In this document: piece by piece, positions 1-64,000 of the stretch | Position numbering within the stretch: the first letter of the stretch is position 1 | Layout: each line of letters begins with the position of its first letter | Assembly (NCBI GenBank): GCA_949294185.1 | Contig: CASFGA010000007.1 | Span: 124,001-188,000 of the forward strand | Origin: an uncultured Bacteroides sp. | GTDB lineage: Bacteria; Bacteroidota; Bacteroidia; Bacteroidales; Bacteroidaceae | Direction: 5' to 3' | Length of the DNA: 64,000 bases | Position numbers and translations under genes: made by a program | The notes under the pieces: model-generated | Database searches by the model: none | The model's input: the letters and a program-made list of their open reading frames with translations, nothing else | Told to the model about the DNA's origin: nothing

Positions 1-732
1 ATGTCCCAAGCTATAAGCCAGTCCCAGAGTAAAACTGTTGTTTTCGTTCACCCGCTGGGTATACTGCAGTCCAAAGTCAGCCTTATAGCTTTTTACCGAC
101 AAATCATTATACACAATCGTGCGGTCTCCCCCGTTACTCGGAATGGCAGCTACCTGATATTCCAATCCTCCGTAAAGATAACTAAAATTTGCACCAATCG
201 AAAGATTATCCAATATTTTAAATCCCAGGCCTACCATTATCTGCTGCAATCCCCCATCGCCGTAAAAGGTATTGGTATTGGTCACGCCTCCGCTGTTCGC
301 TATTTCCCGCGAACGGTTGAAGTTGTATCCGACCGTAGAATAAGGCACATAGCCCAAGGCAAATCCTAAACGGGGATGCAGACGGAACTGCGCCATTATA
401 TAATCGAAAGTAGAGTTTTTTGCATTCGACTTGACTCCCCCTTCCTCGAAATTGGAACTTTTCAGACTCATGCCTACATCAAACATGAATGAGAGCGAAT
501 CAACAGACGTATATGACGCCGGATTCATCGGATTGATATGTTCACTAGTTCGGAAAGCATAGCCAACACCCCCCATTGCTGCATTGTTCGCAAACACCAC
601 ATCCGACAAGTCGCCCAGTCCGTACCGCGTATAAGGAGAGTTTATGCTTGGAGAAGAGCCAGAACTTTGAGCTGCCGAGGTAATGACCCCCACAGCAAAC
701 AAGGCACTGACGAATACTCTATTTCTTAACAT
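1..732 (-). CDS. FadL/OMPP1-like outer membrane protein (5' part; runs off window)
   Basis: The reading frame begins at ATG 732 and is still open at base 1, so about 244 N-terminal residues are visible and the C-terminus is missing. It opens with a signal peptide ([15 protein letters not shown], cleaved near AQS), followed by a segment with [19 protein letters not shown] and INPMNPASY, the type of start seen in OMPP1/FadL-fold proteins of Bacteroidetes. Alternating polar and aromatic strands then suggest an outer membrane barrel. The start codon lies inside the end of coaX (14-bp overlap), so the two are translationally coupled. The substrate is unknown. The call as a barrel protein is firm; a specific transport role is not supported. 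Confidence 0.75.
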
Positions 733-1447
733 TATAATTCAATATTCTGTTTAAACCTTTTAATACTAAAAATCTATCTGCAAATATGACACTTTTTAAG
801 TTTGTATCAAAAGAAAATTTATCTCCGCCAGTTAAAAAAACCAAAAGGTCGGGATATTTCTTCTGCATAAGTCTGATATAGCCTGCTATTTCAAACTCCA
901 TTCCCTTGATTACGCCAGAACGGATAGCCGTTTCCGTATCATAGCCGAATTCGGGAGTGTCACCGTTACGCTCGATGAGGGGAAGCTTGTCACAGCATGC
1001 ATTCAGTGTCTTGAAGCGGGTATAGATGCCGGGGGAAATGTTTCCGCCCCAGTATCTGCCTTCCGCATCTATGAATTCGTATGTAAGAGCTGTTCCTGCA
1101 TCTATAACCAGCAGATTACGCCCCGGACACTGGTAACTGGCTCCTACCACGGCCGCCAGTCTGTCCATTCCAAGAGTTTGAGGAGTCTTGTAAAGATTAC
1201 GGATAGGAACAGGTGTACGGTAATCCAACTCCATGATATCGAACTTCACACCTTTAAGCTGCCGCCGGATTGTATTGCTCAACGTAATGACAGAGGCGAT
1301 AATCCCTCTTTCTATCTGATATTTATGGCAGAGCATAGAAAGCCAATCCAAAGAATGATTGGAGCCGCGCAACACTTCCACCACTTCATCGCCATCGAAT
1401 ACGGCCAACTTAGCCACCGTATTTCCTATATCTATTACTAAATTCAC
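719..1447 (-). CDS. coaX: Type III pantothenate kinase
   Basis: Phosphorylates pantothenate in the first step of coenzyme A synthesis, in the cytoplasm. The protein is 242 aa if GTG 1447 is the start; this places the ASKHA phosphate-binding motif [13 protein letters not shown] right at the N-terminus, where the family has it. An upstream GTG at 1546 in the same frame would add 33 residues that look non-family. The middle carries the pantothenate and metal-site segment [17 protein letters not shown] and GGNISPG, diagnostic of CoaX rather than CoaA or CoaW. It is followed with a 14-bp overlap by an outer membrane protein gene, and its 5' side faces the divergent marR gene. Confidence 0.93.
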
Positions 1448-1756
1448 GTCGTTCGTCAATTGTTTTGCCGCACAAAGTAAAGGAAAAAATAAATAGCTTT
1501 GCCGAAAGTCAAAGTTTTTTTTTCTGTCCGGCTCCAATTCCTGCACTTTTTCTCTTTCTCACATTTGCTTCAGGCCATACAAAAAATGATTTTCGCCATT
1601 TCCCAATCTTTTTTTCACCGGTTTATAATCAGATGATGCTCCGCATCAAAAAAAGTCACAACATTTCAAAGCACGCGCCCGGAAAGTCAAACTTTTGACT
1701 AATTCAAGAAAAAGTTGTACCTTTGCAGCCGCAAAATCAAAACGACACTAAACTTT
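1448..1756. other. Divergent intergenic region coaX / marR
   Basis: About 310 bp separates the divergent starts of coaX and the MarR-type regulator. It contains a convincing promoter for the regulator (separate entry). The left half is T-rich on the plus strand and carries a weak upstream in-frame extension of coaX. I see no RNA gene or repeat in it. Confidence 0.6.
1693..1725 (+). promoter_or_regulatory. Bacteroidales-type promoter for the marR-tolC-emrAB operon
   Basis: TTTTG at 1693-1697 and TACCTTTG at 1718-1725 are separated by 20 bases, matching the Bacteroides sigma-ABfr consensus TTTG-N19/21-TAnnTTTG. The start codon at 1757 lies about 30 bases downstream, leaving a short leader. Confidence 0.75.
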
Positions 1757-2197
1757 ATGGAAAAAGGAGAAGAGTTTAGAGAACTTATGCTACAAGTGTT
1801 CCGCACCCGCATGGCCTTCCGGCGCTCCATGCAACGGACACTGAAGAGAAACAAGACCGGGATAACATTCGAGATGCTTCAGGTATTGGGAAGTCTTTGG
1901 AATGAACAAGGAATCACCCAGCAGGAGCTGGCCGCACGAATCTGTAAGGACAAAGCCTGTCTCACCAGTCTGATGAACAATTTGGAAAAGAAAGGCTATG
2001 TGTGCCGCAAGGAAGACCCGAACGACCGACGCAACAAACGTGTCTATCTCACCCCGGAAGCTGAAGAATTCAGAAAGGAAATACACCCTGTCCTTAACCA
2101 AGCGTATGCGCAGGCAGAACAGACCATCGGCCTTGAAAGCATCGGAACCATCATTTCTGAACTAAAAACGGTATACAATGTGCTTGAAAATGTATAA
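1757..2197 (+). CDS. MarR-family transcriptional regulator
   Basis: A 146-aa winged-helix regulator. The helix-turn-helix (GITQQELAARICKDKACLTSLMNNLEKKGYV) and the wing segment RKEDPNDRRNKRVYLT, with the DxRxxR signature, are typical of MarR. It is the first gene of a tripartite efflux operon and its end overlaps the tolC-like gene by 8 bp, so it most likely represses its own operon in response to a toxic small molecule. The in-frame upstream extension to 1715 lacks family sequence and lies across the promoter, so ATG 1757 is preferred. The ligand is unknown. Confidence 0.9.
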   Translation: MEKGEEFRELMLQVFRTRMAFRRSMQRTLKRNKTGITFEMLQVLGSLWNEQGITQQELAARICKDKACLTSLMNNLEKKGYVCRKEDPNDRRNKRVYLTPEAEEFRKEIHPVLNQAYAQAEQTIGLESIGTIISELKTVYNVLENV

Positions 2198-3503
2198 CAG
2201 AACTCTGATTGCCTTTTTGGGAGGAATGCTTTGGATAGGGAATACACTTCATGCGCACCGTCCCGACACACTCTTTCTTCCGGTAGACCAACTATTTGAA
2301 AAGGGAGTGAAGCACAATCTGCAATTACAGGCGGACGAACTACAGATTCAGATGGCACACGAGCGGTCAAAGACCGCACGCACATCACGGCTTCCCGACT
2401 TGCAAATCGGATTAAGAGGGGGATTTGTCGGCCAACCTATCGTCTTCCAACACGGGATGTCCGATCCGACCTATCCAGAAACGCCCGACTGGTCGCAAAA
2501 CTATGCTGTGGATTTTTCGCAACCTCTATATGAAGGCGGGCGTATCCGTTATTCCATCCGCAAGGCGGATATGGAGAAACAGGCCGCCGAGCTACAGCAG
2601 CTTACCGATGAAGCCGAGGTGAAACTGAATTTGCTTGACCTGTATATGAATCTGTTCAGCCTGTTCAAGCAACACGAGGTGCTGTCACGAAATATCGAAG
2701 AATCTGAGCGGCGCCTGCACGACATCCGTCGAATGAAGGAAGAAGGTCTTATCACAAACAACGATGTACTGCGCAGCGAGATGCAGCTCACCAATGACCG
2801 CCTTTCGCTTCAGGAAGCAGAAAACAGCATCGCCCTTGTATCGCAGAAGCTGGATATTCTTCTGGGGCAAGATGAAGCCTTGCTGTTGAAGCCCGACACG
2901 ACCCTGCTTTATCAGGCGGTAGCCTTAAAGGATTATGATGAATATATCGCCTTAGCGTATGGCAATGACCCGGAGATGAAACTGCTCCGCAAACAGACAG
3001 AGCTGGCCGAGAACAATGTAGACCTCAACAAGTCCAATTATCGGCCAAGCGTGTCACTCTATGCATCGAATACCTTGTCACGTCCCATTTCACGGACAAT
3101 GACAGACATGTATAACAATGCGTGGAACGTGGGATTGTCCGTGTCCTATCCGCTTTCTTCCCTGTTCAAGGAAGGACATCGGATAAAAGAGAGCAAGCTG
3201 CAAGTATCCTTGCGAAAGAATGAAGAAGAAAGAAAACGCCAAGACATCCGCATGGAAGTGCGTGCCGCCTACCTCCGCCATAAAGAAGCATTGCTGCAGG
3301 TCGAAGCACTGAAGCTCTCTGTGCGGCAGGCCGCAGAAAACTACCGCATCATGCAGAACCGGTATATGAACCAACTGGCCATTCTTACCGACCTGCTCGA
3401 TGCAAACAGTGTAAGGCTGAATGTAGAACTGCAACTTACCACTGCACGCACACGGGTTATCTATACCTATTATCAGCTGCTGAAAGCATGCGGACAAATC
3501 TGA
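2190..3503 (+). CDS. TolC-family outer membrane efflux protein
   Basis: About 437 aa with an N-terminal signal peptide (MYNRTLIAFLGGMLWIGN). Two repeated halves of long amphipathic helices with heptad-like Leu/Glu/Gln patterns and the segment VDFSQPLYEGGRIRYSIRKA mark the TolC/OprM channel fold. It would form the outer membrane exit duct for the adaptor and pump encoded just downstream. The ATG at 2190 overlaps the end of the regulator by 8 bp; an in-frame ATG at 2178 adds MCLK and cannot be excluded. The start of the next gene is 37 bp downstream. Confidence 0.88.
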   Translation: MYNRTLIAFLGGMLWIGNTLHAHRPDTLFLPVDQLFEKGVKHNLQLQADELQIQMAHERSKTARTSRLPDLQIGLRGGFVGQPIVFQHGMSDPTYPETPDWSQNYAVDFSQPLYEGGRIRYSIRKADMEKQAAELQQLTDEAEVKLNLLDLYMNLFSLFKQHEVLSRNIEESERRLHDIRRMKEEGLITNNDVLRSEMQLTNDRLSLQEAENSIALVSQKLDILLGQDEALLLKPDTTLLYQAVALKDYDEYIALAYGNDPEMKLLRKQTELAENNVDLNKSNYRPSVSLYASNTLSRPISRTMTDMYNNAWNVGLSVSYPLSSLFKEGHRIKESKLQVSLRKNEEERKRQDIRMEVRAAYLRHKEALLQVEALKLSVRQAAENYRIMQNRYMNQLAILTDLLDANSVRLNVELQLTTARTRVIYTYYQLLKACGQI

Positions 3504-3540
3504 AACTGGTACAGACCTCATCTTTAAAGACACAACGACT

Positions 3541-4605
3541 ATGGAACTGAAACGAAAACAAGCAAAGCTGAAAAGACTAAGGACTCGCAATATTGTACTC
3601 AACCTGATATGCATACTCCTTGCAGGCTCAGGATTGTGGTGGACTGCCGACTATTTCTGGCGATATATCAACTATGAAGTGACAAACGATGCGTTCATCG
3701 ACCAATATGTAGCTCCACTCAATATCCGCGTGTCGGGATATATCAGGGAAGTGCGATTCAAGGAGCATCAGTATGTCCGCCGGGGCGATACACTGCTGAT
3801 TCTTGACAATCGAGAATACCAGATAAAGGTAAAGGAAGCCGAAGCCGCCTTGCTCGACGCGCACGGTTCACAGGATGTTCTGCATTCCGGCATCGAGACT
3901 TCACAGACCAACATCGCCGTGCAAGAGGCCAATATCGCCGAGGCAAAGGCCAATCTGTGGCAGCTTGAGCAGGATTATCACCGGTTTGAGCGTCTGCTGA
4001 AAGAAGAATCCGTCCCCCAGCAGCAGTACGAACAGACCAAGGCCGCCTACGAAGCTGCACAAGCCCGCTACCAAGCCCTGCTGGAACAAAAGCGGGCTGC
4101 ACAGTCGCAATATTCCGAAACCAGCAAGAGAACGGTCAGCGCCGAAGCGGCCATCATGCGGAGAGAGGCAGACCTCGACCTGGCACGGCTGAACCTCTCA
4201 TACACCGTGCTTACTGCGCCGTATGACGGATATATGGGACGGCGCACACTGGAACCGGGACAGTATGTTTCGGCCGGACAGACCATATCCTACCTTGTCC
4301 GCAACACCGACAAATGGGTAACAGCCAATTATAAAGAGACACAGATACGACATATCTATATCGGGCAGGAAGTGCGAATCAAGGTAGACGCCTTGCCCGG
4401 ACGCATTTTTCACGGGCGGGTAACGGCCATTTCTGAAGCCACAGGATCGAAATATTCCCTTGTACCGACCGACAACTCCGCCGGCAACTTTGTGAAAGTG
4501 CAGCAGCGAATCCCTGTCCGCATCGATCTTGAGGAAATCAGCCCCGAGGATATGGCACACTTGAGAGCCGGAATGATGGTAGAAACCGAAGCCTTACGCC
4601 GATGA
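3541..4605 (+). CDS. HlyD/EmrA-type membrane fusion protein
   Basis: 354 aa with a single N-terminal membrane anchor (about residues 18-40, after a Lys/Arg-rich start). Two lipoyl half-motifs flank a long coiled-coil hairpin: NIRVSGYIREVRFKEHQYVRRGD near residue 60 and LNLSYTVLTAPYDGYMG near residue 220. A C-terminal beta-barrel follows. This is the adaptor of an EmrAB-TolC type pump, bridging the inner-membrane MFS protein and the TolC channel in the periplasm. Its stop overlaps the next start by 4 bp (ATGA), so the two are translationally coupled. Confidence 0.92.
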   Translation: MELKRKQAKLKRLRTRNIVLNLICILLAGSGLWWTADYFWRYINYEVTNDAFIDQYVAPLNIRVSGYIREVRFKEHQYVRRGDTLLILDNREYQIKVKEAEAALLDAHGSQDVLHSGIETSQTNIAVQEANIAEAKANLWQLEQDYHRFERLLKEESVPQQQYEQTKAAYEAAQARYQALLEQKRAAQSQYSETSKRTVSAEAAIMRREADLDLARLNLSYTVLTAPYDGYMGRRTLEPGQYVSAGQTISYLVRNTDKWVTANYKETQIRHIYIGQEVRIKVDALPGRIFHGRVTAISEATGSKYSLVPTDNSAGNFVKVQQRIPVRIDLEEISPEDMAHLRAGMMVETEALRR

Positions 4606-6206
4606 TGACCATGAAAGAACTGGATGTTCCCGTCCGCCGATGGGTGCCCGACTGGGTCGGGACCACCATCCTGTTTGTCATTCTTCTTCCCGTGACCATG
4701 CTGAACGGCTCGTATACCGGCAGCGCACTTGAGGTTTCAAGCACACTCGGCACCTATACCGAAGACATCACGATGGGATATTATGCGGCCTCGGCAGGCA
4801 TGGCCATTGCCTATCCCATTGTGCCGAAGGTGCTCGACTCGTTTTCCTCGAAGTTCATCCTGCTTGCCGACCTCGTCCTGCAATTTTTCCTCAGCTGGAT
4901 ATGCGCTTATTCCGAGAATATCGACATCGTGATCGTATGCAGTTTTGCCATCGGATTTCTGAAAGGGTTTCTGATGCTGTGGCTTATCCGCCGCATCCAG
5001 AAGATATTCAGCCCGAAAAACGTGCGCAGCGAGTTTTATGCCTATTTTTACCCCATTGTGTTCAGCGGCGGACAGCTCTCGATGCTTGTCACCGTAGAGT
5101 TGGCATACTATTACAACTGGAAATACATGTACTATTTCATGATGCTCCTTATCGCGATAGCCATATTGTGCGTCATTGTCTGCTTCCGCCACGACCGTTC
5201 TTTGCAGAAAATCCCCATCTCCGAACTTCACATCCGCGAAATGTTCGTCATCTCCATCGGACTGCTGATGCTTACCTATGTCATAAACTATGGGAAAGTG
5301 CTCGACTGGATGTCTTCGGCCAAGATATGCGCCTATATTGTCATAGCACCGATGCTGATAGCCTTCTTCATCTGGATGCAGGCCCGTTCGGAAAAGCCGT
5401 TTGTCAGCCTCGAGCCGCTTTATCAGCCTAAGGCCATTGTGGGATACCTCTACATGATGCTCGTCATGTTCTTCAGTACCTCCACCACCCTGCTCACCAA
5501 TTATCTCAGCTCGATACTGCGGGTGGACACCACCCATCTCTATTCGCTTTACATCTACCTCATTCCCGGATATTTCCTTGGGGCATTCATCTGTTTCTGG
5601 TGGTTCAGGTGGCAGCGGTGGCGTTTTCGCTTCCTGATTGCAGGAGGAATGGGCTGCTTTGTGTTCTTCTTCGGCTCGCTGTATTTCGGCATATCGCCAG
5701 ACAGTACGTATGAAATGCTTTATCTGCCCGTCTTCTTCCGCGGGTTGGGTATGCTTGTGCTCATCATAGCCTTCGCTCTTTTCGCAGTAGAAGACCTGAA
5801 TCCGAAATTTCTGCTTGCCAACGCCTTTTTTCTGATCATTTCACGTTCGGTGCTTGCCCCTATCATCGCAACCTCCTTTTACAGCAACGTGCTTTACCGA
5901 CTGGAACAAAAATATCTGCACTCGCTGTCCGAAACGGTTACACTGGCCGACCCCGTGGCCGCTTCGCGCTACAGTCAGTCATTAAACAATTATCTGGCTC
6001 AAGGACACGGTTATGATGAGTCCGTCCAGATGGCGACAAACAGCCTTTATACCACCCTCCAGCAGCAGAGTCTGCTTCTCTCGCTGAAGGAAATATTGGG
6101 CTATCTGTTTGTGACAACGCTTGTCATCGCCGTCGTTTCACGGTTCATCCCCTTCCATAAGACTATCCGCGTAAAATATACCAAGGCGGGAGACGATATG
6201 GTATAG
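4602..6206 (+). CDS. DHA2/EmrB-like MFS drug exporter
   Basis: 534 aa with about 14 hydrophobic segments and a 4-bp overlap with the adaptor gene. Size and context fit the 14-helix DHA2 branch that works with EmrA-type adaptors. It lacks the classic EmrB motif C in clear form and shows the Bacteroidetes variant seen with HlyD/TolC neighbours, with an extra periplasmic segment before the last helix (about residues 440-500, with YSQSLNNYLAQGHGYDESVQ). It probably exports hydrophobic toxicants by proton antiport. The substrate cannot be read from sequence. Confidence 0.85.
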   Translation: MMTMKELDVPVRRWVPDWVGTTILFVILLPVTMLNGSYTGSALEVSSTLGTYTEDITMGYYAASAGMAIAYPIVPKVLDSFSSKFILLADLVLQFFLSWICAYSENIDIVIVCSFAIGFLKGFLMLWLIRRIQKIFSPKNVRSEFYAYFYPIVFSGGQLSMLVTVELAYYYNWKYMYYFMMLLIAIAILCVIVCFRHDRSLQKIPISELHIREMFVISIGLLMLTYVINYGKVLDWMSSAKICAYIVIAPMLIAFFIWMQARSEKPFVSLEPLYQPKAIVGYLYMMLVMFFSTSTTLLTNYLSSILRVDTTHLYSLYIYLIPGYFLGAFICFWWFRWQRWRFRFLIAGGMGCFVFFFGSLYFGISPDSTYEMLYLPVFFRGLGMLVLIIAFALFAVEDLNPKFLLANAFFLIISRSVLAPIIATSFYSNVLYRLEQKYLHSLSETVTLADPVAASRYSQSLNNYLAQGHGYDESVQMATNSLYTTLQQQSLLLSLKEILGYLFVTTLVIAVVSRFIPFHKTIRVKYTKAGDDMV

Positions 6207-6241
6207 CGGAAGCGCGTACATATATTCCCAAAAGCGCAATG

Positions 6242-6301
6242 TTTCATGCAGGCCAAACCTTATTTTCCTCTAATGAAAACAGAGTTTTGACCTGCATGAA
6301 A
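6242..6301. terminator. Inverted repeat after the efflux operon
   Basis: Bases 6242-6258 and 6284-6301 form a near-perfect inverted repeat (TTTCATGCAGG against CCTGCATGAAA at the base, with one G:T and one bulge higher up). It is a plausible transcript end for the efflux operon although there is no long T-run. The same hairpin could serve as an operator, but its position downstream of the operon argues against that. Confidence 0.45.
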
Positions 6302-6371
6302 TACTGTGTTCACCCTTTACAAAATACAGCATCTCCCATAAATTCAACTTTTAAATTTCAACTATTATTTT

Positions 6372-7019
6372 TCAATCATCCAATGTATAGGTTTCATCAT
6401 AAATATCTCTCAAATTTCTTCCTTCATACACCCAATATCCCGTAGGTTGGATAGCGTGATTAATATTCAATATTTTTTTTGTCACACCAGTCAACGAATA
6501 AACTTCACCTTGATACATCACTTTCTTTTCATCAAATACGGTTATTTCAACAGATGGATCTTTTGCATATGTCAGAATATCATTTTTCTTCATCCCCATC
6601 TCAAAATAATTAAGCGGAGGACGACGAAACGACTTTACTTTCTCCGTAGCCGATTTATCTTCTGTTGTCAAATCATTATCCATCTCTTCCGTAATTTCCT
6701 GCGTCACATCTTCCCGATTAAACAATTCTAATATAGCCATTGCCTGTTCTGGCCTAATTTTAAAAAATTCACGATTAGCATTGATACGATCAGGAGCGAA
6801 TGCTACATGAAGAGCTTTTTCTATTTTGGCACAATCTGAAGATTTTACTTTACAAGCATACTCACATTTAAAAGGGACTGGAACTCCCGTCCCATAAAGT
6901 TCTTTCATTCTGGTGTCTAAATTATCTCTTGTGGTCATACCAATCTTTACCAAACCTGGCATTACCGGATTAGTAAGAACATAAACTATACCATAATTAT
7001 TATTCTGTTTCCCACTCAT
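6372..7019 (-). CDS. GIY-YIG superfamily protein (T5orf172/MUG113-like)
   Basis: 215 aa. The N-terminal half carries YGIVYVLTNPVMPGLVKIGM followed by DNLDTRMKELYGTGVPVPF, the pattern of the T5orf172/MUG113 branch of GIY-YIG nucleases. Family features are a GxVYVL start, a KIG(M/K)T second motif, a conserved Arg in the R(M/L)xEL helix, and E in IEKALH. The C-terminal half (after residue 105, acidic EEMDNDLTTEDKS linker) is not recognised. The gene is more AT-rich than its neighbours, stands alone between two operons, and may have been acquired. The function of this branch in chromosomes is not established; phage defence or DNA repair are only possibilities. Confidence 0.72.
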   Translation of the reverse strand: MSGKQNNNYGIVYVLTNPVMPGLVKIGMTTRDNLDTRMKELYGTGVPVPFKCEYACKVKSSDCAKIEKALHVAFAPDRINANREFFKIRPEQAMAILELFNREDVTQEITEEMDNDLTTEDKSATEKVKSFRRPPLNYFEMGMKKNDILTYAKDPSVEITVFDEKKVMYQGEVYSLTGVTKKILNINHAIQPTGYWVYEGRNLRDIYDETYTLDD

Positions 7020-7106
7020 ACTTTCATTATTAATTCTATACCGTCAAAACTAATATAAATTGAAATACCTCAGACAATAAAAAAACTACCCTATTAAATA
7101 CAGCTT

Positions 7107-7763
7107 TCACCGAATCCGCACCAATGTATGGTTCTGCTCCGAATCATTACGCTCGAAACGGTCGTTCAGCAGGATAAGGGCAGAATCTGATTCTACCAGG
7201 AAATTAAATGTATCTTTCCCGTCGTCTGTCACAAACTGCCAGACCGTAGCGTCATTGTCATCAGGAGTTCCGCGTTGGGTAAAGCGTTTTCCCGTATAAA
7301 GGAAAGAAGAATCCTGACCATTTTCCGCTTCCAGATAAGTAAGCGTAAGCGAAAAAGTGCCGTCTCCGCTATGTTCCCGATTGCGGACTGTCAATGTATA
7401 CCGGATGCCGGGACAAGAAGCAGCCGGAAGTATACCTTCGTAAGTGCAGACAAGAAATGAGCCAAGCGCATCGTCTGCCCTGTCTTGCCGGGGATACAGC
7501 ACCACACTGTCGGCAGACATGCCTTTGCTATACTCACCGCCATAGAATACTTCCACAGTATCCCCTATCAGCAAGCCATGCGCACGGGTACGGTCTGCAT
7601 CCATCGTACTGAACGACAAAGTATCTCCCCTATCGGAAAGAACCGTAAGCGTGTTCATTGTTGCATCCACGACAATCCCTTTTGATGAGACATTGCCTTT
7701 AAAAGGTTGGCAAGCCGCCAGCATAATCAAAGAGGCGACCGGAAAAAGTGCTGTTTTTTTCAT
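7107..7763 (-). CDS. NlpE-like lipoprotein (copper resistance/envelope sensing family)
   Basis: 218 aa from ATG 7763. The N-terminus MKKTALFPVASLIMLAAC has a lipobox with Cys18, so the mature protein is membrane anchored. The C-terminal two thirds match the NlpE N-terminal fold as found in Bacteroidetes: GSFLVCTYEGILPAASCPGI (the paired-Cys YxGxLPxAxCxGI pattern), TLTVRNREHSGDGTF, GKRFTQRGT and NFLVESDSALILLN. An earlier ATG at 7976 would put the signal peptide internally and is rejected. In E. coli NlpE senses surface contact and copper stress through Cpx; no Cpx genes are visible here, so only the fold is claimed. Confidence 0.85.
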   Translation of the reverse strand: MKKTALFPVASLIMLAACQPFKGNVSSKGIVVDATMNTLTVLSDRGDTLSFSTMDADRTRAHGLLIGDTVEVFYGGEYSKGMSADSVVLYPRQDRADDALGSFLVCTYEGILPAASCPGIRYTLTVRNREHSGDGTFSLTLTYLEAENGQDSSFLYTGKRFTQRGTPDDNDATVWQFVTDDGKDTFNFLVESDSALILLNDRFERNDSEQNHTLVRIR

Positions 7764-8116
7764 ACATAAAATCAGTTTATATGTCGGTACAAATATAACA
7801 AATAAACCGTTCGCTTCTATAAGCCCTTTCTCCGAAAACAATCCTGCCCCGAACAAACGGCATTGACGAAGCGGATCTGCCGTCCGCCCGCCATCTTTAA
7901 ATATTTTGCCCACATTTTGTCTGAAACAGGCTGTCCGGATGCAGATTTGAACAGCTGATTGCATTTTTTGAAACATATATTGCCGTTGTTTTCATCTCAG
8001 AAGCCTAATTTTGCATCAAACCCAGAACGGGTTTGGACAAGATGGCAAACAGACAATGCCATATTATCCGGCAACCGATTACAGGACTTTAATCATTAAC
8101 ACTAAATGCTATAACA
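7764..8116. other. Divergent intergenic region nlpE-like / glutaminase-like gene
   Basis: 353 bp between divergent start codons. TAATTTTG at 8006-8013 is a possible -7 element for the rightward gene, but no TTTG lies at the right distance. No RNA gene or long repeat is visible. Confidence 0.4.
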
Positions 8117-10609
8117 ATGAAAAAACTTTTCGCAACTTTATTTGCTGTGGGACTGTTCTGTCAGCTTCAGGCTACAGATTTATTTACACCAGTCCAAAAA
8201 ACAGATTTGAGGCTTCCTTCCGTTCCATTGCTTACTTCAGATCCTTACTTTTCTATATGGTCACCTTATGACAAGCTGAACGAAGGGACGACAAAACACT
8301 GGACTGACGATGAGAAATCACTGATAGGAGCCGTGCGTGTAGACGGTAAAGTCTATCGTTTTATGGGCAAGCAAGCGCTCGAATCACTGGTGCCGATGGC
8401 CGGAAGCACCGAGTGGGAAGGGAATTATACCTTTGACGCGCCTCAAGGTGAATGGACTCTCGCCGATTATACTCCGACCGGTTGGCAAAAAGGGAAAGGT
8501 GCATTCGGAACGAATGACATGCCCGCAGTAAGAACTGCATGGAACACAAAAGACATTTGGGTGCGTCGCGAATTCGATTTGAACGAGATTCCCGATTCTC
8601 CCATATATCTCAAATATTCACACGATGATGTGTTTGAACTTTATCTGAATGGGGAAAAACTGGTGGCTACAGATTACTGCTGGCGGAACAACGTTCTCCT
8701 GGAATTGTCTGACAAGGCACGCACAAAGATTCGCAAGGGGAAAAACGTAATAGCAGCACATTGCCACAACACGACCGGAGGGGCTTATGTGGATTTCGGC
8801 CTGTATACCACCAACCGGAAAATAGCAGGATTTGAGAACGTGGCGATACAAAAGTCGGTCGATGTATTGCCGACCCAGACTTATTATACATTCGCCTGCG
8901 GCCCGGTAGAGCTGGATGTGGTCTTTACAGCTCCCATGCTGATTGATGACCTCGACCTGATTTCCACTCCGATAAACTATATATCCTATCAGGCTACATC
9001 TACCGACAAGAAGAGCCATGACGTACAGGTCTATATCGAGACAACACCTCAGCTTGCAATCAACGAAATGACCCAACCGACCAAGGCAAAAGTCATAAGA
9101 AAGAACGGTATCAACTATGTGCAGGCAGGCAGCATCGACCAACCGGTTACGGAACGCAAGGGAGACCTTATCTGCATAGACTGGGGATATGTTTATCTGG
9201 CCGGGAAAAACGGGGCAAACACATCCGTCAGCTTAGGAGACTACACAGAGATGAAGGCCGGATTTTCAGCCCACGGGGAGCTGATGCCCGGACGACAAGA
9301 AATAATCACACGCAATGCCGATGAAATGCCTGCTATGGCCTATATGGAAAATCTGGGGAACGTATCCTCTGAGGGGAAAAGCGGCTTCATGATGATAGGA
9401 TATGACGATATTTACTCTATAGAATATATGTATGAACGCCGTATGGCATACTGGAAACACGACGGGAAGGTCAGCATCTTCGATGCTTTCGAGCGTGCGG
9501 AAGACAATTATCAAAGCGTAATGGAACGTTGCCGTGAATTTGATGCCATGATTATGAAAGATGCAGAAAAAGCGGGAGGAAAAGAATACGCTGAAATCTG
9601 TGCTGCTTCCTACCGCCAGGTAATGGCCGCCCACAAGCTGTTCACCGACAAAAACGGGAATCTACTGTTCTTCTCGAAAGAAAACAACAGCAACGGATGC
9701 GTCAATACGGTCGATCTGACCTATCCATCCGCTCCACTTTTCCTTGTCTACAATCCGGAACTGCTGAAAGGCATGATGACAAGTATCTTCGATTACAGCG
9801 CAAGCGGAAGATGGCACAAGCCTTTCCCGGCTCATGACCTGGGAACTTATCCGATTGCCAACGGACAAGTGTACGGAGGCGATATGCCGATTGAAGAAGG
9901 AGGGAATATGGTGATCTTGGCTGCCGCCATCACGGAAGCGGAAGGCAATGCCGACTATGCGAAGAAGTATTGGGACTTGCTTACCATTTGGACCAACTAT
10001 CTGATTGAATACGGCCAGGATCCGGAGAACCAACTCTGTACGGACGATTTCGCCGGACACTGGGCACATAATGCCAACCTTTCGGTAAAGGCCATCATGG
10101 GAGTGGCAGGATACAGCAGGATGGCCAAGACTTTGGGTCTGGATGATATAGCGGAAGAATATATGGCAAAAGCAAGAGAGATGGGGAGAAAATGGATGGA
10201 GATGGCGCAAGAAGGAGACCATTACCGCCTGGCTTTCGACCGTCCGGATACGTGGAGCCAGAAGTATAACATGATCTGGGACAAGATGTGGGGCACCAAC
10301 ATATTCCCGGGCGTAATGGAAAAAGAGCTGAAGTATTATCTGACCAAGCAGAATCCCTTCGGACTGCCGCTGGACAGCAGGAAAGAATACACCAAATCAG
10401 ACTGGATTATGTGGACGGCATCCATGTCAGACGATATGGAGACCTTTCACAAATTCATCAATCCCCTATATAAATATATTAATGAAACGGTATCCCGGGT
10501 GCCTATCAGCGACTGGCACCACACCGACAGCGGGGAATGGGTAGGTTTTCGTGCCCGCTCCGTAATCGGCGGATACTGGATGAAAGTTCTGATGGACAAG
10601 ATGAAATAA
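8117..10609 (+). CDS. Glutaminase A-like protein (DUF4964-DUF5127-DUF4965-DUF1793)
   Basis: 830 aa with a signal peptide (MKKLFATLFAVGLFCQLQA). The N-terminal segment LPSVPLLTSDPYFSIWSPYD followed by HWTDDEKSLIGAVRVDG is the DUF4964 signature. Residues about 110-240 hold an inserted jelly-roll resembling galactose-binding domains (WVRREFDLNEI, VFELYLNGEKL). The C-terminal half is an alpha/alpha barrel, with CVNTVDLTYPSAPLFLVYNP, HDLGTYPIANGQ, EEGGNMVILAAA and DDFAGHWAHNANLSVKAI, as in fungal GtaA-type glutaminases and their Bacteroidetes relatives. It is probably periplasmic or surface located. In Bacteroides many family members are annotated as glutaminases without biochemical proof, so the substrate remains open. 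Confidence 0.85.
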   Translation: MKKLFATLFAVGLFCQLQATDLFTPVQKTDLRLPSVPLLTSDPYFSIWSPYDKLNEGTTKHWTDDEKSLIGAVRVDGKVYRFMGKQALESLVPMAGSTEWEGNYTFDAPQGEWTLADYTPTGWQKGKGAFGTNDMPAVRTAWNTKDIWVRREFDLNEIPDSPIYLKYSHDDVFELYLNGEKLVATDYCWRNNVLLELSDKARTKIRKGKNVIAAHCHNTTGGAYVDFGLYTTNRKIAGFENVAIQKSVDVLPTQTYYTFACGPVELDVVFTAPMLIDDLDLISTPINYISYQATSTDKKSHDVQVYIETTPQLAINEMTQPTKAKVIRKNGINYVQAGSIDQPVTERKGDLICIDWGYVYLAGKNGANTSVSLGDYTEMKAGFSAHGELMPGRQEIITRNADEMPAMAYMENLGNVSSEGKSGFMMIGYDDIYSIEYMYERRMAYWKHDGKVSIFDAFERAEDNYQSVMERCREFDAMIMKDAEKAGGKEYAEICAASYRQVMAAHKLFTDKNGNLLFFSKENNSNGCVNTVDLTYPSAPLFLVYNPELLKGMMTSIFDYSASGRWHKPFPAHDLGTYPIANGQVYGGDMPIEEGGNMVILAAAITEAEGNADYAKKYWDLLTIWTNYLIEYGQDPENQLCTDDFAGHWAHNANLSVKAIMGVAGYSRMAKTLGLDDIAEEYMAKAREMGRKWMEMAQEGDHYRLAFDRPDTWSQKYNMIWDKMWGTNIFPGVMEKELKYYLTKQNPFGLPLDSRKEYTKSDWIMWTASMSDDMETFHKFINPLYKYINETVSRVPISDWHHTDSGEWVGFRARSVIGGYWMKVLMDKMK

Positions 10610-10632
10610 AATTTAGGCCATAATCATAATTT

Positions 10633-10666
10633 CAGGCGGATGCATCATTTCCGATGTATCCGCCTG
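10633..10666. terminator. Strong hairpin after the glutaminase-like gene
   Basis: CAGGCGGATGCATC at 10633-10646 pairs with GATGTATCCGCCTG at 10653-10666, with one G:T pair and a 6-base loop. It sits 24 bp after the stop codon with a short pyrimidine-rich tail, so it is a likely transcription terminator. Confidence 0.7.
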
Positions 10667-10725
10667 TCGTTTCTACACAAATACAAGTCATAAAAAACTT
10701 TTCAACAAAATCCATTCTTTTCAGG

Positions 10726-10756
10726 TTTGCCGTTTCCCGGTTTTTTCGTTTCTTTG
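10726..10756 (+). promoter_or_regulatory. Possible promoter for the esterase operon
   Basis: TTTG at 10726-10729 and TTTCTTTG at 10749-10756 are 19 bases apart. The -7 element differs from TAnnTTTG at one position. The start codon is 44 bases further on. Confidence 0.45.
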
Positions 10757-10800
10757 TAAAAGTTTTCAAAGCCTTTTTATTTACTTAAAAACATAACACC

Positions 10801-11634
10801 ATGATTCGCAAATCTTGTTTGTTCTGCCTTGTCCTATTGTTTGCCATCCATCAGGCAAAGGCCGCGCGCATTGATACACTGTCGGTAGAAAGTCCTAAAA
10901 TGGGAAAGAACATAGAAGTTCTGGTATTCGTCCCCGACCAATGTGAAAAGGGGAAAAACTATCCTGTAATCTACCTGCTGAACGGGTATAGCGGAAACGC
11001 ACACTCATGGCCCGCCATCAAGCCGGAACTGCCCGATATGGTAGATCGCGACGGCATCATCGCCGTTTGTCCGGACGGACAGAACAGTTGGTATTGGGAC
11101 AGCCCCACACAAAGCGGCAGTCAGTTTGAAACATTCGTATCATCCGAACTGACAAGCTACATCGACAGCCATTATCCCACCGTCAAAAGCCGCACAGGAA
11201 GAGCCATTACCGGATTCAGCATGGGAGGACACGGAGGCATGTGGCTGTCAATCCGCCATAAAGATGTGTTCGGAGCAGGAGGAAGCATCAGCGGAGGACT
11301 GGACATCCGGCCTTTTCCCGACAATTGGGACATGAAGAAACAGCTCGGTGAAGAGAAGCAAAACCAGGCACGTTGGGATGCCCACACCGCCATCACCCAA
11401 CTTGACAAGATAAAGAACGGTGATTTGGCTCTGATTATCGACTGCGGAACGGACGATTTCTTCTATGAAGTGAACTGCCAGTTCCATAAAGCCCTCTTGC
11501 AGCGCGGCATCAACCACGATTTTATCAGCCGTCCGGGAGTACACGACGGCAGATACTGGAACAATTCACTCGACTATCAGTGGCTATTCTTCAAGAAATA
11601 TTTTGACGGATACCGGGACTACCACAAGAAATGA
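10801..11634 (+). CDS. Secreted esterase of the alpha/beta hydrolase esterase D (FrmB-like) family
   Basis: 277 aa with a signal peptide (MIRKSCLFCLVLLFAIHQAKA). The nucleophile elbow is GFSMGGHGG (Ser near residue 141), preceded by YPVIYLLNGYSGNAHSW (oxyanion strand), with the acid in IIDCGTDDFFYE and the catalytic His in SRPGVHDGRYW. This layout is the putative-esterase/FrmB-like family, whose Bacteroides members often act on acyl or feruloyl esters of polysaccharides. No glycan-utilisation genes are adjacent, so the substrate is unknown. The stop overlaps the next start by 4 bp, linking it to the DNA-metabolism-type protein downstream. Confidence 0.85.
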   Translation: MIRKSCLFCLVLLFAIHQAKAARIDTLSVESPKMGKNIEVLVFVPDQCEKGKNYPVIYLLNGYSGNAHSWPAIKPELPDMVDRDGIIAVCPDGQNSWYWDSPTQSGSQFETFVSSELTSYIDSHYPTVKSRTGRAITGFSMGGHGGMWLSIRHKDVFGAGGSISGGLDIRPFPDNWDMKKQLGEEKQNQARWDAHTAITQLDKIKNGDLALIIDCGTDDFFYEVNCQFHKALLQRGINHDFISRPGVHDGRYWNNSLDYQWLFFKKYFDGYRDYHKK

Positions 11635-12398
11635 CCGTCTTCCGATTCGACTTTACATTTGAAGGATTACTCACTGCCCTATTCGACGCCTACAGCCGGA
11701 AGCAGTTTCCCGACATCCTGCTCAGAGCAGAGGAGCCGCTTCCGCTGTTTTACGACGAGACACATACTGTGATTACCGACCCGGAAAAAGCAGAACGGGT
11801 GTGGAAAGCCTTGCAGAAAAAACTTTCACGGGCAGCCTTGAGTGCCTTTACCCGATGCTGGCTGTCAGAATTGCCCGATGCCCCGATGCTGATGTTCCGG
11901 TATATGCGGAAAGTCATCGATGCTCCACACTCCATTGAAACCGACTTCGGCGATGCGGATGTGCTTGCAATCTTCCAATTAAGCAGGAAAGTGGAAGGAG
12001 AACGCTACCGCATCCTACAGTTCATGCGGTTTCAAAAGACATCCGAAGGTATCTATTTCGGAGCAATGGAGCCAATCTATAACGTGATCCCTCTGACCAT
12101 CGCACATTTTCGTGACCGGTTCGCCAACCAACGGTGGCTGATTTACGACATAAGGCGCAAATACGGATTCTATTACGACGGCAAGTCTGTGACTGAAATC
12201 ACGTTCACCGATTCCGGCCAAGAGCATCTGCAAACCGGAATCCTGAACGAAAGCCTGCTGGCGGAAGATGAAAAGTTGTTCCAGACCCTGTGGAAAAGCT
12301 ATTTCAAGGCGATATGCATCAAGGAACGGCTGAATCCGACAAAGCATAAGAAAGACATGCCCGTCCGATACTGGAAGTATCTGACGGAAAAGCAATAG
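11631..12398 (+). CDS. TIGR03915-family (DUF4130) protein, no adjacent radical-SAM partner
   Basis: 255 aa. MTVFRFDFTFEGLLTALFDAY, the basic helix segment, and YRILQFMRFQKTSEGIYFG through DIRRKYGFYYDGKSVTEITF are typical of the TIGR03915 family of probable DNA-metabolism proteins. This family is normally encoded next to a radical-SAM protein (TIGR03916 group) thought to act in DNA modification or repair. Here the neighbours are an esterase (4-bp overlap, upstream) and truA (convergent); no radical-SAM gene lies in the window. It ends 4 bp from the truA stop on the other strand. The fold has been likened to uracil-DNA-glycosylase-type proteins, but the activity is unproven. Confidence 0.75.
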   Translation: MTVFRFDFTFEGLLTALFDAYSRKQFPDILLRAEEPLPLFYDETHTVITDPEKAERVWKALQKKLSRAALSAFTRCWLSELPDAPMLMFRYMRKVIDAPHSIETDFGDADVLAIFQLSRKVEGERYRILQFMRFQKTSEGIYFGAMEPIYNVIPLTIAHFRDRFANQRWLIYDIRRKYGFYYDGKSVTEITFTDSGQEHLQTGILNESLLAEDEKLFQTLWKSYFKAICIKERLNPTKHKKDMPVRYWKYLTEKQ

Positions 12399-12402
12399 TC
12401 CG

Positions 12403-13161
12403 TCAGTCTAAGTCAAGGAACAAACCATCGGGATAACCTACATCAACCAGAAAAAGAGCATGGCCCGGAACCGAAGTGCCGGCACTGCAACGGTTTTTTT
12501 CCTCAATCACCCGCCGGAAACCGTCGACAGAAAGTTTCCCCCGCCCTACTTCAACCAACGTACCTACTATTGCACGCACCATATTCCGCAGAAAACGATC
12601 AGCCTGGATGGTAAATACCCACTCATCATCTCCCGCCTGCTCCCAGTATGCCTGCATGATACGGCAGTTGTTCGTCTTCACATCCGTATGAAGCTTGCTG
12701 AAACTGGTAAAGTCCGTATAGTCGAACAGTGTCTTTGCCGCTTCATTCATTTTGTTGAAATCGAGCGGCTGAAAGATCCGCCAAGCATAATGACGCGCGA
12801 AAGGGTCTTTCCGGAGCGTTATATAATATTTATAAGTGCGGTAAACCGCATCGAAACGGGCATGGGCATCTGTCGTCACCTCACGTATACGATATACAGA
12901 AATATCCGGAGGCAGCAGACGATTCAACTTGTCAACCAGCATTACGCCGTCCGGCACAGCATCAAAATCGAAGTGGGCCACCATCAGACGGGCATGTACA
13001 CCCGCATCCGTCCGTCCTGCACCCACTATCTCCACTTCACGGCGAAGGACAGTAGACAGCGCTTTCATAAGCATTTCCTGCACACTCACGCCGTTCGGCT
13101 GAATCTGCCATCCGTGATACGCCGTCCCGTCATAGGCCAAATAGACAAAATATCTGTGCAT
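12403..13161 (-). CDS. truA: tRNA pseudouridine(38-40) synthase TruA
   Basis: Converts U38-U40 of the tRNA anticodon arm to pseudouridine. The 252-aa protein has [20 protein letters not shown] at the start and the catalytic motif [11 protein letters not shown] with its Asp near residue 53. NYRTYKYYI-type and DFTSFSK segments and the C-terminal [20 protein letters not shown] complete a full-length TruA. It converges on the TIGR03915 gene (4 bp apart) and follows a DUF5715 lipoprotein gene by 9 bp in the same direction, so the two are probably cotranscribed. Confidence 0.96.
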
Positions 13162-13170
13162 AATCTGATT

Positions 13171-13839
13171 TTATCTCGCCGTAATATGGAAACAGCCTTG
13201 CCTCAACTCATATTTCACATAGCAACGGTCTGCTTTGCGCAAATCACGCAAAACTTCCGCCAACACCAGTTTCAGCGTGTCAGCACTCACATCCTGCATC
13301 GGCCTGCCGTCCGGATCTTCCACCTTGGTGAAACGTTTCCAGCTCACATCAAAAGTTGTCCCGTAAAAATGGCAGGAGTTCATCGAGGCATTGCCGTTCG
13401 TGCGGCGCAGACGCTTCACATCTTCCTTTGTCCGCGTGACAGAGGTCACTATCACCTTGTTCGGATTCAATCCCTTGCTTTCCAACGAATCAAGAAAATT
13501 CGTTCCAAGCGTATCAAGCAAGGCACTTGCTCTCGGTATGAGGTAGGGAATGGAATGTGTCAACGAGTCCATGTCATACCAGTCACAGGGAGAAATCTCA
13601 ACCAACCTTTCAGTCAGCTCTTCCGCCTCTTCACGAGAAGCGATGGGACGGATGCCAATCTTCTTGGCCACAGCCAACTGCACGGAGTTGACATCGCCAA
13701 ACGAGCGTTTATAACTGACAACTCCCCGGATATTGCGCGGCTCGTTCATCTTCATCGACATGTCTTTTTTCGTACAGCCGCCGGCCACCGCGCCCAAGAA
13801 CAAGGCAAAAACGCACCCTGCATATAACCAAATCTTCAT
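13171..13839 (-). CDS. DUF5715-family lipoprotein, M15 peptidase-like
   Basis: 222 aa. MKIWLYAGCVFALFLGAVAGGC carries a lipobox (AGGC, Cys22), so the protein is likely anchored on the periplasmic side. The C-terminal half has VTRTKEDVKRLRRTNGNAS, then NSCHFYGTTFDVSW, and ends with GCFHITAR. This spacing of S/C-H-x5-7-D and a late H is the zinc-ligand pattern of M15 D-Ala-D-Ala peptidases, and DUF5715 proteins are placed near that fold. A role in peptidoglycan trimming is therefore plausible but not shown. It lies 9 bp upstream of truA. Confidence 0.75.
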   Translation of the reverse strand: MKIWLYAGCVFALFLGAVAGGCTKKDMSMKMNEPRNIRGVVSYKRSFGDVNSVQLAVAKKIGIRPIASREEAEELTERLVEISPCDWYDMDSLTHSIPYLIPRASALLDTLGTNFLDSLESKGLNPNKVIVTSVTRTKEDVKRLRRTNGNASMNSCHFYGTTFDVSWKRFTKVEDPDGRPMQDVSADTLKLVLAEVLRDLRKADRCYVKYELRQGCFHITAR

Positions 13840-13893
13840 TTCATCCTTTTTAAAAATCCGGATGCAAAGATAAAAATAATCGGCGAAAATACA

Positions 13894-14820
13894 TCATTCC
13901 GCCCGCCCTTCGTCATTCTTAATCTCATCGCGCAGCTTCTCCCGGTATTCACGCGGCGACATGCCCAGATAACGCTTCACATATTTCCCGAAAAAGGACA
14001 GACTGGGAAATTCCAGCTCGTTGGCCACCTCTTTGATGCTTTTCCGCGTCCGCTTCAGCTGATACTCCACATCCTTCATCACATACCAGTTTATCCATTC
14101 CGAAGCCGTATGCCTGCTCACTTCCTTGCATACCGACGAGAGATACTTCGGCGTAACGTGCAGCTTGTCGGCATAAACCGACACCATGCGCTTTTTAGGA
14201 TATGACGACGACAGCACATCGAGGAAGGCCTGAAACAGATTATTGCCCGAGGAATAAGGGAAATATGAGTGTTCCGACTCCATAAACCGTTCCATCGAGC
14301 TTCCCAACTCGTACATGAAAGCCTGAACCAACGAATCTATCACTTCTTTCTGATACTTGCAAGGCTCTCCCCTCAGCTTGGAGCGGAGCAAGTTAAAATA
14401 CTGATTAAATATCTCAACCTCTTTCGCGTTCAGCGAAAAGACCGGATGCGTTTCCAGATAAAGCTTGAAATTCCACCGGCTTCGGAAGGACATCAGCTGA
14501 AAGATGTATCCCGGTGCCATAAGAAAGCCACTGCTCTGAAAATCCGCGCTTATCACATTGTGTTCCAGAATATCATTGGGCAAGCAAATCAGCAAATCAT
14601 TTTCCTTAAAATCATACGATTGGTCGTTAACCCACACCGACCCCTTTCCTTTGCGGCAAAGCATTACGACAAAAATGTCCATGCGCACCGCATTATTGTT
14701 TTTTATCTTACCCACATCCTCGATGATGGCAAGGCGATCGTCGTAATAGGTAGCGACTTTGTCCAATATTTCACTTTTCTCCAAACCTCCGGTCATTATC
14801 TTCTTTTCTTCCATAAACAT
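13894..14820 (-). CDS. AraC-family transcriptional regulator
   Basis: About 308 aa from ATG 14820; upstream in-frame ATGs at 14895 and 14835 are possible but add sequence unlike the family. The N-terminal part is a cupin-like sensor domain (FVVMLCRKGKGSVWVNDQSY, FKENDLLICLPND). The C-terminal 100 residues carry two helix-turn-helix motifs of AraC/XylS: VSVYADKLHVTPKYLSSVCKEV and IKEVANELEFPSLSFFGKYVKRYLGMSPREYR. The gene is monocistronic with a long AT-rich upstream region. The regulated genes and inducer cannot be told from the context. Confidence 0.9.
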   Translation of the reverse strand: MFMEEKKIMTGGLEKSEILDKVATYYDDRLAIIEDVGKIKNNNAVRMDIFVVMLCRKGKGSVWVNDQSYDFKENDLLICLPNDILEHNVISADFQSSGFLMAPGYIFQLMSFRSRWNFKLYLETHPVFSLNAKEVEIFNQYFNLLRSKLRGEPCKYQKEVIDSLVQAFMYELGSSMERFMESEHSYFPYSSGNNLFQAFLDVLSSSYPKKRMVSVYADKLHVTPKYLSSVCKEVSRHTASEWINWYVMKDVEYQLKRTRKSIKEVANELEFPSLSFFGKYVKRYLGMSPREYREKLRDEIKNDEGRAE

Positions 14821-15137
14821 CTTTCTCTGTTGCATGCAAATTAAAGGAATATCCCCGAATCTGCAATCATACTTTTGTCCGAACAAATGTCCCATTTTTC
14901 CTTTTCACTCTTTTTCTCTGCCCATCGGGAGAATCCGGAAACACACTGTGAAAAGTTTTTTTTCATCTTTTCATATATCTGGCAGATGCGTATGAAAAAA
15001 TCCTCCCATAAATATAAAATTTATGTTCTGACAAGAAAAAAAGTAAAAAGGGACATTCTTTTTCAGGCAAAAGAGAGGATTTTTCAATAAAACTCACTTA
15101 CTTTGCATCAGTTTAATCAAGCATAAATATCAAAGCT
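14821..15137. other. Divergent intergenic region araC / winged-helix gene
   Basis: 317 bp, AT-rich, between divergent genes. A possible -7 element TTACTTTG lies at 15098-15105, before the rightward gene. No RNA gene or repeat was recognised. Confidence 0.4.
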
Positions 15138-15362
15138 ATGGACAAGACTACCATCGGACTTAACGCAGGTATCGTTTGGCATCTGCTGAATGACAACAAT
15201 CGCAAATGGGAATACAATGAATTGAGAGACGCATCCGGACTTTCCGACCGTGACTTAAACGCGGCCATCGGTTGGTTGGCAAGAGAAAATAAGATTGAAT
15301 TCTGCCACGACGACCAGACTGACACCGATTCCTTCTTCATTACAATGAACATATACATTTAA
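15138..15362 (+). CDS. Small winged-helix DNA-binding protein (DUF2582 family)
   Basis: 74 aa forming essentially one winged helix: IGLNAGIVWHLLNDNNRKWEYNELRDASGLSDRDLNAAIGWLARENKIEF. This is the PF10771/DUF2582 pattern, widespread in Bacteroidales and often placed before transporter genes. The next gene, a K+/H+ antiporter, begins 17 bp after its stop, so they probably share a transcript and this protein may regulate it. There is no ligand-binding domain. Confidence 0.85.
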   Translation: MDKTTIGLNAGIVWHLLNDNNRKWEYNELRDASGLSDRDLNAAIGWLARENKIEFCHDDQTDTDSFFITMNIYI

Positions 15363-15379
15363 AGACTTAGCGCACATAC

Positions 15380-16867
15380 ATGAACATTTCGCTAGAAACA
15401 GGTCTGCTGGTAAGTTCCGTACTTATCTTTTGCAGCATTCTGATAAGCAAGACGGGATATCGTTTCGGCATCCCTACCTTATTGATGTTTCTTTTGGCCG
15501 GAATGCTCTTTGGAAGTGACGGATTAGGTATACAGTTCCACAACATATCCGAGGCGCAAAGCATCGGAACGGTAGCACTCTGCATCATTCTTTTCAGCGG
15601 CGGAATGGATACCAAATGGAATGATATCCGGCCGGTTCTGTATCCAGGCATCGCTTTGTCTACGGTGGGCGTGCTGCTCACTACGCTCATAACGGGAGTA
15701 TTCATTTACTGGATATCCGGTTGGCAGCATACCGAAATAGGTTTCAGCCTGATGGGCTCGCTGCTTCTTGCGGCCACAATGTCGTCTACCGACTCGGCTT
15801 CGGTCTTCAACACCTTACGAACGCAGCGCATCAACCTGAAAAACAATCTGCGTCCTATGCTTGAACTGGAAAGCGGAAGCAATGACCCGATGGCTTATCT
15901 GCTTACCATCATTCTGATTCAATGCATCCAGGCAGGAAACGTATCAGGATGGGAAGTCGCGGGCTCCTTTCTCCTTCAGTTTCTGGTAGGCGGATTAGGC
16001 GGATTTCTTTTCGGCAAACTGACCGTATGGGTTATCAACCGCATCAATTTGAGAAACGGAGAACTGTATTCCATACTTGTCCTGAGTTTTATCTTCATCA
16101 TATACTGCACCATTTATCTCTTGAAGGGAAACGGCTATCTGGCTGTCTACATAGCGGGAATGATAATAGGAAACAGCAATCTGTTCAAGAAAAAAGAAAT
16201 CGGAACCTTCCTCAACGGAATGACATGGCTGCTGCAAGTCATCATGTTCCTTATATTGGGGCTGTTGGTCAATCCGCATGAAATGCTGGGCGTAACCGTT
16301 ACAGCCGTACTGGTAAGCCTTTTCATGAATTTCATTGCACGCCCTGCAAGCGTGTGGCTCAGCCTGCTTCCTTTCGGGAAGAAAATAAACAACCAGTCGA
16401 AAGCCTTTATCTCATGGGTGGGATTGCGCGGGGCCGCGCCCATTATCTTCGCCACTTATCCGGCGGCGGCCCAAGTGGACGGAGCCGAACAGATATTCAA
16501 TATCGTATTCTTCGTTACGATTCTTTCACTGCTTACACAAGGCATGTCGCTGTCATGGATGGCCCGGAAGCTGCATTTGTCTGAACCGGCTCCCGACAAT
16601 GAAGAGAACTTCGGCATAGAAATCCCTGAGACAGTGGGAAGCCAGCTGCATGAAATGATCTGTACGCAGCAGCTTCTTTCACACGGGAATCATATCAAAG
16701 ACATACCTTTCCCCAAGGGAGTGCTGGTGATGATGGTAAAGAGAGGAGAAGAATATATCGTGCCAAACGGGAAAGTGGAATTGAAAGAAGGTGACATCCT
16801 CCTGCTGATAGCAGAAAACCATGTGGAAACCCCTGCACCTCCCCCTGCCAGTCCGCATCAGACATAA
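15380..16867 (+). CDS. Potassium/proton antiporter (CPA1, NhaP2/CvrA type)
   Basis: 495 aa with 12-13 transmembrane segments in the first 400 residues and a cytoplasmic C-terminal TrkA-C-like domain (about 410-485: PETVGSQLHEMICTQQLLSH, KGVLVMMVKRGEEYIVPNGK, LKEGDILLLIAENH). The CPA motifs FSGGMDT and SSTDSASVFNTLR (ion-binding Asp of the unwound helix) and VGLRGAAPIIFATYP are present. TrkA-C points to the NhaP2 branch that exports K+ in exchange for protons. It follows the winged-helix gene by 17 bp. Confidence 0.9.
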   Translation: MNISLETGLLVSSVLIFCSILISKTGYRFGIPTLLMFLLAGMLFGSDGLGIQFHNISEAQSIGTVALCIILFSGGMDTKWNDIRPVLYPGIALSTVGVLLTTLITGVFIYWISGWQHTEIGFSLMGSLLLAATMSSTDSASVFNTLRTQRINLKNNLRPMLELESGSNDPMAYLLTIILIQCIQAGNVSGWEVAGSFLLQFLVGGLGGFLFGKLTVWVINRINLRNGELYSILVLSFIFIIYCTIYLLKGNGYLAVYIAGMIIGNSNLFKKKEIGTFLNGMTWLLQVIMFLILGLLVNPHEMLGVTVTAVLVSLFMNFIARPASVWLSLLPFGKKINNQSKAFISWVGLRGAAPIIFATYPAAAQVDGAEQIFNIVFFVTILSLLTQGMSLSWMARKLHLSEPAPDNEENFGIEIPETVGSQLHEMICTQQLLSHGNHIKDIPFPKGVLVMMVKRGEEYIVPNGKVELKEGDILLLIAENHVETPAPPPASPHQT

Positions 16868-16906
16868 GAAAAGCTCCGCCATCGCACGGATAACGGGAGT
16901 TTTTTG

Positions 16907-16914
16907 TACCTTTG
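16907..16914 (+). promoter_or_regulatory. -7 promoter element upstream of yeiH
   Basis: TACCTTTG matches the TAnnTTTG consensus, 35 bases before the start codon at 16949. No good TTTG element is present at the expected distance, so it is a partial match. It lies just after an inverted GCTCC / GGGAG pair with a T-run (about 16872-16906) that may end the antiporter transcript. Confidence 0.45.
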
Positions 16915-16948
16915 CACCCGCATTTTCAAAACTTAAAAATTATAAGAC

Positions 16949-18025
16949 ATGTTTGACAAAGGTAACAGAGCAAATACCCTGCATGGCATTCTGCTGATTG
17001 CCCTTTTTTCTTTTGCGGCATTCTATATCGCCGAAATCCCGTTCGTGAAAAGCCTTTCCTTCAGTCCGCTGATCGTGGGCATTATCTTAGGCATGCTTTA
17101 TGCCAACAGCCTGCGCAACAAGCTGCCTGAAACGTGGGTTCCGGGCATCAAGTTCTGCACCAAACAAGTGCTCCGCACAGGCATCGTCCTTTACGGATTC
17201 CGTCTGACCCTGACACAGGTCGCCGCCGTAGGGCTTCCGGCTGTAGTGCTCGACACGATAATCGTTGGCGGAACCATCTTTCTGGGCATCTGGCTGGGCA
17301 GAGCGCTGAAGATGGACAGAGACACTTCACTGATGACCGCTACCGGAAGTGCCATCTGCGGTGCGGCAGCCGTTCTTGGAGCCGAACCTGTCGTGAAATG
17401 CGAGGGGCATAAAACCGCCATTGCCGTATCAACCGTCGTAATCTTCGGCACCATTTCCATGTTTCTATACCCCATTCTCTATCGCGCGGGGCTATTGGAC
17501 GCATTAGGAGATACGGGAGTAGCCATCTATACCGGCAGCACGCTGCATGAAGTGGCGCATGTAGCCGGAGCCGGAAACGCCATGGACCCGACCGACACAT
17601 TAGGCATTGCCGGAACGGCAACCATAACAAAAATGATTCGTGTCATGATGCTTGCCCCCGTCTTGGTCATCATGGGCTTTGCCCTTGCAGGACGAAAGCC
17701 AAAGAATGCCGGGGGGAAAACAGAAAAAAGAAAGATTACCATTCCCTGGTTTGCCTTTGGCTTCATCGGCATCATCTGCCTCAACTCACTCCTTCAATAC
17801 TTGCTGGGAGTGGAAAGCGTTAAGGATATCCCGCTGAACGGAACCATCGAATACATTGATACATTTATGCTGACAATGGCCATGACCGCACTCGGGACGG
17901 ACACCAACATCGAAAAGTTCAAGCAAGCAGGTGCAAAACCCTTCGTTCTGGCTTTCCTGCTCTACATCTGGCTGGCAGGCGGAGGTTATCTGCTCACCAA
18001 ATATCTGGTGCCGGCCTTGGTATAA
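16949..18025 (+). CDS. YeiH family (UPF0324) putative sulfate exporter
   Basis: 358 aa with about 10 transmembrane helices. Family signatures are LSPLIVGIILGMLYANSLRN-like sequence near the start, ATGSAICGAAAVLGAEPVV, STLHEVAHVAGAGNAM and TFMLTMAMTALGTDT. The family is annotated as putative sulfate exporters on limited evidence. It stands alone with its own likely promoter and ends at a large inverted repeat. Confidence 0.88.
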   Translation: MFDKGNRANTLHGILLIALFSFAAFYIAEIPFVKSLSFSPLIVGIILGMLYANSLRNKLPETWVPGIKFCTKQVLRTGIVLYGFRLTLTQVAAVGLPAVVLDTIIVGGTIFLGIWLGRALKMDRDTSLMTATGSAICGAAAVLGAEPVVKCEGHKTAIAVSTVVIFGTISMFLYPILYRAGLLDALGDTGVAIYTGSTLHEVAHVAGAGNAMDPTDTLGIAGTATITKMIRVMMLAPVLVIMGFALAGRKPKNAGGKTEKRKITIPWFAFGFIGIICLNSLLQYLLGVESVKDIPLNGTIEYIDTFMLTMAMTALGTDTNIEKFKQAGAKPFVLAFLLYIWLAGGGYLLTKYLVPALV

Positions 18026-18034
18026 CCGGAGAAT

Positions 18035-18099
18035 GGCTTCGGAGCCTGCCAAAGGATTCTGCCATCTGCACAGAAATGCCTTTGAAAGGCTCCGAAGCC
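18035..18099. terminator. Inverted repeat between convergent genes (bidirectional terminator candidate)
   Basis: GGCTTCGGAGCCT at 18035-18047 and AGGCTCCGAAGCC at 18087-18099 are perfect 13-base inverted repeats with a 39-base spacer. They lie between the yeiH stop and the stop of the convergent gene, followed by an A-rich run on the plus strand that is a T-run for the leftward transcript. A terminator serving the leftward gene is the best reading. Confidence 0.55.
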
Positions 18100-18110
18100 A
18101 TAAGAAAAAA

Positions 18111-18695
18111 TCATTCCAGCTCTTCCGAATGTATCCCCAATGCCTGAAGAACGGCGAAACCCAACCATTCAAACTTGCAGGGATACTCTTGCTCCGGCGG
18201 ATTCATCCCGAACATCATTACGGCATCCTTGCCCTTTATGTCCTTTACCACCTTTCCGAAAGAAGCGATGCCCATTGCCTCATCGGGGACAAACAATATG
18301 CGCTTCACATCCTTATCCTCTCCCGCCAACTGCAGCGCCTCGACAAACAGCATTTCACGTGTAGCCATACCCGAAGGTTGGAAAGCATACAATGAAAATT
18401 CTCCTGTACTTCCCTTGAAGGCCATCCCGTGAATCTCCTGTTCCAGATGGGAAGGAGAACAAGACTTCATCCGTTCATATCCCGTTTCATACACGAAAAC
18501 CACCTGCACTTCATTTTCTCCCGGCAAGATACCCGCATCAAGCGAAAGACATTCCAACAGGATAGCCAGATCGGCATTCGGCAACTGCCGCTTTATGACA
18601 GGCGCAAAATGCGCCGTTATATCATGCACCACACGATCCAAATGCACGGCATCTATCAGCATAACATTCGGAGCAAACTTAAATTTCTGTTCCAT
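18111..18695 (-). CDS. Conserved Bacteroidales protein of unknown function (possibly DUF6621)
   Basis: 194 aa from ATG 18695; the upstream in-frame ATG at 18752 adds sequence that reads like a leader. It is a soluble protein with no signal peptide. Visible features are PNVMLIDAVHLDRVVHDITAHF at the start, a central EVQVVFVYETG strand and a C-terminal VKRILFVPDEAMG / DAVMMFGMNPPEQEYPCKFEWLGFAVLQALGI. I recall similar Bacteroides proteins grouped as DUF6621, but this is uncertain. It is monocistronic and convergent with yeiH. Confidence 0.6.
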   Translation of the reverse strand: MEQKFKFAPNVMLIDAVHLDRVVHDITAHFAPVIKRQLPNADLAILLECLSLDAGILPGENEVQVVFVYETGYERMKSCSPSHLEQEIHGMAFKGSTGEFSLYAFQPSGMATREMLFVEALQLAGEDKDVKRILFVPDEAMGIASFGKVVKDIKGKDAVMMFGMNPPEQEYPCKFEWLGFAVLQALGIHSEELE

Positions 18696-19031
18696 AATCT
18701 TTATTTGGGGATAAAGGTAGAGATTTTCCCCGAGAAAAATGACGGAGTGCAAGAGGAAAAAATTTTTTCTCTAAGGCCGGAAAAATTTTCCATCCGGATA
18801 AAAAGAAGAATCGCCGGGCTCTTTCAGCCGGTAAATACTGACAAAATGTTACAAGCCAAGACAATATTTCATATTAAACGCATGAAAATCTGACAATTAT
18901 ACAGATTCGCCGAACTTTTTCCCAGTGGCAAAGATTTTGGATAGAGATAAGCGGTTACGTTTATCCGACAAGATAAACAGAAACCGAAAGCAAACTCTTA
19001 AGATAAAAAGATAACCAGAAAGGAGCGTTAT
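18696..19031. other. Divergent intergenic region upstream of clpB
   Basis: 336 bp between the unknown gene and clpB. AT-rich; I see no CIRCE element or clear TAnnTTTG element. Control of clpB is therefore not readable here. Confidence 0.4.
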
Positions 19032-21620
19032 ATGAACTTTAACAACTTTACAATCAAATCGCAAGAAGCGGTGCAGCAAGCCGTCAACCTGGTGCAGGCC
19101 AACGGGCAGCAGGCCATTGAGCCGGAACACTTGCTGGCGGGGGTGCTGAAGGTGGGAGAGAATGTAACCAACTTTATCTTCCAGAAATTAGGCATGAACG
19201 GGCAGCAAATCGCCACCGTGCTTGAACGGCAGATCGCTTCGCTTCCGAAGGTATCGGGCGGAGAACCTTACTTAAGCCGGGATGCCAACGAGGTATTGCA
19301 GAAAGCTGTGGAATATAGCAAGGGACTGAGTGATGAATATGTTTCTTTGGAAGCCATTCTTTTGGCTTTGCTCAATGTGAAAAGTACGGTGTCCACCATA
19401 CTGAAGGACGCGGGCATGACCGACAAGGAACTGCGTGCGGCCATCGCCGAACTGCGTCAGGGGCAGAAAGTCACTTCGCAGTCGAGTGAGGACACTTATC
19501 AGTCGCTCAACAAATATGCCGTCAATCTGATAGAGGCCGCCCGCAACGGCAAACTTGATCCGGTGATAGGGCGTGACGAGGAAATCCGCCGGGTGCTCCA
19601 GATTTTGAGCCGCCGTACGAAAAACAATCCGATATTGATCGGCGAACCGGGTACGGGTAAAACGGCCATTGTGGAAGGACTGGCCCAACGTATCCTGCGG
19701 GGAGATGTGCCCGAAAACCTGAAGAACAAGCAGCTTTACTCCCTTGATATGGGCGCACTGGTGGCAGGAGCCAAATATAAAGGCGAGTTTGAAGAGCGTT
19801 TGAAATCGGTCATCAACGAGGTAACAAAGTCCGAAGGAAACATTATCCTGTTTATCGACGAAATCCACACACTGGTGGGAGCCGGAAAGGGCGAGGGCGC
19901 AATGGATGCCGCCAATATCCTGAAGCCTGCTTTGGCGCGCGGTGAGCTGAGAAGCATCGGTGCTACGACGCTTGACGAATATCAGAAATATTTTGAGAAA
20001 GACAAGGCGCTGGAACGCCGTTTCCAGACCGTGATGGTCGACGAGCCGGACACGGCAAGCTCCATCTCTATCCTGCGAGGACTGAAGGAACGCTACGAAA
20101 ACCACCACCAGGTGCGCATCAAGGACGAGGCAATCATCGCTGCCGTAGAGCTGAGCAACCGTTACATCACCGACCGATTCTTGCCCGACAAGGCCATCGA
20201 CCTGATGGATGAGGCCGCAGCCAAGCTCCGGATGGAGCGAGACTCCCTGCCGGAAGAACTGGACGAGATAGAACGCCGGTTGAAACAGCTCGAAATCGAG
20301 CGTGAAGCCATCAAGCGGGAGAAGGATGAAGCCAAGCTGGCCCAACTCAACAAGGAGATTGCCGAACTGAAAGAGCAGGATACCTCTTACAAAGCCAAAT
20401 GGCAAAGCGAAAAGGAACTGGTGAACAAGATTCAGCAGAACAAGCAGCAGATTGAACAGCTGAAGTTTGAGGCAGACCGCGCCGAGCGGGAGGGAGACTA
20501 CGGGAAAGTGGCCGAAATCCGCTACGGAAAGCTTCAGGCTTTGGAGAATGAAATCAAGAGCATTCAGGAAGACCTGAAGAGGAAACAGGGCGACAGTGCC
20601 ATGATAAAGGAGGAAGTGACGGCTGAAGACATTGCCGATGTAGTGTCACGGTGGACGGGAATACCGGTCAGCAAGATGATGCAGAGCGAGCGGGACAAGC
20701 TGCTGCATCTGGAAGACGAACTGCACAAGCGTGTCGTAGGTCAGGATGAAGCCATCCAGGCCGTGGCAGATGCCGTGCGGCGCAGCCGTGCGGGACTGCA
20801 AGACCCGAAGCGCCCCATAGGCTCGTTCATTTTCCTCGGTACGACAGGTGTCGGAAAGACGGAGCTGGCAAAGGCTTTGGCCGAGTATCTGTTCGACGAC
20901 GAATCGCTGATGACGCGTATCGACATGAGCGAATATCAGGAGAAGCATTCAGTATCCCGACTGATTGGTGCGCCTCCGGGATATGTAGGCTATGATGAGG
21001 GCGGACAGCTGACTGAAGCCGTGCGGCGCAAGCCTTATTCCGTGGTTTTGTTCGATGAAATAGAGAAGGCTCATCCGGATGTATTCAACATTCTGTTACA
21101 GGTTTTGGATGACGGACGGCTTACGGACAACAAGGGCCGTACGGTAAACTTCAAGAATACCATCATCATCATGACTTCCAATCTGGGCAGCGCGTACATT
21201 CAGAGCCAGTTTGAAAAGATCAGCGAGCAGAATCACGACCAGATTGTGGAGGAAACCAAAACGGAGGTGCTGAACATGCTGAAAAAGACCATTCGTCCGG
21301 AGTTTTTGAACCGTATTGATGAAATCATCATGTTCCAACCGCTCAACAAGCCGCAAATAGAACAAATTGTCCGCTTGCAGATCAACGGCATCCGGAGAAT
21401 GCTGGAAGAAAACGGCGTGACGCTGCAACTCACCGACCAGGCTATTGACTTCATCGCCACGGCCGGCTACGACCCTGAGTTTGGAGCGCGTCCGGTAAAG
21501 CGTGCCATCCAGCGCTATCTGCTTAATGACCTGTCGAAGAAACTTTTGTCGCAGGAGGTAGACCGCACCCGACCGATTATTGTGGAGCGCAGTGCCGACG
21601 GACTGAAGTTCCGCAACTGA
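19032..21620 (+). CDS. clpB: ATP-dependent disaggregase ClpB
   Basis: 862 aa, the normal ClpB length. An N-terminal Clp-N domain ([17 protein letters not shown]...[11 protein letters not shown]) is followed by AAA+ 1 with Walker [16 protein letters not shown] and Walker [12 protein letters not shown] coiled-coil middle domain (about 400-530, rich in Lys/Glu) distinguishes ClpB from ClpA and ClpX. AAA+ 2 has Walker [16 protein letters not shown] and [14 protein letters not shown]. It works with DnaK to resolubilise aggregated proteins. The gene is monocistronic and ends in a strong terminator. Confidence 0.97.
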
Positions 21621-21645
21621 CAAATCACTTGAATACTTGACCACA

Positions 21646-21687
21646 AGGGATTGCCTTCTCGGAGGCAATCCCTGTTTTTGTTTTTTT
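21646..21687 (+). terminator. Rho-independent terminator of clpB
   Basis: AGGGATTGCCT (21646-21656) pairs perfectly with AGGCAATCCCT (21663-21673), loop of 6, followed by GTTTTTGTTTTTTT. Confidence 0.9.
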
Positions 21688-21716
21688 AGCCAAACAGATA
21701 TCAAGGATATAGCCCG

Positions 21717-21836
21717 TCAATGCCCGAAACAATAAAGACTATATCCCAGATAACCTAAATACAGTCCTGCTGCCAGTGCCATCAGAACAACAACCAGCCA
21801 CGGTTTGCCCTGCTTCATAAAAAATTCTGCATCCAT
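21717..21836 (-). CDS. 39-aa single-helix membrane protein
   Basis: A short open frame from ATG 21836 to TGA at 21717. It begins MDAEFFMKQGKPW, continues with one hydrophobic helix of about 20 residues rich in V, L, A and G, and ends with GYSLYCFGH. The charged N-terminus followed by one helix looks like a real small membrane protein rather than chance. No homologue is claimed. It lies alone between clpB and a divergent TonB receptor gene; the remaining bases of that region (21837-22006) hold nothing else recognisable. Confidence 0.5.
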   Translation of the reverse strand: MDAEFFMKQGKPWLVVVLMALAAGLYLGYLGYSLYCFGH

Positions 21837-22006
21837 ACATCCTGCTTTTTTGACATAACAAAAATAAGCGGATGATGTATCAATCCGGTTTCAACGGCAT
21901 GACATTCCGGTATTTCCGTATTCCAATCCCGACGGGAAATCCCCATTTCTGTAAAGCGGGTAGCATTTTCCGTAATTTATATCTACCATAATCCATTCTT
22001 ATCCCA

Positions 22007-22014
22007 TATATTTG
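22007..22014 (+). promoter_or_regulatory. -7 promoter element of the TonB receptor gene
   Basis: TATATTTG matches TAnnTTTG, 41 bases before the chosen start at 22055. The upstream -33 element is poor. Confidence 0.4.
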
Positions 22015-22054
22015 CAGGGTGAAAAATTATAACAAAACCAACAAACAGACCTAC

Positions 22055-23938
22055 ATGAAGAAACTTCATACGCCGCTACTGACCGGCATCCTGCTTGCCG
22101 CAGGAATCCAGATGCAGGCCGAAACGGCCGACACCACTTCCGTCAACCGGAACTATGCCCTCGACGAGGTGGTTGTAACAGGCACACGCAACGAAACAGA
22201 CATCCGCCATCTGCCGATGACGCTTTCCATCGTCGGCCGGCCTGAGATAGAAAAACGCTACGAACCTTCACTGTTCCCGATTCTGAACGAGCAGATTCCG
22301 GGACTGTTCACCACAAGCCGCGGCGTGATGGGATACGGCGTATCGACGGGGGCGGCAGGCGGCATCAGTGTAAGGGGAATCGGCGGCAGTGCCCAAATGC
22401 TGGTGCTGATTGACGGACATCCGCAGTATATGGGGCTGTTCGGCCACCCGATTGCCGATGCCTACCAGACGATGCTTGCCGAGCGGGTGGAAGTCTTGCG
22501 CGGGCCGGCCTCCGTTCTATACGGCTCAAATGCAATGGGAGGTGTCATCAACATCGTTACGCGCCGGCAGAAAGAAGACGGGGTGCAGACGAGCGTCAAC
22601 CTGGGAGCAGGCTCATACGGCACGATACAGACCGAAGCGACCAACCGCATAAGGAAAGGCCGCTTCAGCAGCGTGGTTTCCGCATCCTACAACCGGACGG
22701 ACGGACACCGCGCCGACATGGGATTTGAGCAATATGGCGGCTATGCCAAATTAGGCTATGACATCAGCGAAGTATGGAATGTATACGGAGATGTGAATGT
22801 AACGCATTTCAACGCTTCCAATCCAGGCCCGGTGTCCGCCCCGCTCTTTGACAACGACTCACGCATCACACGCGGCATGGCTTCCTTCGCCCTGCAAAAC
22901 AATTATGAACGGACTTCGGGAGCATTGAGCGTGTTCTACAACTGGGGACGGCACAAGATAAACGACGGTTATGAAGCAGGAGAATCGCCGCAGACCTCTC
23001 TCTTCCACTCCAAAGACCTGATGATGGGCATATCGTGGTATCAGAGCGCGACGCTTTTCACCGGGAACCGGCTGACATTGGGCTTCGACTACCAGCATTT
23101 CGGTGGTGAGTCGTGGAACCGGGTGATAGCATCCGGAGAAAAAGAGCCGGGAGTGAACAAGAAGCAAGACGAGTTTGCCGGATATGTAGATATACGCCAA
23201 AACTTCAGCGACTGGCTGTCGATGAACATAGGTCTGCGTGCAGACCACCACTCGCATGTAGGAACAGAGCTTGTTCCGCAAGGAGGACTGGCCTTTCATC
23301 TGCCGCGAAACGCCGAACTGAAGGCGATGGTAAGCAAGGGATTCCGCAACCCGACCATCCGCGAGATGTATATGTTTCCACCCCAGAACCCGAACCTGAA
23401 GCCGGAACGCCTGGTGAATTACGAACTTTCATTCTCACAAAAATTACTGGAAAACAGACTGCAATACGGTGCCAACCTTTATTACATCAACGGCGACAAT
23501 ATGATTATGACCATTCCCGTAGAGGGACGGCCGATGAATATCAATACCGGAGAAATAGAAAACTGGGGGATTGAAACCAATGTCGCCTGCCGCATCAACT
23601 CCAGATGGAGCGTAAACGCCAATTACAGTTGGCTGCACATGGAGAATCCCGTGCTTGCCGCACCCGAACACAAGCTGTATGCCGGTGCCGACTTTACCCA
23701 AGGGCGGTGGGGCGTTTCTTCCGGCATACAGTATATAAAGGGACTTTACACTTCGACCGGCGAAACGGAAACAACCGAAGACTTCACGCTCTGGAACATC
23801 CGGGCAAGCTACCGCCTGTGCAGATATGCAAGCCTTTATGTAAAGGGAGAAAACATCCTGGCACAGCGGTATGAAATCATGGCAGGATATCCCATGCCCA
23901 AAGCAACCTTTATGGGAGGCATCCATATCAGTTTCTGA
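22055..23938 (+). CDS. TonB-dependent outer membrane receptor (BtuB/siderophore type)
   Basis: 627 aa from ATG 22055, which gives a clean signal peptide (MKKLHTPLLTGILLAAGIQMQA). The TonB-box region is YALDEVVVTGTRNETD, followed directly by the plug (GISVRGIGGSAQMLVLIDGH, AERVEVLRGPASVLYGSNAMGGVINIVT) and a 22-strand barrel ending in F. There is no carboxypeptidase-like N-terminal domain and no SusD neighbour, so it belongs to the classical metal-chelate or cobalamin receptor class rather than the glycan class. The ligand is unknown. No transporter genes are adjacent. Confidence 0.88.
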   Translation: MKKLHTPLLTGILLAAGIQMQAETADTTSVNRNYALDEVVVTGTRNETDIRHLPMTLSIVGRPEIEKRYEPSLFPILNEQIPGLFTTSRGVMGYGVSTGAAGGISVRGIGGSAQMLVLIDGHPQYMGLFGHPIADAYQTMLAERVEVLRGPASVLYGSNAMGGVINIVTRRQKEDGVQTSVNLGAGSYGTIQTEATNRIRKGRFSSVVSASYNRTDGHRADMGFEQYGGYAKLGYDISEVWNVYGDVNVTHFNASNPGPVSAPLFDNDSRITRGMASFALQNNYERTSGALSVFYNWGRHKINDGYEAGESPQTSLFHSKDLMMGISWYQSATLFTGNRLTLGFDYQHFGGESWNRVIASGEKEPGVNKKQDEFAGYVDIRQNFSDWLSMNIGLRADHHSHVGTELVPQGGLAFHLPRNAELKAMVSKGFRNPTIREMYMFPPQNPNLKPERLVNYELSFSQKLLENRLQYGANLYYINGDNMIMTIPVEGRPMNINTGEIENWGIETNVACRINSRWSVNANYSWLHMENPVLAAPEHKLYAGADFTQGRWGVSSGIQYIKGLYTSTGETETTEDFTLWNIRASYRLCRYASLYVKGENILAQRYEIMAGYPMPKATFMGGIHISF

Positions 23939-24011
23939 TCATTCCACTGTATGATGAAACTGTTTTTTCAAGCTTATGAAAAACAGACAGGATGCTCTCA
24001 AAAAAACATTT

Positions 24012-24050
24012 ATGACAAAGCCCGGCCATGTGATGGTTGGGCTTTGTCAT
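24012..24050. terminator. Hairpin between convergent TonB receptor and DUF4923 genes
   Basis: ATGACAAAGCCC (24012-24023) and GGGCTTTGTCAT (24039-24050) form a perfect 12-bp stem with a 15-base loop, with A/T-rich flanks on both sides. It is probably a bidirectional terminator. Confidence 0.7.
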
Positions 24051-24076
24051 CGGATACAATTACAATATCTACAGGC

Positions 24077-24685
24077 TTACTGCTTCTTCATCTCAAAGCC
24101 CAACAGCAACCCGTCGTATTCATTCATCAGTGAATTGGCCGTACCGACAGCCGAATTGGATGAGGCGCTTGAAACCTTTCCGAGTATGGACTGAGCCAAA
24201 GACATCACCTTGTCGGCCTTGAAAAACAGACTCAGCTTGTCACCCGTCAGCCCCTTTGATGCAATCATGTTCACCTTGATGCCCAAACGCGTCTTCAGGG
24301 TCAGCTCGTTTGTTTCCGCATTATAGCTGTATGTCCCATTCGTAGTGCGTCCGCCGACCACCGAGGTGTAAGTGCTGTCTGCTTTGAAGGTATAAGTGGT
24401 TCCCTCCTTGAATCCCAACGTACTCAAGATTCCCCCCATCTTATCCTCCACCTTTTTGGCCGCCACTTCACCGCCGGCTTTGGCCAGCAAGTTGTCACTC
24501 TCAAATTTACAATCCGGCCCGACAAAAGTCCAGGTGCCTTCTATCGAGTTTTCGCTCCCGGTAACTTTATTTCCCACGACCTTCGCCACCCCGGAAAGAA
24601 TGGACTTCAGGTCTTGAGCCGATACCTCACTCAGTCCGAAACCGAACAAACCCATCAACAAAAAACTTACAAACAATCTTTTCAT
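24077..24685 (-). CDS. DUF4923-family exported protein
   Basis: 202 aa with a signal peptide (MKRLFVSFLLMGLFGFGLSEVSA). The mature part matches the lipocalin-like DUF4923 family of Bacteroidales: IEGTWTFVGPDCKFESDNLLAKAGG, YTFKADSTYTSVVGGRTTNGTYSYN and LTLKTRLGIKVNMIASKGLTGDKLSLFFKAD. The function of the family is not known. It is downstream of nadC in the same direction (about 80 bp) and may be cotranscribed. Confidence 0.8.
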   Translation of the reverse strand: MKRLFVSFLLMGLFGFGLSEVSAQDLKSILSGVAKVVGNKVTGSENSIEGTWTFVGPDCKFESDNLLAKAGGEVAAKKVEDKMGGILSTLGFKEGTTYTFKADSTYTSVVGGRTTNGTYSYNAETNELTLKTRLGIKVNMIASKGLTGDKLSLFFKADKVMSLAQSILGKVSSASSNSAVGTANSLMNEYDGLLLGFEMKKQ

Positions 24686-24765
24686 AGATTAATCCTCCTG
24701 TTTATAAAGATATCAGGGCAGGAACATCCTGCCCTTCCGAAAGAAAATTTCCGCCAGACAATTTA

Positions 24766-25620
24766 TCAGCAAGCCTTGAAACTCATATCCAAGCCTTTTA
24801 CGGAGTGAGTCAATGCACCTACCGAAATATAGTCCACGCCACACTCGGCATAGTCACGCAGCGTATCGAAGGTAATGCCGCCCGAAGACTCGATTTCGTA
24901 GCGTCCGCCCACCATCTCTACAGCCTTGCGTGTGTTTTCAGGCGTAAAATTGTCGAGCATGATACGGTCTACCCCACCCAAGTCGAGCACCTGCTGCAAT
25001 TCATCAAAGTTGCGCACCTCGATTTCTATCTTCAAGTCCTTGCCTTTCTCCCTGCAATACTCCCGTGCACGGGTAATCGCCTTGTCAATACCTCCTGCAA
25101 AATCCACATGATTGTCTTTCAGCAGAATCATATCAAACAAGCCGATGCGGTGGTTCACACCGCCACCGATCTTTACCGCCATCTTCTCAAGCACACGCAT
25201 CCCCGGTGTTGTCTTGCGTGTGTCCAGTACACGTGTCTTTGTGCCTTCAAGACGCTTCACATAGCGGCTTGTCATCGTGGCGATTCCACTCATGCGCTGC
25301 ATGATGTTCAGCATCAGGCGTTCGGTCTGAAGCAGAGACTGCACCTTTCCTTCCACCACCATCGCCACATCCCCCGGCTTCACATGCGAGCCGTCCGGTA
25401 TGAAAACCTCCACCTTCATGGTGGGGTCGAAACGGCGGAACACTTCCTTCGCCACCTCGATGCCTGCCAGAATGCCTTCTTCCTTTATCAGAAGCTTCGA
25501 CTTGCCCATCGCATCCGCCGGAATGCACGATAATGTGGTATGGTCGCCATCGCCTATATCCTCTGCAAATGAAAGGTCAATCAGGCGGTCTATCAGATCT
25601 TTTACAATTTTCTCGTCCAT
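24766..25620 (-). CDS. nadC: Quinolinate phosphoribosyltransferase (decarboxylating)
   Basis: Makes nicotinate mononucleotide from quinolinate and PRPP in de novo NAD synthesis. The 284-aa protein shows the family motifs EDIGDGDHTT near residue 20, TERLMLNIMQRMSGIAT, RVLDTRKTTPGMRVLEKMAV, GGGVNHRIGLFDMILLKDNH, EIEVRNFDEL, DRIMLDNFTPE, IESSGGI and the C-terminal DYISVGALTHSVKGLDMS. No nadA or nadB is adjacent. It is divergent from rlmH. Confidence 0.96.
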   Translation of the reverse strand: MDEKIVKDLIDRLIDLSFAEDIGDGDHTTLSCIPADAMGKSKLLIKEEGILAGIEVAKEVFRRFDPTMKVEVFIPDGSHVKPGDVAMVVEGKVQSLLQTERLMLNIMQRMSGIATMTSRYVKRLEGTKTRVLDTRKTTPGMRVLEKMAVKIGGGVNHRIGLFDMILLKDNHVDFAGGIDKAITRAREYCREKGKDLKIEIEVRNFDELQQVLDLGGVDRIMLDNFTPENTRKAVEMVGGRYEIESSGGITFDTLRDYAECGVDYISVGALTHSVKGLDMSFKAC

Positions 25621-25676
25621 CTTGATTCCTGTTATTTCTGTTTAACGATTCATGCGGCAAAGGTAGAGATATTTCG

Positions 25677-25684
25677 TATCTTTG
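25677..25684 (+). promoter_or_regulatory. -7 promoter element of rlmH
   Basis: TATCTTTG, 28 bases before the rlmH start at 25712. No matching -33 element. Confidence 0.45.
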
Positions 25685-25711
25685 CAAACACATTTTTAAT
25701 AAAAAAGATTC

Positions 25712-26185
25712 ATGAAGTTTATACTACTCGCCGTAGGGCGCACAGTTGAAAAGCATTACATTACAGCCATCAACGACTATGTGGAGCGAATCAAGCACTA
25801 TGCTTCGTTCGACATGGAAATCATCCCCGAACTGAAGAACACGAAAAGCCTCAGCACCGAACAGCAGAAGGACAAGGAGGGAGAACTGATACTGAAAGCC
25901 TTGCAGCCGGGCGATGCAGTGGTATTGCTGGACGAACACGGCAAGGAATTCCGCTCCATAGAGTTTGCCCGATGGGTGGAAAAGAAGATGCACACCGTAA
26001 ACAAGCGTCTGGTGTTCATCATCGGCGGGCCTTACGGATTTTCACCTGCGGTCTATGCCGCGGCGCACGAGAAGATATCGCTCTCGAAAATGACCTTCTC
26101 ACACCAGATGATACGCATTGTCTTCACCGAGCAGCTTTACCGGGCGCTGAGCATCCTGCACAACAGTCCCTACCACCACGAATGA
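25712..26185 (+). CDS. rlmH: 23S rRNA (pseudouridine1915-N3)-methyltransferase RlmH
   Basis: 157 aa, the usual length. SPOUT-class methyltransferase with MKFILLAVGRT at the start, LDEHGKEFRSIEFARW, the SAM-binding knot FIIGGPYGFSPAVY and the C-terminal KMTFSHQMIRIVFTEQLYRALSILHNSPYHHE. It methylates pseudouridine 1915 in helix 69 of 23S rRNA. It is convergent with the LysM glucosaminidase gene, 9 bp apart. Confidence 0.96.
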   Translation: MKFILLAVGRTVEKHYITAINDYVERIKHYASFDMEIIPELKNTKSLSTEQQKDKEGELILKALQPGDAVVLLDEHGKEFRSIEFARWVEKKMHTVNKRLVFIIGGPYGFSPAVYAAAHEKISLSKMTFSHQMIRIVFTEQLYRALSILHNSPYHHE

Positions 26186-26194
26186 CCGCAGCCT

Positions 26195-27082
26195 TCAGCG
26201 GAGTCTCAGTATATCCCCCACCTTCGGAGCCGGAGACTCCGGCTTCATCTTGTTCATCTTATACAGGTTTTTCAGGCGGATGCCGAATTTCTGTGAGATG
26301 GAATACATGGAATCGCCCTCGCGCACCACATAGACAATGTTGTCTTTCGTGGCCTTCTTGTTCTTTTTCTCCAGATAAACGATTTCCCCGCCCGTAAATT
26401 CATAGTCCTTGGGCAGCTCATTATACTTGCGGAGCTTCTTCCGGCTGATGCCCAGCTCCTTTGCCAGCGACTTGAACGTGTCGCCCCGGCGGGCTATCAC
26501 ATAGAGCAGGCCGTTGGCCAGATAAGGCTGATGCGGATTGGGATACTTCTCCATCCATTTCAGCCCGTCCTTACGGTCATATTCATTCAGGTCATACAGT
26601 TCGATGATATTGATCAGGCGGTCGGCATAACGGGGGTCGGTGGCATATCCCGCCTTCTTCAGTCCGCGCGCCCACCCTTTATAGTCGGTTATCTTCAGGC
26701 GGAAAAGGAAAGCATACCGCGCTCCCGTGCTCAGAAACACCGAATGATCGCGATAGGAATCCTTGGGATGCTTGTAGGCCCGAAAGCATTCGTTGGGCGC
26801 ATCGTCATTGGCACGGACGGTTTTCCCCTTCCAGCTGCCTCCGCACTTGATGCCGAAATGATTGTTGGAACGCCGTGCCAGCGCGCTCTTGCCTGCTCCC
26901 GACTCCAGCAGCCCCTGTGCCAACGTGATGCTGGCCGGGATGTGAAACCGCTTCATTTCATCCACAGCAATCTTGCGGTATTTGTGAATATAATCTTCGT
27001 ATGCCTTGTTGCGGCGCTGGGCCGAGACAGACAATGTCAGCACCGCCAGAAAAAAGATAAAGATATAGCGTAAAATTTTCAT
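26195..27082 (-). CDS. Glucosaminidase with two LysM domains
   Basis: 295 aa from ATG 27082 (an in-frame ATG at 27094 is also possible). A signal peptide (MKILRYIFIFFLAVLTLSVSA) is followed by a mannosyl-glycoprotein endo-beta-N-acetylglucosaminidase-type domain: SITLAQGLLESGAGKSALA with the catalytic Glu, SNNHFGIKCGG, YATDPRYADRLINIIELYDL. Two LysM repeats (LLYVIARRGDTFKSLAKELGI and VYVVREGDSMYSISQKFGI) bind peptidoglycan. It cuts or remodels the cell wall in the periplasm. It stands alone between rlmH and the divergent cytidine deaminase. Confidence 0.9.
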   Translation of the reverse strand: MKILRYIFIFFLAVLTLSVSAQRRNKAYEDYIHKYRKIAVDEMKRFHIPASITLAQGLLESGAGKSALARRSNNHFGIKCGGSWKGKTVRANDDAPNECFRAYKHPKDSYRDHSVFLSTGARYAFLFRLKITDYKGWARGLKKAGYATDPRYADRLINIIELYDLNEYDRKDGLKWMEKYPNPHQPYLANGLLYVIARRGDTFKSLAKELGISRKKLRKYNELPKDYEFTGGEIVYLEKKNKKATKDNIVYVVREGDSMYSISQKFGIRLKNLYKMNKMKPESPAPKVGDILRLR

Positions 27083-27176
27083 GACCTCCTTCACTCTTTG
27101 CGCACAAAGATAGCAGATTGTGGGATGATAAACACTTAAAATTACAGAAAAATACGCCGGAAGACAAATTTTTCCC

Positions 27177-27184
27177 TACATTTG
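27177..27184 (+). promoter_or_regulatory. -7 promoter element of cytidine deaminase
   Basis: TACATTTG, 29 bases before the start codon at 27213; -33 element not clear. Confidence 0.45.
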
Positions 27185-27212
27185 TAAAGACAAGTACCTG
27201 CAAAAGACCAGT

Positions 27213-27695
27213 ATGGAAGAGATAAAGATTGAAATCCGCATACGCTCGCTGCATTATGACGAGCTGAACGAGGAAGACCGCCGCCTGATAGAGCAGGCCA
27301 AAGAAGCAACACAGCGAAGCTATGCCCCCTATTCCCGCTTTTCGGTAGGAGCAGCCGCACTGCTTGCCAACGGAGAAACCGTGTCGGGAAGCAATCAGGA
27401 AAACGCCGCCTCTCCTTCCGGACTCTGCGCCGAACGGACTACGCTTTTTTATGCCAATTCCCGATACCCCGACCAGGCGGTGAAGACACTCGCCATAGCC
27501 GCACGAAATGCGTCGGGCTTCATCAGCACACCCATTTCCCCCTGCGGTGCTTGCCGCCAGGTGCTGCTCGAAACGGAACAGCGATACGGCTCTCCCATCC
27601 GCATCCTGCTGTATGGCACAAAAGAAATCTATCTGATAAACGGCATAAAAGACCTGCTTCCCCTTTCGTTTGGAGAAGAATTTCTTTCTCTATAG
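27213..27695 (+). CDS. cdd: Cytidine deaminase
   Basis: 160 aa. Zinc site motifs are SGLCAERTTLFYANS (CAE: Cys ligand and catalytic Glu) and SPCGACRQVLLE (PCGxCRQ: two Cys ligands). The N-terminal SYAPYSRFSVGAAALLANGETVSGSNQENAA is the nucleoside-binding region. It deaminates cytidine and deoxycytidine for pyrimidine salvage. The single-domain form is expected for Bacteroidales. It stands alone. Confidence 0.95.
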   Translation: MEEIKIEIRIRSLHYDELNEEDRRLIEQAKEATQRSYAPYSRFSVGAAALLANGETVSGSNQENAASPSGLCAERTTLFYANSRYPDQAVKTLAIAARNASGFISTPISPCGACRQVLLETEQRYGSPIRILLYGTKEIYLINGIKDLLPLSFGEEFLSL

Positions 27696-27811
27696 CACAA
27701 TGTATAATCCGTACCGGTGAAACAGACTTTTCATACAGACAAAAAAATCTTTTCGACGGACAGTTCCGGCAAATGAAAAGAGGATACACCATTTGGCATA
27801 TCCTCTTACTG

Positions 27812-27884
<73 letters not shown>

Positions 27885-28276
27885 ATGTATTCCTTAATTC
27901 GGCCGCAAAGGTACGGATTTTTTTTGACTCTGCAAATATTTTCGGAAAATATTTGCACAAAATATACAAAAAGCAAGCCGCCCGCCCTTCTATCAGGGCA
28001 GACGGCTCTTGAAAATGGTAGAGAAAAACTAAAAAGAGATTTTAGTCAAAAAGAAAAACTCATTAACGTATCTATATGCTAAGCAGATATTCATTACAAG
28101 CTGTAACCAGTCCAGGCGAAATCAAGTTCGCAGCCGGTATTACCTGATACAAAATTTACAGTTGCAGTGCAAGTACCTTTATTTTCCTCCGCCGTCACAT
28201 CGGTTGCCTCATTTGTAACGCTGAGACTGGAAGCATTGTCTGCCGTTCCCTTACCATCGGTCAAGTCAATCAAATT

Positions 28277-28376
28277 GTCAATCGGGCCAGATCCCTTTAC
28301 CAAAGCGTTTGTAATGGTAGCCTTTGCATGACGACGAATCTTAATGGCATCATTCATCTCTTGAGCAGACAGGTTT
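28277..28376. repeat. 100-bp exact repeat, copy 2
   Basis: Identical by eye to 29319-29418. It encodes the MNDAIKIRRHAKATITNALV segment of the second lipoprotein unit. The flanking sequence of the two units is only roughly 80-85 % alike, so this block looks recently homogenised. Confidence 0.85.
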
Positions 28377-29318
28377 TCCGTCCAGATTACCGTCAGCCTC
28401 TACACCGCTCGGGTCACTTTCCGTGCTAGTGTAGCCTTCTTCCCATCTTCCATAGCAGTCTTTCAGCGTGCCACAGTATCCCTGGGTGAAGTCGAACATA
28501 TCGTCATCGCTGTTTACAGCCAAAAGCCCCGTCACATTCACCGAACCTCCGAAGAACTCGATGGCATCGTCGGCTCCTTCTGCCACATAAATATTCTCAA
28601 TCAAAGTGCCATTGCCCACGCCGTTAAGCGTCAAACCGTTATGCTCGATATCTTCACTTGAGCGGGCACCGGTATAAAGGATTCTTACATACTTCAATAC
28701 TCCAGAATTGTCAGCTATATCCGTACCGCCATACTCAAAATCATTGTTTATTTCCGTTCTTCCAATCGTTCCTGCACTGGCACCAGAAAGAGGAGCCTTG
28801 CCGTTAATGATCAGACCGCCCCAATATCCGGCTGCTGCCTCGGCTTCATTCTCGGCTGTGAAAGTAATCGGTTTTTCTGCCGTACCTTCAGCCATAATCT
28901 TTCCGCCTTGAGCCACGAGCAGATAGTTGGCAAAACCTTCCTTTGCACGGATGGTCGTTCCGGCAGGGATAGTCAATGTAGCACCGTCTGCTACGATAAC
29001 AGAACCCTCGATAAGATATTCTTTACTGGCATCCAGTTCCAAATCGGCAGAAATGTCGGTCGGTAAAGTTTCAACAACCACTGCAGCTGCGCCACCACCG
29101 AAGCTATATCCTGTCCACGCAAAAGCAGACTGACTGGCTCCAACATTTCCTGATGCAACGTTTACGGTAGCCGTACAGGTCTGAACCTTTCCATCCGGAT
29201 CTTTCTCAGAATCCGGTACATATACCATCTCTACATCGGTTGCCGCATTTTCGGTAGTTACGCTGATTACACTTGCATTGTCGGCTACTCCCTTAGAGTC
29301 TGTCATGTCTACCAAATC

Positions 29319-29418
29319 GTCAATCGGGCCAGATCCCTTTACCAAAGCGTTTGTAATGGTAGCCTTTGCATGACGACGAATCTTAATGGCATCATTCATC
29401 TCTTGAGCAGACAGGTTT
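29319..29418. repeat. 100-bp exact repeat, copy 1
   Basis: Partner of 28277-28376, ending in the 14-bp tandem duplication that breaks the frame (units 29404-29417 and 29418-29431). Confidence 0.85.
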
Positions 29419-30349
29419 GAGCAGACAGGTTTTCGATAGTCATGTTCTCAATCGTGAAATCAGACTGCGGAGTATGCTCCGAATGATTTCCGTCCAGATT
29501 ACCATCAGCCTCTACGCCGCGCGGGTCTTCCTCTGAGCTGGTAAAGCCTTCTTCCCAAACGCCGTAACAGTTGCTCAACTTGCCGCTATATCCTTGTGTA
29601 AAATCGAACATGTCGTCATCACAGTTTACAGCCAACAGGTTGTCTACATTCACAGACCCTCCGAAGAACTCAATGGCATCGTCAGCGCCTTCCAATATAT
29701 AGATGTGGTCAATCGTAGTACCGTTACCCACGCCATTCAGGGTCAAACCGTTGTGCTCCACATCAGCACTTGAGCGGGCACCGGTATAAAGCAGCTTCAC
29801 ATACTGGATAGTACCACTGTTGTCAGCCTCATCCGTACCGCCATACATCTGGTCATTGTCCACTTCGGCAGCCGATGTTCCTCCGCCCGAGATAGGAGCC
29901 TTACCATTAATAATCAAACCGCCCCAATATCCCGAAGCAGCGGCACTTTCGTCATCAGCAGTAAAGACAATAGGCTGAGTAGCCGTACCTCTGGCCTCAA
30001 TCTTACCACCCTGGGCCACGATGATATATTTGTCAAAACCTTTCTGCGCACGAATAGTCGTTCCGGCAGGGATAGTCAGCGTCACTCCATCGGGCACTGT
30101 CAGCGTTCCAGTCAGAAGATACTCCTTCGTAGCATCCAGTGTCATGTCTTCTTCCAAAGTGCCGCCACCTATTTCTACGGATTCGCCTTGGCCTCCGCCT
30201 CCGCCACCCGGTGTATCTTCGTCACTACAAGAAGTCAATACAGGCGCGCTCATCAGTGCAGCAAACGCCATAGCTGTCAAAAATAACTTTTTCATTTTGC
30301 AAATAATTTGGTTAAAAAAAGCTTTATATGATTCCTATTAAAAACATAC

Positions 30350-33046
30350 TTAAAATTCATAAGACACTCCCAAGCTCAACTCCATCCCCTTACGGTATTT
30401 GCTCAATACCACCTCTTCGTTGGTAGCATTACCAGTACGTGTCAACTGGTGGGCAGAGTTCAACAGATTGCGCGCTTTCAGCGAGAACCCGAAATGATTG
30501 CCAAACTTGGCCGATGCAACAAAGTCGAGTGTCGGGATTCCATTCTCCATAATATCTTGGTATCCTTCCGTTCCGACAGTATAGAGCCGGTCGCTGAAAT
30601 AATTGAACACCAAGGTAGAAGTAAAATCCCACTTGCCTTTCTGCAACTGATAACTCAAATCACTGTTCACAATCCACGGAGCCGCACCTTCCAGCTGAGA
30701 GCCTGTCGGGTCTGTCGCCAAAGGCACCTTGGCACGCGTATAAGTATAAGAGCTATTCAAACCGAAAGTCAGCTTGTTCATCCCGTCTGCAATCTGTCGG
30801 GAAAACAGATTCTTGCGGAACTCAATCTCCGCTCCCGCCACCGTGGCATGATGAGCAATGTTCTCATAAGAAAGGAAGCCTCCGGCACTGGCAATTTCGA
30901 TACGTGAAATCGGGTTTTTAATATACTTGTAGAATCCGCATACAGACAACAGTTCATTGCTTGACAGGTAGAAGTCCCACTTCAAATCGAGATTATAATT
31001 GTCCGAAGGCTTCAGATCTGGATTTCCCTGACTCTTGAAGCTTACGCTTACATAGCGGAAAGGAGAAATCTCCTTTGCTTGAGGCAGCGTGTAAGTCTTG
31101 CTTGCCGCAAGACGCAACGCATGTTTGTCATTAAAGTTATAGCGAAGATTCAGACTGGGCAATACATAATCCTTGTTGATGCTGCGCTCACCCTGTGTTC
31201 CTCCACGGTTCACATTATAGTCCACATCAATATTCACATTGTCATATTTCACCCCCACATTAGCAATCAGTCCGGCAGTCAGCTGATAGGTTGCCTCCAC
31301 ATAAGCCGAATGGATATTCTTGGCCACATCATACTCGTCCACGTTCTTGTCTTGAATGAAGTAACCGTTATCCAGATTTTCCTGATTGTAGTAATCGCCG
31401 AAAGTCACCTTCTCAATATCAAACACAGTCTGGCGGGCAACGGACAAGTCATATTCCGTAGCGATAAAGCTGTCATCCACCAGACGACCCATATATCCAA
31501 AGTTCAAATTCGACAACTGGCCAAAGCGGTCTGGAAATTTATAAGTCAGTCCGGCACGCAGGTTGACATCATCCTCGTTCAGTTCCGAGAAATAACGCTG
31601 CTGAACACCCGTACCTTTCATCGGCACATAACCATTGTCACGTTTCACCAGATTGTTGATACGGCGGTCAGGTTCAAGTCCCTTTATCTTATTATAAGAG
31701 ACTCCGGCATCCAGCTTCCACTTCGGGGCCAGTTCCCACTGTGTGTTCAGCTGATTGACAAACAACAAATTGTCGTTTGCCTGCTGACGGCGCATGAATC
31801 CCTCATAGGTATCGGACGACTGATAGTCGTTATCCATACCCAGATAGTCGCCAACCGACTCGCGGGAAGCATGAACCATCATGAAATTATATTGTATATG
31901 GTGTTTGTTGTTGTGTCTGTAGTCCAAGTCTGCCATCACAATCTGCGAAGTCTCCACATTCGAAATCTCTCCGGTCATGTCCTGCGACAAATCTCCCGAA
32001 GTGATTGAATTACGCACCTCCTCTTCATAAAAAGAAAACTTCTTGCTATGATTGGCGACCAAATAAAAGGAAAACGGATTGTCTCCAAACAAAAATTCTT
32101 TTCCACCCGACAAAGTATAATTTTGATTGACGGGAGCGGACTTTTTTGAAGGGTCAATCTTGTTCCGGAAGCCATATACACCCATATCATCTCCCGGCTG
32201 CCTGCTGTCGGCAAAGCCAAAGGCATTCACTCCGTCCAGTTTCATAAAGTCGGATGAAACGGCATTGGTGTTGATTCCTCCCGACACACTTGCGTTCAGT
32301 TCGCCTCTTCCCACAAGTTCTTTAGAAGAAATATTGATATTGGCACCACTCACATCCGACGACATGCCCCCGCTGAATGTCTTGTTAACATCGACAGACT
32401 GAATAATGTCCGTGGAAAAGAAGTCCAACGCAATATTCTTATACTCCGGATCCTCAGACGGAATAGGGAAACGGTTCAAGGTAGTGATGTTATAGCGGTC
32501 GCCCAGTCCACGGACAAATACATTCTTCACACCTTCTTGCTTGGAGATGCCGGAAATTTTCGTCACAGCTCCCTGCGCGTCGCTCACTCCCTTTCGCGAC
32601 AGCTCCTTAGCCCCGACCGACTGGATAGCCACAACCGACTGCTTCTGCTCCAGCAAAGTGACGCTTTCCGACTCACGGTTTGCCTTTGCCACCACCGTCA
32701 CATCCGAAAGCATCTGGGTATCCGACTGCAATTCAAAGTCCAAAGTCGTAACCTGACTGTCCTCTATCTTGATTTGCCTCCTGACAACAGTCTTATATCC
32801 CACATACTTGATTTCGATATCATAAATACCATCTTCCACGCCTGAAAGCTGGAAATTACCGTCAATGTCTGTCACGGCTCCAATATTGCTGCCGACGATA
32901 CGTACTGTCGCCCCAATCAAAGGCTCTTTCGACTCATAATCCTTTACGCAGCCCTTCACATTTACATTCAAGTCGGCTGCAAACAAATCTGCGGCTACAA
33001 CAGACATAAACGCCGCCACCCCAATCCATTTTCTTGCTCTATTCAT
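30350..33046 (-). CDS. TonB-dependent receptor with carboxypeptidase-like N-terminal domain
   Basis: 898 aa. A signal peptide (ending AADLFAAD) is followed by a CarboxypepD_reg-like beta-sandwich (VNVKGCVKDYESKEPLIGATVRIVGSNIGAVTDIDGNF). The plug domain has VSDAQGAVTKISGISKQEGVKNVFVRGLGDRYN and ANINISSKELVG, and a long barrel ends in SLGVSYEF. The carboxypeptidase domain is usual in Bacteroidetes receptors, but no SusD gene is adjacent; instead the beta-helix lipoprotein gene follows 54 bp downstream in the same direction. The pair probably forms a surface uptake unit whose substrate is unknown. Upstream is the NYN nuclease gene, 144 bp away. Confidence 0.9.
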   Translation of the reverse strand: MNRARKWIGVAAFMSVVAADLFAADLNVNVKGCVKDYESKEPLIGATVRIVGSNIGAVTDIDGNFQLSGVEDGIYDIEIKYVGYKTVVRRQIKIEDSQVTTLDFELQSDTQMLSDVTVVAKANRESESVTLLEQKQSVVAIQSVGAKELSRKGVSDAQGAVTKISGISKQEGVKNVFVRGLGDRYNITTLNRFPIPSEDPEYKNIALDFFSTDIIQSVDVNKTFSGGMSSDVSGANINISSKELVGRGELNASVSGGINTNAVSSDFMKLDGVNAFGFADSRQPGDDMGVYGFRNKIDPSKKSAPVNQNYTLSGGKEFLFGDNPFSFYLVANHSKKFSFYEEEVRNSITSGDLSQDMTGEISNVETSQIVMADLDYRHNNKHHIQYNFMMVHASRESVGDYLGMDNDYQSSDTYEGFMRRQQANDNLLFVNQLNTQWELAPKWKLDAGVSYNKIKGLEPDRRINNLVKRDNGYVPMKGTGVQQRYFSELNEDDVNLRAGLTYKFPDRFGQLSNLNFGYMGRLVDDSFIATEYDLSVARQTVFDIEKVTFGDYYNQENLDNGYFIQDKNVDEYDVAKNIHSAYVEATYQLTAGLIANVGVKYDNVNIDVDYNVNRGGTQGERSINKDYVLPSLNLRYNFNDKHALRLAASKTYTLPQAKEISPFRYVSVSFKSQGNPDLKPSDNYNLDLKWDFYLSSNELLSVCGFYKYIKNPISRIEIASAGGFLSYENIAHHATVAGAEIEFRKNLFSRQIADGMNKLTFGLNSSYTYTRAKVPLATDPTGSQLEGAAPWIVNSDLSYQLQKGKWDFTSTLVFNYFSDRLYTVGTEGYQDIMENGIPTLDFVASAKFGNHFGFSLKARNLLNSAHQLTRTGNATNEEVVLSKYRKGMELSLGVSYEF

Positions 33047-33190
33047 CTAAAAAAACGTCTTTTGTTTCCGACAGCAAAAGTCGTTCTTTCCGGTTACATG
33101 AAAACAACAATCCAATGAAAAGGGAGATACGGCAAAGTTACAAAGCGGTTAAGCGATGTTACAATCCTGTGATAAAGCCATCCGTATAAA

Positions 33191-33814
33191 TTATTTTGCC
33201 TTACAAAGTCTTTTCAACAAATCTTTATCATTGGCCATCAGCCTGCTTAACTCAATATGTATGCAAGCCTCATCCCTTAACAGTCTGGCTGTAGAGGTCG
33301 ACTGGTCGGCAGATACATCCCATGTCAGCAGAATTGCCTGTATCTTCAGTGCCTTTAACTTCTTTACCAACATTTCGTGGTCGGCATCTCCCGTAACAAG
33401 CACCACATAGTCGAAGTGCCGGATAGTGGACAACTCATAGGCTTCAAGGGCAAACCACACATCTATGCCTTTCTCTATTACCGTTGTATTTCCTTCTTTC
33501 TGCACTTCACGCAGATGCTTGTAATGGAATATCACATCATTCTCAATCAGAGAATCTTCAAATTTCCGTTCGCTATAAAGCAGATGCTTGCTGTTGGCGT
33601 CATTCACCCGGTAACGCCCGCGGAAATAATGGCTCTCCGTGATGTGACACACCGAAAGCTCCGACCCGCTCAGCTGACTAATCTGCTGGCGGATGAACGC
33701 CATCAGAGAAGTCACATTTATATTCAGGGACAAATTTTCCTCCAAAGCTTCATTGACTTTGGCATAATAGCCTCCGTCGATGAAAAGACCGATTGACTGG
33801 TAGTCCGCATTCAT
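33191..33814 (-). CDS. NYN-domain (PIN-like) ribonuclease, last gene of the cmr operon
   Basis: 207 aa covering one NYN/LabA-type PIN-like domain. The acidic residues of the active site are visible: IGLFIDGGYYAKVN (Asp13), KGIDVWFALEAYEL and DYVVLVTGDADHEMLVKKLKAL (paired Asp). The C-terminal RDEACIHIELSRLMANDKDLLKRL is helical. NYN proteins are metal-dependent ribonucleases in many organisms. The start is only 17 bp after the cmr6 stop, same strand, so it is most likely cotranscribed with the CRISPR effector genes, while the next gene downstream is 144 bp away. I do not know it as a standard Cas protein; an accessory RNase role is inferred from position only. Confidence 0.8.
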   Translation of the reverse strand: MNADYQSIGLFIDGGYYAKVNEALEENLSLNINVTSLMAFIRQQISQLSGSELSVCHITESHYFRGRYRVNDANSKHLLYSERKFEDSLIENDVIFHYKHLREVQKEGNTTVIEKGIDVWFALEAYELSTIRHFDYVVLVTGDADHEMLVKKLKALKIQAILLTWDVSADQSTSTARLLRDEACIHIELSRLMANDKDLLKRLCKAK

Positions 33815-33831
33815 ACTATATCATCTTTTTC

Positions 33832-34551
33832 TTAGTCAAACCTTAACTGCCCATACCCTACATTCGTCTTGGCTCCCACACCGACGGCTCCGAGTATTTT
33901 TTTAAACAGTTTTTCCTTAAACTCTGCCGTATATGTATTCTCGTTAATCTCCGAATCGTGCAGCCGGAAACGAAATTCTATCTTGCATCCCGGAGCAATC
34001 TTCAGCATCGTGATGGGAACGGGATCCTTCAAAGGCTCATCCTTATGCGGAGTAATGGAATCGTCTTCCAGTATGCGGCCATCGTATTCCCCCGTGATTA
34101 CCGCATCAAAGAATATATCCCTTTCGTATATCGACCTGCCTTCCCCTTCGAATATAGCCTTACACAAAGGCTTGACATCGCCTTTCCGACAGTCTTTTTC
34201 CTCCAGAAAAAATTCCTCAAAATACTGGCGCAGCACTCCCTTTACAGAAGAGCCGTATATCACCGGCATCCCCCAGGTATAGTCAAAGTGCAGACCTAAG
34301 TTATATCCGCCCTCAATGTTTTTAGAGTCATGCACAAGACCCGTTCCCGTCACCAGTCCCGGATACAAGATCGTGGCCGAAAATACATTTTCACAAGCCA
34401 GATTTTTTATTTCCACAAGAGCAGAAGACTTTATCCGCGTATTAATATCCCCCAAGTCTGCCTTTCCGCTGCCGAATACATAGTCATACTCAAGCTTTTT
34501 ATAATAGTCCTTATAAAAAAGCTTGCCGATGTTATTTATTGTCTTCACCAT
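33832..34551 (-). CDS. cmr6: Type III-B CRISPR RAMP protein Cmr6
   Basis: 239 aa. RAMP fold with ILYPGLVTGTGLVHDSKNIEGGYNLGLHFDYTWGMPVIYGSSVKGVLRQYF, the Cmr6 signature with a G-rich loop and the P-x-x-x-G-S-S-x-K-G motif. The C-terminal GAVGVGAKTNVGYGQL is the second glycine-rich loop. Cmr6 caps the 3' end of the crRNA in the complex. Its start overlaps the end of cmr5 by 20 bp. Confidence 0.93.
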   Translation of the reverse strand: MVKTINNIGKLFYKDYYKKLEYDYVFGSGKADLGDINTRIKSSALVEIKNLACENVFSATILYPGLVTGTGLVHDSKNIEGGYNLGLHFDYTWGMPVIYGSSVKGVLRQYFEEFFLEEKDCRKGDVKPLCKAIFEGEGRSIYERDIFFDAVITGEYDGRILEDDSITPHKDEPLKDPVPITMLKIAPGCKIEFRFRLHDSEINENTYTAEFKEKLFKKILGAVGVGAKTNVGYGQLRFD

Positions 34552-35053
34552 CTTTCTCCAATTTATAGGTTCTGATTACCTGCTTTAACGCTATCGAACA
34601 GTTCAAAATGTCCGTCTTTAGACTTTTTTCTTCCTGTTCCGAAAGTTTTTTCTCCCCGTCCGAAGGATTTTTCGGCACATCCAAAATATACCTTACTAAA
34701 GATTCCGTGCTTTCATATACTTTTTTATCCTCCTTGAGCCTCAGCATTCGGACGATTACCTCCAGCAAACATCTTCGGGCGGCCTTATTTTCTCCCGATT
34801 TCGGGGCATCCTGATAATAGATGGCCAAGGTCGGCTTCAGGCCTATCATCAGGATAGAAACTCCCAACGCCGCAACCTGACCGTTATAACTGTCATAAAT
34901 GGTGGTTTTGCCTTCATTTTGGGTGGTTTCACCTTCACCTTGAGTAGTTTTACCTTTATCTTTAAACAAAGGGCACTCCCATTTCTCGTCCTGCAAGACA
35001 GACTCGGCACGTTCCATCCATTCTTTATTCTCTTTCTTGTTCATAAGACTCAC
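34532..35053 (-). CDS. cmr5: Type III-B CRISPR small subunit Cmr5
   Basis: 173 aa, longer than the common 120-150 aa. The core is recognisable: NGQVAALGVSILMIGLKPTLAIYYQ and CLLEVIVRMLRL, then NCSIALKQVIRTYKLEKD, all helical as in Cmr5. The extra length comes from a Lys/Glu/Thr-rich insert of three near-repeats of KTTQGE (residues about 34-51) and an acidic Ser/Glu linker (NPSDGEKKLSEQEEKS). Cmr5 binds the target RNA filament beside Cmr4. It sits 3 bp after cmr4 and overlaps cmr6 by 20 bp. Confidence 0.88.
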   Translation of the reverse strand: MSLMNKKENKEWMERAESVLQDEKWECPLFKDKGKTTQGEGETTQNEGKTTIYDSYNGQVAALGVSILMIGLKPTLAIYYQDAPKSGENKAARRCLLEVIVRMLRLKEDKKVYESTESLVRYILDVPKNPSDGEKKLSEQEEKSLKTDILNCSIALKQVIRTYKLEKDGEDNK

Positions 35054-35056
35054 GTT

Positions 35057-35758
35057 TTACAGTTTCTTAAACAGACAATATCCGTAACCGATGGTGGCAT
35101 TTGCACCAATCTGAACAATCTTGTCTTTCAGTATATCCAAATCACCGTCATTCGGTGTCATGATAATGGCGGCCAACACCGATTGAGACGGGAGCACCTG
35201 CTCATACCAAAGGTTCACACTCTCGCCATCCTCCAGGCAATTGCGGGCGATAATGGGCAATGAGTCATCGCTGCACAGCTCTTTAAAGTTTTCAACTGAT
35301 TCAGACTCGGCCTTTAATACATTACAGTTCTCCTTTAATGCTTTACAGTTATCTTTTATTGACTCCTTACTGCAATTAGCCCCTAAAGCCGTTGCCTTAT
35401 CTACAAACGCCTGAATGACTTTATCGCAATAAGCCAGTTCATACACCTTGCCACCCTCGCACTGCTCCGGAATAAAAAGCAGGTTCGCATCAAAGAAAAC
35501 GGCACTTCCCTTTTGGGTATCCTCTTTTCCCTTCACCGAGCCGAACAAAGACTGCACATTAACCTTCCCTTTTTGAGGGCCGTTTGTGAGGTATTCCTTT
35601 ATCGCGCCCTTTAGCGAACTGGAGTTTATGCAGGGAATACCCGTCATAACATCCCGCTGGATGGCCTTGTCTATCACACCAAAGTTTCCTACACTTTCAT
35701 TTCCTACATGCAAATTGGTCTGGGGAATAATCAGCCAGACAGAAACACTGTTACTCAT
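35057..35758 (-). CDS. cmr4: Type III-B CRISPR backbone RNase Cmr4
   Basis: 233 aa. The RAMP start TNLHVGNESVGNFGVIDKAIQRDVMTGIPCINSSSLKGAIKEYL is typical of Cmr4. Asp30 in VIDKAIQR is at the position of the catalytic Asp that cuts target RNA at 6-nt intervals. The C-terminal LDILKDKIVQIGANATIGYGYCLFKKL has the usual glycine loop. Several copies form the crRNA-bound spine. It is shorter than the 290-300 aa typical of archaeal Cmr4. Confidence 0.93.
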   Translation of the reverse strand: MSNSVSVWLIIPQTNLHVGNESVGNFGVIDKAIQRDVMTGIPCINSSSLKGAIKEYLTNGPQKGKVNVQSLFGSVKGKEDTQKGSAVFFDANLLFIPEQCEGGKVYELAYCDKVIQAFVDKATALGANCSKESIKDNCKALKENCNVLKAESESVENFKELCSDDSLPIIARNCLEDGESVNLWYEQVLPSQSVLAAIIMTPNDGDLDILKDKIVQIGANATIGYGYCLFKKL

Positions 35759-35769
35759 ATCTTACTTTT

Positions 35770-36858
35770 TTATTTTGCAAATTGATTATAACCTATCTGT
35801 GTAAACTCTTTAAAACTGTCCAAATACTCGCAGAACTTATCTCGCGAATCCTTATCCTTAAAATAAAACACCGAGCCTGCCTCATACAGGTCATAGCGCT
35901 TTTGACGGATTGAATTGTATCTGGTATTATAATTTTGGGGATTTTTACTGTTCCCGGTATGCAAGAAGCGGAAAGGCCGGACCCGCGTAACCGCAAAACG
36001 AATCTTCAAGCCTTCTGTCGACTCTATATAGGCATCCGAAACAAGAACCACCTGCAAGTCATTCTTCGACTGGGGATAACCAACCGTATTCTGCTCCACC
36101 TCCAGCAAAAAGCTCGAGCTGTCTGCCCCTAACTGCACCAACCTATTCTGGTATTTTGTCAGGTCTACTTCCGTCTCCACCTCAAAAGCAAAACAAAAGC
36201 CCTTCTCCAAGCGGTAGGATATCTGTTTATAAAAAGCGGATGAATCTGATTTTCCCTTCTCATTCTTGGCTATCCCGATGCGGGAATCCTCCGTAAACAA
36301 ATCTTCCTCTTTCTTCAATACAGGAGACTTATCCAAAGAAGCATAACAGACATCCATGCCATCCTTGCCGGTATATGCTTCCTCCTTGCCGTCCTTTTCT
36401 ACCCAAATTTTCGGAAGCTCCACTTCCGCGCCATTGATGACGGCTTTCACAGGAGCATCTGCAAAGGCTATCTGCCAGTCGGGAAGCAGAATCCGAAAAT
36501 AGGCTTTAGCGGCTTTCTTATCATAAAGGAAGCAAGGGCCGATACTACTAATCTTGCCGAAATTGTTTGCCTTATGACCCTCCGAAACACAGAAGCTCTT
36601 TTCCCCTATCAAAGTATCCGCCTTATCCTTATTCTTAATCCGGTTGTTTTCTACATCAAACGCATTTCCATCGTTCGACAACAGCAGAAACCGCATCATC
36701 CCCAGCAAAGAAGTCTGCTGAGGGGTCTTGAAAGAATGGATAATGTAGCTGCCATATTTTTCATCGTCATTATCCTTTTTTCTTCCTGACTTAAAAGTCA
36801 TATCACCCCCGAAAAAATATTTTCCGAGCGGAGTCAGTTTTACCAAGTATTTATTCAT
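35770..36858 (-). CDS. cmr3: Type III-B CRISPR protein Cmr3
   Basis: 362 aa from ATG 36858, giving the family start YLVKLTPLGKYFFGGDMTF; an upstream in-frame ATG at 36906 lies in cmr2 and adds non-family residues. PQQTSLLGMMRFLLLSN is the conserved helix of Cmr3, and GFCFAFEVETEVDL near residue 220 leads to the second RAMP half with RVRPFRFLHTGNSKNPQNYN. Cmr3 binds the 5' handle of the crRNA and pairs with Cas10. The start overlaps the end of cmr2 by 8 bp. Confidence 0.9.
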   Translation of the reverse strand: MNKYLVKLTPLGKYFFGGDMTFKSGRKKDNDDEKYGSYIIHSFKTPQQTSLLGMMRFLLLSNDGNAFDVENNRIKNKDKADTLIGEKSFCVSEGHKANNFGKISSIGPCFLYDKKAAKAYFRILLPDWQIAFADAPVKAVINGAEVELPKIWVEKDGKEEAYTGKDGMDVCYASLDKSPVLKKEEDLFTEDSRIGIAKNEKGKSDSSAFYKQISYRLEKGFCFAFEVETEVDLTKYQNRLVQLGADSSSFLLEVEQNTVGYPQSKNDLQVVLVSDAYIESTEGLKIRFAVTRVRPFRFLHTGNSKNPQNYNTRYNSIRQKRYDLYEAGSVFYFKDKDSRDKFCEYLDSFKEFTQIGYNQFAK

Positions 36859-38404
36859 CGTCGTCGCCCTCCCCGTTAATGAATTTGGCTGTACGGAGCA
36901 TGCCATACATTGTAGTCAATATATTTGTTATCGGCTTAGTATCGCCCTTCTTATCCTTATCCGTTTCCACATAACTGTCAAACAATGCGCAAAGCAGTTC
37001 ACGGGTATATTTCAGATAAGTCTCATTTTCCGGATTTTCTTCCTCCATCACTTTATGATAGAAAGCGGCCATACGTTTTTCTCTGTCACCTCCATTCCGG
37101 ATTATTTCCAACAAATCTTCGTTCTGCCGAAGCTTATGCGCAATGGCCGATATTACTTTTTCAGATTCAGAACCTGTCATCAGTGTCGTAAATATCCGAT
37201 AAACCGACCCTTCGGAAGTATCCTTGCAGACAGAACCGGAGAATCCCGTTCCGCTATGCTTGCGCAAACACCAGGCTATGGCATTTTTCCCCTGCACGTT
37301 TTTGGCGGCACCAAACAACAATTCACGTGCTGACTTCAAGGCTTCATACAGCGGATATTTATAATAAGAGACGGACAAGCCATACGATAGCGAGGTATGC
37401 AGCTCTTTGCCGTCTTTCTCCGGACGGCTGATCTTATTTTCACCCATGGCTTCATCCACCGTCTTTTTATAGCAATCATCAATCTCAGACAAAAGTCCGA
37501 ATATATTCCCTTGGTCCGACACGACCGGAGCCAGAAACAGCAAATCATCCCCTCCCGCATAAATGGGCAAGCCACCGAATTCCTTGATCATCCCACACGC
37601 TTTCTCTCCATAGCCCAACAAAGCGGCAGACAAAGTCATCACCTCCTCATTCTTTAAGGCAGAAATGATTGAGCCCATATTGTCTCCATCCGCCTGCACC
37701 ACACAGATATACTTGTGATAAGAGTGATAGTCATTCTTAAATTCAGCTTTTATCTGCTTGTAAAACTCGTCCTCTGTTGTCTCTAAATCCACAGTTTCGT
37801 CTTTATTTTCCTTTTCACGTGCTTCGTCGCATGGCTCTTTCTCAATTTCTGCCTGGTCTTTCAACTTCAATAATTGATAAGTAGCTATTTTTTCCAAAGC
37901 CCGAATCTTGAATTCAGAATTGTTGAACGCATGTTCAAACAAAGGCGAATCGTTTTTTTTCAGAATAAGGCCTAATACCCTAACCCGACTTTCATCTTTT
38001 ACCGGACGGTTATACAGTTCCGTACAGTCAAGCAGCCGGTTCAGTGTCTTGATCACACCCTCTCCGTCTTCGCTTTCTATGGAAACATACATCACATTTA
38101 TATAATCTCTGCCTATCTCTGTTTTAGCAGAAAATGTACAAAAAGCCTTATCCACCACATCTTTTAATTCTTCATCCGTAATGTCTTTCAAGTAGATACG
38201 ATCGGGATACAACCCCACCCCTATTTTCTTGTTACTGTCCAAAGATGCCGGCGATACGATTGTCTTCCCTTTCTTCTTTATCTCTTCGATGATACATTCC
38301 ATCAGAAAAGAAAAAAGATAACTCGCCGCCCACAGTTCACGAGGCTTCCGTGCCATCGAGATTGTATCAATAATGGGACCGATATTTATTGCTGCGTATT
38401 TCAT
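36851..38404 (-). CDS. cmr2: Type III-B signalling subunit Cmr2 (Cas10), no HD domain
   Basis: 517 aa, clearly shorter than HD-containing Cas10 proteins. The N-terminus starts directly in the first palm-like domain (KYAAINIGPIIDTISMARKPRELWAASYLFSFLMECI) with no HD nuclease. The catalytic palm has VVQADGDNMGSI (Asp239) and LPIYAGGDDLLFLAP (GGDD at 284-287), so nucleotide-conjugating activity should be intact. With CorA and NrN encoded in the same operon, the expected product is SAM-AMP rather than cyclic oligoadenylate, as shown for B. fragilis Cmr. A long acidic insert (residues about 183-215) separates the domains. It overlaps cmr1 by 4 bp. Confidence 0.95.
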   Translation of the reverse strand: MKYAAINIGPIIDTISMARKPRELWAASYLFSFLMECIIEEIKKKGKTIVSPASLDSNKKIGVGLYPDRIYLKDITDEELKDVVDKAFCTFSAKTEIGRDYINVMYVSIESEDGEGVIKTLNRLLDCTELYNRPVKDESRVRVLGLILKKNDSPLFEHAFNNSEFKIRALEKIATYQLLKLKDQAEIEKEPCDEAREKENKDETVDLETTEDEFYKQIKAEFKNDYHSYHKYICVVQADGDNMGSIISALKNEEVMTLSAALLGYGEKACGMIKEFGGLPIYAGGDDLLFLAPVVSDQGNIFGLLSEIDDCYKKTVDEAMGENKISRPEKDGKELHTSLSYGLSVSYYKYPLYEALKSARELLFGAAKNVQGKNAIAWCLRKHSGTGFSGSVCKDTSEGSVYRIFTTLMTGSESEKVISAIAHKLRQNEDLLEIIRNGGDREKRMAAFYHKVMEEENPENETYLKYTRELLCALFDSYVETDKDKKGDTKPITNILTTMYGMLRTAKFINGEGDDDE

Positions 38405-39765
38405 AATGCATAAACAGATTTTTTATAGTTATCACGAATTTCCTTAAATATTTCTTGAATGCGTTTACTTTTCGCAGTATTCCGACCAACCAATATCATT
38501 TTAGGTATATCTACTCTATAATATACAAATTTCCGATCGGAATATTGCCTGAATATGAAATCAAAATAATCTTTCATCGAAAATTCTGGATAAATTTCCA
38601 ATGGCAAAAAACCATTTTCAGCACAACAATCTACTGATATATTAAACTTAGATTTCAAGAATTTTTCAGGCACATCATTATACATTATATATATCTTATA
38701 AAACCCATTTTCTTTTATTGGCTTCAATAAAACAGGCGATTTCATTCGCTGAATTTCATCGGACTGTTCTGCTGTCTTACGAAAGCCCTTTTTTAAGGTA
38801 AAAAAATCTTTGTACATTAATCGTCCACCTGAAATTACAGGCTTTTTCCATCGTTCTATTGTAGACAAACCCAAGCAATCTTTAAACAAGAATTCACCTT
38901 CATCCTGAGATGTATAAGTCAAGACATCACTCTTATTGTTATGATTAGCTAATTCCTTCTCATTTATATCTTCACTATTATACGCATCAGACAGCTGATC
39001 ATAAAAAACAGTCTTTATTGTCTTCTTCTCCCATTGCTCTCCTTTTTCTTTTGCGTAAGCAAACATCAAAGACTTCATATAAAACCTTTCTCCAAAACAA
39101 TCATTTATTCCCGAGCGTATAGCTTTATAAAACCATTCCATCTCATTAAAAAGCACTTTTTCTCCACCCTTACATGTAAAATAAGGATAAACAGGCATAG
39201 TCTCTTCCTTTACCTTTACTTCCTCAACAGCATTTTTCCATTTTTCATCGACAACCAATGAAAAACTTCCATAACCTTTACTCTGACGAGTTCCAAAATT
39301 TGTTTGCAGAAAAAAAGATTGCAAATATTTTAATACGACTTTTATCACATCGTCACTCAAAGAATAAAGCGTAAGCGTTATATCATTACACTTCGAAAAA
39401 CATTTCTTAATATTTTTCTTACTTTTATCTTTTTCATTCTGCATATTACCAAAAAACATCGGGGATGCGATTGGTATTTCTTGTCCATTTCTATTTCTCC
39501 TGTAACCCCAATATCCTTCTATAGGAGATAGTATTACATCTTTTCCAATTATCCGCATCTTATAATTCAAGGCCGGATGATCTCCTTTTCCTATCAGCCA
39601 CTTTTTCCTTTTTGCCTCTTCAAATTCTTCTTTGCCCAACTTCCCTAAAATGAACCTGTCCAGTTTAGGTTTCACTTCCGAAGCACGGAGTGTGGCACCA
39701 TACTGTCCGGGCTGAAAATGAATCAGCGGAGTATGCTGCTTTAATGTTACTGTCAGCGTTTTCAT
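38401..39765 (-). CDS. cmr1: Type III-B CRISPR RAMP protein Cmr1
   Basis: 454 aa. The start MKTLTVTLKQHTPLIHFQPGQYGATLRASEVKPKLDRFI is a Cmr1 pattern, followed by FGTRQSKGYGSFSLVV, a glycine-rich RAMP loop after about residue 170. The rest is a large second domain without catalytic motifs (typical of two-domain Cmr1). The gene is AT-richer than the cmr genes around it. Cmr1 completes the foot of the complex at the 3' end of the crRNA. It overlaps by 4 bp with the membrane protein gene upstream and with cmr2 downstream. Confidence 0.85.
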   Translation of the reverse strand: MKTLTVTLKQHTPLIHFQPGQYGATLRASEVKPKLDRFILGKLGKEEFEEAKRKKWLIGKGDHPALNYKMRIIGKDVILSPIEGYWGYRRNRNGQEIPIASPMFFGNMQNEKDKSKKNIKKCFSKCNDITLTLYSLSDDVIKVVLKYLQSFFLQTNFGTRQSKGYGSFSLVVDEKWKNAVEEVKVKEETMPVYPYFTCKGGEKVLFNEMEWFYKAIRSGINDCFGERFYMKSLMFAYAKEKGEQWEKKTIKTVFYDQLSDAYNSEDINEKELANHNNKSDVLTYTSQDEGEFLFKDCLGLSTIERWKKPVISGGRLMYKDFFTLKKGFRKTAEQSDEIQRMKSPVLLKPIKENGFYKIYIMYNDVPEKFLKSKFNISVDCCAENGFLPLEIYPEFSMKDYFDFIFRQYSDRKFVYYRVDIPKMILVGRNTAKSKRIQEIFKEIRDNYKKSVYAL

Positions 39766-40115
39766 AACCTCGATATATTTTTGTTTTCTTCTTCTATTTT
39801 ATTGATTTTCTCATTTGCTTTCCGCAGTTCTTCGCGCAGACCTAACACTTCCTTCATCACTTCAGAAACCCATGCCCCTTTCCACTCTTCGCAATCCTTT
39901 GCTTTCTGTTCCGCAATTCGTTTCTGAGCTTTTACTTCCAACTTTTGATATACACAATAAACACCGGCTACCAAACTTATTATCAACAATGTAGCCAATG
40001 ATCCAACCACAGTCATCACGCAATCCACCTTAAATCCTCGATAAACCAAGAAGCAGCAGATGACTGTTATCGCTGCAATCAAGGCAATCCCTAAGCTAAT
40101 CCACACCCATTTCAT
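39762..40115 (-). CDS. Unknown two-helix membrane protein with C-terminal coiled coil, inside the CRISPR operon
   Basis: 117 aa. Two hydrophobic helices (about residues 3-26, from VWISLGIALIAAITVICCF, and about 34-58, from MTVVGSLATLLIISLVAGVY) are joined by a short loop. A charged helical tail of about 58 residues follows (KLEVKAQKRIAEQKAKD ... LREELRKANEKINKIEEENK) with heptad spacing. This places the tail in the cytoplasm if both ends are inside. No family is recognised. It overlaps corA by 4 bp upstream and cmr1 by 4 bp downstream (ATGA each), so its translation is locked into the operon. The size and layout suggest an accessory to the CorA channel or a second membrane effector; both are inference. 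Confidence 0.85.
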   Translation of the reverse strand: MKWVWISLGIALIAAITVICCFLVYRGFKVDCVMTVVGSLATLLIISLVAGVYCVYQKLEVKAQKRIAEQKAKDCEEWKGAWVSEVMKEVLGLREELRKANEKINKIEEENKNISRL

Positions 40116-41581
40116 AATCTTCTCTTTTTACTATAAATGAAACATAACGCAAACAAAATACCTGCAATCAACGTAACCAACTGCCATCCGAATCCGGAAA
40201 CCTTCACCACGCTGCAAACCTCATTCATCCCCCAAAAGCCGGTTATGATGGAAACAGGCAGGAACAGCGTAGCCAGATTGTTCAGCAAGGTAGCCTTCTT
40301 GCTCCGGTCGCGGTCATCCATCAGCGATACATATTGGTGCAGTTCGCCAATCTCTCCGTCCAGGTCTTTTACATAATCCTCCATCCTCAGATTCTTCTGC
40401 AACATGTCATACAGCTCTATACCCTGATCCTGGGCTGTCACCTCTCTGAAGTAAATCTGATTGACAAAATGAATATATTCCTTATAAAGCGAACTGATTC
40501 GTTTGGATATCACTTCCGTTTCCTGATGCGACAGATGGCTTACCTCTGTCACTTCTTCCGAAAAGCGAAGCATGGAAGCCCTCTGCATCAAAACCAATTC
40601 CACCATCCGCGCATAAATAGTCTCAAAATACGTAAGCAGATAGTCCGGCACTCCATTGTCTGTCAGGTAAACCATCGAATAACGGGTTGCGCCATACAGT
40701 GAGTTCCACTTTTCCCATCGTGGATAGGTATGTTTCTTCAGCAGTTCATATTTCATTTCCTCATTCTGACACGAACAAAAACTTCCGTCAACAAACAAAA
40801 AGCGATACCAGAAATCATCATCACTGCCTTTTCTCAGATATTCATCCAATTTCCCTTTGTATGATTTACACAAATCATTGTTCTTATACCAGGAAAAAAC
40901 AAACATCCGGTCGTCTATCACCGGCTCAAACGACAGATTAACCGCCACCTCCTCTACCAGTTTCGTGATGAAAGACGCAGGCTTCCAGGCATCATTTATC
41001 TGATAACCGCAGAAATCTTCGCGTAACTCTTTTCCAAGTCCTTTAATCTCTATACTTTCCGCCGTTTCGTTGCGCAAAACGATGTCTCCGAAAAACGGCG
41101 GCATAATCCGGCGGCCATATTGGTTGATAAGCAGAATGTCGGCAGGAGCAGACTGGTCTTTCTGGTCATTGCCCAAATAGAGAGACAGAAAGCCCACGCC
41201 CGTAGCATACAGGTTCAGATTCATGGCATCCATCCTCAGGCTGTAAGGTTTTTCCCGGTTCTTGACCTTTATCAGATAGCGGATATCGCTTCCTTCATTC
41301 TGAGGTTCCAGACGCTCAAAATGACGAATCAGGCTCTCCCTACTTCCGTCGTCATACAACACCTTATGCACAAACTGGTAATAATAATTCTTCTCATTAT
41401 ACAGATTGACGGCATCAATGCCCGATGCGGAAGTAGTCCGCTCCCATCCTCCCGTTTCCTGAAAGCGGATGCGGTTCAAGTCTATCTGGTCAGACAGATC
41501 CATGCCGTTTCCGCCTTCCACATTCCACTTGAAAGGAAAGTAAAAAATGTGGTAACTGAAATATTTGTCTTTCGTAGTCAT
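40112..41581 (-). CDS. CorA-family membrane effector of type III CRISPR (SAM-AMP class)
   Basis: 489 aa. A large soluble N-terminal part (about 430 aa) precedes two transmembrane helices at the C-terminus. The first ends in TGFWGMN (residues 447-453), the GMN signature of CorA magnesium channels, and the second is WQLVTLIAGILFALCFIY. A long helix before the membrane (about residues 340-435, with VSLMDDRDRSKKATLLNN) is the usual CorA stalk. The N-terminal domain is enlarged compared with transport CorA. B. fragilis CorA from a type III-B locus is known to be triggered by SAM-AMP and to cause membrane disruption. It overlaps nrn and the small membrane protein by 4 bp each. Confidence 0.9.
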   Translation of the reverse strand: MTTKDKYFSYHIFYFPFKWNVEGGNGMDLSDQIDLNRIRFQETGGWERTTSASGIDAVNLYNEKNYYYQFVHKVLYDDGSRESLIRHFERLEPQNEGSDIRYLIKVKNREKPYSLRMDAMNLNLYATGVGFLSLYLGNDQKDQSAPADILLINQYGRRIMPPFFGDIVLRNETAESIEIKGLGKELREDFCGYQINDAWKPASFITKLVEEVAVNLSFEPVIDDRMFVFSWYKNNDLCKSYKGKLDEYLRKGSDDDFWYRFLFVDGSFCSCQNEEMKYELLKKHTYPRWEKWNSLYGATRYSMVYLTDNGVPDYLLTYFETIYARMVELVLMQRASMLRFSEEVTEVSHLSHQETEVISKRISSLYKEYIHFVNQIYFREVTAQDQGIELYDMLQKNLRMEDYVKDLDGEIGELHQYVSLMDDRDRSKKATLLNNLATLFLPVSIITGFWGMNEVCSVVKVSGFGWQLVTLIAGILFALCFIYSKKRRL

Positions 41582-42336
41582 AATCGCTTTATCCTGTCAA
41601 TCATTTCCATTAATTCTTTCTGCGAATACCAGTTTTGGGAAGTTCCTACGTAACCGGATTCTCCACCGCCGCAAAACATCTTCCCTTCACCGATTTCTTT
41701 TTCAAACAACGCCGCCACCTGCAGAGCCTTTTCACCGTAATATACCCATTCACTGTCTGTATAGACCAACAGCCGGCGATAAGGAAACAGGCGGTCGCAA
41801 ACCGGAGAGAAGCGCGAATTGAAGGCACGGACAATATACAAGTCTCCCACATCCTCACGATTCTCCGCTATGGCTTTTTCCGCCAAGCGCTCGTCTTCTT
41901 CCGTCACGCCCTGCGCCTTGCGGTCTGCCCGCCTAATCCGCTCGATTTCCTCCGGTGCCGCCCCTATCTGCAGCATGCCGGGAATGTAGGCCCGGTCGTT
42001 GGCCGCAACCAGCTGCATGTGTCTGTCCATCGGAAAATCAAGAATCTCCGCCACCTGTTCCAAAGCACTGGGCAAATGAGACAGGTCATTATGATGGTCT
42101 ATCCTTCTGTATACAGACGGCAAAGACATGTCCTCGCGCAGTTCGATGCCATATACGGTTCTTCTCTGCCGCTCCGCTTCGGATATTTCCTTACGGTAAC
42201 TGCTTGCCACGGCATTCTGCCAGTTCAAACGACGATCCGCATAGTCCGCCTTCCGGCTCTCAAGCAAGCCGCGGATGGTCAGCATCTCCAAATCATATCC
42301 GCCCAAAAGAAAAAGGCTGTCTTCTGCTTTATTCAT
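41578..42336 (-). CDS. DHH-family phosphodiesterase, NrN-like (SAM-AMP off-switch)
   Basis: 252 aa. RRIDHHNDLSH (Asp80-His81-His82) is the DHH motif. A C-terminal DHHA1-like tail contains MFCGGGESGYVG (GGG at 223-225), the substrate-binding glycine motif of nanoRNase-like enzymes. The N-terminal GGYDLEMLTIRGLL replaces the usual first DxD motif start with a variant. In B. fragilis, NrN next to CorA degrades SAM-AMP and so resets signalling. Position and motifs agree with that role. It overlaps cas6 upstream and corA downstream by 4 bp each. Confidence 0.87.
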   Translation of the reverse strand: MNKAEDSLFLLGGYDLEMLTIRGLLESRKADYADRRLNWQNAVASSYRKEISEAERQRRTVYGIELREDMSLPSVYRRIDHHNDLSHLPSALEQVAEILDFPMDRHMQLVAANDRAYIPGMLQIGAAPEEIERIRRADRKAQGVTEEDERLAEKAIAENREDVGDLYIVRAFNSRFSPVCDRLFPYRRLLVYTDSEWVYYGEKALQVAALFEKEIGEGKMFCGGGESGYVGTSQNWYSQKELMEMIDRIKRL

Positions 42337-42998
42337 AACCGCTTGACTATTCCATTGCTCATGCTTGCCGATTTACCAAGACCGATATCTTCGGGCAAGC
42401 TGACATTGCAGCTGAATCTGGCTGAAAAACTCATCAACTCCACTCCCTTATAATCCACCAGACCGGATGCCTCCAACTGCTGTATCCGGCAGATTACCGG
42501 TCGCTCAAAAAAGCTACCGACTCCTTTGGCAAAGGAAAGAATATTCCCGACCAGAATCTTTTCCAACATAGAGATACGTTCGGCCAGGCTCTCTGTCTGT
42601 TGATAAATGCGATAATTTGTTCCGTTCAGAGGCAGCCACCTGCTGATGGCATAAGTCCGGGATGCTTCATCACACACTACCGCAAATTTTTCCGAACGAA
42701 TCACCGCTACATTCATGACCGTCTGTCTGTTTCCCAAGCTGAATGAAAGACTCGGCCTTCCGCCAAACAGTTCAACCAAGGCTTCCGCACCCTGATTTAT
42801 CCCCATCAAGGCGGCACAGCCCTTTATCCGCTTGTATTGCACCAACGGATAAGCATAATGAAACCCTTCTGCACAGTGGTTGTGAAACAACGCATTTCCT
42901 TCGGAAAGCCGGATAACACTTCCCCGGAAATAAGGTATTTCAGCCGAAGCAATCTTTGTATCAAACAAGACTGTAGCCAAGCGTATCGTGTTCATCAC
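42333..42998 (-). CDS. cas6: CRISPR pre-crRNA endonuclease Cas6 (Bacteroidetes type)
   Basis: 221 aa. The N-terminal half has the Bacteroidetes Cas6 pattern IPYFRGSVIRLSEGNALFHNHCAEGFHYAYPLVQYKRIKG, with His residues that could act as the general acid. The C-terminal half is a second ferredoxin-like fold ending in the glycine-rich loop DIGLGKSASMSNGIVKRL. It processes the 35-nt repeats into crRNAs with an 8-nt handle. It is the first gene after array A and starts a chain of 4-bp overlaps down to cmr2. Confidence 0.88.
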   Translation of the reverse strand: MMNTIRLATVLFDTKIASAEIPYFRGSVIRLSEGNALFHNHCAEGFHYAYPLVQYKRIKGCAALMGINQGAEALVELFGGRPSLSFSLGNRQTVMNVAVIRSEKFAVVCDEASRTYAISRWLPLNGTNYRIYQQTESLAERISMLEKILVGNILSFAKGVGSFFERPVICRIQQLEASGLVDYKGVELMSFSARFSCNVSLPEDIGLGKSASMSNGIVKRL

Positions 42999-43023
42999 AG
43001 TTTCAGGTTTTGGTTACGAGGTG

Positions 43024-43053
43024 CAAAGTATGAATTTATCTCTATAAATCCAA
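43024..43053 (-). promoter_or_regulatory. Possible promoter of the cas6-nrn-corA-cmr operon
   Basis: On the minus strand TACTTTG (plus 43024-43030) is preceded at 19 bases by TTGG. It is one base short of TAnnTTTG, so it is a weak match. If real it would give the effector genes a promoter separate from array A, starting about 25 bases before the cas6 ATG. Confidence 0.35.
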
Positions 43054-43363
43054 CTTTTTTGCGCTCTTTTCTTGTTTATCCAAACATTTTATTCCTTTTG
43101 TAACAGATTTCTTTAATCTTTGGCATCATCATAACCAACAAGGCCACCTGTTTCCGGCATCAGATTCAGGCTTCTGCCATCACTTTCCACCCGACCATCC
43201 CAACGGTATATGCTTATAAAACTATTTTTTGGCAGTATGCAACCAGACATCCGGCACTGACTTTCTACAAAATGTTTTTTGCAAATCTCCCTACACCCCT
43301 ACACTTTTCGACATAACAAGCTATAAACCAACCATTTTACCCGTGTAGGGAAACGCGTAGGGA

Positions 43364-43398
43364 GCGTGCAGGGAAAAATCTCCCTACACGCCTTTTTT
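43364..43398 (+). terminator. Hairpin with T-run in the array A / cas6 gap
   Basis: GCGTGCAGGGA (43364-43374) pairs with TCCCTACACGC (43381-43391), one C:A mismatch, loop of 6, followed by CTTTTTT. The T-run lies on the plus strand, so it would stop a rightward transcript before it enters the array in antisense. Confidence 0.5.
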
Positions 43399-43504
43399 AA
43401 TACATCCTTTGATTTTCAAACCTTTAGAAAAGGGAGCATCCGCCATTTCACGCTTATCATTACATTATTTACCTACAAATTTCATAAAAACAGCAAGAAA
43501 CAAG

Positions 43505-44446
43505 TGTTTTATCCTTATTCTAATGGAATACTCCCTGACGATTAATTCAGAAGCCGTTGGAAGCTCTTTTGTCTGTCTTAATCCTTATTCTAATGGAATA
43601 CTCCCTGACAAATTTTTGCTTTTAAAGATGTTATATTGCGGGGTCTTAATCCTTATTCTAATGGAATACTCCCTGACCTCTCAGGAGGTTATCGAGGAAG
43701 GTCTTGATTACGTCTTAATCCTTATTCTAATGGAATACTCCCTGACAGCGTACGGACTTAAAGGCCTGATTGTTCCAAAGAGTCTTAATCCTTATTCTAA
43801 TGGAATACTCCCTGACATCCAAACGACAGCCGGCATCGCCCTGACTTCAGCGTCTTAATCCTTATTCTAATGGAATACTCCCTGACCGGAATTTAAAATA
43901 CAAGACGCCAACCTGATGCTGTCTTAATCCTTATTCTAATGGAATACTCCCTGACAAACCCCCGACGAAAAGATTCTCCTGCTCACGGCTTGTCTTAATC
44001 CTTATTCTAATGGAATACTCCCTGACTTCCTTATTTTTGCAGGATGAAAAAAAGAACAAGTGTGTCTTAATCCTTATTCTAATGGAATACTCCCTGACAA
44101 CGGTATAGGTTTTAAGGCGCCGTTCGTCTCGTCTTAATCCTTATTCTAATGGAATACTCCCTGACATCGTGGAATATGGCATTCTGCCGAAGTTGCTCGT
44201 CTTAATCCTTATTCTAATGGAATACTCCCTGACGAATGTGTATAACTGGTGGATAGCATGTCTGCCAATGTCTTAATCCTTATTCTAATGGAATACTCCC
44301 TGACCGACAGCGAAAACGGTATCATTACGGCTAAGAGAATGTCTTAATCCTTATTCTAATGGAATACTCCCTGACAGGTGTTAGGACTGCAAGGAAAGAA
44401 GAAGCAGGAGTGTCTTAATCCTTATTCTAATGGAATACTCCCTGAC
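43505..44446 (-). CRISPR. CRISPR array A: 14 repeats of 35 bp, 13 spacers
   Basis: The plus-strand repeat is GTCTTAATCCTTATTCTAAT followed by GGAATACTCCCTGAC. Repeats start at 43505 (5' end degenerate, GTTTTATCC), 43575, 43643, 43712, 43782, 43852, 43921, 43992, 44064, 44131, 44199, 44270, 44341 and 44412. Spacers are 32-37 bp. Transcription is leftward: the decayed repeat is on the left, the leader with promoters on the right, and on the minus strand the repeat ends in ATTAAGAC, a typical 8-nt 5' handle. Every spacer is different from those of array B by eye. The cas6-cmr operon follows downstream. Confidence 0.98.
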
Positions 44447-44545
44447 AATCTATCAGAGAGTGAGTTACACTTTTTGCCGTTCATCTTTTCATACAGTTTC
44501 TCCCTTTTCCGCCAGGGAGTTAGTCCAATTAGAATACTTTTTTCG

Positions 44546-44577
44546 CAAATGTAGGGATTTGAAAGATACATTCCAAA
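44546..44577 (-). promoter_or_regulatory. Leader A promoter, proximal
   Basis: On the minus strand TTTG (plus 44574-44577), 20 bases, then TACATTTG (plus 44546-44553): an exact match to the Bacteroides consensus. Transcription would start near 44540, about 90 bases before the first repeat. Confidence 0.8.
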
Positions 44578-44756
44578 TAAAAACAACGCTTTTTTCAAAC
44601 ATTCATCTGGATATCAACACCTTGCATTTTCGCAAGACAAAACGCCGTCTAAACTGTTTACGGGATTTGCGAAAACGGCGGAAAGAGGGATTTGCAAGCG
44701 CTTGATTATGAATACACAACTTCATAGAGCGAAGGCATGATGAGGATGCTTTTTCG

Positions 44757-44787
44757 CAAATGTAACAACTAAAAATCACAAAACAAA
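44757..44787 (-). promoter_or_regulatory. Leader A promoter, distal
   Basis: On the minus strand TTTG (plus 44784-44787), 19 bases, then TACATTTG (plus 44757-44764). It shares the element TACATTTGCGAAAAA with the proximal promoter. Confidence 0.65.
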
Positions 44788-44943
44788 CTCTTGCGAACTT
44801 TTTGTCTGCCGGGAGAAAACGAGGAAATGCATCCAACCCATTACATATCAACGGTTTAACAAAACCAGAAATCTTCGCAAATAAAAATCTTTACATCCGT
44901 TTCCGCATTTACAATGAGTCAGCAAACCACAAACTCAAAACCT

Positions 44944-45237
44944 TTATACCACTGATATCTTTTCATACTTTTTCCGCAACGGAGGCTGATAAACAATCTT
45001 CGCATAACAGTCCAGACAGATGGGATAGTATATCACCGTATCTTCACGCGGCTTGATTTTTCCCCCAATGTCATTACGCAGCTTTTCATACTGAGCATCC
45101 GTCAGCAGACACTCGAAGACACTGTAGTTTACACGGACTCCCACTTTTTCCAGCAGCTTCACCACACGGTTCCGACGTCTGTCATCAGACACATCATAAG
45201 CCACCACGATAAAATTCTTCTTCGCTCTCATCACCAT
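44944..45237 (-). CDS. cas2: CRISPR integration protein Cas2
   Basis: 97 aa with the ferredoxin-like Cas2 start NFIVVAYDVSDDRRRNRVVKLLEKVGVRVNYSVFEC, where the metal-site Asp follows the first strand (AYDVSDD). It forms the integration complex with Cas1. Its start overlaps the end of RT-Cas1 by 7 bp. The three possible start codons (MVM...) do not change the call. Confidence 0.96.
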   Translation of the reverse strand: MVMRAKKNFIVVAYDVSDDRRRNRVVKLLEKVGVRVNYSVFECLLTDAQYEKLRNDIGGKIKPREDTVIYYPICLDCYAKIVYQPPLRKKYEKISVV

Positions 45238-47501
45238 TTGGCTATATAAGGTTTGTAATGTTTCCCTGTTTCAATGAAATCGGCTATCTCTTTCGCCTGC
45301 CGACGAATAATCTGTTCCATCGTCATCTCCTCACCCCGATACCGCTCATAACGGTTCAAACGTTCAAGCACACTTTTGGCTAACAGTTTCCGGGTATCAT
45401 CCGACAGAAGTCCCTTTTCCACTTTCAGCTGCTTGCCCTTTTGCACCAAAGTCACAACCACTCTGTCCACCACCTGCGAACGAAACAGTTCCACCACATC
45501 ATAGACAAATGTAGGCTTACCCGACTGGCGAACATGAACAATGCTGTCGAACGGATTCAGCTTTGCCCCAAGCAATGCCTGCCATACCCGTGCATACAAA
45601 ATGGCATAGCCGTAATTAAGCATACAGTTCACCAAGTCTGTCGCTCCTTTCCGTTCCCGCTTTACAAATCCCACCTCATCATCCGAAAGCAGCTCGCGGA
45701 TATATGCCCAATATTTCACGGCACCTTGTGACTCATACCCCACCAGCAAAGTCAGATAATCTGCATCATCCGTGCGGTCGGCATGCAGAAACTCCCTGAA
45801 ACGGACATGAAAAGCGGCCATATCCTCATATTTACCTTTCAACGCATCATAACAATGCTTGTGATATTTATGAAAATATTTCAACAGACTGAACTGATTG
45901 CGCAGTTTTGCCCGCACAATGGAAGAGGCCAACTCCAACCGCTTTTCCGTTCCACACTGAGCCTGCTTGTTCCACAGCGTGCTTTCGATGTATTTGTTCG
46001 ACAAGACAGATCCGGTATGCACCCCCGAAGAATTAAAGAAGTCGATGGTTATCTTATTGGCGAGGCAATAATCTATCAGATTGGAAGACAATGTCACCCC
46101 CTTGCTGCCAATGGTAATGTGTGAAAGCATGCCTGCCGGAATCTGCCGCACAATCTTTCCCTGCTGTTTCACAGTGACTCCTTTACCTGAAAGCCCTACA
46201 AAACAGCCATAGGTATTTATCAAAAGTTCACTACATTCAGCCTCACGCTTCCTGTATTCTGCCTTCCGTTGGTTGATGATACGCCTGTTCTGCTCTTTCG
46301 CCCTCTGTTCTTTGGCAATGCCCTTGCAGAGATCATACACTTCGATATAGTCTTGAAGTATCCGCTTCTTATGCAGCTGATATTCATTAGAAAGATAGTC
46401 TATTTCAGACACCATCCGCTTCAACACAGCCCGGTTTGCTATCTCACTGTGCGACTCTTCTATCATGCGCTTTATCCGGCTGTAAAGACAGTCATCCAAG
46501 CCACGGAGCACATGCTGAGGAAGCAAGACGGCATAATAATTCTTTACGCCCCTCCACGAGCGAAGGCTTTCCGGCGACAAGCCTTTAGAAGTAAGAGTCA
46601 AAGACTCTATCCTTTCCTTCAGGTCGGCCTCCTTCTTTTGCGAAATGTTCAATCCGTCTTTCGAAACCGTGATGCCTAAAAATTCAAATCCCTTGCGCAA
46701 TTCCACAATTATCGGCGGATTCAGCTTCAGCCCCAAATGGGTTTGCAGATATACCGACAACTGACCAAGTAGCCCTTTTGCCTGCTCGTGTGATTCGCAC
46801 AACAGACAAAAGTCATCGGCATAGCGCACATACGAACGGCACAAAGTCAACACATATTTGTCGAACGGATGAAGATAAAGGTTAGACAACAAAGGGGAAA
46901 GGATTGCACCTTGGGGAACCCCATCCACCGCATCACTCCACTTCAACCGCTTGTTGACAACCCCCATCTGTACCGACAGCATGATAAGCCGCACCACCTC
47001 TTCGTCCGGAATCAGGGTGTGAAGACGGGCGGCCAATAGATGATGGTTGATGGAATCAAAATAGTTGTCGATGTCAAGACGCAAAGCCCAACGGTTCTTC
47101 TTTTTCACACACTCATTATATACCCGTCTTACCGCCTTCGCATGCCCTTTGTTGGGACGGTAAGCGTAACTGTTTTCCACAAAAAGATTTTCAAACAAAG
47201 GCTCAACCAAAGTCTTGATGGCACACTGCACAATCTTATCCTTTACCGACAGCAGTCCCAACTTCCGAACCTCTTTCTTCTTTTTGGGAATCTCAATGCG
47301 AAGATAAGGTTCGGGAGCCCATGCGCCGGAACGCAGTTCTTCTGACAATTCGGCGATATATTTTGCCAAATCATCTTCAAAACAAGCCAAAGTAACCCCA
47401 TCTATTCCACCCGCCGCATTTTTGCCTTTCACAATCTTCCACGCTTCATACAGCGTTTCTTCCCGACACAATGTGGCATAAAGAGAAGTTTGTGCATCCA
47501 T
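45231..47501 (-). CDS. cas1: Reverse transcriptase-Cas1 fusion
   Basis: 756 aa from ATG 47501; the upstream in-frame ATG at 47555 translates array sequence and is rejected. Residues about 1-340 are a group II intron-like reverse transcriptase: LRLDIDNYFDSI (Asp143/Asp145), VPQGAILSPLLSN and SYVRYADDFCLL (YADD at 227-230), all intact. A linker rich in Lys/Arg/Glu (about 345-425) leads to Cas1 (from about residue 430). Its metal ligands are present as LVGYESQGAVKYW (Glu590), IVHVRQ (His656) and FVYDVVELFR (Asp668, Glu671). There is no N-terminal Cas6 domain, unlike some relatives. It should allow spacer capture from RNA. It begins 13 bp after the last, degenerate repeat of array B. Confidence 0.97.
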   Translation of the reverse strand: MDAQTSLYATLCREETLYEAWKIVKGKNAAGGIDGVTLACFEDDLAKYIAELSEELRSGAWAPEPYLRIEIPKKKKEVRKLGLLSVKDKIVQCAIKTLVEPLFENLFVENSYAYRPNKGHAKAVRRVYNECVKKKNRWALRLDIDNYFDSINHHLLAARLHTLIPDEEVVRLIMLSVQMGVVNKRLKWSDAVDGVPQGAILSPLLSNLYLHPFDKYVLTLCRSYVRYADDFCLLCESHEQAKGLLGQLSVYLQTHLGLKLNPPIIVELRKGFEFLGITVSKDGLNISQKKEADLKERIESLTLTSKGLSPESLRSWRGVKNYYAVLLPQHVLRGLDDCLYSRIKRMIEESHSEIANRAVLKRMVSEIDYLSNEYQLHKKRILQDYIEVYDLCKGIAKEQRAKEQNRRIINQRKAEYRKREAECSELLINTYGCFVGLSGKGVTVKQQGKIVRQIPAGMLSHITIGSKGVTLSSNLIDYCLANKITIDFFNSSGVHTGSVLSNKYIESTLWNKQAQCGTEKRLELASSIVRAKLRNQFSLLKYFHKYHKHCYDALKGKYEDMAAFHVRFREFLHADRTDDADYLTLLVGYESQGAVKYWAYIRELLSDDEVGFVKRERKGATDLVNCMLNYGYAILYARVWQALLGAKLNPFDSIVHVRQSGKPTFVYDVVELFRSQVVDRVVVTLVQKGKQLKVEKGLLSDDTRKLLAKSVLERLNRYERYRGEEMTMEQIIRRQAKEIADFIETGKHYKPYIAKW

Positions 47502-47514
47502 AGTCTTTGTCTTT

Positions 47515-48936
47515 AATGTTATCCTTATTCTAATGGAATACTCACAGACATTCAAGAAAATGAAAAAAATATATTAGCCATAGTGTCTTAATCCTTATTC
47601 TAATGGAATACTCACAGACCATCTTTTACACTTCCGAATGGAGAGAGAAAAGCTTGTCTTAATCCTTATTCTAATGGAATACTCACAGACGTCTGTAGAT
47701 GACGACAGAGAGACTCCGAGCTGGCTGTCTTAATCCTTATTCTAATGGAATACTCACAGACACAAATTTTTATATTCAATTATCATCCAGATTATGTCTT
47801 AATCCTTATTCTAATGGAATAGAATTATAAGCCGTGGGTAAGAGCAGGATGGGCGTCTTAATCCTTATTCTAATGGAATACTCACAGACTCTTTTCGTGT
47901 TTTTGGCACTCGCTACCGTACTGTCTTAATCCTTATTCTAATGGAATACTCACAGACATTAAAAAAATTATTAACTTAAATAGGTATTATTGTCTTAATC
48001 CTTATTCTAATGGAATACTCCCTGACTGGAAAATAAGAATAGCTGCAACTTTATATTCTTTCGTCTTAATCCTTATTCTAATGGAATACTCCCTGACACC
48101 ACGAATTTTCGATTAGGGTCAGAACGAAGTCGTCTTAATCCTTATTCTAATGGAATACTCCCTGACACTACTTCGTCGGCGAAGGTACACGCGACTACTC
48201 CGTCTTAATCCTTATTCTAATGGAATACTCCCTGACGACCGCGTGCTGTACACTCACTACATCGGCGCTTGTCTTAATCCTTATTCTAATGGAATACTCC
48301 CTGACTATATATACGACGAGGAAACAAACGGCTGCGTTTTTGTCTTAATCCTTATTCTAATGGAATACTCCCTGACCGTGAGTATTAACAGCGCAAGCGC
48401 GCAGAGTGTTGTCTTAATCCTTATTCTAATGGAATACTCCCTGACAAACGTTCGTCGCTACGGTTAATTTTACCAAAATTGTCTTAATCCTTATTCTAAT
48501 GGAATACTCCCTGACGAAGTCATTGACTGGTGACTTGCGAGGCGAGTTGGTGTCTTAATCCTTATTCTAATGGAATACTCCCTGACAAACAAACAAAATG
48601 AGAAAACAGTTAAAACATTATCGTCTTAATCCTTATTCTAATGGAATACTCCCTGACTTATTTTGAGTCGTTTAACGAAGCGAACGAAGCTATGTCTTAA
48701 TCCTTATTCTAATGGAATACTCCCTGACGGCAAAAAAGGTGCTGCAATGACCCGTGCTATGGTGTCTTAATCCTTATTCTAATGGAATACTCCCTGACAT
48801 AGACTATGGCAGACTCCATGACTTGTACTTAGGTCTTAATCCTTATTCTAATGGAATACTCCCTGACTAGAGGTTGAATTCGAGGGAAAGAACTACACTG
48901 TGTCTTAATCCTTATTCTAATGGAATACTCCCTGAC
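47515..48936 (-). CRISPR. CRISPR array B: 21 repeats of 35 bp, 20 spacers, two repeat versions
   Basis: Repeats start at 47515 (degenerate), 47585, 47656, 47727, 47796 (cut to 25 bp), 47855, 47923, 47992, 48063, 48132, 48202, 48271, 48342, 48411, 48481, 48552, 48623, 48694, 48764, 48833 and 48902. The leader-distal repeats, where complete, end in CTCACAGAC, while the 14 leader-side ones end in CTCCCTGAC as in array A. The direction is leftward as for array A. RT-cas1 begins 13 bp after the last repeat, so the adaptation genes are probably read from the array transcript. Confidence 0.98.
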
Positions 48937-49400
48937 AATCTATCAGAGAGTGAGTTACACTTTTTGCCGTTCATCTTTTCATACAGTTTTTTCCCTTTCC
49001 GCCAGGGAGTTAGTCCGATTGGAACGCTTTTTTCGCAAATGTAGGGATTTGAAAGATACATTCCAAATAAAAACAACGCTTTTTTCAAACATTCATCTGG
49101 ATATCAACGACTTGCTTTTTCGCAAGACAAAACGCCGTCTAAACTGTTTACGGGATTTGCGAAAACGGCGGAAAGAAGGATTTGCAAGCGCTTGATTATG
49201 AATACACAACTTCATAGAGCGAAGGCATGATGAGGATGCTTTTTCGCAAATGTAGCAACTAAAAATCACAAAACAAACTCTTGCGAACTTTTTGTCTGCC
49301 GGGAGAAAACGAGGAAATGCATCCAATCCGTTACATATCAACGGTTTAACAGAAAAAGAAATCTTCGCAAATAAAAATCTTTACATTCCGTCTTCGTTTT
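48937..49400 (-). promoter_or_regulatory. Leader of CRISPR array B, near-copy of leader A
   Basis: The 450 bp from 48937 parallel leader A exactly in spacing (offset 4490). The two promoter pairs are kept: TACATTTG at 49036-49043 with TTTG at 49064-49067 (20 bases apart), and TACATTTG at 49247-49254 with TTTG at 49274-49277 (19 apart), all read leftward. Identity ends near 49387. Confidence 0.85.
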
Positions 49401-49412
49401 TTATACAGAAAA

Positions 49413-49444
49413 CTTGCACATATCGCCCAGACATCCTATATTTG
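49413..49444 (+). promoter_or_regulatory. Rightward promoter ahead of the leader RNA and AAA+ gene
   Basis: CTTG at 49413-49416 and TATATTTG at 49437-49444 are 20 bases apart. Transcription would start about 300 bases before the AAA+ start codon, giving a long leader. Confidence 0.6.
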
Positions 49445-49527
49445 CAGCATCGCCTGAATAATGCGGCGATTTGTCAAAACATGAATCATAGCTTAGTTCA
49501 ACATTCAAAGAATCTACATGCAATGCG

Positions 49528-49568
49528 TGAGGAAGGCATATAGCCTCTTTCCTTACCACTTTTTTATT
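49528..49568 (+). terminator. Internal hairpin with T-run in the AAA+ leader
   Basis: TGAGGAAGGC pairs with GCC...TTCCTTA across an ATATA loop with a 3-base bulge (49528-49554), followed by CCACTTTTTTATT. It could end a short transcript of roughly 115 nt from the promoter at 49413-49444. Confidence 0.5.
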
Positions 49569-49727
49569 GCATTGTGTTCTTTGAAAAGCTGGACACCCTC
49601 CGGCAGTTCATGGGCTTGGCGTAAGCCTATGGATGATGGGGCCGGAAAAGCCGGGCATCTTCGTCTGCCCCGACAAGATTAAAGACTTGTCGCTTTCGCA
49701 TGCATTCCCGCAAGGAATGCTTTTTTA
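49569..49727 (+). ncRNA. Structured leader RNA candidate upstream of the AAA+ gene
   Basis: Several helices can form: CCGGC (49600-49604) with GCCGG (49641-49645) closing a domain that holds the perfect hairpin ATGGGCTT/AAGCCTAT (49610-49630). An alternative CCGG-AAAAG-CCGG helix (49642-49654) competes with it. GACAAG/CTTGTC (about 49672-49692) follows, and finally the terminator hairpin. Competing helices followed by a terminator just before a start codon is the layout of a riboswitch or attenuator, but no known class is recognised. It could equally be an independent small RNA. Confidence 0.45.
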
Positions 49728-49729
49728 TT
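49702..49729 (+). terminator. Rho-independent terminator 20 bp before the AAA+ start
   Basis: GCATTCC (49702-49708) pairs with GGAATGC (49714-49720), loop CGCAA, then TTTTTTATT. Its place just ahead of ATG 49750 suggests attenuation of that gene. Confidence 0.75.
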
Positions 49730-49749
49730 CACCTAAAAATTTTAAAGCT

Positions 49750-52344
49750 ATGATGAAAAATAACGAAACTTTTACCTATAAAGGACATTCTTATCTGATT
49801 CCCACTCACAACGATGAAAATGCCAATATCCGTTTTACAGGATTCAAATTAAAATTCAACGGACAGACGCTTACTCCTGGCGACGGAGAAGAGCCTTATT
49901 TCACCATCACCGACGCCAATGCCGACCAGTCTTTTTCTCTGTTTATGGAAGAAACAGACTGCGATGATATGTCTGCCGTCTACATCGTGCCATTTTATAT
50001 TTACCGCGAAGACGAATCCCAACCGTTGCTGGCCCTGACCGAATCCATGACCGGCGACTTCAATTTCGAAGCCACGTTTCCTGCTTCCGACCGTCCCATC
50101 GGTTCGGGCTCCTACTTTCTGCTTGTAAACAGTCCGCTGGAAGACGGCGATTCGGTCTTTCACCGTCAGGGAAACCGCCTGATTTTCCCGTTCTCCATAC
50201 TGAAGACCGGAGACGCATCCATGTTTCCTGCCATTGCAGCCGCAAAAGTCATGCGCCCGAAAGATGCTTGCCGGGCAGGCCGCTACACTTCCAGCAAGCT
50301 GCAACTGCAAATCCAGTCGGCCAACCGCTCACAAGAGCCATACGAACTGACCGCCACCTGCTATACGGAAGACTGGGGTCTGGCTGCATCCGACAAGCGC
50401 ATGGTAACAAAAAAATCATTGGATAGGGACAAACGGAATTTTTGCCTGCATTGGGACCGGATTTGGATGCCGGGAAACTATACGGTGGTCTTGTCTTACA
50501 ACCGTGAACCCTTTGCCGCCGTCAGCTTCGACTATCGCGGAGAAGCGGTCACACCCGGCGTATGCCGCTGCCTGTCGCCGCAAGATGCGGAATACCGCCT
50601 GACCAAACTGGTTGACAGCGGAAATACCATCAAATGGAAACATATCCGTGAATTTACCGGCATGGCGGAGGTGAAGCTCCGTCTGGCAGAATTGTCACAG
50701 TCTGGCGAATACAACAAGTTCTGCCAGGAGCAGCAGCTGGATATCCTGAAGATGAACAGCTATGTAGCCATAACAGCGCCCGTAGCATTTCATGCCAAGC
50801 GGACAGCCTACTGCCTGCCGAGACTGCTGGGATACTGCACCACTGAATACAAGCAACTGGACTGTGCCGAATGGATGGGAGAAGAAAAACCGGAAAAGAT
50901 TCTGGAAATGCGCGAAGGACTTGCTCTCACCTTGTCCAATCTCAGCGTTCTTTTTTCAGGAAAGGGGATCGGCCTGCTGCATTCTCTGGAAAAGGCAGTC
51001 GAAGAGTCTGAAATCTTCTGGGCGCTTACTCTCTGCGGGACGGAGGAAGAGATGAAACAGCTGTTTGACCTCTCCCCCATTCTGGAGCGGCATATCCGCC
51101 CGGAATACCGCCTAAACATCCATCGGCCTTCTGCCGCAGAAATGGTTCATCTCATACAGAATGAACTGAGCCAAACCACTCTCTCGATGGCCGCTGCCGC
51201 CGAACACCGGCTGGCCCTGCAGGTATGCCACCACATTTCTGAAATATGCCAATGGACAAAAGGAGACATCCACCGCTTCGTTTCACAAGGGATAATCAAA
51301 CACTTCAAGCAACGCATACACGCCAGATTCTCACCCGGAGAAAACCTGAAGCGGGACGAACTGACCACCCTGCAGGCTGAAGACATTTCGCTTGATGCCT
51401 GGATGGAGAAGGAAAGAATGACTTGCCGCCCGCAGAAAAGCCTGACAGCCGAACAAGCTTTCGATGAAAGCATGAAAGAACTGAATGAGATGGTGGGGCT
51501 GCAGCCGCTCAAGACAACGCTCACCGCCACCCTTTGCCAGATTCGCTTCAACAGACAGCGCAAGCGGCTGGGGCTTCCGACCGAAGAGTCAGCCATCCAC
51601 CACATGATATTCACGGGAAATCCCGGAACCGGAAAGACCACCGTCGCCAAGCTTATGGGCAAGATTTTCCATTCTCTGGGACTTCTGTCGACCGGTGAAG
51701 TCATAACGACCGGACGGAACGAACTGGTGGGAACCTACATCGGCCAAACCGAAGAGAAGGTAAGGAATATCTTGAAGCGCGCCCGTGGAAACGTGCTCTT
51801 CATCGACGAAGCCTACAATCTGTATACAGATCCGGACGACCACCGCGACTACGGCAGCCGGATTATCGAAGGGCTGCTTCCCGTCTTGGCCGAGCCCAAT
51901 CCCGACATGCTGATTATTCTGGCCGGCTATGAGGACGAAATGGAGCAGATGCTACAGGCAAACCCCGGACTGAAAGGTCGTTTTCCCCATACACTCCGTT
52001 TCAACGACTATTCTGCCGAAGAGCTGATGCAGATAGCCCGTCTCCAGTTCGACCACGGCGCTTACCGTATGTCGCCCGAGGCAGAGTGTCTGCTGCGCGC
52101 AACCATAGCCGGCGCTCTGGCGGACAAAGACCGGTATTTTTCCAACGCACGCTGGATAAAACAGTTCATTGCATCCGGTATTCTGCCGGCAATGGCACAG
52201 CGCGTGATGACGCATGACGCGCCCGACAATATCGAGCTTTACCGCACCATCGAACGCTGTGACATTGAGCAGGCAGCCGAAAAACTGCCTTCCAGACCTG
52301 CCGTCAGCATCACGCCCCGCCGGAGAATCGGCTTCAGGGCGTGA
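49750..52344 (+). CDS. CbbX-type AAA+ ATPase with an unrecognised beta-rich N-terminal half
   Basis: 864 aa from ATG 49750 (or 49753); the frame stays open upstream to 49633 but that part crosses the terminator. Residues about 1-270 look like two beta-sandwich domains (TFTYKGHSYLIPTHNDENANIRFTGFKLKFNG; YIVPFYIYREDESQPLL; QIQSANRSQEPYELTATCY). The middle (270-570) is helical. The C-terminal 270 residues are a CbbX/CfxQ-like AAA+ module: Walker A GNPGTGKTT (near 623), Walker B VLFIDEAYNLY (near 682), sensor and LKGRFPHTLRF arginine finger. Such single-ring AAA+ modules remodel protein partners. The partner here is unknown. It is not in the CRISPR operon (opposite strand). Confidence 0.75.
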   Translation: MMKNNETFTYKGHSYLIPTHNDENANIRFTGFKLKFNGQTLTPGDGEEPYFTITDANADQSFSLFMEETDCDDMSAVYIVPFYIYREDESQPLLALTESMTGDFNFEATFPASDRPIGSGSYFLLVNSPLEDGDSVFHRQGNRLIFPFSILKTGDASMFPAIAAAKVMRPKDACRAGRYTSSKLQLQIQSANRSQEPYELTATCYTEDWGLAASDKRMVTKKSLDRDKRNFCLHWDRIWMPGNYTVVLSYNREPFAAVSFDYRGEAVTPGVCRCLSPQDAEYRLTKLVDSGNTIKWKHIREFTGMAEVKLRLAELSQSGEYNKFCQEQQLDILKMNSYVAITAPVAFHAKRTAYCLPRLLGYCTTEYKQLDCAEWMGEEKPEKILEMREGLALTLSNLSVLFSGKGIGLLHSLEKAVEESEIFWALTLCGTEEEMKQLFDLSPILERHIRPEYRLNIHRPSAAEMVHLIQNELSQTTLSMAAAAEHRLALQVCHHISEICQWTKGDIHRFVSQGIIKHFKQRIHARFSPGENLKRDELTTLQAEDISLDAWMEKERMTCRPQKSLTAEQAFDESMKELNEMVGLQPLKTTLTATLCQIRFNRQRKRLGLPTEESAIHHMIFTGNPGTGKTTVAKLMGKIFHSLGLLSTGEVITTGRNELVGTYIGQTEEKVRNILKRARGNVLFIDEAYNLYTDPDDHRDYGSRIIEGLLPVLAEPNPDMLIILAGYEDEMEQMLQANPGLKGRFPHTLRFNDYSAEELMQIARLQFDHGAYRMSPEAECLLRATIAGALADKDRYFSNARWIKQFIASGILPAMAQRVMTHDAPDNIELYRTIERCDIEQAAEKLPSRPAVSITPRRRIGFRA

Positions 52345-53976
<1,632 letters not shown>

Positions 53977-54089
53977 TTAATTAGATTAACCTGCTTTGAT
54001 TTCCGGCTGCAAAGATAGGGATTTTTTCCCGTCTCGCCCGTCATTCCCCATATATAAATGTATAAAGTCAGATAGCGGACAGTATAAAC

Positions 54090-54410
54090 TCAAACCATCT
54101 TCAGTCCGATGATAGAAGCGACAAGCGTCGTGATGAAAAACAGACGGGCAAACGATACGGGCTCATGGAATACGGCAATGCCAAGCAACACCGTTCCCAC
54201 GGCTCCGATGCCTGTCCATACGGGGTAGGCCGTGCCGATGGGCAGTGTATGCACGGCCTTAGCCAGCAAACCCATGCTGAGAAACGTACATATCACGAAT
54301 CCCACTCCCCAAAGATAAAACTCTACGCCGGAAACGCCTTTCATTTTCCCGAGACAGAAAGTGAATCCGGTCTCAAAAAGTCCGGCAACAATCAAGATAA
54401 TCCAGTTCAT
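54090..54410 (-). CDS. Small multidrug resistance (SMR) family exporter, Gdx/SugE-like
   Basis: 106 aa with four transmembrane helices. WIILIVAGLFETGFTFCLGKMKG carries the membrane-embedded Glu that binds proton and substrate in SMR proteins. LPIGTAYPVWTGIGAVGTVLLGIAVFHEP is the family signature. The W-I-I-L start and AYPVWTGIG fit the Gdx (guanidinium exporter) branch better than EmrE. It works as a dual-topology dimer in the inner membrane. It is divergent from a Crp/Fnr regulator whose promoter lies in the shared gap. Confidence 0.88.
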   Translation of the reverse strand: MNWIILIVAGLFETGFTFCLGKMKGVSGVEFYLWGVGFVICTFLSMGLLAKAVHTLPIGTAYPVWTGIGAVGTVLLGIAVFHEPVSFARLFFITTLVASIIGLKMV

Positions 54411-54487
54411 AAAGCGAATGTATATTTTAAAGATTCTTCATCAAAACGCGGCGAAGTTAGCACGTTCCCGCAATATTCCGCTTTACA

Positions 54488-54519
54488 TTTGATAAGAAAG
54501 CATTTTCTCCGTATCTTTG
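54488..54519 (+). promoter_or_regulatory. Promoter of the Crp/Fnr-type regulator
   Basis: TTTG at 54488-54491 and TATCTTTG at 54512-54519 are 20 bases apart, a full consensus match, 29 bases before the start codon. Confidence 0.8.
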
Positions 54520-54548
54520 GAACCATATCTTACCTATATCATTCCGCC

Positions 54549-55124
54549 ATGAACCTGCACGATATTATAAACAACATCTGTCCCCTTCCTCATCCTGCGA
54601 TGGAAAAACTGTCGGAATGCTCGTTTCAAACCGAATGCCCCAAAGGCTTCCACATTTTAAAGGCAGGCAAGGTGGAGACAAACATATACTTTATCGCCCG
54701 CGGAATAGGGCGCGCCTACATTACATCCGAAGACAAGGACATCACCTTCTGGATCGGCCAGGAGGGAGATACCCTCATGTCGCTGAAAAGCTATGTGAAA
54801 GGCGAGCCGGGATATGAGAATGTGGAGCTGATGGAAGACTCTCTGCTGTACGGATTCCGCCGGGACGACCTTCTCCGCCTGTACCGCAAAGACATCCATA
54901 TAGCCAACTGGGGAAGAAAGCTTGCCGAACAGGAGTTTTTGCGGACGGAGAAAAAGCTTATCCCCCTGCTTTTCACCACCGCCTCCATGCGCTACCACGC
55001 CCTGCTGAAAGACAATCCGGCACTTCTGCAAAGGATTCCCTTAGAGTGCCTCGCCTCTTACCTAGGCATCACTCCGGTAAGTCTGAGCCGGATACGGGCA
55101 AGCCTGAAAAAAGACAGCAGGTAA
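54549..55124 (+). CDS. Crp/Fnr-family transcriptional regulator
   Basis: 191 aa from ATG 54549, which follows an excellent promoter; the longer frame upstream overlaps the divergent SMR gene and is rejected. The N-terminal cyclic-nucleotide-binding-type fold (GFHILKAGKVETNIYFIARGIGRAY, DITFWIGQEGDTLMSLKSYV) lacks the phosphate-binding RxS motif of Crp, so cAMP is unlikely. The C-terminal helix-turn-helix is IPLECLASYLGITPVSLSRIRASL. Such Bacteroidetes regulators often control a divergent exporter, so it may regulate the SMR gene. Confidence 0.88.
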   Translation: MNLHDIINNICPLPHPAMEKLSECSFQTECPKGFHILKAGKVETNIYFIARGIGRAYITSEDKDITFWIGQEGDTLMSLKSYVKGEPGYENVELMEDSLLYGFRRDDLLRLYRKDIHIANWGRKLAEQEFLRTEKKLIPLLFTTASMRYHALLKDNPALLQRIPLECLASYLGITPVSLSRIRASLKKDSR

Positions 55125-55181
55125 ACGGCCCGTATCGTACGCATCAAGAATGATTTTCACAGGCACCCAAAAACCGTTTTC

Positions 55182-56684
55182 TCAGAACTGAAAATAGATG
55201 AAGGGCTGAATGTCGCTGCTCTTCACCTGTATCACCAGATAAATCAGAGCAATGAGCACCACGGCCTGACCGACAAGCGGCAGGCGTATCATGCCGCGGC
55301 TGCAGGCGTTCTGCCAACTGTCCGGACACCAATGGAGCAGGTATCCCACGGCCATCAGCATGAAGACCTTCCAATATCCCCCTACCAACTGGCCGAACAG
55401 CTCGGGATGAAATGAGGTAAATATCTGGCGAATCATCGTGAGCGAACCTTCGAATGTGGTGTTCCGAAAGAATATCCAACAGAAGCATACGAAGTGAAAG
55501 GTCAGCACCACCGCAAAGAAACGGCGCACACCCGCGCTGTGATAGTGCTTGGGACGCTTCAGCAGACTGCGCAGATATTTATGTACGGCCAACGCCGTCC
55601 CGTGCAATCCGCCCCAGACAATGAAGTTCCACGATGCTCCGTGCCATAACCCGCCGAGCAGCATGGTCAGAATCAGATTGATGTACGTGCGTATCTTCCC
55701 CCGGCGGTTTCCTCCCAATGAGATATAGAGGTAATCGCGCAGCCAGGTAGAAAGCGAAATGTGCCAGCGGTGCCAGAAGTCGGTCACACTGTCCGACTTA
55801 TAGGGGGAATTGAAGTTTATCGGGAAGCGGAATCCCAGCAGCAGGGCGATGCCGATAGCCATGTCGCTGTAGCCTGAAAAGTCGCAATAAATCTGGAGGG
55901 CATAACCATACACGCCAAACAGATTCTCCAGACCGGAATATAGTCCGGGATTGTCGAATATCCGCTCCACAAAATTGATGCTGATGTAATCGGATATCAC
56001 GGCTTTCTTGAACAGACCGCTCACTATGAAGAACACGCCCTCGCCGAACATCTCGCGGGAAACGGACAGCGGCCTGCGAATTTGAGGGATGAAATCGCGT
56101 GCGCGCACAATAGGCCCTGCCACAAGCTGCGGGAAGAAGGAGATATAAAAAGCATAGTCCAGCAAGCTGTCGAGCGGCTTCAGGTCGCCCCGATAGACAT
56201 CGAGCGTATAACTCAGAGACTGAAAGGTGAAAAAGGAGATGCCCACAGGCAGAAAGATGTCGAGCGCATGGAAGCTGCCTCCCCAAAGCGGGGCAAGCAT
56301 CTCATAAAAGAAGTTGGTATACTTGAAATAGACAAGCAGACCGAGGTTGATGCACAGGCTGGTCACGACCAACAGCTTACGCCGCCAGGGACTGACGGTG
56401 TCTGCCATGACCCGTGCCAGACAGAAGTCGGACACGGTGACGATTCCCAGCAAAAAGAAATAGATGCCGCTGCTCTTATAGTAAAAATAATAAGAAAATG
56501 CCGTAACGAAAAGCAGACGGGCCGTCATACGCTTCTGCAAAAGCATATATATGAAAGAAAATCCCAAAAACAGCCAAAGGAAAAATCCACTGCTGAATAT
56601 CATCGGCTGCTTCGGGTCGTAAGCCAAGACATCCAACACTTTTCCCCAGTCAATCCCGAAATCAGTCAAGTTGAGTTGCCACAT
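55182..56684 (-). CDS. MBOAT-family O-acyltransferase (AlgI/PatA-like)
   Basis: 500 aa from ATG 56684; the upstream in-frame ATG 56789 is inside the preceding gene. About 11 membrane segments. MBOAT motifs: FFPQLVAGPIVRARDFIPQ, QIYCDFSGYSDMAIGIALLLGFRFPINFNSPY, DFWHRWHISLSTWLRDYLYISLGGNR and LLGGLWHGASWNFIVWGGLHG, with the catalytic His in LWHGASW. It moves acetyl groups across the inner membrane for transfer to a polysaccharide. Two SGNH genes precede it with overlaps, making a complete export/acetylation set. Confidence 0.93.
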   Translation of the reverse strand: MWQLNLTDFGIDWGKVLDVLAYDPKQPMIFSSGFFLWLFLGFSFIYMLLQKRMTARLLFVTAFSYYFYYKSSGIYFFLLGIVTVSDFCLARVMADTVSPWRRKLLVVTSLCINLGLLVYFKYTNFFYEMLAPLWGGSFHALDIFLPVGISFFTFQSLSYTLDVYRGDLKPLDSLLDYAFYISFFPQLVAGPIVRARDFIPQIRRPLSVSREMFGEGVFFIVSGLFKKAVISDYISINFVERIFDNPGLYSGLENLFGVYGYALQIYCDFSGYSDMAIGIALLLGFRFPINFNSPYKSDSVTDFWHRWHISLSTWLRDYLYISLGGNRRGKIRTYINLILTMLLGGLWHGASWNFIVWGGLHGTALAVHKYLRSLLKRPKHYHSAGVRRFFAVVLTFHFVCFCWIFFRNTTFEGSLTMIRQIFTSFHPELFGQLVGGYWKVFMLMAVGYLLHWCPDSWQNACSRGMIRLPLVGQAVVLIALIYLVIQVKSSDIQPFIYFQF

Positions 56685-57621
56685 AATCGTTGTATGCTTT
56701 AATGAATGCTTCGTGTAACAATAGTCCTTGAAGGGTATACCCCTCCACTTTAAAGTGAATGCGGTCGCGCTGGTACATTCTGGCGGCAAGCCAGTTGAGA
56801 CAGGCTCTCGACTTCCCGCCTACAATATCATACATATCCCACAACGCCAAATGGTTTTCTTCGGCAAACTGCCGCTCCGTCTCCACCACTCTCTGGGTGC
56901 GCGGATTGATTACCCGTCCGCTCCGGCCGTTCCTCACATAAGCTCCCGGAGGAGTGGTTATAAGAAAAGCCACATCCGGACAGCGGTTCCGAATCCGGTC
57001 TACCAGTGACTGCATCTGCCAGCGGTGTTCCGAAGGCGAATAGCGGCGGGCATGCGCTTCGTTTGTTCCAAAAGAAACGATAACCAGATCCGGCTTCAGG
57101 TCTGTAATCATGCGGATACGCTCGTCGGTGGCGAATGTAGCGCATGTCGTGCCGTTCACTCCCAAAATATGATAGACCACTCCCGCCCTTCCCGTCTCAC
57201 GCGCCAGTCCGGAAGTGCGGTAAGAAACTTCCATATCAAGCACCGCCTCGCCGCCGAAATCATGCTCCAACTGTTTGCGCATCACGTAAGGGAACAGGTG
57301 GCCGCGCACATGTGAGTCTCCGATATGGACAATGCGCACAGGCCGCTCCATCTTTCCAAGCATTTCCCAAAATCCATCGAGCGAAGCATAAGGGTCTTCA
57401 ATGCGGTTCTCCTGCATTCCCTTGAACGAACCAGGGACTGAAGGGGCACTTACCGGCATATACCGCAAAAGCAGCTGCATCTCACGGCTTGGATTGACTA
57501 TGCCCGAGTTGCGGTCTCGATGTGCCTTTGCGGGCAGTTCATCCTGTGCAGAAACGCCGGAGGAAAAGGCATACAGACAAACCAGGCATACAATACAGAC
57601 TATCACATTACTCCGCCTCAT
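56662..57621 (-). CDS. SGNH/GDSL acyltransferase or esterase of the O-acetylation cassette (short)
   Basis: 319 aa from ATG 57621 (ATG 57639 also possible). After a signal anchor (NVIVCIVCLVCLYAFSS), the SGNH blocks are visible: RPVRIVHIGDSHVRGHLF (Ser nucleophile), GVNGTT, VIVSFGTNEAHA (Asn of block III) and a late DRIHFKVEGY (Asp/His). This is the AlgX/AlgJ-type role: accepting the acetyl group from the MBOAT protein and placing it on a periplasmic sugar. It overlaps the upstream SGNH gene by 14 bp and the MBOAT gene by 23 bp. Confidence 0.87.
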   Translation of the reverse strand: MRRSNVIVCIVCLVCLYAFSSGVSAQDELPAKAHRDRNSGIVNPSREMQLLLRYMPVSAPSVPGSFKGMQENRIEDPYASLDGFWEMLGKMERPVRIVHIGDSHVRGHLFPYVMRKQLEHDFGGEAVLDMEVSYRTSGLARETGRAGVVYHILGVNGTTCATFATDERIRMITDLKPDLVIVSFGTNEAHARRYSPSEHRWQMQSLVDRIRNRCPDVAFLITTPPGAYVRNGRSGRVINPRTQRVVETERQFAEENHLALWDMYDIVGGKSRACLNWLAARMYQRDRIHFKVEGYTLQGLLLHEAFIKAYNDYVATQLD

Positions 57622-58984
57622 AAGCCTTCCGCTTTTCATATTGCTCTTTGCCGTACATCAAAGCCTCGAAAAGGATGCCCGCCAAATGTTTTCCCCCACG
57701 GAAATTGATGTGCGTATAATCGTAATTCGCCATCGATGGCTTGCTCTCCACCATCTGGACTATACTTCCTTCGCCTCCCATCGCTTCAAAAAGATTCCAG
57801 AAGGCCACACGGCTTTCGGCTGCAAGCGCCTGCTGGTAGCGAATCAGATTCTTTACCCCAGGCATCGTACGCAAATCACCGTTCTCTGTCTTATACTCAC
57901 GGTCGCCTACCCCTACCACCAGCACAGAAGCCTGCGGGAAAGCCTTCCTCAGACGGCGGATAACCGGTATCATGCCGTCCTTGTAATAAGTATAATTGAC
58001 ACCATGCTCGAACGCAACATTCAGGCCATACTGAAGCACTATCAGATCATACGTGCGAAGACGATTATATGCCTGCAAGACTGCAAGCGGAATCTGCCCC
58101 AACTGCTGCCCGCTGCTTCCCCGTGTGCTGAAGTTGTCCAGCACTATGCCCGAAACCGGATCCATAGTGGCAGCATAAAAGACAGCCGATGAATCGGCCT
58201 GCTGCACACTCCACTTCACCTGCCCTATCTTTCCCTGCACCGCAACCGCCTGCAGCACGGTGTCACCGGCCAACTTATGAACCACCGTTTCACCCTTATT
58301 GATCTGCGAAGCCAATGTCAGCGAATCGGGAGAAAAGAAATAAAATGCAGACATTTCACATGTGTCAAGCCGGGAAGCATACTTCTTCTGGCCGGACAAA
58401 GTGACGGAAGCCCCCTGACGGGCAATGAAATAATGGTTGGATATGTCCTGACGCGAACGGTCAAAATAAAGGGAATCGGTGGTGGCATGGCTCTCCCACC
58501 CGCTGAAAGAATGGCGCACCGTAGGACGGAATCCATATACCTTCGAGGTAACGGGAACATATCCTACTCCACAACCGCCGAAACGCTCCTGCAACATCGC
58601 CCTCAAATCGGCAGTCAAAATATCCGCCTCAATAAAGGAATCGCCGAAATAAGCAATCCTTACCGGACGACCCAATGTGGAACAGCCGGACAGAGCCTCA
58701 TAAAAAGCCTGCATTCCCCCGTTCCGGGTTGAATCGGAATAGTCCTCAATGCAGGTCATGCCCGTCTTGCAAGTATCAACGAACAATGGCTTTACGACCG
58801 GAGGCAAGGCCACGGTATCGGAATCTGCTACCTCAACAATTTTATCAGTACGGACATCGGCCAACAAATCGACCTTGCGCAAAGGTTTTCCTCCAAGGCT
58901 AAGTGAAGGAAGAAAATGCAATCCTCCCAAACCTGCTACGACAAGCAAAGTGAACAGAAATGTAGCAACTATTTTATTCTTCAT
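57608..58984 (-). CDS. SGNH/GDSL-like protein of the O-acetylation cassette (long)
   Basis: 458 aa with an N-terminal membrane anchor (IVATFLFTLLVVAGLGGL). The SGNH blocks are RPVRIAYFGDSFIEADILT (Ser), a long beta-rich insertion (about residues 150-270), VLDNFSTRGSSG, LIVLQYGLNVAFE (block III) and DYTHINFRGGKHL (Asp/His). It is first in the three-gene acetylation operon and may carry out a second acetylation or have a carbohydrate-binding role through the insertion. It overlaps the short SGNH gene. Confidence 0.85.
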   Translation of the reverse strand: MKNKIVATFLFTLLVVAGLGGLHFLPSLSLGGKPLRKVDLLADVRTDKIVEVADSDTVALPPVVKPLFVDTCKTGMTCIEDYSDSTRNGGMQAFYEALSGCSTLGRPVRIAYFGDSFIEADILTADLRAMLQERFGGCGVGYVPVTSKVYGFRPTVRHSFSGWESHATTDSLYFDRSRQDISNHYFIARQGASVTLSGQKKYASRLDTCEMSAFYFFSPDSLTLASQINKGETVVHKLAGDTVLQAVAVQGKIGQVKWSVQQADSSAVFYAATMDPVSGIVLDNFSTRGSSGQQLGQIPLAVLQAYNRLRTYDLIVLQYGLNVAFEHGVNYTYYKDGMIPVIRRLRKAFPQASVLVVGVGDREYKTENGDLRTMPGVKNLIRYQQALAAESRVAFWNLFEAMGGEGSIVQMVESKPSMANYDYTHINFRGGKHLAGILFEALMYGKEQYEKRKAYEAE

Positions 58985-59056
58985 CGATTTCTCTTAAAAA
59001 CAGCTGCAAAGATAATGTTTAATCAAACACAAAAAGATAAAAACAAAAGCTTTTGT

Positions 59057-59704
59057 TCAATCAGAAAGCATGTTGCCCTTTTTCATCGCTTCCAAAAAGG
59101 AATCGACCATACGCAATCCTTTTTCCGTGGCAATACCGCGTATGTGCAAGAAAGTAACCTCGCTATAGATTTCATTCAGCGGATATTCTTCAACAATATC
59201 CGAATAAATCAGCAGATCCATGCTCATCAGCATCGCCTCGTTGATAATCTTAAAATTGATGTCATCCCTGAATATCCCTTGCTCCATCCCTTTTCTAAAA
59301 TAGCGGTATGCAACCTCATCACTCACTTTCTGTCTTTCGGAAAGGAACTCCAAGACTGACGGATATTTGCGTAAATCACGTAAGAACGAAGGGTTAAGAG
59401 AACACAATTCTTCTACCTTGCGTCTATAAAAAGCAAAGATTATTTCCAGAACATTCTCTGTTCTGGAAATAATCTCCGCCATATAATCACTCATTTCCTG
59501 CCAATGACGACGAACCACCTCCAACAAAAGTTGTTCCTTGTCACGAAACAGTTCATAAAGAGTACGCTTGGAAATGGAAAGAGACACGGCTATATCGTCC
59601 ATCCGGACATTCCGAACGCCCGACTTTGTAAAAGCAGATTCCGCCGCCAAAACAATACGCTGCTTCAACTCCTCCTTATCCTGCCTGTTTCTCCTTACCG
59701 CCAT
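59057..59704 (-). CDS. TetR/AcrR-family transcriptional regulator
   Basis: 215 aa. The N-terminal helix-turn-helix is KQRIVLAAESAFTKSGVRNVRMDDIAVSLSISKRTLYELFRDKEQLL; the rest is an all-helical ligand domain. It is the last visible gene of the lpxA-like/TolC/RND operon, 3 bp after the LpxA-like gene, so it probably represses its own operon. It ends 72 bp from the convergently placed SGNH region on the same strand. Confidence 0.9.
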   Translation of the reverse strand: MAVRRNRQDKEELKQRIVLAAESAFTKSGVRNVRMDDIAVSLSISKRTLYELFRDKEQLLLEVVRRHWQEMSDYMAEIISRTENVLEIIFAFYRRKVEELCSLNPSFLRDLRKYPSVLEFLSERQKVSDEVAYRYFRKGMEQGIFRDDINFKIINEAMLMSMDLLIYSDIVEEYPLNEIYSEVTFLHIRGIATEKGLRMVDSFLEAMKKGNMLSD

Positions 59705-59707
59705 GCG

Positions 59708-60475
59708 TCAACGAATAATACCCAACTTGGAAGTTTCTACAAACTCGATAATCCGGTCTATTTCTACACTATTAGGTATCTGTTCGCGTATACGTATCAA
59801 CGCATCATGCTGAGAGGTATTGGCCTTGTAAAGAATACGGTAAGCCTGTGCGATATGCTTGATTACCGTTTCGGTGAAGCCCAAACGCTCTAGCACAATC
59901 GTATTGATGCTGTAAAACTCGATAGGTTCGTGTGCCGCCACAATATAAGGAGGAATATCCTTGACGAAACGGCAACCACCCTGAACCACAGAATAGCTTC
60001 CCAAACGGGTATTCCCCTGCATCAGCACATTTGATGTCAGGATTGCGCAATCCTGTATAATACAGTTTCCAGACACTTGCGAACCATTACCGATAATACA
60101 TCCGTTACCAACCTGTACATCGTGCGACAGACGCGCACCCGTCATGATAAAGTTATCGTTTCCCACGGACGTTTCATGACCGGCATGCGTTCCGCGAATA
60201 ATGACGGCATTTTCACGAATCACATTATTATCACCAATACGCGCAATAGTGTCCTCACCTTGGTATGCGAAATCCTGTGGAACAGCCGCTACCACTGCTC
60301 CTTGATATACGGTATTGCCTTTTCCCATACGCGTTCCGCTCATCAAGCTTGCGTATGGCATTATCACATTATCGTCGCCTATCTCAACATTCTTGTCGAT
60401 ATAGGCAAACGGATGAACCGTAACATTGTTGCCTATCTTTGCAGACGGGTCAACATAAGCTAAAGGACTAATCAT
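59708..60475 (-). CDS. LpxA-family acyltransferase paralogue in the RND operon
   Basis: 255 aa from ATG 60475. Left-handed beta-helix hexapeptide repeats run through the first 190 residues (SAKIGNNVTVHPFAYIDKNVEIGDDNVIMPYASL), then FIMTGARLSHDVQVGNGCIIGNG with the catalytic-type His of LpxA, GGCRFVKDIPPYIVAAHEPI and the C-terminal helical bundle ending SKLGIIR. The length equals LpxA. The repeats differ from housekeeping LpxA at many places (for instance TGARLSHD for the usual GVHVAHD), and lpxD/lpxC-fabZ are not adjacent. It may acylate another sugar nucleotide or be a second lipid A enzyme. It is coupled to the efflux genes (the next gene upstream ends 23 bp away). Confidence 0.75.
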   Translation of the reverse strand: MISPLAYVDPSAKIGNNVTVHPFAYIDKNVEIGDDNVIMPYASLMSGTRMGKGNTVYQGAVVAAVPQDFAYQGEDTIARIGDNNVIRENAVIIRGTHAGHETSVGNDNFIMTGARLSHDVQVGNGCIIGNGSQVSGNCIIQDCAILTSNVLMQGNTRLGSYSVVQGGCRFVKDIPPYIVAAHEPIEFYSINTIVLERLGFTETVIKHIAQAYRILYKANTSQHDALIRIREQIPNSVEIDRIIEFVETSKLGIIR

Positions 60476-60497
60476 AGTTATATTTTTTAAGGTTAAA

Positions 60498-61883
60498 TTA
60501 TTGTCTTCCTCCTCCCAAAGCACTGTACAGGTTAATGACAGCCTGCATACGCTGGAAGTTATCCGAAACTTCTGTCAACTGAGCACTCAGCAAACTCTGC
60601 TGTGCCGTCAGGATTTCCAAATAGGTTGCATCACCACTCTGGAACAAAGCCTTCGTGTAGATTACAGCCTTATCCAACTGATCAACCTGATTACGGTCTT
60701 GAATCAATTTCTTATTCTGCGTATCATACAAATATAAGGCATCGCTTACTTCCTGTCCGGCTTCCAAAATCGTTTGTTGGTAATTCATGCGGGCAATTTC
60801 TTCTTCCGCTTTCGATACCTTCAGATTGGCTATCAGCTTACCATTATTGAAAATAGGCTGAGCCAAGGAAGCAACTGCACTTAATATAACTTTTCCCGGA
60901 TTGATGATGGCAGCTCCTGCACTATTTGTCCATCCGGCCGTTCCGCTAATTGTAATGCTCGGATAAAATGCCGAACGCGCCTGATTGGTCGTATAATAAG
61001 CACTTGCCAAAGTCATTTCAGCAATTTTCACATCCGGACGATTCTCTAGCAACTGCAAAGGAATGCCCGCAGCCAAGTCTTCCGGCATCACTTGCGCATC
61101 CAATGTTCCGCGTTCGATTGCTTGCGGAGCCTTTGCCAACAATACGCAAAGAGAATTTTCTGTTTCACGCACCTGACGCTTCAAATCCAGCAAAGAAGCC
61201 TGAACCTGATGATAAACAGCACGAGTCTGTGCAACGGCTGCCTCTGTCGTCATACCTGCTATCTTCATAGCTTCCATCGTACGGACATTCTCTTTATAGA
61301 TATCTACCGTTTCGGTCGTAATCTCCACCTGACGGTCTAACATCAACAAAGAATAATAAATATTGGCAATGCCGCAAATAATCTGTGAACGGACAGCCTG
61401 CTGAGAATACTGGCTTTGCAGATAGGCAGCACGTTGTCCCCGCTTTGCATTCAACAACTTCCCGAACAAATCAATCTCCCAACTTGCAGCAACCGGCAAC
61501 TGATAGGTCTGACTCGGTTTAGACTTGTCAAAACTGCTTAATGTCCCCTGCGGAGCCAGATTAACCGAAGGCAGATAAGACAGTTTGGCGGCCGTCAGCA
61601 TAACCTTCGCTTCTTCTACCCGCAAGATGGCAGCCTGCATGTCAACATTATTAGCCAATCCTTCTTCAATCAAAGCCTGCAATTGAGGATCGCGGAAAAC
61701 ATCTTTCCAGGGAAGATTTCCCATGTTCGCCGTATCGGCAACGGCCAACGTATCGGTAGCCGAAACCGGGTCACGATAGATGCCTGAAGCATCTATCGTT
61801 TCCGGACGATCGTATGATTTATAGATGTGGCAACTGCTCATCATAGCAGTCAAACACATGATTCCTATTATATGTTTCTTCAT
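60498..61883 (-). CDS. OprM/NodT-type outer membrane efflux lipoprotein
   Basis: 461 aa from ATG 61883, giving the lipoprotein signal MKKHIIGIMCLTAMMSSC (Cys18). The TolC fold is clear from PWKDVFRDPQLQALIEEGLANNVDMQAAILRVEEA, LPVAASWEIDLFGKLLNAKRGQRAA and the second-half LLENRPDVKIAEMTLASAYYTTNQARSAFYPSITISGTAG. Partner of the RND pump directly upstream (7 bp), forming the outer membrane duct. Confidence 0.92.
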   Translation of the reverse strand: MKKHIIGIMCLTAMMSSCHIYKSYDRPETIDASGIYRDPVSATDTLAVADTANMGNLPWKDVFRDPQLQALIEEGLANNVDMQAAILRVEEAKVMLTAAKLSYLPSVNLAPQGTLSSFDKSKPSQTYQLPVAASWEIDLFGKLLNAKRGQRAAYLQSQYSQQAVRSQIICGIANIYYSLLMLDRQVEITTETVDIYKENVRTMEAMKIAGMTTEAAVAQTRAVYHQVQASLLDLKRQVRETENSLCVLLAKAPQAIERGTLDAQVMPEDLAAGIPLQLLENRPDVKIAEMTLASAYYTTNQARSAFYPSITISGTAGWTNSAGAAIINPGKVILSAVASLAQPIFNNGKLIANLKVSKAEEEIARMNYQQTILEAGQEVSDALYLYDTQNKKLIQDRNQVDQLDKAVIYTKALFQSGDATYLEILTAQQSLLSAQLTEVSDNFQRMQAVINLYSALGGGRQ

Positions 61884-61890
61884 TATCATA

Positions 61891-64000
61891 TTATCGTTTA
61901 GTAGGAGAATACTGTTCAATTTCTGATTCCACTTCGCTTTCGTCCAAGCTATCCCATTCCATCGGTCTGAATTTCTCTTGCAACCACTGGAACACTACAA
62001 ACAATATCGGAACGATGAATATCTGGAATATCATACCAATCAACATACCGCCGATTGCGGAAGCACCCAATGTACGGTTTCCGTGAGCACCGACACCGAA
62101 AGCGAACATCAACGGAAGCAGACCAATAATCATAGCCAAAGAAGTCATCAGGATAGGTCGCAGACGAGCGGAAGCTCCCAACACAGCAGCCCATGAAATA
62201 CTCATTCCCTGCTTACGACGGTCGAGCGCAAACTCAACAATCAAGATGGCATTCTTGGCCAACAGACCCATCAACATAATCAATGCAATCTGCATATAGA
62301 TATCATTCGACATGGTGCCCAATATCATCTTCAACGCCGGAATGCTTCCCAATGCAGAGAATCCGTTGACGAACAAGAAGCTACCCAACAAACCGCAAGG
62401 TATTGAAAGCAATACGGCCAACGGCAACAAGTAACTTTCATACTGCGCACTCAACAACAGGTAAACAAACACCAAACAGAGTACGAAGATGATTCCGGTG
62501 GTGTTAGTGGTCTGAGCCTCTTCACGTGCCATACCTCCCAACTCGTAACCGAATCCGGCAGGCAAGTTATCGTTAGCCACTTCGGCAATCGCCTGCAAAG
62601 CCTGACCGGAAGAATAACCGGCAGCCGGAGAAACCATCACCTGGATAGATGTATACAGATTGAAACGGCTGATGACATCCGGCCCGTAAATCTTCTTCAT
62701 GGAAACGAACTGAGATATCGGTGCCATTTCACCATCACTGTTACGAACCTTGATGCTGCTCAATGACTCCAGATTCTTCGTAGCATCCGGTTCCGCCTGT
62801 ATCATTACACGGTACATCTTACCGAAGCTGTTGAAATTGGAAGCATAAATACCGCCGAAATAGCCCTGCATCGTTGTCAAAATATCACTCGGACTGATGC
62901 CTGCCTTCTTACAAGCGGCCGCATCAATATCCAACTGATATTGCGGAAAGCTCGGATTGAAGTTCGTTGAAGCCGAATTGATTTCCGGACGCTCCTGCAA
63001 TGCGGCAATATAATCGTTTACCACCTGGAAGAAGTGATCCAGACTACCACCGGTCTTATCCTGCATATTCAGCTCAATGTCGGTAGAGATAGAATATCCC
63101 GGAATCATCGGAGGAGCGAAGAACAATACCTGCGCATCCTTAAAGAGTTTCTGTGAACGCATGAACAATGTTGCTACCACAATATCTGAACTCTGCTGCG
63201 TTGTACGTTCTTCCCAGTCTTTCAACTTGATGATGATAGAACCGTATGAGGGGCCCTGACCACTACCGATGAAACTAAAACCAGAAATCACCGTACGAGA
63301 CTGAACGGCTGGTTCGGCAGCAATCAGACTGTCTACCTGTGCCAACACTTCACGCGCACGTTCCTGAGATGTTCCCGGCGGTAAAGTCACCGATCCCATA
63401 ATGGTACCCGTATCTTCGTTCGGAATCATACCGGTCGGTGTAAAGCTCATAAAGGCTATCAGCAATGCAATCGTACCGGCAACCAAGCCCATAGACAGCC
63501 AACGCTTGTGAATGAAGAATACGACACGCTTCTTATATTTTCCCAACAAAGAATTGTATGACTTGTTGAATGAAGCCTTAAACTTATCGGTCGTCATGCC
63601 GGCAAAGGCCAAGATACTGATAATAATCATCAGAATACAGATCACCGGATGTTCTTCGAAACTGAACAGACCGAAAATCATACCCAAGATGGCAACCACC
63701 GTAAAGAGAATGACAATCTTCGGATTCATCCACTTGCCAAGCGCATCGGTATAGCGTGCCACCATAATCTTACGCGATTCCTTATAGGCTGTACCCATAC
63801 GTTCTTTCAACGTAGCCTCTGAATTGTGCGGCTTCAGGAACAAGGCACACAATGCCGGAGAAAGCGTCAAGGCATTCAAAGCCGAGAAACCGATGGCAAT
63901 TGCCATAGTCAGACCGAACTGCTGATAGAACGTACCCGCCGTACCGCTCATGAAACTTACCGGGATAAACACGGACATCATCACCAACGTAATGGAAACG
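61891..64000 (-). CDS. RND efflux pump, HAE1/AcrB type (5' end outside window)
   Basis: About 703 C-terminal residues are present; the start is beyond 64000. The visible part begins inside the fourth to sixth membrane helices (ALNALTLSPALCALFLKP). It contains the porter and docking domains (SVTLPPGTSQERAREVLAQVDSL, SGFSFIGSGQGPSYGSIIIKLKDW) and the second set of helices (LLSAQYESYLLPLAVLLSIPCGLLG, LLAKNAILIVEFALDRRKQGMS, SLAMIIGLLPLMFAFGVGAHGNRTLGASAIGGM). It pumps hydrophobic compounds with TolC-type and adaptor proteins; the adaptor gene should lie just to the right. Confidence 0.95.
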   Translation of the reverse strand, partial: VSITLVMMSVFIPVSFMSGTAGTFYQQFGLTMAIAIGFSALNALTLSPALCALFLKPHNSEATLKERMGTAYKESRKIMVARYTDALGKWMNPKIVILFTVVAILGMIFGLFSFEEHPVICILMIIISILAFAGMTTDKFKASFNKSYNSLLGKYKKRVVFFIHKRWLSMGLVAGTIALLIAFMSFTPTGMIPNEDTGTIMGSVTLPPGTSQERAREVLAQVDSLIAAEPAVQSRTVISGFSFIGSGQGPSYGSIIIKLKDWEERTTQQSSDIVVATLFMRSQKLFKDAQVLFFAPPMIPGYSISTDIELNMQDKTGGSLDHFFQVVNDYIAALQERPEINSASTNFNPSFPQYQLDIDAAACKKAGISPSDILTTMQGYFGGIYASNFNSFGKMYRVMIQAEPDATKNLESLSSIKVRNSDGEMAPISQFVSMKKIYGPDVISRFNLYTSIQVMVSPAAGYSSGQALQAIAEVANDNLPAGFGYELGGMAREEAQTTNTTGIIFVLCLVFVYLLLSAQYESYLLPLAVLLSIPCGLLGSFLFVNGFSALGSIPALKMILGTMSNDIYMQIALIMLMGLLAKNAILIVEFALDRRKQGMSISWAAVLGASARLRPILMTSLAMIIGLLPLMFAFGVGAHGNRTLGASAIGGMLIGMIFQIFIVPILFVVFQWLQEKFRPMEWDSLDESEVESEIEQYSPTKR

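What the first reader, a model, noticed from the sequence alone, without database searches (positions are those of the whole stretch)
39762..40115. Undescribed 117-aa two-helix/coiled-coil membrane protein locked between corA and cmr1
It shares ATGA overlaps with corA and cmr1, so it is translated as part of the unit. It has two membrane helices and a 58-residue charged coiled-coil tail, with no family I can name. A membrane protein next to a membrane effector could be a CorA subunit, a safety valve, or an independent effector sensing the Cmr complex. I regard this as the best candidate for a new component in the window.
Basis: partly seen in the sequence, partly recalled or inferred. Interest (0 to 1): 0.85.

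Follow-up and report, generated by a model that had tools for sequence, protein, structure and literature searches.

The report
Small membrane partner of CRISPR CorA
Inside a bacterial immune operon of the kind that signals with SAM-AMP sits a small, fast-evolving membrane-stalk gene that recurs beside the CorA membrane effector in related bacteria, and it may be an overlooked partner that helps control that effector.

Summary
The gene is real: a 117-codon ORF on the minus strand (39762-40115), joined by ATGA overlaps to corA and cmr1, under purifying selection (dN/dS 0.35). The locus is a full CorA/NrN type III-B system of the SAM-AMP kind. Its one close homologue (78%, Phocaeicola) is in the same place. 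Using CorA as bait, 12 of 22 loci have a small 1-2 TM protein with a charged tail starting -25 to +6 bases from the end of corA; other junctions, 0 of 130 by rule. It is not universal: 10 of 22 lack it there, including 6 of 7 NrN-CorA fusions; one has a similar gene at the operon head. Sequence homology across the set is supported for about half of the members. AlphaFold gives a TM hairpin whose second helix runs on as a long stalk. Best reading: an auxiliary CorA subunit (gating restraint, perhaps docking the SAM-AMP-degrading enzyme). No binding was tested. Caveat: a 78-position PADLOC model filed as 'Cmr1' probably describes short members. The published reconstitution had no such protein, gave immunity without it, and left CorA toxicity and the NrN requirement unexplained, so the idea is directly testable.

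The parts
39762..40115 (-). X117: 117-aa membrane-hairpin / coiled-coil stalk protein (the finding)
40044..40100 (-). X117 first membrane segment (aa 6-24)
   Evidence: hydropathy; helix 2-25 in the model
39966..40022 (-). X117 second membrane segment (aa 32-50)
   Evidence: hydropathy; first part of helix 30-116 in the model
39786..39869 (-). X117 heptad-repeat stretch of the tail (aa 83-110)
   Evidence: 0 of 300 shuffles reach its heptad score
40112..41581 (-). corA: CRISPR CorA membrane effector
   Evidence: PADLOC PDLC01174 3.8e-125; Pfam CorA 26.7 bits, just under its cut-off of 27
41578..42336 (-). nrn: DHH-family, CorA-associated phosphodiesterase
   Evidence: PADLOC DHH_CorA 1.9e-75
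42333..42998 (-). cas6
38401..39765 (-). cmr1
   Evidence: PADLOC PDLC01492 6.6e-71
36851..38404 (-). cas10/cmr2 (GGDD readable in the translation)
35770..36906 (-). cmr3
35057..35758 (-). cmr4
34532..35053 (-). cmr5
33832..34551 (-). cmr6
33191..33814 (-). NYN ribonuclease
   Evidence: Pfam NYN 1.4e-10
44944..45237 (-). cas2
45231..47555 (-). RT-cas1 fusion

Best explanation
X117 is an accessory membrane subunit of the CorA effector in SAM-AMP-type III-B CRISPR. SHOWN: a selected gene, coupled to corA, and small TM+tail genes that recur directly behind corA. INFERRED: it lies in the inner membrane with its tail in the cytoplasm; the long helical stalk runs beside the cytoplasmic part of the CorA oligomer; there it stabilises or restrains the channel so that CorA does little harm until SAM-AMP binds, and it may place the SAM-AMP-degrading enzyme (NrN or DEDD) at the channel. 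The ATGA overlap would keep subunit and channel in step.
For: A small TM ORF lies behind corA and before cmr1 in 12 of 22 CorA loci; an automatic rule counts 11 of 22 (it misses L030, where a cas6 gene shares the gap) and 0 of 130 other junctions (Fisher p 4e-11 for 11 v. 0; loci are not independent, and most other junctions have no room for a gene). Shuffles of the 12 gaps would give 0.05 such ORFs in all. X begins -25 to +6 bases from the end of corA in 12 of 12; to cmr1 it is -4 to 961 (coordinates, ranges from them; start codons are mechanical). X occurs on both sides of the midpoint-rooted CorA tree. In L002 cmr1 is a different allele from about residue 75 on (46% identity overall), while corA is 92% and X 78% identical. 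Purifying selection. Model: helix 2-25, helix 30-116, mean pLDDT 89. Literature: B. fragilis CorA alone is toxic, CorA and NrN are both needed, and no contact between them was detected (PMC10600005, sections 5 and 9).
Against: 10 of 22 loci have no such gene there (L029, L037, L040, L045, L047, L048, L049, L050, L058, L059). Cmr, Cas6, CorA and NrN suffice for plasmid immunity in E. coli. No interaction was tested. The loci were chosen by CorA, so the sample cannot show X without CorA. Held-out profile scores do not separate L033, L038, L041 and L046 from their own shuffles (41 to 93 of 300 as good), so the 12 may include unrelated small TM proteins in one slot; the heptad pattern is significant in only 6 of 15 tails. 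One of four cmr1 loci without CorA (L052) also has small TM ORFs upstream of cmr1, the nearer ending 72 bases before it. A helix hairpin is easy for AlphaFold, and pTM is 0.46.
Confidence: 0.45

Rival explanations
1. Tether for the SAM-AMP-degrading enzyme: the tail holds NrN or DEDD at CorA, so that the signal is cleared at the channel. Where NrN is fused to CorA no tether is needed.
For: X at the junction in 10 of 14 loci with a separate enzyme, 1 of 7 with an NrN-CorA fusion (Fisher p 0.024); L034's enzyme is not on its short contig. Published need for CorA and NrN without direct binding.
Against: Four of the seven fusions form one clade; counting it once gives 1 of 4 and p 0.25. L033 is a fusion frame (broken by one stop) and still has X. 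L037 (separate NrN), L040 and L048 (separate DEDD) have none. X occurs with both NrN and DEDD, which look like unrelated enzymes.
Confidence: 0.2
2. Tether that brings the Cmr complex to the membrane near CorA, so that SAM-AMP is made locally.
For: Lies between corA and cmr1 and shares 4 bases with cmr1 in the window and L002; one of four CorA-less cmr1 loci has small TM ORFs upstream of cmr1.
Against: Distance to cmr1 varies up to 961 bases; X stayed when cmr1 changed between window and L002; L029 has the similar gene at the operon head.
Confidence: 0.1
3. Independent membrane effector (pore or depolariser) acting beside CorA.
For: Small membrane effectors such as Cam1 and Csx23 exist in type III CRISPR (PMC11229360, passages). 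Weak PADLOC hits of single relatives to models with TM parts: CARF_TM 0.002 (L002), SAVED_TM 0.02 (L032), Csx28 0.004 (L035).
Against: P0001 itself has no PADLOC match at E 0.1 and no room for a sensor domain beyond a helix. The weak hits cover the TM and coil part and stay above 0.002.
Confidence: 0.08
4. Folding or insertion helper, or a fast-turning gene with a weak role, kept by coupling in the operon.
For: Fast divergence (11-23% identity to P0001 beyond L002), absence from 10 of 22 loci, immunity without it in E. coli.
Against: Purifying selection; recurrence in 8 families of the order and one of another class (L046).
Confidence: 0.17

Closest known systems
CorA/NrN SAM-AMP type III-B CRISPR of Bacteroides fragilis (Chi et al. 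2023, PMC10600005; sections 4, 5, 9 and passages seen)
   Same: Same gene set: cmr1-6, cas6, corA, nrn, NYN, RT-cas1, cas2 (NYN of B. fragilis in PMC11346440, passages).
   Different: The reconstituted system had no small membrane protein, and the parts I saw name none. Whether B. fragilis has one is unsettled: a gene list (PMC5704556, legend passage) has four hypothetical genes between DUF88 (= NYN, recalled) and Cmr2, after an MJ0978-type gene; MJ0978-like proteins are a RAMP family (PMC1462988, passages). If that gene is cas6, then NrN, CorA and Cmr1 account for three of the four and one is unexplained; if cas6 is among the four, none is. A lead only; no B. fragilis sequence was available.
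PADLOC model PDLC01505, filed as 'Cmr1'
   Same: 78 positions; matches X of L041 (1.1e-5, model positions 1-57) and L035 (0.008); the only match in genomes G564, G518 and G196 is the X gene (E 6.5e-4, 0.04, 0.17). Cmr1 of the window, L036 and L039 match PDLC01492 and not this model at E 1.
   Different: No match to P0001 at E 0.1 and none in the window's genome at E 1. Only 3 of the 28 places it found in 24 genomes are X genes, and it rings in 5 of 14 control genomes at E 1: a weak model.
Csx28, CARF_TM, SAVED_TM, ZorB models (defence membrane proteins)
   Same: TM plus coil; weak hits of single relatives: Csx28 0.0035 (L035), CARF_TM 0.0022 (L002), SAVED_TM 0.023 (L032), ZorB 6.4e-5 (L029's operon-head gene).
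   Different: One member each, none for P0001; the ZorB hit means that L029's gene could be something else.

Membership tests
CorA/SAM-AMP type III-B CRISPR system (the locus) | CorA effector of the CRISPR type | tested here: met
   PDLC01174 3.8e-125
CorA/SAM-AMP type III-B CRISPR system (the locus) | SAM-AMP-degrading enzyme beside corA | tested here: met
   DHH_CorA 1.9e-75, (family only; activity not tested)
CorA/SAM-AMP type III-B CRISPR system (the locus) | cas10 with cmr1, cmr3-6 | tested here: met
CorA/SAM-AMP type III-B CRISPR system (the locus) | Cas10 makes SAM-AMP | not testable with these tools
   inferred from kinship
CorA transporter family (is X117 a CorA paralogue?) | CorA domain or GMN motif | tested here: not met
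   no CorA match for P0001; no GMN in its sequence
Cmr1 (RAMP) | true Cmr1 profile match by X117 | tested here: not met
   model is all helix
PADLOC PDLC01505 ('Cmr1', 78 positions) | profile match by P0001 | tested here: not met
   no match at E 0.1; L041 and L035 do match
Cam1/Csx23-type membrane effectors | nucleotide-binding sensor domain | tested here: not met
   P0001: no CARF or SAVED match at E 0.1; L002: CARF_TM 0.0022 over its TM and coil part
CorA-linked small membrane family (proposed) | directly behind corA in type III-B loci | tested here: met
   12 of 22 loci; rule: 11 of 22 v. 0 of 130 other junctions
CorA-linked small membrane family (proposed) | members homologous in sequence | tested here: inconclusive
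   held-out profile, 14 members: at most 5 of 300 shuffles as good for 6 (window, L002, L029, L032, L036, L039), 12-27 for 4, 41-93 for 4
CorA-linked small membrane family (proposed) | coiled-coil tail | tested here: inconclusive
   heptad score p <= 0.013 in 6 of 15 tails, window's included
CorA-linked small membrane family (proposed) | binds or acts on CorA | not testable with these tools
   needs co-fold or bench work

The most novel reading that the evidence does not exclude
X117 is the missing third component of SAM-AMP immunity: a membrane stalk that builds one complex of CorA channel, degrading enzyme and possibly Cmr, so that the signal is made, sensed and removed at the channel. Its absence from the published reconstitution would explain why CorA was toxic alone and why NrN was needed although no contact was found.
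Probability: 0.18. Interest if true: 0.82.

Novelty: new variant of a known kind. Interest (0 to 1): 0.6.

Why it matters
The authors of the SAM-AMP work name CorA's toxicity without NrN and the need for both proteins as open questions (PMC10600005, section 9). A membrane protein coupled to corA that recurs behind corA, but was not in that reconstitution, is an untested variable. If it gates CorA or docks the enzyme, it changes the model of this pathway; if it does nothing, that is quickly shown.

Tried and rejected
Homologue search by sequence alone was nearly blind: genome contigs gave one relative (L002); plasmids and phages none; viral contigs none for X117, CorA or a CorA alignment. I therefore collected loci by CorA and looked at the slot.

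Rows dropped: of 24 genomes with a CorA-model match, 20 carry a type III-B locus with corA next to cmr1 and enter the count, with 2 plasmid loci (of 4 plasmid records: three Arcobacter records of the same length and match, one used; Haliscomenobacter). Dropped: G294/L031, G640/L044 and G322/L043 (CorA-like gene, no BLAST match to the window's other proteins) and G519/L042 (corA remnant with a 72-aa TM gene behind it, no cas10). From the held-out test I dropped the L043 protein and the second ORF of L038. L059's gap holds a 398-aa ORF that splits cmr1, not X.

Control with cmr1 loci without CorA was too small: TIGR01894 matched 4 places in 3 of 198 genomes and not the window's own Cmr1. One search printed the wrong strand for two of the four; one search repeats it: three have no TM ORF just before cmr1, one (L052) has two small TM ORFs upstream, not abutting.

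The X117 model matched nothing in the PDB (best E 6.2); a PDB profile search gave two chains at E 0.012 and 0.029 (a calcium load-activated calcium channel and an inner-ear membrane protein), taken as compositional. Pfam and PHROG matches of members are scattered over single families. The C-terminal part of longer members is a low-confidence helix pair and was not identified. Promoter and terminator scan: no excess over shuffles.

Papers: sections 4, 5, 9 and passages of PMC10600005; passages only of PMC11229360, PMC11346440, PMC12255297, PMC12669027, PMC6967390, PMC9367070, PMC5704556, PMC10910872, PMC1462988. Listings that showed no paper on such a protein. Two published screens for type III accessory genes (recalled: Shmakov 2018, Shah 2019) are not held, so a listing there cannot be excluded.

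Full report
WHAT IS THERE. The finding is a 117-codon ORF on the minus strand, 39762-40115. It shares ATGA with corA before it and with cmr1 after it, in a chain of 4-base overlaps cas6/nrn, nrn/corA, corA/X, X/cmr1, cmr1/cas10 (coordinates). Profiles confirm the neighbours: CorA (3.8e-125) and a CorA-associated DHH protein, i.e. NrN (1.9e-75), Cmr1, Cas10, Cmr3-6, Cas6, Cas2, RT-Cas1 and NYN. This is a CorA/NrN type III-B locus of the kind shown in B. fragilis to signal by SAM-AMP (PMC10600005).

IS IT A GENE. Against that relative X117 is 78% identical, dS 0.34, dN 0.12 (Fisher p 0.0008). The tail changes less (dN 0.08) than the membrane part (0.17). Shuffled gap sequence gives a comparable ORF in 0 of 300 trials.

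SHAPE. Two hydrophobic segments, then a tail that begins K/R-rich (5 K/R, 2 D/E in 15 residues) and has a heptad pattern; by the positive-inside rule (established knowledge) the tail is cytoplasmic. AlphaFold with a 14-row alignment: helix 2-25, helix 30-116, mean pLDDT 89, pTM 0.46. So the second TM helix runs on as a stalk of about 60 residues, some 90 angstrom if straight (my arithmetic). The 136-aa member of L036: one helix 3-88, then a low-confidence helix pair. The heptad pattern is significant in 6 of 15 tails tested.

RELATIVES BY POSITION. Sequence search is nearly blind here, so CorA was the bait: matches in 5 of 301 genomes of the window's family, 15 of 393 of its order, 6 of 395 of its phylum, and 1 of 120, 2 of 9, 1 of 175, 4 of 80 in four narrower sets. 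These overlap: 24 genomes, 20 usable; with 2 plasmid loci, 22 loci. A small TM protein lies behind corA and before cmr1 in 12: window and L002 (117 aa each), L030 (161), L032 (174), L033 (109), L034 (195), L035 (63), L036 (136), L038 (80, with a 62-aa continuation as a second overlapping ORF), L039 (137), L041 (74), L046 (88). In L039 and L041 corA itself is in two ORFs. The automatic rule (ORF of 50 aa or more with a TM segment over half of the gap) counts 11 of 22, since in L030 a cas6 gene shares the gap; it counts 0 of 130 other same-strand junctions, which include 4 between pieces of split corA and mostly have no gap to fill. Without it: L029, L037, L040, L045, L047, L048, L049, L050, L058, L059.

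L029, of the window's genus, has 37 bases between corA and cmr1 but a 182-aa two-TM coil protein at the operon head, upstream of NYN. Only 2 of 300 of its own shuffles reach its held-out profile score, but it also matches a ZorB model at 6e-5. I read it as the same gene moved, with moderate confidence.

ARE THEY ONE FAMILY. BLAST links in a set of 16: window-L002 (3e-59), window-L030 (3e-5 one way, 0.003 the other), L033-L036 (3e-5), L036 with the second ORF of L038 (2e-16), L035-L041 (1e-7). Held-out profiles against segment-preserving shuffles: all 14 members score above their shuffle mean; at most 5 of 300 shuffles are as good for 6, 12 to 27 for 4 (L030, L034, L035, L042), 41 to 93 for 4 (L033, L038, L041, L046). 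So homology is supported for about half and unproved for the rest. The combined profile, members included by construction, finds the expected gene at E 1e-10 to 5e-31 in 12 of 21 CorA genomes (in G182 the operon-head gene), L042's gene at 5e-4, nothing else below 0.009, and misses L035's gene although that is one of its rows. In 281 genomes of the family it gives E < 1e-22 only in 4 CorA genomes, all rows of the profile; 14 others match at 2e-5 to 0.009, of which I opened 5 and judged them by eye to be other proteins.

PARTNER. X begins -25 to +6 bases from the end of corA in 12 of 12; to cmr1 it is -4 to 961 (ranges). Between window and L002 cmr1 differs from about residue 75 on (46% identity overall) while the DNA on either side is 87-89% identical; X stayed. 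These point to CorA. On the enzyme: X in 7 of 9 loci with separate NrN and 3 of 5 with DEDD (DEDDh profile 4e-5 and 1e-4 for two of these; the others by BLAST to them), 1 of 7 fused (L033, whose fused frame has one stop), and in L034, whose enzyme is not on its contig; 10 of 14 v. 1 of 7, p 0.024, but p 0.25 when the clade of four fusions counts once. That is a hint, no more. Against a strict tie to CorA: one of four cmr1 loci without CorA has small TM ORFs upstream of cmr1, not abutting; the control is tiny.

MECHANISM. Best: auxiliary CorA subunit whose stalk runs beside CorA and restrains or tunes it, perhaps placing the degrading enzyme (0.45). Rivals: enzyme tether (0.2), helper or weak role (0.17), Cmr tether (0.1), independent effector (0.08). 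Only the gene, its selection, its coupling, the shape prediction and the recurrence behind corA are shown; every contact is inferred. Strongest facts against: 10 of 22 loci lack it, and immunity in E. coli was obtained without it.

KNOWN OR NEW. P0001 has no Pfam or NCBIfam match above cut-off and no PHROG match better than 0.008. A 78-position PADLOC model filed as Cmr1 (PDLC01505) matches X of L041 (1.1e-5) and L035 (0.008) and is matched only by the X gene in three genomes, whereas three true Cmr1 proteins match another model; but only 3 of its 28 places in 24 genomes are X genes. So short members seem to be in that library under a wrong name. I found no description of function (listings 8, 11, 35, 36, 63, 76, 83, 90; two relevant screens not held). 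For B. fragilis a published gene list has four hypothetical genes between DUF88 and Cmr2, after an MJ0978-type RAMP; this may leave room for one unexplained gene beside NrN, CorA and Cmr1, or cas6 may be among the four. A lead, not a result.

VERDICT. A real, selected, CorA-linked, fast-evolving and optional component of a known system; function open but easily tested.

Noticed in passing
window 38401-39765; L002 8351-9685: cmr1 is a mosaic: the first ~75 residues are nearly the same in the window and the Phocaeicola locus, the rest only distantly alike, while the DNA on either side is 87-89% identical.
   Followed up: partly
L037 11838-13004, L032 12012-13178, L045 848-2041: A second, larger membrane protein (388-397 aa, no Pfam match above cut-off, no PADLOC match for the L037 copy) recurs in three CorA loci, before nrn in two and after cmr6 in one.
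   Followed up: partly
L037 6705-7329, L032 6221-6839: A small gene pair lies between cmr1 and cas10 in two CorA loci; in L037 the first matches PADLOC candidate PDC-S09 (4e-25) and the second looks HEPN-like (weak CARF_HEPN match, 0.013).
   Followed up: partly
L033 7236-9548: NrN and CorA form one frame broken by a single TAG; either a damaged fusion or a real stop.
   Followed up: partly
L048 7546-9618: CorA of 690 aa has an extra hydrophobic segment near its C-terminus and overlaps cmr1 by 62 bases; no separate small protein there.
   Followed up: no
window 43508-44900 and 47995-49391: Two repeat arrays flank RT-cas1/cas2 and the stretches, including nearly the same ORFs behind the arrays, align at about 80%, as if array and flank were duplicated.
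   Followed up: no
PADLOC PDLC01505: A 78-position model labelled Cmr1 appears to describe the small membrane protein rather than Cmr1; annotation pipelines may call such genes Cmr1.
   Followed up: partly

What the first reader, a model, noticed from the sequence alone, without database searches (positions are those of the whole stretch)
43540..48901. All spacers can be read as coding sequence on the strand opposite to the crRNA
Seen: in each of the 33 spacers I found a stop-free plus-strand frame, many with very protein-like sequence (for example 48306-48341 reads YIYDEETNGCVF, 44166-44198 reads IVEYGILPKLL, 47821-47854 reads NYKPWVRAGW). Two look like gene starts: 44027-44063 with an A/T-rich leader then ATG and MKKRTS, and 48587-48622 with ATG and MRKQLKHY. 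crRNAs are made from the minus strand, so they would be antisense to mRNA. A stop-free frame in 35 bases is common by chance, so the argument rests on composition and the two starts. Such a bias is expected if RT-Cas1 takes spacers from mRNA or if selection keeps only antisense guides.
Basis: partly seen in the sequence, partly recalled or inferred. Interest (0 to 1): 0.7.

Follow-up and report, generated by a model that had tools for sequence, protein, structure and literature searches.

The report
Antisense guides in RT-Cas1 CRISPR arrays
The spacers in these two CRISPR arrays do lean strongly towards guides that can pair with messenger RNA, but CRISPR systems of this class without a reverse transcriptase lean the same way, so the bias most likely reflects keeping only guides that work rather than copying from RNA.

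Summary
The 33 spacers, their coordinates and the minus-strand crRNA direction are confirmed. The stop-free-frame argument fails: 33/33 spacers have an open plus frame, but so do 32/33 on the minus strand (62 vs 61 open frames). A codon-likelihood test does find the bias. The plus strand looks like sense for about 90% of the 33 spacers (flip P about 3e-4). The same holds for 318 spacers of 22 related RT-Cas1 loci (ML 0.85-0.87, CI 0.78-0.92), beyond what dinucleotide composition explains.

The bias does not need the reverse transcriptase. Type III arrays with no RT detected give 0.79-0.83 (n=139; RT vs no RT, P 0.2-0.7), while DNA-targeting Cas9 arrays give 0.48 (n=468).

'IVEYGILPKLL' (44166-44198) is the antisense strand of a host TolC-family gene. 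The 'MKKRTS start' (44027-44063) best matches a host intergenic terminator. No phage or plasmid target was found for any own spacer. In a relative, 5 secure (8 with weak ones) spacers hit a crAss-like phage, all antisense.

Best reading: an ordinary Cmr/CorA/NrN type III-B system with RT-Cas1, whose bias is kept by selection. Known in kind; its strength, RT-independence and an RT-array-specific purine at spacer nucleotide 1 are new details.

The parts
43505..44446 (-). CRISPR array 1: 14 repeats (35 nt, GTCAGGGAGTATTCCATTAGAATAAGGATTAAGAC in crRNA sense), 13 spacers; degenerate leader-distal repeat at the left end
44447..44709 (-). Leader-side flank of array 1 (300-nt block spanning last repeat and flank is 96% identical to that of array 2)
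   Evidence: family D5
44944..45237 (-). cas2
   Evidence: Pfam CRISPR_Cas2 4.6e-23
45231..47504 (-). RT-Cas1 fusion (group-II-intron-like RT, then Cas1)
   Evidence: RVT_1 4.8e-32 and Cas_Cas1 1e-58; TIGR04416 and TIGR00287; PADLOC Cas1_IIIb 5e-190; YADD motif in the translation
47515..48936 (-). CRISPR array 2: 21 repeats, 20 spacers; the leader-distal repeats carry the variant ...CTCACAGAC and one is truncated before 47822
48937..49199 (-). Leader-side flank of array 2
   Evidence: family D5
44166..44198 (-). Spacer 10: perfect 33/33 match to a host TolC-family efflux gene; the crRNA is identical to (sense), not antisense to, that mRNA
44027..44063 (-).
48868..48901 (-). Spacer 33, newest in array 2, strong coding call on plus (EVEFEGKNYT); a 25/27-nt similarity to a groES gene of another genus is at chance level
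42333..42998 (-). cas6 (Cas6b)
   Evidence: Pfam Cas6b_C 1.2e-28 and Cas6b_N 1.6e-20
41578..42336 (-). DHH-family phosphodiesterase of the CorA-associated kind (NrN-like)
   Evidence: PADLOC DHH_CorA 1.9e-75
40112..41581 (-). CorA-like membrane effector
   Evidence: PADLOC CorA 3.8e-125; Pfam CorA just under its cut-off
33832..39765 (-). cmr operon: cmr1 38401-39765, cmr2/cas10 36851-38404 (GGDD motif), cmr3 35770-36906, cmr4 35057-35758, cmr5 34532-35053, cmr6 33832-34551
   Evidence: for the motif
33191..33814 (-). NYN-domain ribonuclease, matching in kind the crRNA-trimming NYN of the B. fragilis system
   Evidence: Pfam NYN 1.4e-10; PMC11346440

Best explanation
The two arrays belong to a type III-B (Cmr) CRISPR system with an RT-Cas1/Cas2 adaptation module, Cas6, and CorA, NrN-like and NYN ancillary proteins. 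crRNAs are transcribed from the minus strand (inferred from leader, repeat handle and terminal repeats). Most of them, about 90%, are antisense to protein-coding transcripts of elements that are mostly unknown (shown statistically). The bias exists because a Cmr complex acts only when its crRNA pairs with a transcript, so antisense spacers that protect the cell are retained, and sense ones survive mainly as passengers or as harmless copies of host genes (inferred). The RT may widen the pool of sources to RNA, but it is not what creates the strand bias.
For: Codon-likelihood bias in the own arrays and in 318 spacers of related RT-Cas1 loci, with 20 of 20 RT loci of at least 5 spacers positive. 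Equal bias in 139 spacers of type III loci where a tblastn search found no RT, and none in 468 Cas9-system spacers of the same class of bacteria. The calibration returns 0.50 when the truth is 0.5, and 0.84-0.98 when the truth is 1.0. Direct targets: five spacers of relative G274 match the first genes of what looks like the early operon of a crAss-like phage with 1-5 mismatches, all antisense, and three weaker ones fall in the same 1.7 kb in the same direction. The perfect host-derived spacer is in the harmless sense orientation, as expected if self-antisense guides are purged (PMC5576922). Literature: Thermus type III bias arises by selection (PMC7515739), and type III spacers average 65% coding-strand, 88% in Moraxella III-B (PMC8482600).
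Against: The newest spacers are at least as biased as the oldest (leader-proximal third 0.88-0.92, distal 0.81); simple post-acquisition filtering might predict the reverse, though intervals overlap. No target was found for any own spacer in phage, plasmid or (six patterns) IMG/VR data. Absence of RT in control loci was judged on windows of at most 20 kb, so an RT elsewhere in those genomes is not excluded. RT-Cas1 arrays carry an end signature that non-RT arrays lack, so RT-Cas1 may contribute something of its own.
Confidence: 0.72

Rival explanations
1. RT-Cas1 sets the orientation: it copies mRNA into cDNA, and the cDNA strand is inserted so that the crRNA is antisense from the start.
For: The bias is very strong for standing arrays and is not weaker in the newest spacers. 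RT-Cas1 arrays alone show a purine at crRNA spacer nucleotide 1 (64% vs 45% background; own 29/32, P 2e-7), which could mark where a CRISPR-associated RT begins de novo synthesis (priming opposite C residues is reported in PMC10415136). M. mediterranea RT-Cas1 without interference shows a moderate antisense bias that vanishes without the RT (PMC5576922).
Against: Type III arrays with no RT detected are as biased. The terminal purine stays at the array end even in spacers scored as sense-oriented. In M. mediterranea the intrinsic bias is only marginal (PMC5576922).
Confidence: 0.17
2. The signal is a compositional artefact, for example purine skew chosen by Cas1 or crRNA chemistry, with no link to coding sense.
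For: About a third of the log-likelihood ratio survives dinucleotide shuffling, and the sense strand is 54.8% purine in RT arrays.
Against: The remaining two thirds is codon-phased (z about 3 for own, 7 for relatives). Real protospacers in a crAss-like phage are antisense to ORFs. Cas9 arrays show nothing.
Confidence: 0.05
3. Many spacers come from host transcripts, and the arrays are partly a record of the cell's own RNA.
For: 2 of 33 own spacers match the host genome (33/33 and 26/37 nt). One spacer of relative G033 matches its own genome 34/35.
Against: 31 of 33 own spacers and all 27 tested spacers of G274 have no second host match. G274 spacers match a phage.
Confidence: 0.06

Closest known systems
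Bacteroides fragilis type III-B Cmr system with RT-Cas1, CorA, NrN and NYN (SAM-AMP signalling; PMC10600005, PMC11346440)
   Same: Same gene set: Cmr1-6, Cas6, CorA, DHH phosphodiesterase, NYN ribonuclease; reverse-transcriptase-fused Cas1 is named among the adaptation genes of this group
   Different: Different species; SAM-AMP production and effector activity not tested here; two arrays flanking RT-Cas1/Cas2
Marinomonas mediterranea type III-B RT-Cas1 system (PMC5576922, PMC11014452)
   Same: RT-Cas1 fusion with Cas2 serving a Cmr system; antisense guides needed for interference
   Different: There RT-Cas1 is fused to Cas6 and measured orientation bias without interference is marginal; here only standing arrays were measured, and they are about 90% antisense
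Coding-strand bias of type III spacers in general (PMC8482600; PMC7515739)
   Same: Spacers favour guides complementary to mRNA; selection is the favoured cause
   Different: Here measured without needing targets, stronger than the 65% average, and compared directly between RT and non-RT type III arrays of one bacterial class

Membership tests
Type III-B (Cmr) CRISPR-Cas | cas10/cmr2 plus cmr1 and cmr3-6 | tested here: met
   PADLOC and NCBIfam hits that together cover all six subunits
Type III-B (Cmr) CRISPR-Cas | crRNA with 8-nt repeat-derived 5' handle from Cas6 | not testable with these tools
   cas6 present and the repeat ends ATTAAGAC; processing not measured
RT-Cas1 adaptation module | RT domain fused to Cas1 with cas2 adjacent | tested here: met
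RT-Cas1 adaptation module | Spacer capture from RNA | not testable with these tools
   Needs an in vivo acquisition assay; sequence bias alone cannot show it
CorA/NrN (SAM-AMP) type III group | corA effector and CorA-associated phosphodiesterase beside cmr genes | tested here: met
   CorA 3.8e-125 and DHH_CorA 1.9e-75
CorA/NrN (SAM-AMP) type III group | SAM-AMP made on target RNA binding | not testable with these tools
   Biochemistry needed
Type III coding-strand spacer bias | Significant excess of mRNA-complementary guides | tested here: met
   direct targets in a relative
RT-dependent strand bias | Bias stronger with RT than without | tested here: not met
   RT vs no-RT type III arrays, Mann-Whitney P 0.2-0.7; absence of RT judged on windows of at most 20 kb

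The most novel reading that the evidence does not exclude
In Bacteroidia RT-Cas1 systems, new spacers are inserted in a fixed, transcript-determined orientation, and the purine at spacer nucleotide 1 is the mark of RT-primed cDNA. This would be an orientation mechanism that the M. mediterranea studies found absent or weak.
Probability: 0.14. Interest if true: 0.68.

Novelty: new member of a known kind. Interest (0 to 1): 0.4.

Why it matters
A target-free test shows that standing type III arrays are roughly 80-95% antisense whether or not the system has a reverse transcriptase. That makes 'does RT-Cas1 orient its spacers?' testable against a clear baseline. The purine end signature found only in RT-Cas1 arrays, and a crAss-like phage operon hit repeatedly by one array, give concrete handles on where RT-Cas1 spacers come from, a question described as enigmatic (PMC5513706).

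Tried and rejected
Stop-free frames as strand evidence: rejected, equal on both strands.
Direct targets for own spacers: none in INPHARED phages or PLSDB plasmids with sensitive blastn; none in IMG/VR for six synonym-tolerant patterns. The synonym-tolerant patterns would have favoured the plus-strand reading had they hit, so they were only a search aid.
INPHARED searches with relatives' arrays: no credible hit (the 38-nt, 87% E. coli phage match at E 0.2 is chance). A second doubly-hit sequence (L049) gave nothing in IMG/VR.
Spacer 33 as a groES target: 25/27 nt in one of 399 genomes at per-genome E 0.0013, absent from the own groES; chance-level.
Spacer 29 as a gene start: the 24-nt match in G287 lies at the end of a gene and is chance-level.
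General enrichment of gene starts as proof of RNA capture: rejected as general. The motif ATGARRAAR is 19 sense / 0 antisense in 386 RT spacers, but 8 of 19 are in one array (L045); a looser start test is at the phage background.
Family-wide DNA search scored only two candidates per genome, so its negatives are weak.

Full report
What is there. The window (G000:C7:124001-188000) holds a complete type III-B system on the minus strand: NYN ribonuclease, cmr6, cmr5, cmr4, cmr3, cmr2/cas10, cmr1, a 117-aa ORF with no family match, CorA, a CorA-associated DHH phosphodiesterase, cas6, then array 1, cas2, RT-Cas1 and array 2. This gene set is that of the B. fragilis Cmr system known to signal with SAM-AMP (PMC10600005; PMC11346440). 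The arrays hold 13 and 20 spacers. Both have the same 300-nt block at their right end and degenerate repeats at the left, and the repeat on the minus strand ends in ATTAAGAC, so the crRNA strand is minus. That is inference from anatomy; no RNA data exist here.

Checking the observation. Every spacer has an open plus frame, but 32 of 33 have an open minus frame, with 62 and 61 open frames in all. I instead scored each spacer by codon usage as sense or antisense, with models trained on 185 host genes outside the window and on genes of two Bacteroides phages. Trained on host genes or on the other phage, this-86% of known coding 35-mers correctly (63.5% for a crAss-trained model on host genes). 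The 33 spacers give 23-25 positive, a maximum-likelihood sense fraction of 0.88-1.0 (CI 0.65-1.0), and an orientation-flip P of 1-4e-4. Dinucleotide shuffles keep only a third of the signal.

Enlarging the sample. RT-Cas1 relatives were gathered by protein and by repeat, giving 318 further spacers in the same crRNA orientation: sense fraction 0.85-0.87 (0.78-0.92). Pooled with the own arrays and two more RT loci, 375 spacers give z of 9-10, and all 20 loci with five or more spacers lean the same way. On test sequences where every segment is sense, the estimator returns 0.84-0.98; where half are, 0.50. The true fraction could thus be close to 1.

Is it the reverse transcriptase? Type III loci of the same bacterial class with no RT found in the window by tblastn give 0.79-0.83 from 139 spacers; Cas9 loci give 0.48 from 468 spacers. 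RT and non-RT arrays do not differ (P 0.2-0.7), while both differ from Cas9 arrays (P 3e-7 to 5e-20). The bias goes with RNA-guided RNA recognition, not with RT. This fits published work: type III spacers average 65% coding-strand and 88% in Moraxella III-B (PMC8482600); in Thermus the bias comes from selection (PMC7515739); and M. mediterranea RT-Cas1 by itself orients spacers only marginally (PMC5576922).

Direct targets. None was found for the own spacers among phages, plasmids or six IMG/VR patterns. The host genome itself gives two. Spacer 8 matches 26 of 37 nt in a terminator between convergent genes; it is not a gene start, and its handle-proximal end is mismatched. In relative G274, a 23-nt pattern shared by two overlapping spacers found one 93-kb contig. 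Five G274 spacers match it with 1-5 mismatches and three more weakly, all within 1.7 kb and on one strand; the five secure ones are antisense to leftward genes. The first of these genes, hit by four of the five, has homologues in Crassvirales, where it lies upstream of replication genes. Calling this the early operon is inference from gene order.

How it most likely works. Spacers are captured by RT-Cas1-Cas2, from DNA or RNA (not tested). crRNAs are cut by Cas6, possibly trimmed by NYN, and loaded in Cmr. Only a crRNA antisense to a transcript lets Cas10 signal to CorA, so antisense spacers are the ones retained; self-antisense ones are purged or tolerated only with mismatches near the handle. 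The retained bias is shown; the cause is inferred.

What remains open. RT-Cas1 arrays, unlike non-RT and Cas9 arrays, favour a purine at the first crRNA spacer position (64% vs 45%; own 29 of 32). It does not switch ends with the inferred orientation, so it may be a Cas1 or end-processing preference rather than a priming mark. The newest spacers are no less biased than the oldest, which leaves oriented capture possible.

Noticed in passing
window arrays; L033, L034, L044, L051, L054, L092, L095: First spacer nucleotide after the crRNA handle is a purine in 29 of 32 own spacers and in 64% of 386 spacers of RT-Cas1 loci, but not in non-RT type III or Cas9 arrays.
   Followed up: partly
L045 (same as L093), array 8079-9549: Array of Xylanibacter muris with 23% GC spacers; 8 of 21 read as an A/T-rich leader followed by ATG and lysine/arginine-rich codons (0.9 expected from shuffles), as if the array targets translation starts.
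   Followed up: partly
L052 array near 10150-13100; G689:C1 (L169) 10084-11709: Five to eight of 39 spacers of one array hit a 1.7-kb stretch of a 93-kb crAss-like phage contig, mainly one 178-aa gene.
   Followed up: yes
L092 (G495:C81), 18625-19855: Identical 35-nt repeat and 74-78% identical RT-Cas1 in a genome of another bacterial family, suggesting transfer of the locus.
   Followed up: no
window 47515-47957: The leader-distal repeats of array 2 carry CTCACAGAC instead of CTCCCTGAC, and one repeat has lost about nine bases before 47822.
   Followed up: no
L154:7816-7850 (G033:C2:33816-33850): A spacer of the X. muris array matches its own genome 34/35 and is antisense to a 146-aa ORF, with the mismatch at spacer nucleotide 3.
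   Followed up: partly
L049:13279 and L049:13851: Two spacers of one array share 24 nt and then diverge on one side, pointing to variant targets or altered ends.
   Followed up: no
window 39762-40115: 117-aa minus-strand ORF between CorA and cmr1 with an apparent membrane-spanning N terminus (my reading of the translation) and no NCBIfam match.
   Followed up: no
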